Origin: an uncultured bacterium
Lineage (GTDB): Bacteria > Verrucomicrobiota > Kiritimatiellia > CAIKKV01 > CAIYGI01
Direction of reading: 5' to 3'
DNA: 34,029 nucleotides
Assembly (NCBI GenBank): GCA_903925685.1
Contig: CAIYGI010000094.1
Location: forward strand, 1-34,029
This document shows, piece after piece, positions 1-34,029 of this stretch. The translations under genes were made by a program, and so were the position numbers. The notes under the pieces were generated by a model. The model was not told the origin of the DNA and made no database searches. It saw only the letters and a program-made list of their open reading frames with translations. Every line of letters starts with the position of its first letter. Position 1 is the first letter of the stretch.

Positions 1-322
1 CAACAACCTTGGCGCCATAGCGCCCTTGGGTCAGATGCCCTCGCCGGTGATGGCGGCGGTTGAAGTACATCGTATAGCGAGTCAGCAGGCAGTGCATAAA
101 CGCGCCCAGATTCGCCCGCGGTGTCTCCAACACCAGGTGAAAATGATTCGTCATCAGGCAGAACAGATACAACCGCACCCCGAACCCCTCGACGCATGCC
201 GCCAAACAGGTCAGGAACTGCGTACAGTCACCGTCATCCCGGAAGATCGCGCCGCGCTCATTCCCGCGCGCCGTGACATGATAGATCGCTCCCTCGTATT
301 CCAATCTCAGACTTCTTGCCAT
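1..322 (-). CDS. RAYT / IS200-like Y1 transposase, N-terminal part (runs off left edge)
   Basis: The reverse strand reads MARSLRLEYEGAIYHVTARG from an ATG at 322-320 and stays open to the window edge, giving about 107 residues. It then carries NERG, the metal-binding MTNHFHLVLETP (the HUH-like His-x-His) and the downstream Tyr/Arg-rich helix, in the order of REP-associated tyrosine transposases (Y1_Tnp family). These single-strand DNA transposases act on palindromic REP-type repeats. The catalytic tyrosine and C-terminus lie outside the window. The leader upstream (323-383) abuts an RHS remnant, so this may be the 5' end of a mobile unit. Family identity is strong; activity cannot be judged from a fragment. 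Confidence 0.85.
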   Translation of the reverse strand, partial: MARSLRLEYEGAIYHVTARGNERGAIFRDDGDCTQFLTCLAACVEGFGVRLYLFCLMTNHFHLVLETPRANLGAFMHCLLTRYTMYFNRRHHRRGHLTQGRYGAKVV

Positions 323-383
323 GCCCCAAACATATCACTCCGAAAACCCTTCCACAACTATTTTCTGTTTTGATGCCTGACCC

Positions 384-1466
384 CTACTCCCCCATCTGCG
401 TGCGGTTCCCCGCGAGGTCGTAAGCATAGTACACATGGGACGTAGAGGACGAATAGGTTGACACGCCAATCAGCCGGTCCAGAGAGTCGTAAGAAAAACA
501 TGAATTCTGAGACCGAAAACCAGATTGAGTCACGTTCGTGATCATGCCGGCGGCATCGTAAGCATAGGCGAAGCCCGCCACAACGTTGCTCGTGGCGTCC
601 CACCACACAATGTTGGTCCAGCGGTCCATATTGTCGTGACCGTAGTTGGCCGCCATGCCGGTGTTGGTGCAAGTTACGGATGCGATCAACCCGTTGCCGG
701 GATTGTAGGTCCAGGCGAACGACAAGGGTTGGGGAAGTCGATCTGAAACCTGAGTCAGAGAGGAAATACGTTCGGCGGCGTCGAACAGGTAGGTGTTGGT
801 TCCGGCGACGCTGCTGACGCTGGAAACATTGCCCGCAGGTAAGTAAGTGTAAACGATGACCGCGCGCGGAGTGCCCGGTCCACCCACTTCGCTCGACACC
901 AGCCGGTTCGCCCCGTCAAAAGCATTTGAGATCACACCGACCTCGTTGGATGCGATCCGAAACAGGTCGTTGCGGAAGTAATCGTAGCGGTTGGTAAGGG
1001 CGACCTGGCTGGAACCGGCGGCGGGAGTCCAGGCTACCTTGTTCAGATTCCCTTCGCCATTGTAGTCCAAGTCAACGCGAGAACCGTCGAACCGCTTGAG
1101 GCTCTTGACCGCATTTTCGACCGCATACGCGATCGCCAGGGTCTGGTTCTCGATGTTGACCACGTTCGTCACCCGCCCCGCGGGATCGAGGTAGTAGGTT
1201 TCCACGTTGCGGTTGAGCGGGTCGCGCACCTTGATCAGGTTCATCAACTGGTCGCGATCCAGGCGGATCGTCACTTCCTGGTCCGGCGATCCGGCCAGCA
1301 CCTGTTTGAAGGAGGTCAGGTCGCCCAGAACGTACGTCCAACGCGAGGTACGGCTTGCGGTGTCCACGGCGGTCAAGAGATTGCCCGCAACGATTCGCAC
1401 GATTCGCGGATTGCGCCGATCCACTCTTCCCGCTTTGTTTTCTCCGCCGCTTGTGCGAAAATCCAC
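384..1466 (-). pseudogene. RHS/YD-repeat protein fragment, apparently truncated at both ends
   Basis: The 360-residue frame starts at a GTG (1466) and is made almost wholly of YD/RHS repeats: RYDYFRNDLFRIASNEVG, FDGANRL, FAYAYDAAGMITNV, FSYDSLDRLIGVS and YYAYDLAGNRTQMG. RHS proteins are large secreted or surface beta-cocoon proteins with a signal peptide at the front and a core plus variable toxin tip at the end. None of these is present: the frame begins inside repeat-like sequence without a signal peptide and stops directly after the AGNRTQMG repeat. The stop falls in sequence leading into the transposase gene, so an insertion probably cut it. The 5' end lies only 29 bp from a divergent start codon, leaving no clear promoter. 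I read it as an internal remnant; expression is doubtful. Confidence 0.7.
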
Positions 1467-1495
1467 CCCATTGTGCGGCGTGCCGGGGATAAAAG

Positions 1496-2524
1496 ATGAA
1501 GGCTATGAAACTGTGTCGGGTATTGGCAATCGTGATGGCGGGCGCGGGCGCGGCCCTGGCGGCTTCGGATACGGCCAGGCTGAATGGCGTGGCCGCCTTT
1601 GTCAACGACCGCCCGATCACGATCGGCCAGGTGATCGATGTAATCGGCCCGGATCTCGCGCGGCTCAGGCAGACCGCCCGCGGAACGGATCTTGGCGCGC
1701 GCCGCCTGGCGCTCTATGGGGAGGGACTGACCAACCTGATCGAACGGCAGTTGATCCTCAAAGTCTACGCCGACGAACGGCTCAAGAACAATCCCAGCGC
1801 CTCCGAGAACGACGATCCCGCCACGCATGCCCTGGATCGCAACGTCGAACGCCGGGTCGATTTATTCATCGGCGACCGCTTCAAAGGCGACCGTCAGGGC
1901 TTTATCGATGCGCTGCGCAATGAGCGCATGAGCATGGAGGAGTGGCGTCAGCACATGCGCGAGCGGATTATCGTTTCGATGATGCGCTCGCGGGAGGTGG
2001 ACACCAGGACGATCGTGCCCGAACGCGACATCCGCGCCGCGTACGAGGCCCACCCGGAACTTTACCGGCGTCCCGAAACGGCCCGCATCCACATGATCGC
2101 CCTTTCCTCGGCGCCCGACGGAAAGGACCTGTCCGCCGTGCGCGCCCGCATCGAGGCCGTGCGCGCCAAGCTCGCGGCAGGCGCCGATTTCGCCGCCGTG
2201 GCGCGCGAAGTCTCGACCGGCGCCCAGGCGGCCCAGGGCGGCGACTGGGGCCAGGTCAAGCTGGAGGACCTGCGCCGCGAACTGGCGGAACCGGCGCGGA
2301 CGCTGCCGCTGAACGCGATCAGTCCGGTCATCGAGGCCGATGGCGACTTCTACCTGCTGCGCGTGGAAGCGCGCCAGCCCGGCGGACCGCGCAGCTTCGC
2401 CGAGGTGCATGGCGAAATTTCCCGGCGGCTGCAAGGCGGCATCGTGGACAAGCTTTATGCGGACTGGATCAAACGGATCAAGAAGGACGTACACATCGAA
2501 ATCGTGACCGCCGACCCCTTTTGA
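1496..2524 (+). CDS. SurA-like periplasmic peptidyl-prolyl isomerase (parvulin type)
   Basis: This 342-residue protein starts with a signal peptide (residues 1-23, KLCRVLAIVMAGAGAALAAS). A SurA-type N-terminal chaperone region follows (about 29-190, with VAAFVNDRPITIGQV and LIERQLILKVYADE), then one parvulin rotamase domain (about 193-290, RIHMIALSS to DGDFYLLRVEARQPGG). It should assist folding of outer-membrane proteins in the periplasm. E. coli SurA has two parvulin domains, so this is the one-domain form common in other phyla. The ATG at 1496 has only a weak GGGG ahead; an ATG at 1505 would give the same signal peptide. A short hairpin follows the stop. The upstream space to the RHS remnant is 29 bp, so its promoter must lie within the remnant. 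Confidence 0.8.
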   Translation: MKAMKLCRVLAIVMAGAGAALAASDTARLNGVAAFVNDRPITIGQVIDVIGPDLARLRQTARGTDLGARRLALYGEGLTNLIERQLILKVYADERLKNNPSASENDDPATHALDRNVERRVDLFIGDRFKGDRQGFIDALRNERMSMEEWRQHMRERIIVSMMRSREVDTRTIVPERDIRAAYEAHPELYRRPETARIHMIALSSAPDGKDLSAVRARIEAVRAKLAAGADFAAVAREVSTGAQAAQGGDWGQVKLEDLRRELAEPARTLPLNAISPVIEADGDFYLLRVEARQPGGPRSFAEVHGEISRRLQGGIVDKLYADWIKRIKKDVHIEIVTADPF

Positions 2525-2545
2525 GGAGGTTTCTCCCACCTCCTC
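2523..2545 (+). terminator. Hairpin at the surA-like stop codon
   Basis: GAGGAGGT (2523-2530) pairs perfectly with ACCTCCTC (2538-2545) around a 7-nt loop, beginning within the TGA stop. No T-run follows, so this is not a canonical intrinsic terminator. It may stabilise the mRNA 3' end or weakly terminate. Confidence 0.35.
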
Positions 2546-2571
2546 CCAGTGAGTAACATGGAAAAGCAGTT

Positions 2572-2698
2572 TAGGCTGTAGACTGTTAGGCTGTTAGGTG
2601 TAATTGCATGCAAACGAACTTCAGATATCGTAAATGACTTACCGCGAAATCGAACAGGAATACACGTGTTTCCTAACAGTCTAACAGCCTTCAGCCTA
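2572..2698. repeat. 27-bp inverted repeat built of CTGTTAG-like heptamers
   Basis: The left arm 2572-2598 matches the reverse complement of 2672-2698 at 24 of 27 positions. Each arm is a run of 7-8 bp units such as GACTGTTAG, GCTGTTAGG and TAGGCTG. The arms enclose 73 bp in which I see no convincing gene. The right arm is followed by TACCTGAG, the complement of CTCAGGTA, which also borders the unit at 9482-9649. The unit fills the whole gap between the SurA-like gene and rsmA. Confidence 0.8.
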
Positions 2699-2716
2699 TC
2701 TACCTGAGCCCCCCCC

Positions 2717-3580
2717 GTGAAACCCACCCGCCCATCCGAAGTGCAGACGGTCCTGCTGGAGCGGGGGATTTTCCCGTCGACGGCGATGGGGCAGAGTTTT
2801 CTGATCGACGCCAATATCCGCAATCAAATCGTCGCCGCCGCGGCCCTCAAGCCAGGCGACCGGGTGCTCGAAATCGGTCCCGGTCTCGGCGTGCTCACCG
2901 GCGCGCTGCTGGAAACCGGCGCCACGGTGGTCGCGGTGGAAAAGGACGAGGCCCTCTCCGACTGGCTGCAGGAGTCGCTCGGTGATCATCCGCGTTTCAG
3001 CCTGATCCGCGGCGACTTTCTCGAGCAGGACATTGCGGGCCTGTCGAGCGGCGTGTCGGCCGTGGTGTCCAATCTGCCCTATTCCGTCGGCAGCCGGATG
3101 CTGATGGAATTTTTCGCGCTCGACGATCCGCCGCCGCAGATGGTGGTCACGGTGCAGCGCGAGGTGGGCGAGCGGATGGCCGCGCCGCCCGGCGGAAAAG
3201 TGCGCGGTTTGCTCGGCGTGTGGGCGCAGTTGCATTATCGCGTCCAGATCGTGCGCATGATCAATCCCTCCTGCTTCATGCCCCGGCCGCAGGTGTTTTC
3301 GGCCGTCGTGCGCCTGCAACGGCTGACCAAGGGCGCGCAAACCACCACGGCCCAGGAACGCAAAGCCTTCCGGGCGCTGACCAAGACCGCTTTTTCGCAG
3401 CGCCGCAAGCAACTCGGCACCGTGCTCTGCCATTCCGCCGTACGCGGCGCGCTGCCGGCCGATCCCGCCGGCTGGCAGGCGGCGGTGGGGCTGGACCCGC
3501 GGATGCGGGCGGAGGCGCTTTCGATCGAACAATGGGTCCGACTGGCGCGCGCGGCGACGGCGGGAGCGCCGCCGTCATGA
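2717..3580 (+). CDS. rsmA: 16S rRNA (adenine1518/1519-N6)-dimethyltransferase
   Basis: RsmA/KsgA dimethylates the two adjacent adenines of the 3'-terminal hairpin loop of 16S rRNA late in small-subunit assembly, using SAM. The 287-residue protein has the family's GQSFLID near residue 25 (GQNFL in most), the SAM-binding loop EIGPGLG at 52-58, an acidic VEKDEAL at the ribose-binding position, and the catalytic NLPY at 119-122. A small C-terminal helical domain carries KTAFSQRRKQL. Length is normal. The start is GTG at 2717, directly after a C-run, with no clear Shine-Dalgarno. Its TGA overlaps the mutS start (ATGA, 3577-3580), so the two are probably translationally coupled. Confidence 0.92.
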   Translation: MKPTRPSEVQTVLLERGIFPSTAMGQSFLIDANIRNQIVAAAALKPGDRVLEIGPGLGVLTGALLETGATVVAVEKDEALSDWLQESLGDHPRFSLIRGDFLEQDIAGLSSGVSAVVSNLPYSVGSRMLMEFFALDDPPPQMVVTVQREVGERMAAPPGGKVRGLLGVWAQLHYRVQIVRMINPSCFMPRPQVFSAVVRLQRLTKGAQTTTAQERKAFRALTKTAFSQRRKQLGTVLCHSAVRGALPADPAGWQAAVGLDPRMRAEALSIEQWVRLARAATAGAPPS

Positions 3581-6108
3581 GCGACGCGCTGACGCCGATG
3601 ATGGTGCAGTACCGCAAGCTGCGCGCGGAACTGCCGGCCGGCACGCTGCTCTTTTTCCGCCTCGGCGACTTCTACGAGATGTTTTTCGAAGACGCCCGCG
3701 AAGCCTCGCGGATTCTCGACATCACCCTCACCAGCCGCAACGGCATGCCGATGTGCGGCGTGCCGTACCATGCCGCCGACAGCTACCTCGCGCAGTTGAT
3801 CCGCGCCGGCAAGAAGGTGGCGATTTGCGATCAGATGGAGGATCCCGCGCGCGCCAAGGGCATCGTGCGGCGCGAGGTCACGGGGGTCGTCACGCCGGGC
3901 ACGGCCCTGCAGGACGCGATGCTGTCGCCCGGTCGCAACAACTACCTGGCCGGCGTCTGCCGCTGCGGGCGGGCGCTCGGGCTCGCCATGCTCGATCTCT
4001 CGACCGGCGCCTTTTGGGTGGAGGAGGTTGCCGATGCCGGCGCGCTGGCCGACCACCTGCACCGCCACGCGCCGCGCGAATGCGTCCTGTCGGCGGAGCC
4101 CGACGGCGCCGGCGACGAACTCGCGGCCGCCGGGCGCGCGGCCGGCGTGGGCGTGCTCACGCCCTGCGCGGGCTGGGTCTTCCAACCCGAGGTCGCCCGC
4201 GACCGCCTGCTGCGCCAGTTCAATGTACACTCGCTGGACGGCTATGGCATCGAGGGACGTCCGGCCCTGATCGGCGCCGCCGGCGCCCTGCTGCATTACG
4301 TGCAGGAGGAACTGCGCCGCGACATCCGGCACGTCAGGGCGCTGCGACTCAGCCAGGCGGAGGGATTTCTGACGCTCGATCCCGGCACCGTGGAAAACCT
4401 CGGCCTGGTCGCGAAGCGGAGCGAAGCGCGCGGGGGTGGGGAGCCGGCGACGCTGCTGGAAGTGCTCGACGTGACCCGCACGGCGATGGGCGCGCGGCTG
4501 CTGCGCGACTGGGTGCTGCGCCCCTTGGCGCGGCTGGACGGGATCGAGCGCCGCCAGGACGCCGTGGCGGCACTGGTGAACGACCGCGCCCGCCTGGACG
4601 CGCTGCGTGAAGCGCTGGGCGAGGTGCGCGACATGGAACGGCTGGTCGCCCGCCTGAGCGCCGGCGGCGGCTCGGCGCGCGATGTGCTGGCGGTGCGCCA
4701 GTCGCTGGCGATCGTGCCGGCCGTGCGCCCGCTGGTGGAGAAGCACCCGGCGGCGCTGCTGGCGGAACTGGCCGCGGCGCTGGATGCGCTGCCGGAACTG
4801 GGCGCGCTGATCGACCGCGCGATCGCCGACACGCCGCCGCTGACGCTCAAGGAAGGCGGCGTGATCCGCGCCGGCTATAACGCGGAACTCGACGCCCTGC
4901 GCGCGGCGGGCACGGAGGGGCGCCAGTGGCTGGCCGAGTACCAGACCCGCGAGCAGGCGCGCACCGGCATCAAGACCATCAAGGTCCGGCACAACAATGT
5001 CTTCGGTTACTATCTGGAGGTTTCCAAGGGCCAGCTCGCCAACGTGCCGGCGGATTACATTCGTAAGCAGACCGTGGCCGGCGGAGAACGCTACGTCACG
5101 CCCGAACTCAAGGACTACGAAAACCGCATCGTCGGCGCCTTCGAAAAATCGCTGGCCCTGGAAACCGAACTGTTCCAGGAGGTGCGCGCGGCGGTGGTGC
5201 GCGAAACGGCCTCGCTACAGGCGACCGCGGCGGCGCTGGCGCAACTCGACGTGCTGGCCGCGCTGGCCGACCGCGCGCTGGCCAACCGCTACGTCCGCCC
5301 GCGCATGAACGAGAGCGGCGCCCTGACCATTCGCGAAGGGCGGCATCCGGTGGTGGAACTCCGCAGCGACGCCGAGCGTTTCGTGCCCAACGACGCCTTG
5401 TTAAACGTGACCGACCATCAGGTGGTGATTCTCACCGGCCCCAACATGGCCGGCAAGTCCACCTACATCCGGCAGGTCGGCGTGATCGCCGTCATGGCCC
5501 ACATCGGCGGCTTCGTGCCGGCGGCCGCGGCGGAAATCGGGCTGCTGGACCGGGTTTTCACCCGCGTCGGCGCCAGCGACGACCTGGCCCGCGGGCGCAG
5601 CACCTTCCTGGTCGAGATGCAGGAGACCGCCAATATCCTGCACCACGCCACCCCGCGCAGTTTGATCATCCTCGACGAAATCGGACGCGGCACCAGCACC
5701 TTCGACGGCATCAGCATCGCCTGGGCGGTGGCCGAGTATCTGCACAACACCGCGGCGGTCAAGGCCAAGACCCTCTTTGCCACCCATTATCACGAATTGA
5801 CCGATCTGGCGCTGACGCTGCCAGGGGTGAAAAACTACAGCGTGCTGGTGCATGAAAGCGGCGACGGCATCGTTTTCCTGCGGCGCATCGTGCCCGGCGG
5901 GGCCGACAAGAGCTACGGCATCCATGTCGCGCGGCTGGCGGGCATGCCCGAGGAGGTGGTGGACCGGGCCAGGGAGATTCTGGCGAATCTCGAAGAAGGC
6001 GAACTTGCCGAAACCGGACAACCCAAACTCGCCCGCCGCACCCGCCGCGGCCGCGTGGCGGAGATGGCGGAACTGCCGCTGTTTGCATCGCAGACAAAGC
6101 AGTCATGA
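3577..6108 (+). CDS. mutS: DNA mismatch repair protein MutS
   Basis: MutS binds base mismatches and small loops and signals to MutL. The open frame extends to 3220, but the correct start is the ATG at 3577, which gives 843 residues beginning MSDALTPMMVQYRKLRAELP, the normal MutS N-terminus. The mismatch-reading Phe-x-Glu is at 32-34 (GDFYEMF). The connector, lever and clamp regions follow, then the ATPase: Walker A GPNMAGKST at 621-629, Walker B LIILDEIGRGTSTFDG with D700/E701, and the FATHYHEL switch. A late ELPLFA may serve as a weak clamp-binding motif. It overlaps rsmA by 4 nt and the next gene by 4 nt. No mutL is seen in the window. It is of MutS1 type, not MutS2. Confidence 0.96.
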   Translation: MSDALTPMMVQYRKLRAELPAGTLLFFRLGDFYEMFFEDAREASRILDITLTSRNGMPMCGVPYHAADSYLAQLIRAGKKVAICDQMEDPARAKGIVRREVTGVVTPGTALQDAMLSPGRNNYLAGVCRCGRALGLAMLDLSTGAFWVEEVADAGALADHLHRHAPRECVLSAEPDGAGDELAAAGRAAGVGVLTPCAGWVFQPEVARDRLLRQFNVHSLDGYGIEGRPALIGAAGALLHYVQEELRRDIRHVRALRLSQAEGFLTLDPGTVENLGLVAKRSEARGGGEPATLLEVLDVTRTAMGARLLRDWVLRPLARLDGIERRQDAVAALVNDRARLDALREALGEVRDMERLVARLSAGGGSARDVLAVRQSLAIVPAVRPLVEKHPAALLAELAAALDALPELGALIDRAIADTPPLTLKEGGVIRAGYNAELDALRAAGTEGRQWLAEYQTREQARTGIKTIKVRHNNVFGYYLEVSKGQLANVPADYIRKQTVAGGERYVTPELKDYENRIVGAFEKSLALETELFQEVRAAVVRETASLQATAAALAQLDVLAALADRALANRYVRPRMNESGALTIREGRHPVVELRSDAERFVPNDALLNVTDHQVVILTGPNMAGKSTYIRQVGVIAVMAHIGGFVPAAAAEIGLLDRVFTRVGASDDLARGRSTFLVEMQETANILHHATPRSLIILDEIGRGTSTFDGISIAWAVAEYLHNTAAVKAKTLFATHYHELTDLALTLPGVKNYSVLVHESGDGIVFLRRIVPGGADKSYGIHVARLAGMPEEVVDRAREILANLEEGELAETGQPKLARRTRRGRVAEMAELPLFASQTKQS

Positions 6109-7454
6109 ATAAATCACAGAATACCGGACCGGCTTTTTTGCTGGTGGCGATTTTGGCGCTGGGCGGTTTTGCGGCCGCGCCGGCTTGGGTCCTGGGCGCC
6201 TCGCCGGAACTCGATCGTCTTATCAGCGCGCTTTCCGCCTGGAGCGAATCTTCCGCGGACTTCATGCTGGACTATACGCCCATGGGCTTCGGGTATGTTT
6301 CGCAGCAGCGGGATTGCGCCCGTTCGATCGACCGGCGGCTCACCTTCGAAGGACAGCGTGTCTGGGAGGCGCTGGTCTATTTCGACACGGGCACCGTCAA
6401 ACGCATCGAACTATCGATTTACAATCGCGGCGACTCGGGAACGTTGGATCAACCAGCCTTCCAGCGTCTCAGGAAAATACTGAGCGATGGGTTGTCGCGC
6501 TGGTCCGGAAATGCCGGCAATGCCGTGGAGGAGGCGACGAAAGATCGCGCCAATAGCGTCACCCGCAAGCACACCTGGATCAAGGCGCCGATCGCCGCGC
6601 AACTCTCATGGGCGTATGCGGAGCCGCGCCGGCAGAACGGCGAAAACATGCCGTTCAAGGCCGAGTTCATCAAAGTCGCCCTCATGCGTGTCAGCGGCGA
6701 CATGCAGGTTGTCCGGGATTCCACGACCGTCGATTGGATGCCGGGGGCCGGCACGCTGACGATCAAAAAACATGTGCGGAAATCCGACACGGGCGATGTG
6801 TGGATTGAAGGTTTGCCAATGGTGGATCAGGGCAAAAAGGGCTATTGCGCGGCCGCTTCATCGGAACGACTGCTGCGATACTATGGGCGTTCGGTGGATC
6901 AGCATCAGGTGGCGCAACTGGCCGATACGGCCGCCAAAGAAGGCACCGCGCAAAGCGGCATGATCAAGGCGCTGGAAACGGTCGGTCAACGCTTCGCCTT
7001 GGATCTAAAAGCGCTGATCGGTCTGGATTGGCGGCGTGTCGCGCATCTGACGGAAGACTACAATCGCGCGGCCAAGGCGGCCGGCAAACCAGAGGTGGAG
7101 ATTGGGCCGGTCATCGACGTGACGTTCATCTACAGCGAAATGGATGCCGCGCTCCTGCGCAAGATCAAGGTGAAACAGGCGCAGGAAATGGCGCAGTTCA
7201 AAAAATATGTCAAGACCTACACCGCCGACGGCGTGCCTTTGATATGGTCCTGCATCGTGGGCAAGTTCCCGGAGGTGCCTCCGATCAACCCTCCTGGCGC
7301 TTACGGACATATCAGGCTGATCATCGGTTATAACGACAAGACCGGAGAGTTGCTATACACCGACACATGGGGACCGGGGCACGAACTTAAGCGCCTGCCT
7401 TTTGAAGATGCCTGGGCGATGACGCTGGCCCTGCACGTGCTTAAACCAAAGTAA
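6105..7454 (+). CDS. Exported C39-like cysteine peptidase-fold protein
   Basis: The 449-residue protein has an N-terminal membrane or signal segment (residues 10-32, AFLLVAILALGGFAAAPAWV), a long region I do not recognise (35-235), then a papain-like C39 domain. There MVDQGKKGYCAAASSERLL supplies the oxyanion Gln242 and Cys248, GHIRLIIGYN supplies His402, and LLYTDTWG supplies Asp420. All three catalytic positions are kept, so activity is plausible. The substrate is unknown; no ABC transporter or leader peptide, the usual C39 partners, lies beside it. The start ATG at 6105 overlaps the mutS stop (ATGA), which suggests coupled translation despite unrelated function. It acts outside the cytoplasmic membrane if the signal is real. 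Confidence 0.7.
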   Translation: MNKSQNTGPAFLLVAILALGGFAAAPAWVLGASPELDRLISALSAWSESSADFMLDYTPMGFGYVSQQRDCARSIDRRLTFEGQRVWEALVYFDTGTVKRIELSIYNRGDSGTLDQPAFQRLRKILSDGLSRWSGNAGNAVEEATKDRANSVTRKHTWIKAPIAAQLSWAYAEPRRQNGENMPFKAEFIKVALMRVSGDMQVVRDSTTVDWMPGAGTLTIKKHVRKSDTGDVWIEGLPMVDQGKKGYCAAASSERLLRYYGRSVDQHQVAQLADTAAKEGTAQSGMIKALETVGQRFALDLKALIGLDWRRVAHLTEDYNRAAKAAGKPEVEIGPVIDVTFIYSEMDAALLRKIKVKQAQEMAQFKKYVKTYTADGVPLIWSCIVGKFPEVPPINPPGAYGHIRLIIGYNDKTGELLYTDTWGPGHELKRLPFEDAWAMTLALHVLKPK

Positions 7455-7475
7455 GACGCCAGGGCAATTCATTAC

Positions 7476-8888
7476 ATGAACAAACATTCAAGTTGGCGGT
7501 GGACGTCGAATTTGCCGTGGCTGGCGCTGGCGGTTTGGTTGGGCTATGCCGCCTGGGCGCGGGGCGGAACGCGACCGGAACTGCTGCCACCCGCGGCCGT
7601 GATGGCTGCGTTTGCCGTGGTGCTGTCCGTGCTGCTGCCCCCGAAGTTTCACGGCGAACCGTACGGCGCAGCCCGGGTACGAATGCTGAAAAACACGCTA
7701 CGCGATCCCGTGTTTTATCTCGGCCTGGCGCTATTGGTACTGCTGGGCGTGCAGTCCTTGAACAGCGGACGTTCGCCCGTATTCGATGCCGCCGTCGGAA
7801 AATGGAACTACGGCCCGCCGCCGTGGCCGGGATGGCCGTCTTCCGTGTGCCGGTCCGAGTCGATCCAGATGCTCTACTGGTTTGGCGGAGCATGGCTTGC
7901 GGTCTGGGATGTGCGTCACGGGCTTGACTGCAAAGACCGGGTCCGCCTGCTGTGGGCGCTGGCCGGCAACGGCGCCGTCCTGGCCCTCTTCGGCATCGTG
8001 CAGTACGCCAGCGGGACGCAGCGCATTCTATGGACGACCCCTTTGAACTGCTATTTTTTTGCCTCCTTCGGCTATTCCAACCATGCCGGCGCCTACTTCA
8101 CGCTGCTGCTGGCGGTAAGCGGCGGACTGCTGTTGCGTGCGATCCGGCGGCAGGAATGGGCGTTGATCGGCATGGCCAGCGCGCTGGCGATGCTGAATCT
8201 GGCGGGCGCCACCCTGTCGTTCAGCCGGGCCGCGATTCTGCTGGCATGGGGACTGGTCGCCTTTGGCGCCTTCTACGGCATGCTGCGCGCGTGGCGGGAA
8301 CAATCGCTCACCACGCGGCTGAACGAAGTGCTGCTGACGGTCTGTGCGGTGGCGGCCCTTGTGTTCCTATACGACCTGACGCCTGCCAATCCGGTTCGCC
8401 GGGAACTGTCCACAATTTCCGGCCAAGGTTTCCAGAGCGCGTCGCCTGCTTCGCGCTGGGTTCAAATTAAAGTCGCCAGTCACATGTGGTCGGATGCCCC
8501 CTTGTTCGGCGTGGGCGGGTGGGGGTACCGGTATTTTCTTGGCATCTACCTGCCGCCGGCACGATGGAACGAGATTACCACCGGCAAGGCCAATGTACAC
8601 AACGATCCCCTGCAGTTTCTGGCGGAATTCGGGGCGGTGGGGGCCGGCCTGCTGCTGGCGATCTGGCTTGTGCTGCTGGCGCCGGCGCTTCGCTTGCTGC
8701 AACGCGTCAAGGGCCTGTGGCATGCCCCGCCGCTGCCGGTCCTGCTATTGGCGGGCACTTTCCTGACGCTGATACACAGTATGATCGACCTGCCGTTCCG
8801 GTCGCCCGCCATCCTCTGGCTCTGGCTGGTCTGCCTGGCCTGCGTTCCCTCGCTGCTGAAGCGTACTAGAATTTATAGCCCAGATTGA
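7476..8888 (+). CDS. O-antigen ligase/polymerase-like membrane protein (Wzy_C family)
   Basis: The 470-residue protein has about ten or eleven hydrophobic helices, for example WLALAVWLGYAAW, FYLGLALLVLLGV, AVLALFGIVQYASG and LLLAIWLVLLAPALRLL. A large periplasmic loop lies near residues 300-380. The loop and the helix after it contain VHNDPLQFLAEFGAVG, the sequence typical of the Wzy_C/WaaL family, and an earlier YSNHAGAYF fits the same family. Such proteins ligate or polymerise surface glycans, but some members act on other glycan acceptors, so the substrate is open. It starts 21 bp after the C39-like gene and is probably the last gene of the rsmA run. Its 3' end overlaps the facing barrel gene by 23 bp. 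Confidence 0.75.
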   Translation: MNKHSSWRWTSNLPWLALAVWLGYAAWARGGTRPELLPPAAVMAAFAVVLSVLLPPKFHGEPYGAARVRMLKNTLRDPVFYLGLALLVLLGVQSLNSGRSPVFDAAVGKWNYGPPPWPGWPSSVCRSESIQMLYWFGGAWLAVWDVRHGLDCKDRVRLLWALAGNGAVLALFGIVQYASGTQRILWTTPLNCYFFASFGYSNHAGAYFTLLLAVSGGLLLRAIRRQEWALIGMASALAMLNLAGATLSFSRAAILLAWGLVAFGAFYGMLRAWREQSLTTRLNEVLLTVCAVAALVFLYDLTPANPVRRELSTISGQGFQSASPASRWVQIKVASHMWSDAPLFGVGGWGYRYFLGIYLPPARWNEITTGKANVHNDPLQFLAEFGAVGAGLLLAIWLVLLAPALRLLQRVKGLWHAPPLPVLLLAGTFLTLIHSMIDLPFRSPAILWLWLVCLACVPSLLKRTRIYSPD

Positions 8889-9405
8889 TGCCGTATTCGA
8901 GGGCGGAGACATCGAACTTGTTCAGATGTTCCCAGTTCGAGAAGGGATAATAAACATAGCCGTCCAGGGTGATCGAGCTTCCAAGCGGAATCCCAACGCC
9001 GGCGAGGAACTGCCAGTAGGCGCTGGTCCAGTCGCTGCCGCCGTCGTCGCGCGCGATGTAGTCGATCAAAACGCCGGCGCCGGCGCGGACCCATCCGTCC
9101 TTGAACAAAAGGTTCATTTCCGGCGCCACGGCCCAGTCGGTGCCGGCGGCGCCCGTCGCATCGGGCGTCCAGTTGGCGGCGAGTTGCCAGAAGGCGGACG
9201 CTTCGTGGTACTCGTAGCCGATTTTATAAGCGAGATCGTGGTCGCCGTAGGCCGCCTTGTCGCCGACGAACGTTTCATTCGCGGAATGGACGCGCATGCC
9301 GAGGTTTACGATGTTCCATGATTCGCCGTCCGGGTTGGCGGCCACCGCGACGGATGCAAACATGGCCGCGCAAAACCCAACCAGCCGGACATTTGATGTG
9401 TTCAT
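8866..9405 (-). CDS. Small outer-membrane beta-barrel protein, function unknown
   Basis: The protein of about 179 residues has a signal peptide (MNTSNVRLVGFCAAMFASVA, cleaved near AVAA) followed by alternating polar and aromatic strands such as DLAYKIGYEYHEASAFWQLA and WTSAYWQFLAGVGIPLG. It ends in a strand closing on phenylalanine (GINLGYKF), the usual BamA recognition end. The pattern suggests an eight-stranded barrel. I chose the ATG at 9405, which has GGAA 6 nt upstream; an in-frame ATG at 9417 would add four residues with no better ribosome site. Nothing indicates a ligand. It converges on the O-antigen-ligase-like gene, with which it shares 23 bp. Confidence 0.6.
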   Translation of the reverse strand: MNTSNVRLVGFCAAMFASVAVAANPDGESWNIVNLGMRVHSANETFVGDKAAYGDHDLAYKIGYEYHEASAFWQLAANWTPDATGAAGTDWAVAPEMNLLFKDGWVRAGAGVLIDYIARDDGGSDWTSAYWQFLAGVGIPLGSSITLDGYVYYPFSNWEHLNKFDVSALEYGINLGYKF

Positions 9406-9481
9406 GATTTCCATCATACCAATGACTGCGATTCGGGCAAGCGTTTTTTAAGGCAGGATATATATAATTCTGAGGTTGCTG

Positions 9482-9649
9482 CTCAGGTATTCAGGAGTCA
9501 GAATAAGAGACCCAGTTTTAACATCGCGCAAGGCTCCATCGAAGAATCACGCTACTACCTGATCTTTGCCCGTAGCCTCGACTACGGCGAACAATGTTGG
9601 TGGAGGTTGACAATTCTGAATTCTGACTCCTGACTTCTGAATACCTGAG
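9482..9649. repeat. Inverted-repeat unit with heptamer arms
   Basis: The left arm (9482-9504) reads CTCAGGTATTCAG followed by GAGTCAGAAT. The right arm (9620-9649), read in reverse, has the same two blocks with one extra heptamer, AAGTCAG, between them. The arms therefore differ by exactly one 7-bp unit. They enclose 115 bp holding a four-helix-bundle gene remnant. The right arm begins directly after the stop codon of the batD-like gene. Confidence 0.85.
9502..9633 (+). pseudogene. Four-helix-bundle (S23/IVP-like) protein, C-terminal remnant
   Basis: The forward frame reads RPSFNIAQGSIEESRYYLIF and then ARSLDYGE. I recognise this as the helix-2/helix-3 region of the small four-helix-bundle proteins related to 23S rRNA intervening-sequence proteins and to Avd of diversity-generating retroelements. 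There is no start codon and only about 30 recognisable residues, and the frame then enters the heptamer arm and stops at TGA 9631-9633. It is enclosed by the inverted repeat at 9482-9649. The family call rests on memory of the motif, not on a search. Confidence 0.5.
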
Positions 9650-11056
9650 TTACTTGTTCTGCGTTGTTGATTGCGCACGCAGGGCCGAGGCGGGAACCCA
9701 GCCGCCGCCGTCGGACGTCATGACGCGACGCCACTCCCCATCGGTTTCCAGCACCCGCACACGTTCGCCGGCGCGCAAGGTTCCAACCGCGGCGGCATCC
9801 TCATAGGGGGCGAATACGGTCGCCTGAGACGCCACGGCCACGATCTGCATCTGTCGTTCGATGCGCGCCGCGCGCCAGCCCAAACACGCGCCGGCCGAAG
9901 CGGTCAAGGCCAGCAGCGTCAGCAGCGCCCAGCGCTCCCTCGCGTCGCGCGCCGATAGGATGTTTGCCGGAGGCGGTGACGCGGAGCCCGGCAGGATCAC
10001 CCGCATTCCTGCCAGCGCGGCGGCCAGCAGGCACAAGGCCGCGGTCAGCGGCCACGCAAAAAACGGCAGGCGCGCATACCATGGCGGCGCCGCTGCGGCC
10101 ACTGCGCCGTCGCTGCCAGGCGCGGCCGACAACGATCCCGTCGTCGTGCCCGAGGAAGCGGCATGATAGACCTCCTGCGACGGCGCGCGTTCGGCATGGA
10201 AGACGAGCGGGAAGGGCCCGGCGCTGAGTGTGTGGTAGCTCCCGGCGACGGGATCGAAACTGGTCCAGCGATAGGCGGGCGCCAGTGTGGCGGCCGGCGT
10301 GAGAGGCACGAGTGTCTGCGTGTAAGTACGCCGCTGCGGGAGCGGGTCGGACGAGGGGTCGGGACGCAAGGGGTAAACGCGAAAGCCCGCGGTGTCCGTC
10401 AGATGCGGCGGGGCGGCGTTATCGAGCGCGCCGTCGCCCGTTACGGTCAGACGCACCGTGATCAGGTCGCCGACGGCGACCTCCGGCGGACCGGCCACGG
10501 CGTTCATGGAAAAGCGTCCCACGGCGCCCGAAAAATCGTCCGGACGGCGTTCCGCCGGCAGCGGTCGCACGGTCAGCGCCAGCGGAGCCCGCAACGCAAT
10601 GCTTACCGGTTGCGCCACGGTCTGGTTGTAGAACCAGGTGCGCTGGACGCGGACCAACTGTCCGTCGATCCGCGGCGCAAGGCGCAGGGCGCCGGGCGTG
10701 GCGGCGCGGGCACGGCAAACGTAGGGGCGAAGGGTCCAGACCCGCCCGTCGCGTTCGAGCATGCGCCCGGGGCGCTCTTCCCAGGCGGTGAGCGTCAGGC
10801 CGGACGGAAAATCGGTGACCCGCACCTGCCGGTCGAGGGCATTGTCGGCGACGTAAAGCGTGAGTGAAAGTTCGAACGCCTCGCCCGCAAAGGGCTCCGG
10901 ACGCGTGGCATTGAGTTCCGCGTACACCGGCAGTTGCGCGGCACAGGCCGTGCGCAGCCAGACAACAGCGATCGCCGCGGCAATACCAACCCAGCGCAAC
11001 GGCACAGGTTGTTTAGACTGCAGGCTGCTAAACTGTAAGTCTGATGAAAATTGCAT
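9650..11056 (-). CDS. BatD-like membrane protein with C-terminal SH3 domain
   Basis: The 468-residue protein has an N-terminal hydrophobic signal (VGIAAAIAVVWLRTACA), then beta-rich BatD repeats (about 40-300) including the family's DFSGAVGRFSMNA. Two transmembrane helices follow (about 330-350 and 378-395), and a bacterial SH3 domain of about 55 residues ends the protein (VFAPYEDAAAVGTLRAGERV, then WRRVMTSDGGGWVPASAL). BatD belongs to the Bat operon linked to stress tolerance and envelope functions, but no MoxR, BatA or BatB gene is near. An SH3 domain is usual in BatE, so this may merge parts of both. The ATG at 11056 directly follows the aroF stop. Residues 6-16 are encoded by heptamer-repeat DNA, and a GTG at 11005 is an alternative start. 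Confidence 0.6.
   Translation of the reverse strand: MQFSSDLQFSSLQSKQPVPLRWVGIAAAIAVVWLRTACAAQLPVYAELNATRPEPFAGEAFELSLTLYVADNALDRQVRVTDFPSGLTLTAWEERPGRMLERDGRVWTLRPYVCRARAATPGALRLAPRIDGQLVRVQRTWFYNQTVAQPVSIALRAPLALTVRPLPAERRPDDFSGAVGRFSMNAVAGPPEVAVGDLITVRLTVTGDGALDNAAPPHLTDTAGFRVYPLRPDPSSDPLPQRRTYTQTLVPLTPAATLAPAYRWTSFDPVAGSYHTLSAGPFPLVFHAERAPSQEVYHAASSGTTTGSLSAAPGSDGAVAAAAPPWYARLPFFAWPLTAALCLLAAALAGMRVILPGSASPPPANILSARDARERWALLTLLALTASAGACLGWRAARIERQMQIVAVASQATVFAPYEDAAAVGTLRAGERVRVLETDGEWRRVMTSDGGGWVPASALRAQSTTQNK
11011..11043. repeat. Heptamer-like array in the 5' end of the batD-like gene
   Basis: Units AGACTGC, AGGCTGC, TAAACTG and TAAGTCTG follow each other with a period of about 7. 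GTTTAG and CTAAAC at 11011-11033 form short inverted arms. The array lies at the junction of the aroF-like and batD-like genes and is read as the start of BatD if the ATG at 11056 is used. Confidence 0.55.
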
Positions 11057-12112
11057 TCACCGTCCCCGCAAGGCGGCATCGGAGTTGCGCAGCATGCGCT
11101 CGGTGTCGTCCCAGCCGATGCACTCGTCGGTGACCGACTGGCCGTAACGCAGACGCGCGGGATCGGAGGCGAATGGCTGGCGGCCTTCCACGAGGTTGCT
11201 CTCGAGCATCATGCCGATGATGTTGCAGTTGCCGGCCACGCGCTGTTCGAGCACGCTGTTCCACGCTTGCTCCTCGTGGGAGCAGGACTTGCCGGCGTTG
11301 CCGTGGCTGCAATCCACCATCACCAGCGGCGGCAGTTTGGCCTGGCTCAGGTTGGCCATCGCCGCGGCAATCCCGGCATCGTCGTAATTTGGACGCGTGC
11401 GCGAGCCGCGCAGGATCAGATGTCCCCATTCGTTGCCCTTTGTCCGCACGATGGCGGAACGGCCGTCGTCGTCCACTCCCAGAAAACTGTTTGGATGGCG
11501 GGCCGCCTCCATCGCTTCCACGGCCACCTGGACGTTGCCGTCGGTTCCATTCTTGAAGCCGACCGGCATGGAAAGTCCGCTCGCCATCTGGCGATGGGTC
11601 TGCGACTCCGTGGTGCGGGCGCCGATGGCGGCCCAGCTTACCAGGTCGGCCGTATACTGCGGCACGATGGGATCGAGCAGCTCGGTGCCCGTCGGCTGGC
11701 CCAGCGCGTTGATGTCGAGCAGCAGGCGTCGCGCGGTGCGCAGACCGAAGGCGATGTCGGACGACCCGTCCATGTGCGGATCGTAAATCAAGCCCTTCCA
11801 GCCCGTGGTCGTGCGCGGTTTCTCGAAATAGAGGCGCATCACGATCAGCATGGTGTCCGCGAATTCCCGGCGCAGTTCGTTCAGACGGCGCGCATATTCC
11901 ATGGCCGCCGCGGGATCGTGGATCGAGCATGGTCCCACCACCACCAGCAGGCGCGGCGCTTCCCCCCGCAGAATACCCCGCAGCGCCTGGCGGGACTGCA
12001 CCACGGTCCGATTGGCATATTCGGTCATGGGCATTTCGCCGCGCAGCACCCGCGGCGGCACCAGGGGAGCCATTTCCAGAATATTCAGGTTGTCGGTTTG
12101 GGTAATGGACAT
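11057..12112 (-). CDS. 3-deoxy-7-phosphoheptulonate synthase (class I)
   Basis: The enzyme condenses phosphoenolpyruvate with erythrose 4-phosphate, the first step of the shikimate pathway. The 351 residues match the AroF/G/H class I type (about 350-356): VVGPCSIHD with the metal-binding Cys62, MRLYFEKPRTTTGWKGLIYD, the SWAAIGARTTESQTHR segment, GFKNGTDGN, a metal-ligand His in VDCSHGNAGK, GMMLESNLVEG with the Glu ligand, and DECIGWDDTE near the end. Which feedback-inhibited isoform it is cannot be read here, so I give no symbol. The start ATG at 12112 has AAAGGAA ahead. It starts 19 bp after the fmdB-like gene and its stop abuts the batD-like start, so the three are probably cotranscribed. 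Confidence 0.93.
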   Translation of the reverse strand: MSITQTDNLNILEMAPLVPPRVLRGEMPMTEYANRTVVQSRQALRGILRGEAPRLLVVVGPCSIHDPAAAMEYARRLNELRREFADTMLIVMRLYFEKPRTTTGWKGLIYDPHMDGSSDIAFGLRTARRLLLDINALGQPTGTELLDPIVPQYTADLVSWAAIGARTTESQTHRQMASGLSMPVGFKNGTDGNVQVAVEAMEAARHPNSFLGVDDDGRSAIVRTKGNEWGHLILRGSRTRPNYDDAGIAAAMANLSQAKLPPLVMVDCSHGNAGKSCSHEEQAWNSVLEQRVAGNCNIIGMMLESNLVEGRQPFASDPARLRYGQSVTDECIGWDDTERMLRNSDAALRGR

Positions 12113-12131
12113 GCAATATTCCTTTCAGCCG

Positions 12132-12668
12132 CTACATTTCATAAAGCGTTTCATCCCGGCGCGGCGGCGAACGATGGCGCGCGCCGCGTCCCGCCAGCGT
12201 GCCCGCCGCATCATCCGGCAGCGGGCCGGACTCTTCCTGCGCGATGCGGTCGCCCAGTTCGGCTTCGATGGCGTCCGGATCCTCGCCCGCTTCCATGCGA
12301 TTGAGGGCCTCCTGCATGCCAGGACCAAAATTGACCCCGGACGCCTTCGAGAACTTTCGCATCAGGTCGGCGGCCTGGCGCGGGTTGTCCGCGTCGAGCG
12401 CCTCCACCTCGCCGGCCAGCGACTGCATGGCCCGCTCCATGCGGGCTTCAACGGCGGGATTCATTTCGGGCCCGCCATCCGGACCGCCTCCGCCGGCATC
12501 GGCCGCCGGGGCAGTTTTCCCGGCGGGTGCGGCAAAGAGCGAGACGCATTTTTGCAGCGACATCCTCCGGCAGGTTGGACACGCCGGACGCGCGTCCGGG
12601 TTGACCTTCCTCGAGAGGAAGTTATAGACCGTGTTGCAGTCAGCGCAATAGAATTCATAAATCGGCAT
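12132..12668 (-). CDS. FmdB-family zinc-ribbon protein
   Basis: The protein of about 178 residues begins MPIYEFYCADC, the hallmark start of FmdB-type regulatory zinc ribbons, and has a second CPTC pair, giving a CxxC...CxxC zinc site. The remainder is a Gly/Pro-rich linker and an acidic helical tail (EARMERAMQSLAGEVEALDA) not seen in minimal FmdB proteins of about 80-110 residues. I chose the ATG at 12668 over one at 12683 because family members start at MPIYEF and GAGG stands 6 nt upstream. FmdB was linked to formamidase regulation, but the family's real role is not settled. It heads the run to DAHP synthase. Confidence 0.75.
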   Translation of the reverse strand: MPIYEFYCADCNTVYNFLSRKVNPDARPACPTCRRMSLQKCVSLFAAPAGKTAPAADAGGGGPDGGPEMNPAVEARMERAMQSLAGEVEALDADNPRQAADLMRKFSKASGVNFGPGMQEALNRMEAGEDPDAIEAELGDRIAQEESGPLPDDAAGTLAGRGARHRSPPRRDETLYEM

Positions 12669-12745
12669 TTTCGCCTCATCCATTCGTGTCGTGCAGATCG
12701 GAACTTAGCCTAGCGCGGCGGCGGCGAAGGGCAAGCGGAAAAAAA

Positions 12746-12839
12746 ACGATGAACGATGAATGATGAACGATGAACAGTAGGCAGTGGGCAGTCAGGGCGA
12801 CTGGTTTTCCACTGTTCACTCTTCACTCTTCGCTCTGAC
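12746..12839. repeat. Heptamer array with inverted arms upstream of tatA
   Basis: The left part repeats GATGAAC about four times, then AGTAGGC, AGTGGGC and AGTCAGG. The right part (12809-12839) read in reverse has GAGCGAA, GAGTGAA and GAGTGAA. Both arms converge on TGAACAGT followed by (A/G)G. The units differ from those at the other arrays but keep the same period. Confidence 0.75.
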
Positions 12840-12854
12840 ATTTCGCTGGTTGAC

Positions 12855-12883
12855 TGGACAAATATGCCCAGCGGATGTATGCT
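12855..12883 (+). promoter_or_regulatory. Candidate sigma70-type promoter for tatA
   Basis: TGGACA (12855-12860) and TATGCT (12878-12883) are separated by 17 bp. The -10 box lies 42 bp before the tatA start codon, leaving room for a short leader that carries AAGGAGG. Judged by eye only. Confidence 0.4.
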
Positions 12884-12925
12884 TCATGGCAGAGATTCCG
12901 TTGTGGAATCTAAGGAGGCGCGATC

Positions 12926-13180
12926 ATGGGAGGAAGAGTTGGTCCTTTCGAGTTGTTGATTGTGCTGGCGGTGATTTTGTTGTTCTTTGGCGCCAACAAA
13001 CTTCCTGGCCTGGCGCGGTCGTTGGGGCGCAGTTTGGGTGAATTCAAAAAAGGCCGCGCCGAGGGCGAAAACGGCACGCCGAAACAGCCGGAAGCGGATG
13101 TCAAGGCGGCGAAAGACGCCGAAAAACCGCAAGAGGTTCCGCAAAAAGGGCGCGACTGGGAAGATAAGCCGAAAGTCTGA
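12926..13180 (+). CDS. tatA: Sec-independent protein translocase subunit TatA/E
   Basis: TatA multimers form the pore that moves folded proteins across the cytoplasmic membrane. The 84 residues show the family layout: a short N-terminal helix (PFELLIVLAVILLFFGANKL), the conserved FG hinge, an amphipathic helix (LPGLARSLGRSLGEFKKG) and a charged flexible tail rich in Lys/Glu/Pro. It starts with MGGRVG; a strong AAGGAGG lies 8 bp ahead of the ATG. TatA and TatE cannot be told apart here. No tatB or tatC is in the window, so the gene stands alone. The facing TPR gene ends 8 bp downstream. Confidence 0.9.
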   Translation: MGGRVGPFELLIVLAVILLFFGANKLPGLARSLGRSLGEFKKGRAEGENGTPKQPEADVKAAKDAEKPQEVPQKGRDWEDKPKV

Positions 13181-13188
13181 AGTTCGGA

Positions 13189-13977
13189 TCAAGGTTGTAC
13201 GGGAACGGGAACAGCCTTCGGCGCCGCGGCGGGCGCCAGCCGCGGTCCGAGCGCCTCGGCTGGCGGCAGAGCCTGAACCTGACGCTTGGCGCGCTTCATT
13301 TCCGCGATTGCATCCTCCGCATCGCGCGTCCAGGAGTTCTTGGGATTGGCGGCGATGAACTCCTCGTAGACCTGGCGGGCTTCTTCGTCGCGGCCCATGC
13401 TGGTTAGACAACGCGCACGGCCAAGCGTGGCGAGCGGAGCCAGATAGTGTCCCGCGTTGGCCTGGGCAAAGCGCGTATAGGCGGCGGCGGCTTCCGTCAC
13501 CTGCCCTATGGCTTCCATGCACTGGATCTGGCCCATCTCGGCGGTGGTTTTCCAGGGGTGCTTGGGATATTCCTTTTCGAAACGCTGGTAGATGCTGACC
13601 GCGCCGGCATAGTCGCCCGACTGGTACATCTCGCGGCCCATGATCAGCATGGCCGTTGGCGCCGAGGGGGTCTTGGAGTAATGCGCGACGATATCCTGTA
13701 GCGGCCGCATGTCGCGGGCGCCGACCAGCAGTTGGGCTGCCTTTTGCTCCTGGCCTTCCCGATAACCGCGATAGCCGTAAAATACCGCCAGGACCACGAC
13801 AACCACCAATACCGGCAGCGCCCAACTCTTGCCCTGGGTTTTGACGGTTTCCCAGATGGCCGCCCAATCGAAGACCTGGACCCCGGCCGGAATCGGCTGG
13901 GGCTCAGAGGCTTCCGTCACGGCAGGTGCCGCCGCCTGTTTTGTGTCGCGATCTGCGCCGGATGGATCGTTTTTCAT
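13189..13977 (-). CDS. Membrane-anchored tetratricopeptide-repeat protein
   Basis: The 262-residue protein has a cytoplasmic N-terminal stretch of about 50 residues, one transmembrane helix (WALPVLVVVVVLAVFYGYRG, about 52-71), then helical TPR units such as GREMYQSGDYAGAVSIYQRF, GQVTEAAAAYTRFA and GRDEEARQVYEEFIAANP, and an Ala/Pro-rich end. The layout resembles YfgM/BepA-type periplasmic TPR helpers of the Sec translocon, but TPR repeats alone do not prove this. An AGG lies about 10 nt ahead of the ATG. It lies 97 bp after the isoprenoid gene run on the same strand and may have its own promoter. Confidence 0.6.
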   Translation of the reverse strand: MKNDPSGADRDTKQAAAPAVTEASEPQPIPAGVQVFDWAAIWETVKTQGKSWALPVLVVVVVLAVFYGYRGYREGQEQKAAQLLVGARDMRPLQDIVAHYSKTPSAPTAMLIMGREMYQSGDYAGAVSIYQRFEKEYPKHPWKTTAEMGQIQCMEAIGQVTEAAAAYTRFAQANAGHYLAPLATLGRARCLTSMGRDEEARQVYEEFIAANPKNSWTRDAEDAIAEMKRAKRQVQALPPAEALGPRLAPAAAPKAVPVPVQP

Positions 13978-14074
13978 AATTTATACCTCATGCAAGGGCC
14001 CCAGAGTTATGGCCGACCTCCGGCCGAAAGGCAAGCTTCAAAATGGGTGCTGTGCGCCGATGGTGTGTTTTAAA

Positions 14075-14962
14075 TCATCCTTCATGCAGTGACCCCAGCG
14101 CCAGCAGCGCATAGAAGGCATATTCGCAGTCGGTTAGCGGGTCGGTTGGGTGTCCCCGGAATCCCCCGTTGTCGTCCCAGAGCGATTCCACGAAATCGAG
14201 ATGCGGTTCAACGCGCGCGGGATGCAAATCCGACGCGCGCAAAGCGTACAGGGCCGTGGCGGTGGAGAGCAGGTCCGGTCCCGGCGCGCGCGCGGAAGCG
14301 AGAAACCCGCCCGCCGGGCACTCGCAGGCCCGCAGCGCAGCCGCAACCCGCGGGTCGACGGCAAGATCGAGCCATTTCCGCAGCAGAATCGCGGCGGCGG
14401 TGACGGTGGTGGTGCCGCCTGGCATCTCCGCGGCATTGGCGTATCCGTCGTCGCCGGCGCGCAACTCCTCCACGCAGGCTCGCAGCGCCTCCGGGCGCGG
14501 CACTCTGGCGCCGGTTTCTTCGTAGGTCAAAAAAGCCAGGAAGGCCCCGTAGACCGTCCCGTGCCCGGCGCCGCGCAGGGCGGCATTATAGCCGCCGTCG
14601 GCGCTGCGATACGCTTCGAGATGTGGCAGCACCTTTCGTGCGCGCCGGGACGAAAACGGGTATGGCAATGCGGCCCAGCAGCGGGCCAGGGTGGCGCTGT
14701 GCACGAAATCCAGTTGCGCGCCATCGCCGAAACTCTCCAGATAGCGCCGCACGGGAGCTGGCGGCGGCGGATGTTTCAGCGCCGCCAGGCAGGCGCCTCC
14801 GAAAAGAGTGTAGTAAAGATCGCTGGCCGCCGCGCGGCCGCGAAATCCGCCGTCCGGCTGGATCTGGCTGCGGAGATAGCGGGCAAGATCGCTTATGTCG
14901 CTTTTCTCCATGAAGCGGATCGCGCGCGCGGCCGTCCTGACCATGTCAGGCGTCCGGCTCAT
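14075..14962 (-). CDS. Prenyltransferase/squalene-cyclase-like alpha-alpha toroid protein
   Basis: The 295 residues carry five or more repeats of the QW-like pattern of prenyltransferase beta subunits and terpene cyclases: IQPDGGFRGR, SADGGYNAALRG, GDDGYANAAEMPGG, CPAGGFLASARAPGPDLLST and DDNGGFRGHPTDPLTDCEYA. The fold is therefore probably an alpha6-alpha6 barrel. It is shorter than squalene-hopene cyclase and lacks that enzyme's DxDD acid motif. The zinc ligands Asp, Cys and His of protein prenyltransferases are not clearly all present. It starts inside the end of the polyprenyl synthase gene (4-nt ATGA overlap, 14959-14962), so it probably works with the prenyl diphosphate made there. The exact reaction is unknown. 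Confidence 0.7.
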   Translation of the reverse strand: MSRTPDMVRTAARAIRFMEKSDISDLARYLRSQIQPDGGFRGRAAASDLYYTLFGGACLAALKHPPPPAPVRRYLESFGDGAQLDFVHSATLARCWAALPYPFSSRRARKVLPHLEAYRSADGGYNAALRGAGHGTVYGAFLAFLTYEETGARVPRPEALRACVEELRAGDDGYANAAEMPGGTTTVTAAAILLRKWLDLAVDPRVAAALRACECPAGGFLASARAPGPDLLSTATALYALRASDLHPARVEPHLDFVESLWDDNGGFRGHPTDPLTDCEYAFYALLALGSLHEG

Positions 14963-16578
14963 GGCGCCGGCGCCGGCGCCAGGATTTTGGCGGCGACGCG
15001 ATAAAGCAGGCTTTTCAGAGTGGCCTGTCGCAGCGGGCGCAGCGAGCGGAGGGCGCGGTCTTCATATTGCAAAAGCAGTTTGCGGGCCCGCTGCTCCGCC
15101 TTCCGGCTGCGCCCGGAGATTTCTTCGCAGACGCTCCGGCTGCGTCCGTGCATCACGGCTTGGGCGCCCGTTTCGCCGTCGCTGCCGGCCTGTTCCTCGC
15201 GCGCCAGCGCCAGCAGCAGGGAGGGCGGAGTATGCGCGTCGGGCCGCGTCGTATGGTCCGCGGCCGCATCCTCCAGATCGTCGCGGATCTGGTAGGCGAT
15301 ACCCAGGGCCTCGCTGAAGGCCGTCAGCACGGCGCGCGTGTCATGGTCCGCGCCCGCGCAGATCGCGCCCAGTTGCAGGGCGACATCGTAGGCGGGCGCG
15401 GTCTTGCGGCGCAGGATTTCCAGAACAGTGTCCACGGTGACGCATTCCGGATTTCCCCGCAGCAGCAGTTCCTCACCCTGTCCGAGGCACAGCGTCCGGT
15501 GCCCCTCGGCGGCCACGGCGAGCATCTGGCGCACCTGCTCGGCGGATGCGCCGGATGCCGCGATCAGCCGGTAGCCCTCGCCGATCAGCAGGTCGCCGAT
15601 ATTGATCGCGACCGCCAGGCCGTGCCGCCGGTGCAGAGTCGGCGCGTTGTAACGGAAGTCGTCGCCATCTTCGATGTCGTCGTGAACGAGGGATGCCTTG
15701 TGAAAGCACTCCACGGCCACCGCCACCTTCTTCAGCAGCTCCGGGGTGGCGGATGCCGGATCGGTCAGGGCCTTGAAGACACAGACCGCCAGCGCCGGAC
15801 GCCAGCGCTTGCCGCCCTTGAGCATCCATTCGAGCGCAATGGCCTCGGTGCCGCTGCCAGACAGGTTCAGCAACCCGTTCAGGGCGCCGGGCTCGAACCA
15901 TCCGCTCACCTCGCGGCGCAACGCGCGCATGTCCATCCGGACGGCGGCGGGCCGCGCATCGCTCCTCAGGCGCAGGACTTCCGTGATCCAGGCGGTGTCC
16001 GCCTCCGTGTCCACGCAACCATTGCGGAGCAGCGGGACCGCCAGCGCCGGCACGGAGTGGGCGATCAGGGGATTGAACAATTTTTCGAGGGATTCCAGGC
16101 AACTCACACCGACGACGGCGTCGGCCCCGCCTGCCGACAGCAGCGCGGAGACGGCGGTCGTGCCCTCGGACACCAGCACGGCATAGCCCAACTGCTCGGC
16201 CTCCTTCTGGATGCCGCAGATTGCGCACCGTCCACAGGCCTCGCACAACAGTCCCAGACTATCGGTCTCCGCGGGGCAGGCGGCTCTGGAGCGCAAACAT
16301 TGCGGCAGAATCAGCACCCGGCGTTCGAAGGGCGTCGCGGTCACCGTGTCGCGCCAGACCTCGTTGCCCACCAGCACCGTCACGAAGCCGCGGAAGGAGG
16401 GATCGATCTGCGCCTCCCGCAGCAGATGGTCGGCATGCGCCTCGATCTCATCGAGGGCCAGCGGCGGCACCATCGTCTGTCCCGCGCAATAAGCCTGCAC
16501 GGCGCGGCGGATCGCATTCCGCGCGGACTTGTCCGGGGGGACGGAGTGGGTTCGCGGTTTGTCTAAAGGCGATTGCAT
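14959..16578 (-). CDS. DUF116 domain fused to trans-polyprenyl diphosphate synthase
   Basis: The 539-residue protein has two parts. Residues about 60-200 form a cysteine-rich domain with Cys94, 101, 112, 115, 118, 121 and 160 (LCEACGRCAICG, then GADAVVGVSCLESLEKLF), which I assign to DUF116. Residues about 230-539 are an isoprenyl diphosphate synthase with GGKRWRP (255-261), the first Asp-rich motif DDIED (300-304), RKTAPAY and the second Asp-rich motif DDLED (433-437). Both Asp motifs are intact, so chain elongation from allylic diphosphate plus IPP is expected; product length cannot be read reliably. The cysteines could hold a metal or Fe-S cluster. It follows the radical SAM gene after 24 bp and overlaps the next gene by 4 nt. 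Confidence 0.8.
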   Translation of the reverse strand: MQSPLDKPRTHSVPPDKSARNAIRRAVQAYCAGQTMVPPLALDEIEAHADHLLREAQIDPSFRGFVTVLVGNEVWRDTVTATPFERRVLILPQCLRSRAACPAETDSLGLLCEACGRCAICGIQKEAEQLGYAVLVSEGTTAVSALLSAGGADAVVGVSCLESLEKLFNPLIAHSVPALAVPLLRNGCVDTEADTAWITEVLRLRSDARPAAVRMDMRALRREVSGWFEPGALNGLLNLSGSGTEAIALEWMLKGGKRWRPALAVCVFKALTDPASATPELLKKVAVAVECFHKASLVHDDIEDGDDFRYNAPTLHRRHGLAVAINIGDLLIGEGYRLIAASGASAEQVRQMLAVAAEGHRTLCLGQGEELLLRGNPECVTVDTVLEILRRKTAPAYDVALQLGAICAGADHDTRAVLTAFSEALGIAYQIRDDLEDAAADHTTRPDAHTPPSLLLALAREEQAGSDGETGAQAVMHGRSRSVCEEISGRSRKAEQRARKLLLQYEDRALRSLRPLRQATLKSLLYRVAAKILAPAPAP

Positions 16579-16583
16579 GATTA

Positions 16584-16597
16584 GGTGTTCGGTGTTC
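16584..16597. repeat. Two perfect GGTGTTC heptamers
   Basis: GGTGTTC occurs twice in tandem in the 24-bp gap between the radical SAM gene and the DUF116-prenyl synthase gene. It is the smallest of the gene-boundary heptamer arrays seen in this window. Confidence 0.6.
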
Positions 16598-16602
16598 TGC
16601 CT

Positions 16603-17796
16603 TCACCCATAAGCCCCGAACCCGAAGAACCAGTGTTTTTTGGCGAAACGGTAGGCGGCGCTCTTTTCGGGAATTTCCATCCCCGGCACATGGTGGCTGG
16701 TATGCGGACGCATCGCCGCCAACTCTCCATATCCCGTGCCTCTGCCGCTCGAATCCCGGGCGGCTTGCTGGAGCAGAAATTCCCGCAACAAATCGGGCCG
16801 CTCCATGATTACGCAGCCCGTTGTCGTCCGGCTCGCGAAGTCCCGGAAGGACTGTAAAAAGCCAGGCTTGCTGAAGATCTCTTCCAGCGCACGGCCGTCG
16901 CGGATGTTATCGTGCGCAAACTGCAGGGGCGGGCAGGGCTCGATGTCGCCGCCGGGTCCGATATGATGCGCCATGCCGACCGCCGCCGGACAGAGGGCTT
17001 TGCCTTCATGGTCCCAATAGGCGTCCACGACCATCATGGGTGCGCGGCGGCGGATCTCGACGATGAAGCGGCGCAGTTCGACGATCTGCTCGGGCGACAA
17101 GGCCAGTTCCGGCGCCGGCCGCGGTCCCACCGGACGGTAGATGTAATACCAGAGATAATGGACGCCGCGCCGCGCCAGGTCCTGGACGAACGATTCCGAC
17201 GCCAGATCGCGCAGGTTGGAACGGCAGACGCTGGTGGCCGCGCCGATGACCAGCCGGTTCCTACGGCAGCACTCCAACCCGGCCATGGTGCGGGCGTAGA
17301 CATCGCGCCCGCCGCGCCGTTCGTCGCTGACCTCCGCCAGCCCCTCGATGCTGATCAGCGGGCTGATATTGCCGATCCGCCGCATTTCCCCGGCGACTTC
17401 GTCCGTAATCAGCGTGCCGTTGGTAAAGAGCAGGAAGTAGCACTCCGGATGCCGTTCGAAGACCTGGAAGAGCCCCTTGTGCAGCAGCGGTTCACCGCCC
17501 AGGATCCCGAAAAAGAAGGAGCCGTTGCGTTTACAGGTTTCGATCAGCGAATTCAGCGCGGCGCTATCGAGTTCCCGTCCGGGCGAACAGGGCGTGACCC
17601 AACAGCCCTGACAGGCCAGATTGCACCGGTCGGTGACTGAGATGAAGAGGAAGGCGGGAAAAAACTTGCCGTGCTTGAGCCGTTTCTGGAAACGCTCGAC
17701 CGCGCGCATGCCCTTCCAGCCAAAGTTCCACATGAACTTCCACAGCACCCGCTTGTCGGGTTCCGTCAATAAGCGATGGATGAGTTTTACGGACAT
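16603..17796 (-). CDS. Radical SAM protein of unknown substrate
   Basis: The 397-residue protein has the radical SAM cluster motif CNLACQGC (Cys58, Cys62, Cys65, CxxxCxxC) within FISVTDRCNLACQGCW, then GGEPLL (100-105), LLFTNGTLI and ISIEGL, all typical of the AdoMet radical core. The C-terminal part has further cysteines (ALCPAAVGMAHHIGPGG, EPCPP, TTGCVIMERPDLL) that may bind a second cluster, as SPASM-type or HpnH-like enzymes do. The basic N-terminal 45 residues may form a membrane-contacting helix. It is the first gene of the isoprenoid run, so a lipid or prenyl substrate is a reasonable inference. GAG about 7 nt ahead supports the ATG at 17796. Confidence 0.8.
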   Translation of the reverse strand: MSVKLIHRLLTEPDKRVLWKFMWNFGWKGMRAVERFQKRLKHGKFFPAFLFISVTDRCNLACQGCWVTPCSPGRELDSAALNSLIETCKRNGSFFFGILGGEPLLHKGLFQVFERHPECYFLLFTNGTLITDEVAGEMRRIGNISPLISIEGLAEVSDERRGGRDVYARTMAGLECCRRNRLVIGAATSVCRSNLRDLASESFVQDLARRGVHYLWYYIYRPVGPRPAPELALSPEQIVELRRFIVEIRRRAPMMVVDAYWDHEGKALCPAAVGMAHHIGPGGDIEPCPPLQFAHDNIRDGRALEEIFSKPGFLQSFRDFASRTTTGCVIMERPDLLREFLLQQAARDSSGRGTGYGELAAMRPHTSHHVPGMEIPEKSAAYRFAKKHWFFGFGAYG

Positions 17797-17799
17797 GAT

Positions 17800-17994
17800 T
17801 CAACTCGTCAAAAAGCATCCACCAGAATGCTTAGCCGGAAAATGACTTAGCACATTTGGTTGTTGCATGACAAGTAAGGCGGAGTTGTATACATCGTTTA
17901 TCCTGTCCGCGCTTGACGGGAAGGTTCCGCACGTGCCTGGAGCGCGACCATCGGCGTGGGCGCGGAGGATTTCGATGGCGCGGGCGTGGTCCAT
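17800..17994 (-). pseudogene. Possible 5' remnant of a nucleotidyltransferase gene after hsdR
   Basis: After the hsdR stop, GTAGG and an ATG at 17994 begin MDHARAIEILRAHADGR, which resembles the first helix of small MNT-type nucleotidyltransferases (EILRAHxxxLR). The frame then loses any family pattern and stops near the radical SAM leader. No GSxxRG catalytic motif follows. I read it as the front of a gene whose body was deleted. The family assignment is weak because only about 17 residues can be compared. No other gene is seen in 17797-18016. Confidence 0.3.
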
Positions 17995-18016
17995 GAGGCG
18001 CCTACTCGTCGAGTCC

Positions 18017-21000
18017 TCAAGTGGTTGCGCCCTCTTCGTTCGAGGGAATCGACTCGTAGATGGCTTTCGATAAGACGGCGAAGGCAGCGCTGCCGAATTC
18101 TTTGTCGTCCATGTAACGTGTAACGATTTTGTCGTTGTCGGCCATGCGTTGGACCATGAGATCTTCGATGAGTTGGCGCAGGCCGAGCTGGAACTTGTCG
18201 AACGGATTTGCGCGCCGGAGTTTGATGACGGTGTCGCTAGTGACGGCCTTCTCCCGGATTTGCTCGAAGAAGAAACGGTCCGCTTCGGTGAAGTTCGTTC
18301 CGAAGCGCTCGTTGAGTACCTGGATGATTTCAGACAGTGGCACCCTTACGTCCTTGCCCTTGCCTGTACCAACGTCGGTCGGGCTCTTCACACCCTCGGG
18401 TTCGCCTTCTTTTAACGTGATCTCGCCGGAGTAGATCCTCTGAAGGCGGTAATATTGCAGACCGACTTCGTCGCCCAGTTTGACGCGTTCTGTGTCGCGG
18501 TCGAGGATCAGATGTGGCAGGAGAAAGCGCCCGAAACTGTAGAGCATCTCCAGGGCAGAATCGCCGTAAGGGATGATCTGACTCATGAAGGAGTAGATGT
18601 TGACATAACCGTTCAACTTCTCGCGGAAGTCGCTGCGTTTGACATCGTCCCCGATCGCTTTGAAGCGATCGACTGCGGGTTGCAAATGCAGTTGCATCCC
18701 AGCGTGATCATGGGCGCTTTGCCGGGCGACTGGCTTGTAAAATACGCGGGCGAACGCCTCCACCTCACTCCAGAAATAGACCTGCGCGGCATCCAACTCG
18801 TGCTTGATCTTCTCCAACTGCTGGGGGTCTGAACCTTCCTGCAGGCTCGTGGCATCGTAGTAAGGTTTGAACGCTTTGTAGATGTTATCGGCCTCGTTGA
18901 CGAAATCCAGGACGAAGGGGTTTTCCTTCCCAGGAATCTTGCGGTTGAGCCGCGAGAGTGTTTGGACGGCCTGCACACCATCAAGGCGCTTATCCACATA
19001 CATGGCGCAGAGGTAGGGTTGATCGAAGCCTGTCTGGTATTTGTTTGCCACCAGTAACACCTGGTAATCCGGCGAAGCGAAACGTTCCGGCAGTTGCTTT
19101 TCACTGATTGGCTTTCCGCTCACGCAATCCGGGTTCATCCCGGGTTCGGTATATTCGACCCCTGTGTCTGGGTCTTTTACTGTGCCGCTGAAGGCGACCA
19201 GCGGGCGGATATCGGTGTAGTGGTTGTCGGCTATATAGCGTTGAAACGCCTGCATGTAGCGCACGGCATGCAGGCGCGAGGATGTAACGACCATGGCCTT
19301 GGCCTGGCCTCCGAGATGGCCCCGCACCTTCTGCCGGAAATGCTCGATCATCACCTCAGTTTTCTGTTCAAGGTTATGCGGATGCAGGCTCATGAACTTG
19401 GCCAGCGCTCGCGCCGCCTTCTTCTTCGGCAGGTTTGGATCATCTTCGATGGCCTTCACAAGCCGGTAATAGGTGGCGTAGGTGGTGTAGTTCTTCACTA
19501 CGTCAAGAATGAAGCCTTCTTCGATGGCCTGCCGCATCGAATAGAGGTGAAAGGCCTCGGGTAACCCTTTCGATCCCTTGCGCCCGAACAGTTCCAGTGT
19601 CTTGCCTTTGGGCGTCGCGGTGAAGGCAAAGAAGCTGAGATTAGGCTGCCGGCCACGCGACTGCATGATTTGGTTCAACCGGTCTTCCCAATCCGGTTCG
19701 TCCTCGCCGTTCGCCGCCTGGGCCGCAGCGCCAAGAATCGCCTTCAATTCCCGTGCCGTTTCGCCGGATTGACTGGAGTGCGCCTCGTCCACGATGATCG
19801 CATAACGTCGCCGGGCGATTTCCGCCTCCCACTGTGCCGCATCGGCCTTCTGTTCGGCAGTCGCATAATCCTGACTTTCCGCGCCAGTGGCGTGGAGCAG
19901 GCCGCGCAGCACGAAGGGAAACTTCTGCAACGTGGTGATAACGATCTTGGTGCCGTCAATGAGCGCCGCGGCCAGTTGCTTTGCATCCTGGTCAATTGCT
20001 TTTACGACGCCTTGCGCGTGTTCGATCTGGTAAATCGCGTCCTGTAATTGCTGGTCGAGCACCTGCCGGTCGGTGATGACAACGACGCAGTCGAAGACTA
20101 TTGCGTCCTGCGCGGTGTGCAGACTCGCGAGCCGATGCGAGAGCCAGGAAATGCTGTTCGTCTTCCCGCTCCCGGCGGAATGCTGGATGAGGTAGTTCCG
20201 TCCCGGCCCGTCCAGGCCCGCAGCGGCGACCAGGTTGCGTACCGCATCGAGTTGGTGGTAGCGGGGAAAGATCATCGTCTCTTTCGTGACCCAGCGATGG
20301 CCGCCGCGGCCGTCGTCCACCTTTTGCTCCTTTTTTTCGAGGAACATGAAATGGCCGAGGATGTCGAGGAAGCTGTCGAATCTCAGCACTTCCTCCCAGA
20401 AGTAACCCGTGCGATAGCCGGAGCCGTGCTGCGGATTGCCCGAACCGCAGATGATCTGGCCTGGATGACTGCCTCGATTGAACGGCAGGAAATGCGTCCG
20501 CTCCCCCTCCAGGCGGGTGGTCATGTGAATCTCTTCCGAGTCGGCGGCAAAATGGACCAGCGCTCGCTTCTTGAACTCGAACAACGGCGCGCGCGGGTCG
20601 CGGTCTTCCTTGTATTGGCGCAGGGCCTGGCGCCAGGTCTGGCCGGTGCCAGGATTCTTCAGTTCGATGGTCGCCACCGGCAGGCCGTTCACAGCGAGCA
20701 CCATGTCCAAGGTGCGATTGTCGCCGGGATGACACGGCACTTGGCGCGTCACCGTCAACCGGTTCTTCTCGAACAACGCCAGCACTTCCCAGTTCGCGCC
20801 GTGCGCCGGCCTGAAGTAGGCCAGGCGGAAGGTCTTGCCATAAAACTTGAAACCATGCCGCAGTACAGACAGCGAACTCTTGGTTTCCAGTTCTTTGACG
20901 AGCGTGGCGAGCATCAGCGTTTCCAGTCCCGCCGCGTGCAGCGCCTTCATTTCCTCCCATAGTTTGGGTTGGGTGTCCTGGATGAACGCGAAAACCTGCG

Positions 21001-21121
21001 CCGGGAACAGCGCCCGTTCTTTGTCCCACTCCGCATTGCTGCCGGTTTTCCAGCCGCCTTGTTTCAGCAGGATTTCTTCGACATAGGTCTCGAAGGCGTG
21101 TTCGTTGGTTTGGGCGGACAT
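18017..21121 (-). CDS. hsdR: Type I restriction enzyme, R (endonuclease/translocase) subunit
   Basis: HsdR translocates and cuts DNA lacking the methylation set by HsdM/S. The frame reaches 21190, but the ATG at 21121 has GAGGG at a good distance, overlapping the higA stop, and gives 1034 residues (MSAQTNEHAFETYVEEILLK). The PD-(D/E)xK nuclease is visible as D139 with E153-L-K155 (VATIELKNPGTG). Walker A AGSGKT lies at 316-321, the DEAH box at 445-448 and the SF2 motif FAFTATPKGKT downstream. The C-terminal part holds an EcoR124-like helical region. All key residues are intact, so the enzyme appears functional. It is separated from hsdM/hsdS by a toxin-antitoxin pair. Confidence 0.93.
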   Translation of the reverse strand: MSAQTNEHAFETYVEEILLKQGGWKTGSNAEWDKERALFPAQVFAFIQDTQPKLWEEMKALHAAGLETLMLATLVKELETKSSLSVLRHGFKFYGKTFRLAYFRPAHGANWEVLALFEKNRLTVTRQVPCHPGDNRTLDMVLAVNGLPVATIELKNPGTGQTWRQALRQYKEDRDPRAPLFEFKKRALVHFAADSEEIHMTTRLEGERTHFLPFNRGSHPGQIICGSGNPQHGSGYRTGYFWEEVLRFDSFLDILGHFMFLEKKEQKVDDGRGGHRWVTKETMIFPRYHQLDAVRNLVAAAGLDGPGRNYLIQHSAGSGKTNSISWLSHRLASLHTAQDAIVFDCVVVITDRQVLDQQLQDAIYQIEHAQGVVKAIDQDAKQLAAALIDGTKIVITTLQKFPFVLRGLLHATGAESQDYATAEQKADAAQWEAEIARRRYAIIVDEAHSSQSGETARELKAILGAAAQAANGEDEPDWEDRLNQIMQSRGRQPNLSFFAFTATPKGKTLELFGRKGSKGLPEAFHLYSMRQAIEEGFILDVVKNYTTYATYYRLVKAIEDDPNLPKKKAARALAKFMSLHPHNLEQKTEVMIEHFRQKVRGHLGGQAKAMVVTSSRLHAVRYMQAFQRYIADNHYTDIRPLVAFSGTVKDPDTGVEYTEPGMNPDCVSGKPISEKQLPERFASPDYQVLLVANKYQTGFDQPYLCAMYVDKRLDGVQAVQTLSRLNRKIPGKENPFVLDFVNEADNIYKAFKPYYDATSLQEGSDPQQLEKIKHELDAAQVYFWSEVEAFARVFYKPVARQSAHDHAGMQLHLQPAVDRFKAIGDDVKRSDFREKLNGYVNIYSFMSQIIPYGDSALEMLYSFGRFLLPHLILDRDTERVKLGDEVGLQYYRLQRIYSGEITLKEGEPEGVKSPTDVGTGKGKDVRVPLSEIIQVLNERFGTNFTEADRFFFEQIREKAVTSDTVIKLRRANPFDKFQLGLRQLIEDLMVQRMADNDKIVTRYMDDKEFGSAAFAVLSKAIYESIPSNEEGATT

Positions 21122-21131
21122 GGGATATCCC

Positions 21132-22355
21132 TCAAGCGACATCGCCGGCCAGGTGGGACGGGAACATCTTGCGAACGACGCGATTGCCAACCAAATGATT
21201 GAACGCCTGATAGTCCTTTCGTTCGAAACGTACGCGACCGGCTACGATTGCGGGATGGATGTTGAGACGCCGAGCGAGGGCGCGAATGTTCGCGTCCGTG
21301 GGCTTTTGCCGTATCGGAGAGGCATTCCATTCGCGTTCGGAAACGAGCGTTTCGGCGGCAAGTTTGTCGGCTTCCGTCTCTTTGGCATTGTTCGTAGGGA
21401 TGTCGTCCAGATCGTCCAAAAAAGTCCGATGGTCTCCCTTGGCCAGATGCATCACAACATGCGCAAGCTCGTGGGCTAGAGTGAACCAGAAATTGTCCAG
21501 CCGATCATGCCGTAGTGTAAGCGCAATCACAGGCTTTCCGTCGGGACGGGGCATCGCAGCTCCATCCAGATGCGTGCCGCGCAGGTAGTGCAGCGCGACA
21601 AACGGGATTCCGCTCTTCGCCAGCATCTGCCGGGCTAGCAATGGTCCCTCGTCGAGACAACTCAATCCAATCACCGAACGGATGAAATCCCGCGTCATGG
21701 CCTTGGGATCGTAATCGCCCACATCGGCGCGGGCCGCAAGGTTCAAGACCCGCCCCTGCCATGCCCAAAGCGCATAGTCATCGGTCTTGCTGTTCTTTCG
21801 AATCCGCTGGCGCGCCGCCAGCGCATACTCCCGGCAGTCCCGCCCGCCAGGGAAAAGAAGCGGGCCAAGCATTTCTTCCGCCTGCTCCTCGAAATCGCGA
21901 GGCTTTCCGTCGAATGCCGGGAACCATGCTCGCTTCACCAGTTCCGCAAGTGGAAACCGGTTCCACTCGATGCCGGCGAGTTCCGGGGCGAGCGGAACCC
22001 TTTTATCCTGCAACAAGACTTCCGCCGGTATCCCCAAATCCATGTGCAGTCGGCGTATCATCGAAAGGCTCAGTGGACGTTTTCCGCTCAATACTTCCGA
22101 AACGCGGCTTTTGCTGCCGATGAACGGAACCAACTCTTTCGGTTTGAGGTTCTGTTGCTCCATGCGGAATTTGATTGCGCTGATCGGGTCCGGAATATCG
22201 ATCGGGTGGTGCTGTGCCTCGTAGCGTTCGATCAGAAGCGTCCATAGTTCGGCGGCGTCGGCCTCCGGCGTGCCAGACGCCGCATCCCACAACGCTTCGA
22301 TCTGCTGGAGCGCCGCATCGTAGTCAACTTCGGTTTTGAGAATCCTGGCTTTCAT
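21132..22355 (-). CDS. higA: HigA antitoxin fused to ImmA/IrrE metallopeptidase domain
   Basis: The protein has about 407 residues. Its N-terminal part is HigA-like: LWTLLIERYEAQHHPIDIPD and a helix-turn-helix (LKPKELVPFIGSKSRVSEVL, then SGKRPLSLSMIRRLHMDLGI) up to about residue 115. The C-terminal part has the zinc protease motif HELAH at about 296 in FTLAHELAHVVMHL, followed by ETEADKLAAETLV, the ImmA/IrrE signature. Such fusions repress their operon and may cleave regulators or partner proteins. The ATG at 22355 overlaps the ancestral higB stop by 1 nt; a GTG at 22358 would add one residue. The reading frame is intact. It stands between hsdS and hsdR on the same strand. Confidence 0.8.
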   Translation of the reverse strand: MKARILKTEVDYDAALQQIEALWDAASGTPEADAAELWTLLIERYEAQHHPIDIPDPISAIKFRMEQQNLKPKELVPFIGSKSRVSEVLSGKRPLSLSMIRRLHMDLGIPAEVLLQDKRVPLAPELAGIEWNRFPLAELVKRAWFPAFDGKPRDFEEQAEEMLGPLLFPGGRDCREYALAARQRIRKNSKTDDYALWAWQGRVLNLAARADVGDYDPKAMTRDFIRSVIGLSCLDEGPLLARQMLAKSGIPFVALHYLRGTHLDGAAMPRPDGKPVIALTLRHDRLDNFWFTLAHELAHVVMHLAKGDHRTFLDDLDDIPTNNAKETEADKLAAETLVSEREWNASPIRQKPTDANIRALARRLNIHPAIVAGRVRFERKDYQAFNHLVGNRVVRKMFPSHLAGDVA

Positions 22356-22668
22356 CACATTTTCTCCACGTCCAGTTTGTCATAGTCCGCGTGCGTGCCG
22401 ACCCACCGGATAAAGACCCGACCCACCGGATAAAGACCCGACCAAACCGATAATGCACCCAGACAAGCAGACGGTACTTGTTCCCCCCGATATTGAATAC
22501 GACGCGTTTCCCGTCGAGGATGCTCGCGCTTCCAAATTTCGCCTTCAACTCGGCGGAATTCACCCACCGCGCAGCCTCGGTCTCTTTGAACCACGCCTTC
22601 AGCGGATTTTCCGCGTCTGGCCGTTGCCGCCAGTATGCACGCAAAGCCCTCTTGGAAATCACATGCAT
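22324..22668 (-). pseudogene. higB: HigB-type mRNA interferase toxin, C-terminus frameshifted by a 20-bp duplication
   Basis: HigB toxins cleave mRNA at the ribosome. From ATG 22668 the frame reads MHVISKRALRAYWRQRPDAE, then AWFKETEAARWVNSAELK and FGRVFIRWVG, all normal for the HigB_toxin family. A perfect 20-bp tandem duplication (22401-22440) then shifts the frame: the tail becomes SLSGGSARTRT and runs past the proper stop to 22324. Removing one copy restores GTHADYDKLDVEKM and a TGA at 22357-22355 that overlaps the higA ATG by 1 nt. The lost tail contains the family's conserved GTHxxYDK. The toxin is therefore probably inactive or altered, unless the duplication is an assembly or population variant. 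Confidence 0.75.
22401..22440. repeat. Perfect 20-bp tandem duplication inside higB
   Basis: The 20-bp unit starting ACCCACCGGATAAAG is present twice without a mismatch, at 22401-22420 and 22421-22440, followed by ACC of a third. Because 20 is not a multiple of 3, it changes the reading frame of the toxin gene. Confidence 0.95.
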
Positions 22669-22672
22669 GAAC

Positions 22673-24004
22673 CTACGCTGTTCCCTTTTCGGTGTCAACA
22701 CAATAGTTCCCATTAAGGGAACTCATCCGCACGTCAATCTTGCCGGTGACGGCGGCGGTAATGAGGGCGGTGCGGTATTCCTGCAACCGCTCCACCGCCT
22801 CCTCAACCTTCCCCACCAGCGCGTCCAGTTTCGCCGTCTCCTTGTCCAGATGCGCGGCGATGGCGGTTTGCTCGGGGAGGGGTGGAACGGCTGTCATTGT
22901 CGGGTGGATGTCATTTCGATCCACACCAGGGACGGCTGATTTGTTGGCGTTCAACAAGAACAGCGGCGATAGATGCATGAGCATATACCGCAGGAAGGAG
23001 ATATTGTTGCCGCGCAGTTCAATGCTATAGAGGCTCGTATTGAGAGGCCAATAATCAGTCTCAACCAAGTAGAACTCACCAATAGTCCCGTAGCGCCCCG
23101 TCACAATGCCAGGCCCTTTTGCAGCGGCCTTTGAAATGAACGCGGACGTGCCCGCAGACGTGACCAGTGGGATACTCCCCTCCTCTCGCTCATCAGATGG
23201 GAGGTCATGGCCACGCTGGAACTTTATCGCCCATTTCAACTGCTTCACATCCCAATGCTTCGGGATGTCGCCGAGCCAGTCGAGTCCGGAGGGTTTGAGG
23301 GGCGGGTTGGCGGGGAGGCCGGCGGCGCGGGCAGCGGCGGGCGGCAGGCCGCGGGTGACGGTGCGGGAGATGAGCGCAGTGCGCTTCTCTTTCAGCCGCT
23401 CGATCAACTCCCGCTTCTTCGCCATCAACCGGTCCATCCGCCCCGTCTCCCGGTCCAGAAACGCCGCGATGGACTGTTGCTCGGTAAGGTCGGGGAGGTG
23501 CAGGTTGGTCGTTTTTACCGATTCAAATGTGAGGCTTTCGACAGTCGCTCCCTGCTGCCGCCAGAGCGCGAGCAACGCCGGTTGATTGCCCTCAATCAGG
23601 TAAGCGATGAACTTGGGATCAACACCGTTCACCGGCACGCAACCGCGAATGTCCTGATTGATGGCCATTTCACGTGTGATGATCGCCGCCGGGATGGAAT
23701 GCCTGAGAATTCCGGAACGATTAACCATCAGCAAACTGTTGGCGGGCATTTTGCAAGTGGAAGACTTACAGACCGCTTCCTCCGAGATGTGGTCCTCGGT
23801 ATCGGAAATAACCATCGACTTCATGTCCTTGGAAGAGACCCAGGGAAGGTCGCCATCCCACAACTCGCTTTCGCTAGTTGATGGCGTGCCGCCGCTGTAA
23901 AAGCGAAACAGGTAACCAAACCGTCTGGACTCCCAATGCTCCGGCACGTCGCCGAGCCATTCGACGCCGCTGGGTTTGTATTTCGGGTAAGGCAGGAGGT
24001 ACAT
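22673..24004 (-). CDS. hsdS: Type I restriction-modification specificity subunit
   Basis: HsdS reads the two halves of the split recognition sequence. The 443 residues show the family's internal duplication: PKYKPSGVEWLGDVPEHWE (about 7-25) and LKPSGLDWLGDIPKHWD (about 236-252) start two target-recognition domains. Each ends in a helical spacer: EQQSIAAFLDRETGRMDRLM with KEKRTALISRTVTRG, and EQTAIAAHLDKETAKLDALV with QEYRTALITAAVTGK. Both halves are complete. The last codons overlap the promoter/operator region of the higBA pair. The recognition sequence cannot be predicted. It follows the four-helix-bundle suffix gene after 49 bp. Confidence 0.93.
   Translation of the reverse strand: MYLLPYPKYKPSGVEWLGDVPEHWESRRFGYLFRFYSGGTPSTSESELWDGDLPWVSSKDMKSMVISDTEDHISEEAVCKSSTCKMPANSLLMVNRSGILRHSIPAAIITREMAINQDIRGCVPVNGVDPKFIAYLIEGNQPALLALWRQQGATVESLTFESVKTTNLHLPDLTEQQSIAAFLDRETGRMDRLMAKKRELIERLKEKRTALISRTVTRGLPPAAARAAGLPANPPLKPSGLDWLGDIPKHWDVKQLKWAIKFQRGHDLPSDEREEGSIPLVTSAGTSAFISKAAAKGPGIVTGRYGTIGEFYLVETDYWPLNTSLYSIELRGNNISFLRYMLMHLSPLFLLNANKSAVPGVDRNDIHPTMTAVPPLPEQTAIAAHLDKETAKLDALVGKVEEAVERLQEYRTALITAAVTGKIDVRMSSLNGNYCVDTEKGTA
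22706..22722. promoter_or_regulatory. Candidate HigA operator palindrome
   Basis: GTTCCC-ATTAA-GGGAAC is a perfect 6-bp inverted repeat with a 5-bp centre, 38 bp upstream of the higB start and within the end of hsdS. A further half-site GTTCCC lies at 22680-22685. Antitoxins with HTH domains bind such palindromes to repress their operon; this assignment is inferred from position and symmetry. Confidence 0.45.
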
Positions 24005-24053
24005 GGGCGGTGTTTTCAGTGACCGAAAAGACGGAAGGGACGAAGGAGGGATT

Positions 24054-24617
24054 TCATGGGCGGTTTTGCTTGGCGCGTTCGGCGAGGCGGGCGCGGGTCA
24101 TGCGCTCGCGCAGGCCACCCTCTTTCACGAAGGCTTCTTCCAACTGGCGGAGTTGCTGGTCGAGCAGGTAGTTGGTCAGTTTGATCAGGCCAATCATGAC
24201 ATTGGCGGCAATGGCCGGGTCGGGGTGTTCGATGCCTTTCTTGAAGGTGTCGTAGTTGGCGTTGGGGGTGCGGTTGAGTTGACGGAGGCGCAGGGTGTGG
24301 GAGTGGTCCTTGGGCCATTCTTCGATGCCACGCAGCCGGATGAAATCGCGGTAGTCTTCGAGAAGTTCCTCCAGACTGGCGCGGGCCACGTTGGTCAGTT
24401 TGATTTCGGTTTCCTTGGAGGTGCCGGAGGCGCGGCTGCCTTCGAGGATGTTCTGTTTGCCGGAACGGGCGGCCTGCACCATCTGGTCGGTGGTGCGGGA
24501 ACGCTTGTCCACAAAGCGTTCGCAGAAGCGCACCGTGCCGTCAAAGACGATGCGCGCTTTCTGGAATGAGAGCAGGTTCTCGTAGCCGCCGTGGGGTGGG
24601 ATGAAGTGCTCAGGCAT
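24054..24617 (-). CDS. Four-helix-bundle protein with suffix domain, in the hsd operon
   Basis: The 187 residues begin MPEHFIPPHGGYENLLSFQK, then ARIVFDGTVRFCERFVDKRS, DQMVQAARSGKQNILEGSRA and LTNVARASLEELLEDYRDFI. This is the four-helix-bundle fold related to S23 intervening-sequence proteins, in the longer suffix-domain form often encoded between hsdM and hsdS. The C-terminus is Arg/Lys-rich (RERMTRARLAERAKQNRP) and could bind nucleic acid. Its function in restriction-modification systems is not established. It lies 49 bp from hsdS and 110 bp from hsdM and is bordered on both sides by GAAGGGAC-type repeats. Confidence 0.7.
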   Translation of the reverse strand: MPEHFIPPHGGYENLLSFQKARIVFDGTVRFCERFVDKRSRTTDQMVQAARSGKQNILEGSRASGTSKETEIKLTNVARASLEELLEDYRDFIRLRGIEEWPKDHSHTLRLRQLNRTPNANYDTFKKGIEHPDPAIAANVMIGLIKLTNYLLDQQLRQLEEAFVKEGGLRERMTRARLAERAKQNRP

Positions 24618-24638
24618 AACGGTTCACCTTTGAGGCGG

Positions 24639-24720
24639 GACTGAAGGGACAGAAATGACGAAACGAAGGCCAGCAACCAGCCATCGGTAAATTGCTTGAG
24701 TCCCTTTTGTCCCTTCAGTC
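24639..24720. repeat. Perfect 13-bp inverted repeat between hsdM and the four-helix-bundle gene
   Basis: GACTGAAGGGACA (24639-24651) and its exact complement TGTCCCTTCAGTC (24708-24720) enclose 56 bp. GAAGGGAC-like units recur on the other side of the four-helix-bundle gene (24030-24049, GAAAAGACGGAAGGGACGAA), so the gene is bracketed by related repeats. Confidence 0.8.
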
Positions 24721-24727
24721 ATTGGCT

Positions 24728-26872
24728 TCACGCCGTCACCTCTTTGAGCATTTTCATGATGTCGTCTTCCAGGCGCTTGATGTCCGTCTCGATGATTTCC
24801 AGCGGGCGTGGCGGTTCGTAACGGTAGAAGTGGCGGTTGAGCGGGATTTCGTAGCCGACCTTGGTCTTGGTGGTGTCAATCCACGCATCGGGGACGTGGG
24901 GCAGCACTTCGCGTTTGAAGTAGGCCTCGATGCTTTCCTTGAGCGGCACGGTTTCGGTGTCGCGCAGGTCGGCATCGGGTTCGGGCTGGCCGTCGCGGTC
25001 GCGGCAGATTTCGGCGGTCTCGTCGCGTTCGCCGAGGGCGGCAAGCACGGCCTTGAGTTCCGGGACGCTCAGGCGCACGTCGCGCGCGCGGGTACGCAGT
25101 TCGGCGAGGAAGGCCTTGCGGTCTTTGAAGAGTTTTCCCTTGGTGACTTTGCCAAAGGCGCGGAGCAGTTCGCGGATTTGTTCCTGCCGCTGGTGGCCGG
25201 TTTCGATTTCCTGCTGGCGGACGGCGGGGTCTTTCCTGGCGCTGGTGGCGAGATTCTTGAAGGCGCTCTCTTCGTCGAGTCGGGCGATACGCTCGGCGTT
25301 GGCCTGGAAGTTCAGTCGCAGCGGGCGTTCGACGGTGATCTTGTGGTAACCGAAGTCGTCGTTGTCGAAAATCTTGCTGACGACGCGCTGGCGTTGGATG
25401 GGTTGGTGGGTGATTGCGTCTTCCTCGGTGAAGGTGCGTGTCTGGCCGTCGCGGAAGTTGCCGAAAATTTTGGTGAGTTCCCCGATGTGATCGGGGTCCT
25501 TTGCCTTGTCCGATGGGTCACCAATGCGGCGGCGTTTGTTGCCGAGGCTTTTTTCCATTTGCACCCAGAACTGGCGGGCATCGATGAGTTGCACCTTGGT
25601 CTTGCGGGGTTTTTCCTTGCGGTTGGTGAGCACCCACAGGTAGGTGGAGATACCGGTGTTGTAGAAGAGTTGCTCGGGCAGAGCGACGATGGCCTCCAGC
25701 CAGTCGTTTTCGATGATCCATTGGCGGATGTTGCTTTCGCCACCGCCGGCGTCGCCGGTGAAAAGGGGCGAGCCGTTGAAGACGATGGCGAGGCGACTGC
25801 CGCCGTCCTGCGGGGCGCGCATCTTGGAGAGCATGTGCTGGAGAAATAGCAGCGCGCCGTCATTGACACGGGGCGTGCCTGCGCCAAAGCGCCCACTAAA
25901 GCCGAGGTCGTCCTTTTCCTTTTCGATGTATTTTTGCTGTTGTTTCCACTCTACGCCAAAGGGCGGATTGGCGAGCATGTAGTCGAAGGTCCATTTTTTG
26001 CCATCCGCGTTACGGTCAAACCCGTCTTTGGTGAAGGTGTCGCCGAGGATGATCTGATCAGAATCCTCGCCCTTGATGAGCATATCGGATTTACAGACGG
26101 CCCAAGCCTCGTCGTTCCAGTCTTGTCCGAAGAGTTTGGGCTGCGCGTCCGCGTTGAGGTCGCGGATGTATTTCTCGGAGACGGACAACATGCCGCCCGT
26201 GCCGCAGGCGGGGTCGTAGATGGTTTTGACGACGTGGCTGCGGGCAAGGTCATTCTCCGGGGAGAGCAGGAGATTGACCATGAGTTTGATTACCTCGCGC
26301 GGCGTGAAGTGTTCCCCGGCCTCCTCGTTGGATTGTTCCGCGCCGATCCGGATGAGTTCTTCGAAGACGTAGCCCATCTGGACGTTGTCAACGCGGGCGG
26401 GCGATAGGTCAATGGCGGCGAAGCGTTTGATGACAAGGTAGAGCAGGTCTTTCTCAGCCATGGTGGCGATTTCATCGCCAAACTTGAAGCGCTCCATGAT
26501 GGCGCGAACATTGGGTGAAAAGCCGTTGATGTAGTTGTTGAGATTCGGCGCGAGTTGGTTGGCGTCGTCGAGCAGTCCGTTGAGGCCGCTGCCGTCTGGT
26601 GGTTTGGCGAAAGTGAACCTGGAGAGGTTGTAGAACGCGTGACCGGTGATCGAGCAGAGTTTGTGTCGGATGATGTTTTCCGTCTTGGCCTTGATGGCCG
26701 AGTGTTCCTTGAGTACGGCGGGTTTGGTCGGAGCGAGGATGCAATCGAAGCGGCGCAGCACCGTGAGTGGAAGGATGACCTTGCGATACTCGTTCCGTTT
26801 GTACGGTCCGCGGAGAAGGTTGCAGATACTCCAGATGAAACTAGCGACTTGGGAATGGGTTTCAGAAGACAT
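24728..26872 (-). CDS. hsdM: Type I restriction-modification DNA methyltransferase subunit
   Basis: HsdM transfers methyl groups from SAM to adenine N6. The frame extends to 26929, but I prefer the ATG at 26872 (MSSETHSQVASFIWSICNLL), which matches the usual start and gives 714 residues. The HsdM N-terminal helical domain (YRKVILPLTVLRRFDCIL) is followed by the SAM motif DPACGTGG (220-227), the catalytic NPPF (302-305) and QLFYNTGISTYLWVL. The last 200 residues form a longer helical tail than in E. coli HsdM (529 residues). No strong ribosome site is visible. It is the first gene of the hsd operon, behind a candidate promoter. Confidence 0.93.
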   Translation of the reverse strand: MSSETHSQVASFIWSICNLLRGPYKRNEYRKVILPLTVLRRFDCILAPTKPAVLKEHSAIKAKTENIIRHKLCSITGHAFYNLSRFTFAKPPDGSGLNGLLDDANQLAPNLNNYINGFSPNVRAIMERFKFGDEIATMAEKDLLYLVIKRFAAIDLSPARVDNVQMGYVFEELIRIGAEQSNEEAGEHFTPREVIKLMVNLLLSPENDLARSHVVKTIYDPACGTGGMLSVSEKYIRDLNADAQPKLFGQDWNDEAWAVCKSDMLIKGEDSDQIILGDTFTKDGFDRNADGKKWTFDYMLANPPFGVEWKQQQKYIEKEKDDLGFSGRFGAGTPRVNDGALLFLQHMLSKMRAPQDGGSRLAIVFNGSPLFTGDAGGGESNIRQWIIENDWLEAIVALPEQLFYNTGISTYLWVLTNRKEKPRKTKVQLIDARQFWVQMEKSLGNKRRRIGDPSDKAKDPDHIGELTKIFGNFRDGQTRTFTEEDAITHQPIQRQRVVSKIFDNDDFGYHKITVERPLRLNFQANAERIARLDEESAFKNLATSARKDPAVRQQEIETGHQRQEQIRELLRAFGKVTKGKLFKDRKAFLAELRTRARDVRLSVPELKAVLAALGERDETAEICRDRDGQPEPDADLRDTETVPLKESIEAYFKREVLPHVPDAWIDTTKTKVGYEIPLNRHFYRYEPPRPLEIIETDIKRLEDDIMKMLKEVTA

Positions 26873-26945
26873 GGTGATGATTAGGTGGCGATCATCGGAT
26901 GGGTTGGGAACATTAAAAAACAGGCGCATTCAAACATGGCGTGAC

Positions 26946-26974
26946 GTATAACACTGGCTCGCTGGTGTACGCAA
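26946..26974 (-). promoter_or_regulatory. Candidate promoter of the hsd operon
   Basis: On the reverse strand TTGCGT (26974-26969) and TTATAC (26951-26946) are spaced by exactly 17 bp, 74 bp ahead of the chosen hsdM start. This is the only obvious pair in the 125-bp gap between hsdM and the redox operon. Confidence 0.45.
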
Positions 26975-27054
26975 GTGCGAAGTCCGAATCTGGGCACTGC
27001 CAGCCGGGGTCCATTGTTTTTGCGTGAAATTACCGCATGTCGCTTATCCCAACT

Positions 27055-27843
27055 TCAGGAGGAATGCGCAGCGCGTTCTTTTTCGGCCTGTTCGACGGCC
27101 GGCCTGCGCAGACGGCGCTTGCGGGCCTCTTTCTGCCGTTCGGCCAGGGCGGCGTGGATGTCGTCGCCGAGGATTTCCTGCACCTTGATCCGCGCCCGCG
27201 CCTTGAGGCCGGACTCGTCGCCAATCTCGGCGCCGTTCAGCGGCGCTTCGGCCTCGGGAAGTTTCGGGAAGATAATAGCCACTTCCGGACAGATGCGCGA
27301 GCAGGCCGGACAGTTGTTCTTGCAACCGCGCGGATTCGCCACAACCACCCTGCCGTCCGGCGCCGTGGAATAGACCCCGAACAGACAGAAACTCAGGCAC
27401 TGCTTGCATTGCCGGCAGCGGTCATGATCGATCACGGGAAACCAGGGGACCCACTCCTCTGCCGGCTCTCCGGTCTCCGCGGCTGCAGGAATTGCGTCCG
27501 CCGGTGCCTCGGCCGATTCCTTGCCGGCCAGCACGGCTAGAATTTCCGGCGCGCTTTGCTTCCGCATGTCTAGGAACACGACTTTGGTTTCGTCCAGCGG
27601 CGCCCCGGCCCAATGGAAAAGCCAGCGCACCGCTCGCGGATGACAGGCCACGACGATTAAGCGCTCACCCGCGACCAGTTCCGCCAGGCGCGGATCGCGG
27701 CGCTCCGCGATGGCGCAGAAATCGTCCACCACCATTGCGTCCGCCCGCCCCGCCAGCGCCTCGTCCACCGCCCGCCGGGTTTCCCCGGGAACGACGGCAG
27801 TCTTGGCGCAGCGGCAATAAAGTATTTGCGTTGGGTGATTCAT
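27055..27843 (-). CDS. Ferredoxin-like iron-sulfur protein of the redox operon
   Basis: The protein of about 262 residues begins MNHPTQILYCRCAKTAVVPG. Residues 1-100 form an unrecognised domain with a CRC motif and LIVVACHPRAVRWLFHWAG. The middle holds a two-cluster [4Fe-4S] ferredoxin pattern, CRQCKQCLSFC and CKNNCPACSRICPE. The end is a charged helix (AALAERQKEARKRRLRRPA). The family is not known to me; the neighbours suggest an electron carrier for the NuoEF/GltD-like complex. I chose the ATG at 27843 because GGAG stands 5 nt ahead; an in-frame ATG at 27861 lies in the heptamer array. It starts 28 bp after the oxidoreductase stop and is the last gene of the operon. Confidence 0.65.
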   Translation of the reverse strand: MNHPTQILYCRCAKTAVVPGETRRAVDEALAGRADAMVVDDFCAIAERRDPRLAELVAGERLIVVACHPRAVRWLFHWAGAPLDETKVVFLDMRKQSAPEILAVLAGKESAEAPADAIPAAAETGEPAEEWVPWFPVIDHDRCRQCKQCLSFCLFGVYSTAPDGRVVVANPRGCKNNCPACSRICPEVAIIFPKLPEAEAPLNGAEIGDESGLKARARIKVQEILGDDIHAALAERQKEARKRRLRRPAVEQAEKERAAHSS

Positions 27844-27850
27844 ATGCGCT

Positions 27851-27886
27851 CCACTCACCACTCACCACTCACTACTCACCACTCCC
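27851..27886. repeat. CACTCAC heptamer array
   Basis: CACTCAC occurs three times in tandem, followed by TACTCAC and CACTCCC, across the gap between the ferredoxin-like and oxidoreductase genes. Its right end runs over the oxidoreductase stop (27872-27874) and encodes the final Gly-Gly-Ser-Gly-Glu. Confidence 0.8.
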
Positions 27887-29551
27887 CCCCGCCAGCGCCC
27901 CGGTGGGGCAGGCGGCGATCACCTCGCCGGCGACTTCCGCCAGGGCGGCGGCCAGGGTTTGTCCGGCCGGCGGGCTGATGCGCATCTGAAATCCGCGCCT
28001 GATGAAACTGATGCCGGGCACTTCCTCGTGACGCTGCGCGACGCGGACGCACAGTCCGCACTTGATGCACTTGCCCGGTTCGAAAACCAGGCCGTTGGCT
28101 TGGATCTGAAGTTCGAACGGATGCCGCTCGCCTTCCGCGAAACGGTGGTGTTCGGCGCCCAGATACTCCACGGCGTCGCGCAAGCGGCAGTCGTCGGCCT
28201 TGCGGCAGTCGCAGTGCAGGCAGCGCTCCGCCTCGGCCCGCGCTTCCTCCGCGGTGAATCCGCCCGGCAGACCCGCGGCCGGCTCGACCCGCGCGCGGTT
28301 CACGGCCTGTTTCGACACTTCCCGCAGTTCCTCCTCCGTGAGTTTGCCGATGATGCAGTTAAAGCGCCGCAATTCGCCGCCCACCGCCGCGCCTTTTAGA
28401 AACTCGTCGCAGGCGAAGGCGCACTCCTTGCCGTCCGCGCAGGCGCGCACGGACATCTTGAGCGGCCGCAGCGCGCCGCCGATCGCAAAAACGCCCGGCA
28501 GCGGCGTCAGGTATGTATGCATGTCGGCCTGGAGCCCGCGCGCGGCCATCGGCGCGCCCAGCAGCGCGGCCTGCGCCGCGTCCAGCGTGCCCACGGCCAG
28601 GATCACGGCGTCATACGTCTGGCGCAGGTTGGCCAGCGTACGGTCGCGCCCGATGCGCACGCCTTTGTGAAAGTTCACGCCCAGGCGGCGGATATGTTCG
28701 ATCTCGCGGTCAAGCACGTCGCGTGGCAGCCGCTCGGCCGGCACATGCTCCCGCAACGCGCCGCCCGGCGCCGGCTGGTCGTCGAAGAGATCGCAGGCAT
28801 GGCCGCGCCGGCGCAGGTAGAAGGTCGCCGCCAGCCCCGCCGGTCCGGCGCCCACGACCGCCACCCGCCTGCCGCTCGCGGGCGGCAGATGCGCTTTGTC
28901 ATCTGGAGGGACGGGCTCCGTCCCGTCCGTTCCTTTCGCTCTCGCTGGCTCACGGACGACACGGAGGTCGTCCCTCCAAATTCGCGTTGCGCTGGCAGTA
29001 CCGTCACGGACGTCCTCCGCGCCGTGATCGCCGGCGAAACGTTTCAAGAGACAGATCGAAATCGGACGGTCGAGTTTGGCGCGGCGGCAGACTTTTTCGC
29101 ACGGCGCCGGACAGATGCGGCCGAGCACGGAGGGCAGGGCGATGTCGCGCCGCACCGTCGCCAGCGCCTCCGCGTGGCGGCCGGCGGCGATTTGACGGAT
29201 CATCAGCGGAATATTCAGGTGGGCGGGACAGCCGCGCTGGCAGAGCCCTTCGCAATCGCCCACGTGTTCGCTCATCAGCAGTTCCACGGCGGCGCGGCGC
29301 GCCGCCCGGACGGCAGGCGTGTCCGTCTGCACCGCCAGCCCCGCGCCCGCGGGATAGGCGCAGGCGGGCACCAGCCGGTGTACGCCCGCCACCTCCACCA
29401 CACACACCATGCAGGAGGCGCCCGGCGGCAGGCCCGGCAGATGGCAGAGCGTCGGTATCTCGATGCCGAGTTTGTGCGCGGCCTGCAGGATCGTGGCGCC
29501 TGCGGCAACTTCGACCGCGCGCCCATCGATGGTTAATTTGTGCAAGTTCAT
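27872..29551 (-). CDS. [2Fe-2S]/[4Fe-4S] FAD oxidoreductase, GltD-like, NuoG-type N-terminus
   Basis: The 559 residues read as follows. A [2Fe-2S] ferredoxin domain has Cys36, 47, 50 and 64. A NuoG-type His96-Cys100-Cys104-Cys108 cluster site is next. A GltD-type domain has Cys147-x3-Cys151-x3-Cys155, then the FAD site GAGPAG (234-239) and AVIL-AVGT. A C-terminal ferredoxin piece carries CIKCGLCVR. Enzymes of this make-up couple NAD(P)H oxidation to ferredoxin in electron-bifurcating complexes such as Nfn. Residues 192-216 are encoded by a 75-bp palindromic element inserted in frame between the linker and the FAD domain. The start overlaps the NuoEF stop by 4 nt (ATGA). Confidence 0.8.
   Translation of the reverse strand: MNLHKLTIDGRAVEVAAGATILQAAHKLGIEIPTLCHLPGLPPGASCMVCVVEVAGVHRLVPACAYPAGAGLAVQTDTPAVRAARRAAVELLMSEHVGDCEGLCQRGCPAHLNIPLMIRQIAAGRHAEALATVRRDIALPSVLGRICPAPCEKVCRRAKLDRPISICLLKRFAGDHGAEDVRDGTASATRIWRDDLRVVREPARAKGTDGTEPVPPDDKAHLPPASGRRVAVVGAGPAGLAATFYLRRRGHACDLFDDQPAPGGALREHVPAERLPRDVLDREIEHIRRLGVNFHKGVRIGRDRTLANLRQTYDAVILAVGTLDAAQAALLGAPMAARGLQADMHTYLTPLPGVFAIGGALRPLKMSVRACADGKECAFACDEFLKGAAVGGELRRFNCIIGKLTEEELREVSKQAVNRARVEPAAGLPGGFTAEEARAEAERCLHCDCRKADDCRLRDAVEYLGAEHHRFAEGERHPFELQIQANGLVFEPGKCIKCGLCVRVAQRHEEVPGISFIRRGFQMRISPPAGQTLAAALAEVAGEVIAACPTGALAGGSGE
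28904..28978. repeat. 75-bp palindromic element inserted in frame in a coding gene
   Basis: The ends TGGAGGGACG (28904-28913) and CGTCCCTCCA (28969-28978) are perfect inverted repeats. Inside are two hairpins: GGGACGG-GCT-CCGTCCC (28908-28924) and GGACGAC-ACGGAG-GTCGTCC (28954-28973). The length is exactly 25 codons and the edge coincides with codon 192 of the oxidoreductase, so the reading frame is kept. It looks like a REP/BIME-type or Rickettsia-palindromic-element-type repeat; whether it is dispersed in this genome cannot be seen here. Confidence 0.8.
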
Positions 29552-32025
29552 TCTGACTTCTGACTTCCGACTTCCGACTTCTGACTCCTGATTTCAATCG
29601 CCTCCACCGGACAGAGCGGCCGGCAGACATCGCAGCGGGTGCATTTCTGCGTATCGATCTCGTGTTTGCGGTAGGGCAGCGGCGCGATGGCGTCCACCGG
29701 ACAGGCCTGGGCGCAGATCGTGCAGCCGATGCACTTGTCTGTCACCACGTACTTGATCAAGGCCGCGCATTTGCCGGCCGGGCAGCGACCTTGCACATGC
29801 GCCTCGTACTCCTCGCGGAAGTAACGCAGGGTCGTCAGCACCGGATTGGGCGCGGTCTGGCCCAGGCCGCAGAGGCTGCCGCGTTTGACCTCCATGGCCA
29901 GCGTCTCGAGTTTCGCCAGATCCTCGGGCCGGCCCTTGCCGCCGCAGAGGCGATTGAGAATGTCGAGCATGCGCCGCGTGCCGACGCGGCAGAAGGTGCA
30001 CTGGCCGCAGGATTGGTCCTGGGTGAAGGAGAGGAAGTAGCGGGCGATATCGACCATGCAGTCGCGGTCATCCATCACCACCAGGCCGCCGGAGCCCATG
30101 ATCGCGCCCGCGCCGGTCAAGGCCTCGTAGTCCACCGGCAGATCGCAGATCGCGGCGGGCAGGCAGCCGCCGGAGGGCCCGCCGATCTGGACCGCCTTGA
30201 GCGTGCGTCCGGCCGTCACGCCTCCGCCGATCTCCTCCACGATTTCGCGCAGGCTGATGCCCATCGGTACCTCGATCAGCCCGCCGCGGCGCACCTTGCC
30301 GGTCAGCGCGAAGACCTTGGTGCCCTTGCTGGTCGCCGTGCCCAGGCGGGCAAAATCCCCGGCACCGTGACGGACAATCCATGGCGTCAGCGCCAGCGTT
30401 TCCACGTTGTTGACGCAGGTGGGTCTGCCCCATAGTCCCCGCTCGGCCGGGAACGGCGGACGCAGGCGCGGCATGCCGCGCTGTCCCTCGATCGAGGCGA
30501 TCATGGCGGTCTCCTCGCCGCAGACGAACGCGCCGGCGCCTTCCTTGATCTGGAGCCGCAGCGACCACTTCCCGCCGCACATGCCGTCGCCCAGCAAACC
30601 GGCCGCCTCCATGCGCGCGATCGCCTCGCGCACGCGCTGGACCGCCAGCGGATACTCGGCGCGCACGTAGATGTAGCCCTCGCGCGCGCCGATGCAGTAG
30701 GCGGCGATTGCCATGCCTTCCAGCACACGGTAGGGATAGGACTCCAGCAGCATGCGGTCCATGAAGGCGCCGGGATCGCCCTCGTCGCCATTGCAAACCA
30801 TGTATTTCGTCTCGCCGGCGGCGGCGCGCGCAATGGACCACTTGCGCGCGATGGGAAAGCCCGCGCCGCCGCGGCCGCGCAGCCCCGCGGCCTCGATCAG
30901 GGCGATGGTTTCCGCGGGATCCTGGCCGCCGACCACCTTACGCAGCGCCTCGAAGCCGCCGTGCTGGATGTAGGTGTCTATATCGAGCGGATCGAGTTGT
31001 CCGCAGTACTCGGTCGCGATCCGTACCTGCTTGCCCAGGAAGGCGCAGACCTGTCCGTCGCGCACATCGAGGCGGTACTTTTCGACTTCGCCGGCCGAGC
31101 CTTCCGCGAGCATTCTGTCGAGCACATCGCGCACGGCCGATTCCACGCGCCCGAGCAAGCCGCGGCGCGGAAAGACCCGCTGCACGATGCGTTCCACATC
31201 TTCCGGCAGGACGCGGGCAAAAACCGAGGCCGGCTCGGCGCCCGGCGCGGGCGCGGGGCCGCTCAGCGCCAGCGCCGAGCCGCGCGCGCGGGTGTCGCGC
31301 GCTCCGGCGGGCCAGACCACCTCCACCATCGGCGTCTGATGGCACATGCCCACGCAGCCGACGGCCCGGATGTTCGCCCGGATATTGCGTTCGCGCAGCG
31401 CCGCTTCGAGCGCCGCCCGCAACTGGAGACTGCCGCCGGCGATGCAGCAGGAACCGACCCCGATGCGGATTTCCGGCGCATCAGCCAGCCATACGCTCCC
31501 ACCATCCGGCGTTCCTTTTCCCGTGTTAATCGAGGCGCTGGCGGCGAAATCGCGGAAGACCACGGCCATTTTCGTCGGCGCGAGATGACCATAGGTGGCG
31601 GAGTCGATCACCACCACCGGCGCCAGCGTGCAGCAGCCGACACAGGCCACGCGTTCGACCGTGTACTCGCCCGCTGCGTCCGTGTCCCGGCCGTTCTCAA
31701 GCTTGAGGTGCCGGTCTATCGCCGCCTGCACCTGTTCGGAGCCCTTGACGTGGCAGGCGGTGCCGTGACACACGCAGACGCGGTGTTTGCCGGCCGGCCG
31801 CAGGCGGAAAAAATTGTAGAATGTCGCCACGCCCAGCACTGTTGCCGGCCTTATCTCGGTGATCTCGGGAATGCGCCGCAGGGCCTCGTCCGGCAGATAG
31901 TGATACTTCCGCTGGATGGCCTGCAAAATCGGAATCAGATCGCGCGCCCGCCGCCCCGCGGCGCCGACGATTTCGTCGATCTCATGAATGTCGATGGGGT
32001 CGGGCATGGGAAGGGGTCCGTTCAC
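29548..32025 (-). CDS. NuoE-NuoF fusion, NADH-binding diaphorase subunit (HydB/HndC-like)
   Basis: The 825-residue protein joins several domains. A NuoE-like thioredoxin-fold [2Fe-2S] domain has Cys86, 91, 128 and 132. A second [2Fe-2S] thioredoxin-like domain has Cys193/194, 224 and 228. The NuoF core has the FMN/NAD loops GRGGAGFP (384-391) and CNGDEGDPGAFMDR (411-424), an SLBB region and the [4Fe-4S] site CGQCTFCRVG. Two C-terminal [4Fe-4S] motifs are CIGCTICAQACPVDAI and CTRCDVCRPLCPVEAI. NADH would be oxidised at FMN and electrons passed to ferredoxin-like carriers. The final SQKSEVGSQKSE is encoded by a heptamer array. The start is GTG 32025, overlapping the upstream stop; ATG 32007 is an alternative. 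Confidence 0.88.
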   Translation of the reverse strand: MNGPLPMPDPIDIHEIDEIVGAAGRRARDLIPILQAIQRKYHYLPDEALRRIPEITEIRPATVLGVATFYNFFRLRPAGKHRVCVCHGTACHVKGSEQVQAAIDRHLKLENGRDTDAAGEYTVERVACVGCCTLAPVVVIDSATYGHLAPTKMAVVFRDFAASASINTGKGTPDGGSVWLADAPEIRIGVGSCCIAGGSLQLRAALEAALRERNIRANIRAVGCVGMCHQTPMVEVVWPAGARDTRARGSALALSGPAPAPGAEPASVFARVLPEDVERIVQRVFPRRGLLGRVESAVRDVLDRMLAEGSAGEVEKYRLDVRDGQVCAFLGKQVRIATEYCGQLDPLDIDTYIQHGGFEALRKVVGGQDPAETIALIEAAGLRGRGGAGFPIARKWSIARAAAGETKYMVCNGDEGDPGAFMDRMLLESYPYRVLEGMAIAAYCIGAREGYIYVRAEYPLAVQRVREAIARMEAAGLLGDGMCGGKWSLRLQIKEGAGAFVCGEETAMIASIEGQRGMPRLRPPFPAERGLWGRPTCVNNVETLALTPWIVRHGAGDFARLGTATSKGTKVFALTGKVRRGGLIEVPMGISLREIVEEIGGGVTAGRTLKAVQIGGPSGGCLPAAICDLPVDYEALTGAGAIMGSGGLVVMDDRDCMVDIARYFLSFTQDQSCGQCTFCRVGTRRMLDILNRLCGGKGRPEDLAKLETLAMEVKRGSLCGLGQTAPNPVLTTLRYFREEYEAHVQGRCPAGKCAALIKYVVTDKCIGCTICAQACPVDAIAPLPYRKHEIDTQKCTRCDVCRPLCPVEAIEIRSQKSEVGSQKSE
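29550..29592. repeat. TTCTGAC heptamer array at the nuoEF/oxidoreductase junction
   Basis: The sequence runs TTCTGAC, TTCTGAC, TTCCGAC, TTCCGAC, TTCTGAC and TCCTGAT. It lies wholly within the last codons of the NuoE-NuoF gene and reaches the start codon of the next gene. Confidence 0.85.
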
Positions 32026-32579
32026 TGTTTACTGTTCACTTCTCCGCTCTCACTCTTCCTCTCGCCCTCGCTCTTCGTTCCAGCCAGCCAGGCTACAAGC
32101 AACGCCGCCGCGATCAGCATGACCGCGCCGGCCGCCAGGCCGCGCCGCATGGCACGCCGCCGCACCCACTCGGCCGGCGGCGGACCCAGGCCGGCGACAT
32201 CCGGCGTGTCGTCGCGCAGCAGCGGAATCGCCGCCAGACTGATCAGCAGCGCCAGCCCGCCGCCGAGCAGCAGCCAGCGTCCCGTGGAGATACGTTCTCC
32301 GTGCCTGAAGTAAACCTGCCGCGCCCGCAGGTCGGCGGCGCGGATGCCGAGTTTCAGCGCCTCGCTGTTCGGCGCCTCGGCGAACTGGCGGCGCAGTTCC
32401 AGCAGCGCGGGCGCGTTCAACGGATCGCTCTTCACCAGCCAGGCATGGTTGGCGATCACCAGCGCGCTGACGATCAGGCAGAAGACCGCCGCCACGGCCG
32501 CGGCGGACGCGAGCGCCGCGCGCAACTTGGCGCGCCAGGATGGCGGTGGCGATGTCATGAGCTGTGGTTCAGTAGTCAT
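32022..32579 (-). CDS. Small membrane protein, first gene of the redox operon
   Basis: The protein of about 185 residues has three hydrophobic segments (AALASAAAVAAVFCLIVSAL, LLLGGGLALLISLAAIPLL and GLAAGAVMLIAAALLVAWLA). A conserved-looking loop lies between the first two (DPLNAPALLELRRQFAEAPN, then LKLGIRAADLRARQVYFRHG). I do not recognise a named family. The chosen ATG at 32579 overlaps the stop of the nucleotidyltransferase remnant (ATGA); an upstream TTG at 32588 is less likely. The tail TKSEGERKSESGEVNSKQ is encoded by repeat-like DNA, and the stop overlaps the GTG of the NuoE-NuoF gene. It could anchor the redox complex to the membrane; that is inference only. Confidence 0.6.
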   Translation of the reverse strand: MTTEPQLMTSPPPSWRAKLRAALASAAAVAAVFCLIVSALVIANHAWLVKSDPLNAPALLELRRQFAEAPNSEALKLGIRAADLRARQVYFRHGERISTGRWLLLGGGLALLISLAAIPLLRDDTPDVAGLGPPPAEWVRRRAMRRGLAAGAVMLIAAALLVAWLAGTKSEGERKSESGEVNSKQ

Positions 32580-32738
32580 TGTTGCCAATTTGTTGGAAGA
32601 TGCTCAAGATCATCAAGGTCCTTGTGCCGGCCGGATGCGCGGATAGCCATGATAACCAACGGCGTACCCGCCGATCAGAAGATACTCAACCCCGGTGTCG
32701 TTCAACAACTTCAAGAATTCGTTGAAGTCGCTGGGCAG
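32576..32738 (-). pseudogene. Nucleotidyltransferase with internal deletion
   Basis: The front reads LPSDFNEFLKLLNDTGVEYL, then IGGYAVGYHGYPR, the start of the MNT/AbiEii-like nucleotidyltransferase family up to the point just before its catalytic aspartates. The next frame reads SGRHKDLDDLEHLPTNWQQ and a TGA at 32578-32576, which is the usual C-terminal end of the same family. The two parts meet near 32636, one base out of frame, so the catalytic middle (about 100 or more residues) has been lost. No ATG is seen at the front; a CTG stands at the first homologous codon. The product must be inactive. Confidence 0.65.
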
Positions 32739-32877
32739 AGCGTGTTCGGCCAAAGGCCACCTCCAGGTTGATTTGCACAGCGCGCAGCCGTTGGACCGGC
32801 GTTTTCGCATGCCAGTACCGATCATCGGACTGACGGTGCAGATCCGAAATCCGCAACGCGTTACGGTCAACTTTCAT
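32686..32877 (-). CDS. Small antitoxin-like protein upstream of the nucleotidyltransferase
   Basis: The 63 residues read MKVDRNALRISDLHRQSDDR, then YWHAKTPVQRLRAVQINLEV and RLQRILEVVERHRG. I recall this type (D-x-YW-x-x-(K/R)TPxERL-x-A) as the first gene of a two-gene pair with AbiEii-like nucleotidyltransferases; its antitoxin role is inferred. Its last 18 codons overlap the front of the nucleotidyltransferase remnant in another frame, and both frames look conserved there. The ATG at 32877 follows directly after a promoter-like pair, so the transcript may be leaderless. Confidence 0.55.
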   Translation of the reverse strand: MKVDRNALRISDLHRQSDDRYWHAKTPVQRLRAVQINLEVAFGRTRSAQRLQRILEVVERHRG

Positions 32878-32883
32878 ATGTAA

Positions 32884-32912
32884 AGAATATCACGCGCAGC
32901 CAGTGAACTCAA
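32884..32912 (-). promoter_or_regulatory. Candidate promoter giving a leaderless transcript
   Basis: On the reverse strand TTGAGT (32912-32907), 17 bp, then TATTCT (32889-32884). The ATG of the small antitoxin-like gene begins only 6 nt after the -10 box, which places the expected transcription start at or next to the start codon. Confidence 0.5.
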
Positions 32913-33013
32913 GACATTGCGCATGCGTGAAGCGGCGCGTTGGCAAATGGACGCCAGCCTCGGATGCGACTTCATCGCTTGATTTCCTTGATCCACACGC
33001 TAAAAACCCACAC

Positions 33014-33044
33014 TTGACACCCCGGCCCCGCTTTAGTGTCATAC
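33014..33044 (+). promoter_or_regulatory. Possible promoter of the cytidylyltransferase gene
   Basis: TTGACA (33014-33019) and TCATAC (33039-33044) are 19 bp apart, longer than ideal. TGACAC and GTGTCA form an inverted repeat overlapping both boxes. It is the best pair I see in 32913-33168, which otherwise holds no gene. Confidence 0.25.
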
Positions 33045-33168
33045 CCGCTGTGAAAGCGCTTGTTCAGTCGTTTGGGCTGGATTCCGCGGCGCCACACCCG
33101 AGCCTCCAGAAAAGCGATTTCTTATCCCTTGAAAAAGGTTGTTATCAGGCAATGTTTCGGAGGTTGAT

Positions 33169-33888
33169 TTGAGCAAGAAAGTTTTCGTCAGCGGTTGTTT
33201 CGACATGCTGCATAGCGGACACGTGGAATTTTTTCGACAAGCAGCGCAGTATGGTGATTTGTATGTGGCACTCGGCTCAGACAAAACTATTTTCGATTTG
33301 AAGGCGCGCGAAACCGTCAACAGCGAATACGAGCGCGCGTTCATGGTCAAGTCTGTTTCTTGGGTGAAGCATGCGTTCGTGTCGCGCGGATCCGGCATTC
33401 TTGATTTCGAACACGAACTGCGCGAGATGCGCCCCGATTATTTCGTTGTCAATGCCGATGGGAATACACCTGAGAAACGCGAGTTATGCAACGAATTGAG
33501 CATTGAGTATGTGATCCTGGAACGCAAGCCGTTCGAAAACCTGTTGGCGCGTTCTACCACTGCCTTGCGTGAACGCGATTACTTGCCTTATCGCATCGAT
33601 CTGGCAGGCGGCTGGCTTGATCAGCCCTTTGTCTCACAGCATCATCCCGGCGCAGTAGTAACAATCTCGCTGGAACCAACGTTAGAGTTCCACGAACGGA
33701 GCGGCATGGCATCGAGCACCCGGCGGCATGCGCGCGAATTGTGGGGTGTCAAAATCCCGCCGGGGAATTATGAAAAGTTGGCGAAGATCTTATTCTGCTA
33801 CGATAACCCGCCCGGCACGAAAGCCATCTCCGGTTCACAAGATTCGATTGGACTGGTCTTTCCGGGGCTGGCGTATGCGTACTATTAA
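33169..33888 (+). CDS. Cytidylyltransferase-GHMP kinase-like fusion, 3'-truncated
   Basis: From a TTG at 33169, with CGGAGG 5 nt ahead, the frame gives about 239 residues. Residues 1-130 are a nucleotidyltransferase of the GCT type with GCFDMLHSGHVEFF (the HxGH-like motif) and YFVVNADGNTPEKRELC. From about residue 140, PYRIDLAGGWLDQPFVSQHH and SGSQDSIGLVFPG resemble the start of a GHMP-type sugar kinase. The frame stops at YAYY, well short of a complete kinase domain and 7 bp before the end of an IS-like sequence. Such two-domain proteins probably activate sugars. Base composition is visibly lower in GC than the rest of the window, which suggests transfer from another source. Confidence 0.6.
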   Translation: MSKKVFVSGCFDMLHSGHVEFFRQAAQYGDLYVALGSDKTIFDLKARETVNSEYERAFMVKSVSWVKHAFVSRGSGILDFEHELREMRPDYFVVNADGNTPEKRELCNELSIEYVILERKPFENLLARSTTALRERDYLPYRIDLAGGWLDQPFVSQHHPGAVVTISLEPTLEFHERSGMASSTRRHARELWGVKIPPGNYEKLAKILFCYDNPPGTKAISGSQDSIGLVFPGLAYAYY

Positions 33889-33895
33889 AATAAAA

Positions 33896-34029
33896 GGGGG
33901 TATCCATGTAACGCAAACGCCCCCTACAGGTTGTGTTTTCTTTCGACGATCTGTCGGTAGGGCAATGGGGCGGTCTGCACGGCTTGCTCTACGAGACGAT
34001 AAAACAGCAAGCCTCGTGATTGAGATGTG
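33896..34029 (-). mobile_element. End of an IS1595/ISXO2-like insertion sequence (continues beyond window)
   Basis: GGGGGTATCCATGTAACGC begins at 33896 and looks like an IS terminus; GGGGG (33896-33900) pairs with CCCCC around 33920. Beyond it the reverse strand carries the end of a transposase frame. The other end lies outside the window, so terminal repeats and target duplication cannot be checked. Confidence 0.5.
33924..34029 (-). CDS. IS1595/ISXO2-like transposase, C-terminal end only
   Basis: The reverse frame entering from the right edge reads SRGLLFYRLVEQAVQTAPLP and then YRQIVERKHNL, ending in TAG (33926-33924). The pattern SRGLLFYRLxxQAV...PxxYRxxV is one I recall at the C-terminus of ISXO2/IS1595-type DDE transposases. 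Only 34 residues are available and the catalytic region is not in the window, so the family call needs the neighbouring sequence. Confidence 0.5.
   Translation of the reverse strand, partial: TSQSRGLLFYRLVEQAVQTAPLPYRQIVERKHNL

Follow-up and report, generated by a model that had tools for sequence, protein, structure and literature searches.

A conserved gene set around a DUF116-polyprenyl synthase fusion in Verrucomicrobiota and other phyla: a candidate pathway to cyclised long-chain polyprenyl lipids

Among described systems, a useful starting point is the sesquarterpene pathway of Bacillus, which combines heptaprenyl-PP, tetraprenyl-beta-curcumene synthase and a cyclase of the squalene-hopene (SHC) type; a long-chain head-to-tail unit and an SHC-type cyclase are also features of the gene set described here. 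Tetraprenyl-beta-curcumene synthase, by contrast, is seen neither in the cluster nor among its conserved neighbours, and the set has radical SAM, DUF116, ferredoxin and toroid proteins instead. One component was already on record: a 2015 paper (PMC5898192) mentions a DUF116-polyprenyl synthetase fusion in one sentence, for Psta_0175 of the culturable Pirellula staleyi, and describes the DUF116 (arCOG02078) proteins of archaea as Cys-rich, with a predicted flavodoxin-like redox domain, in which they resemble the DUF116 portion of our fusion. Unlike the present analysis, it gives the fusion neither a pathway nor partners. Our literature searches, with subscription papers and preprints outside their scope, found nothing on the gene combination or its pathway, so that the novelty suggested in an earlier note on this DNA survives for the pathway though not for the fusion itself.

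The window, a stretch of 34,029 nucleotides from an uncultured bacterium of the Verrucomicrobiota, carries a core of three genes, all on the minus strand and all with ATG starts. The ORF coordinates bear out the head-to-tail arrangement reported in the earlier note, with a 24-bp gap between the radical SAM gene (16603..17796, 397 aa) and the fusion gene (14959..16578, 539 aa) and a 4-nt overlap between the latter and the gene for a single alpha/alpha-toroid protein (14075..14962, 295 aa). Equally in line with that note, the window ORFs scanned gave no Pfam match to hopanoid, carotenoid or quinone genes. The radical SAM protein (Pfam Radical_SAM, E 1e-13, 52 bits against a cut-off of 29.5) has the CxxxCxxC cluster motif, with C58, C62 and C65 invariant in the family alignment, and three more invariant cysteines, C269, C288 and C328. 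It resembles SkfB; identification as the adenosyl-hopene transferase HpnH was rejected, the score being 32 bits against an equivalog cut-off of 225 (NCBIfam TIGR03470).

Of central interest is the fusion protein. Its N-terminal part is indeed a Cys-rich DUF116 domain (PF01976, E 6e-29, 101 bits against a Pfam cut-off of 25; residues 54-201, 15976..16419), with seven cysteines (C94, C101, C112, C115, C118, C160 and C188) invariant in the fusion alignment. The synthase domain (polyprenyl_synt, E 5e-40; residues 252-443, 15250..15825) keeps both Asp-rich motifs intact, as DDIED and DDLED, as had been claimed for it; the FARM pattern is found in 82 of 87 fusions and the SARM pattern in 86. These, together with the GKRxRP, KT and GQ motifs, are held in common with long-chain trans-polyprenyl diphosphate synthases (3aqb), from which the fusion differs in its DUF116 domain and in the RY that replaces RR after the FARM. 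A structure search with the fusion model (AlphaFold pLDDT 87.7) returned matches dominated by the synthase half and is therefore silent on DUF116. At positions -5/-4 of the first Asp-rich motif all 82 motif-matched fusions have Ala/Ser, as do the hexaprenyl-PP synthase 3aqb and the host genome's own long-chain-type synthase, unlike the Tyr/Phe of the GGPP synthases 1wy0, 5jfq and 6kd7 and of the host's short-chain synthase. The fusion, the third polyprenyl synthase of this genome, is thus predicted from a signature of two residues to make chains of C30 or more.

The three genes are part of a larger conserved set, of five members or more, which is present in many unrelated bacteria, gut species included. 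The recurring order, which extends the three-gene order to several phyla (a check that the earlier note had proposed), is ferredoxin protein, radical SAM protein, fusion, toroid and class II cyclase, and it is found in Verrucomicrobiota, Planctomycetota, Bacteroidota, Acidobacteriota and Riflebacteria; at one locus from the same order of bacteria as the host (L035) all five are contiguous. In a phylogenetic profile of 289 genomes of the host phylum, 59 of them (40 genera) fusion-positive, the ferredoxin protein matches the fusion genome for genome, in all 59 and in no other (Fisher p 5e-63, relatedness ignored), while the cyclase occurs in 57 of the 59 and the radical SAM and toroid proteins in 55 each; two genomes have the cyclase without the fusion and two the fusion without the cyclase. 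The fear that the genes might not co-occur elsewhere is answered by these figures, partners being present in 55 to 59 of 59 fusion-positive genomes. The genes also keep company when unlinked, as in genome G199, and the distances of the gene families correlate (0.89 for fusion and toroid). A plasmid search gave no match for either the fusion or the cyclase.

Two of the partners had escaped the earlier note, whose pathway idea held while its three-gene unit proved incomplete. The first is a protein of 268 aa (27055..27861, minus strand) with an N-terminal CxC domain, like the N-terminus of HdrA by eye only, followed by a dicluster ferredoxin; it is an obligate partner, separated from the radical SAM gene by a type I restriction-modification system and its neighbours (18017..26929, minus strand), which are not part of the pathway. 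The L035 locus has no type I restriction system at this place. The second is a class II cyclase of about 600 aa with both SQHop domains, which the host genome encodes on another contig (C31) with its DxDD kept; all three Asp of the PDADDT motif are invariant in 44 of 44 aligned sequences. The SQHop domains and DxDD are shared with squalene-hopene and oxidosqualene cyclases. The partner cyclase nevertheless lies far below the NCBIfam cut-offs for these enzymes (69-89 bits against 431 for the hopene cyclase model TIGR01507), and the genomes that carry it are usually without squalene synthase.

We incline, with moderate confidence, to the view that the set forms one pathway, squalene-independent and ferredoxin-driven, leading to a cyclised long-chain head-to-tail polyprenyl lipid. 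By analogy with established families, the synthase domain would make a polyprenyl diphosphate with all-E double bonds, about C30 or longer, and the class II cyclase would protonate the far end of the chain and form rings. More tentatively, the ferredoxin protein, NADH-fed in some species, might drive the radical SAM protein and the Cys-rich DUF116 domain, which may in turn modify either the diphosphate end or the ring system, while the toroid, with its tight coupling to the fusion gene, could bind or position the prenyl chain between steps.

The surroundings of the core bear on a different product. Genes for a trans-membrane Fe-S chain and for NADH-oxidising subunits border the core in Bacteroidota and Riflebacteria and at one locus each in Planctomycetota and Acidobacteriota; homologs of three of these proteins lie in our window. 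An NADH-oxidising module (27872-32025), likewise overlooked before, consists of an NfnB/GltD-like NAD(P) oxidoreductase with Fer2 and Fer4_20 domains (27872..29551) and a NuoEF-like NADH-oxidising subunit with two ferredoxin clusters (29548..32025); next comes a small membrane protein (32022..32588) whose homolog adjoins the core in Bacteroidota, all three on the minus strand. Instead of a structural lipid, the product might then be a redox cofactor or membrane electron carrier of prenyl origin, which the electron-transfer proteins linked to the core (NuoEF/NfnB-like, NapH-like, Tat ferredoxin and PQQ-type beta-propellers) would use. We consider this rather improbable: the electron module lies away from the core at most loci of Verrucomicrobiota and Planctomycetota, and no known quinone is known to need a cyclase with DxDD. 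The NfnB-like gene, moreover, neither tracks the fusion nor is specific to fusion-positive genomes, and the module was rejected as an obligate part of the set and is treated as optional.

The distribution of squalene/phytoene synthase (SQS_PSY) bears on the independence from squalene that the polyprenyl lipid pathway assumes. The enzyme is absent from the host genome and from 17 of 17 genomes of its order, from 49 of the 59 fusion-positive genomes of the phylum and from 24 of 50 in several phyla; some gut and rumen Bacteroidota carriers lack both squalene and phytoene synthase. An SHC-like cyclase with DxDD in such genomes could mean that the radical SAM protein, DUF116 and the synthase yield a coupled, squalene-like hydrocarbon of C30 or more, which the cyclase would turn into a hopanoid-like triterpenoid. 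Squalene, however, is built from C15 units, whereas the synthase signature is of the long-chain type. SQS_PSY is also carried by 10 of 59 and 26 of 50 of these genomes; the set is therefore not simply a replacement, and a plain squalene bypass is weakened. Since SQS_PSY is present in roughly half of the genomes tested across phyla, squalene is a possible cyclase substrate in those that have it. Radical SAM lipid chemistry has a precedent in the tetraether synthase described in PMC8941075, and we still regard such a new route as unlikely.

The toroid has the Prenyltrans repeats (E 1.5e-8) and, as stated before, is without DxDD in the alignment, and so lacks the motif expected of a squalene-hopene cyclase. 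It forms a single alpha/alpha barrel, as do the monodomain toroid cyclases 8paj and 8pak and the beta subunit of Rab geranylgeranyltransferase (TM 0.65-0.72), and matches MstE poorly (TM 0.35); it differs from all of these in having neither DxDD nor zinc ligands. The danger that it might be an ordinary protein prenyltransferase did not materialise: the zinc ligands Asp, Cys and His are absent, and 44 aligned toroids share no invariant Cys or His and have Tyr at the aligned zinc-His position. A pathway in which the toroid prenylates a peptide or protein and the radical SAM protein acts as peptide maturase is thus very improbable, since, for all the nearness of the RabGGTase beta fold (TM 0.72) and the likeness to SkfB, conserved neighbour ORFs of at least 80 aa include no precursor peptide family and the class II cyclase would be left unexplained.

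To return to the cyclised polyprenyl lipid, sediments and oils contain tricyclic terpanes (cheilanthanes), which have been called orphan biomarkers of unknown source (PMC9247107); the precursor proposed for them is tricyclohexaprenol, a C30 isoprenoid of regular structure from prokaryote membranes (PMC10319793). That the set leads to tricyclic polyprenols of this regular, head-to-tail kind seems doubtful; it is nonetheless the kind of enzyme set that the proposal requires, and it makes an old question testable. Across several phyla redox and radical enzymes travel as one set with a long-chain prenyl synthase and a class II cyclase, which suggests that an abundant class of cyclic isoprenoid lipid has gone unrecognised.

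The three genes that an earlier note proposed as a candidate isoprenoid pathway lie on the minus strand, with the 24-bp gap and 4-nt overlap described there: a radical SAM gene (16603-17796, Pfam Radical_SAM), a gene whose single product carries DUF116 followed by polyprenyl_synt (the fusion, 14959-16578), and a gene for a toroid protein (14075-14962, Pfam Prenyltrans). The three are real and their order recurs, but the set is larger, as a ferredoxin protein and a class II cyclase of about 600 amino acids also belong to it. The ferredoxin protein (27055-27861) has an N-terminal CxC domain, resembling by eye only the HdrA N-terminus, joined to a dicluster ferredoxin; the genome's own cyclase copy, with its DxDD intact, lies on another contig (C31, 5868-7988). 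Only three genes were seen at first because the ferredoxin protein is separated from the radical SAM gene by a type I restriction system (18017-26929) and the cyclase gene is elsewhere. In a sister genome the same interval holds a different type I system (L034, 1288-5342; HsdM 43% and HsdS 28% identical), while L035, a locus from the same order of bacteria, has none and runs ferredoxin - radical SAM - fusion - toroid - cyclase without interruption. The cluster was thus probably split by insertion in the window's genus, and the interval looks like an insertion hotspot.

With the fusion as query against GTDB genomes, at least 575 relatives were found, the best 80 of which come from Verrucomicrobiota, Planctomycetota, Bacteroidota, Acidobacteriota, Riflebacteria and others. 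Among loci with sufficiently long flanks, the toroid gene is directly downstream of the fusion on the same strand in 56 of 73, the cyclase downstream in 34 of 53, and the radical SAM gene and ferredoxin protein upstream in 39 and 42 of 58, respectively. The order recurs in several phyla. In some planctomycete loci (L066, 6662-8209; L085, 5700-7496) the usual radical SAM gene is missing and a member of another radical SAM family stands upstream of the fusion, possibly as a substitute. A GcvH-like (lipoyl-type) protein and a CobW-type GTPase are often found upstream of the core in Verrucomicrobiota, Planctomycetota and Acidobacteriota (L044, 5203-6974; L087, 5678-7254; some 20 other loci), and a cysteine-desulfurase-like aminotransferase class V gene adjoins it in about 10 loci (L053, 5607-6818; L087, 14431-15591).

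The partners also co-occur across genomes, as the earlier note would have it. Of 289 genomes sampled from the phylum, 59, spanning 40 genera, have the fusion, and exactly the same 59 have the ferredoxin protein; the cyclase is found in 57 of these and two fusion-negative genomes, the toroid in 55 and four others (at the threshold used), and the radical SAM protein in 55, with no occurrence outside the fusion-positive genomes (Fisher p 3e-49 to 5e-63, relatedness ignored). The association is more than chance. Nor does linkage alone explain it, since in G199 and similar genomes the core genes are dispersed, yet all present. Genomes G102, G174, G186 and G231 have a toroid homolog but, at the thresholds used, neither the fusion nor the ferredoxin protein nor the cyclase.

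The fusion keeps both Asp-rich motifs, as first noticed, and a GKRWRP motif. The window's genome already has two other polyprenyl synthases, one of short-chain and one of long-chain type by motif, which makes the fusion an extra one. Ala and Ser occupy positions -5 and -4 relative to the first Asp-rich motif in all 82 fusions matching the motif (of 87). Hexaprenyl diphosphate synthase 3aqb has the same pair (HMASLVHDD); in the GGPP synthases 1wy0, 5jfq and 6kd7, Tyr or Phe stands there instead. A small residue at -5 permits long chains in enzymes of this kind, and the Ala/Ser pair suggests that the fusion's synthase domain makes them.

The cyclase has both squalene-hopene cyclase domains, and 44 of 44 aligned sequences keep all three Asp of the DxDD motif typical of class II cyclases (PDADDT). 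Representatives score 69-138 bits against the squalene, oxidosqualene and hopene cyclase models, far under the cut-offs of 323-851, and therefore are not members of those families. No member of the squalene/phytoene synthase family (SQS_PSY) occurs in any of the 17 genomes of the window's order; 49 of the phylum's 59 fusion-positive genomes lack one too, as do 24 of 50 carriers drawn from several phyla, rumen and gut Bacteroidota among them. The search works, as 7 of 14 control genomes were positive. In carriers lacking this family, the cyclase's substrate would presumably be something other than squalene.

With TM-scores of 0.65-0.72, the toroid's AlphaFold model (pLDDT 95.9) comes closest in fold to the monodomain squalene-hopene-type cyclases 8paj/8pak and to Rab geranylgeranyltransferase beta. 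Across 44 sequences no Cys or His is invariant, so the zinc site of protein prenyltransferases is missing, and on that ground the reading of the toroid as an ordinary protein prenyltransferase, which would have refuted the earlier note's proposal, is rejected. Alignment agrees that DxDD is absent; the invariant residues are D48, Y50, Y51, D230, D278, E280 and Y281, possibly marking a binding site. In gene-family distances the toroid's closest correlation is with the fusion (r 0.89).

The DUF116 domain has seven invariant Cys, and the structure model is consistent with an alpha/beta fold. For archaeal DUF116 proteins, a comparative study of 2015 predicted a flavodoxin-like fold together with an electron-transfer role, and it already mentioned that in Pirellula staleyi the domain is fused to polyprenyl synthetase (PMC5898192); in the literature searched we found no report of the fusion combined with the radical SAM, toroid, ferredoxin and cyclase proteins. 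Genes for NfnB-like, NuoEF-like and small membrane proteins adjoin the window's ferredoxin protein; L111 and L045 have their homologs next to the core, and other loci have some of them. This module is optional to the core. Bacteroidota loci additionally carry PQQ-type beta-propellers, a Tat ferredoxin and a NapH-like membrane Fe-S protein, which together with the NuoEF-like protein form a conserved block on the flank of the core, also in one planctomycete (L105, 12611-18573; L113, 13963-20197; L119, 6742-8115 and 14020-21455). The block is a possible trans-membrane electron chain of an undescribed kind.

That the core set gives rise, through tricyclohexaprenol, to orphan tricyclic terpanes is the boldest reading and rather improbable (PMC9247107, PMC10319793). 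What the analysis shows directly is the gene set, its conservation, the motifs and the lack of SQS_PSY; chain length, the substrate of the cyclase and every step assigned to DUF116, the radical SAM enzyme and the toroid are inferred. Most likely the product is a cyclised polyprenyl lipid of long chain length, formed without squalene, and the radical SAM enzyme and the DUF116 domain would carry out ferredoxin-driven radical or reductive steps.
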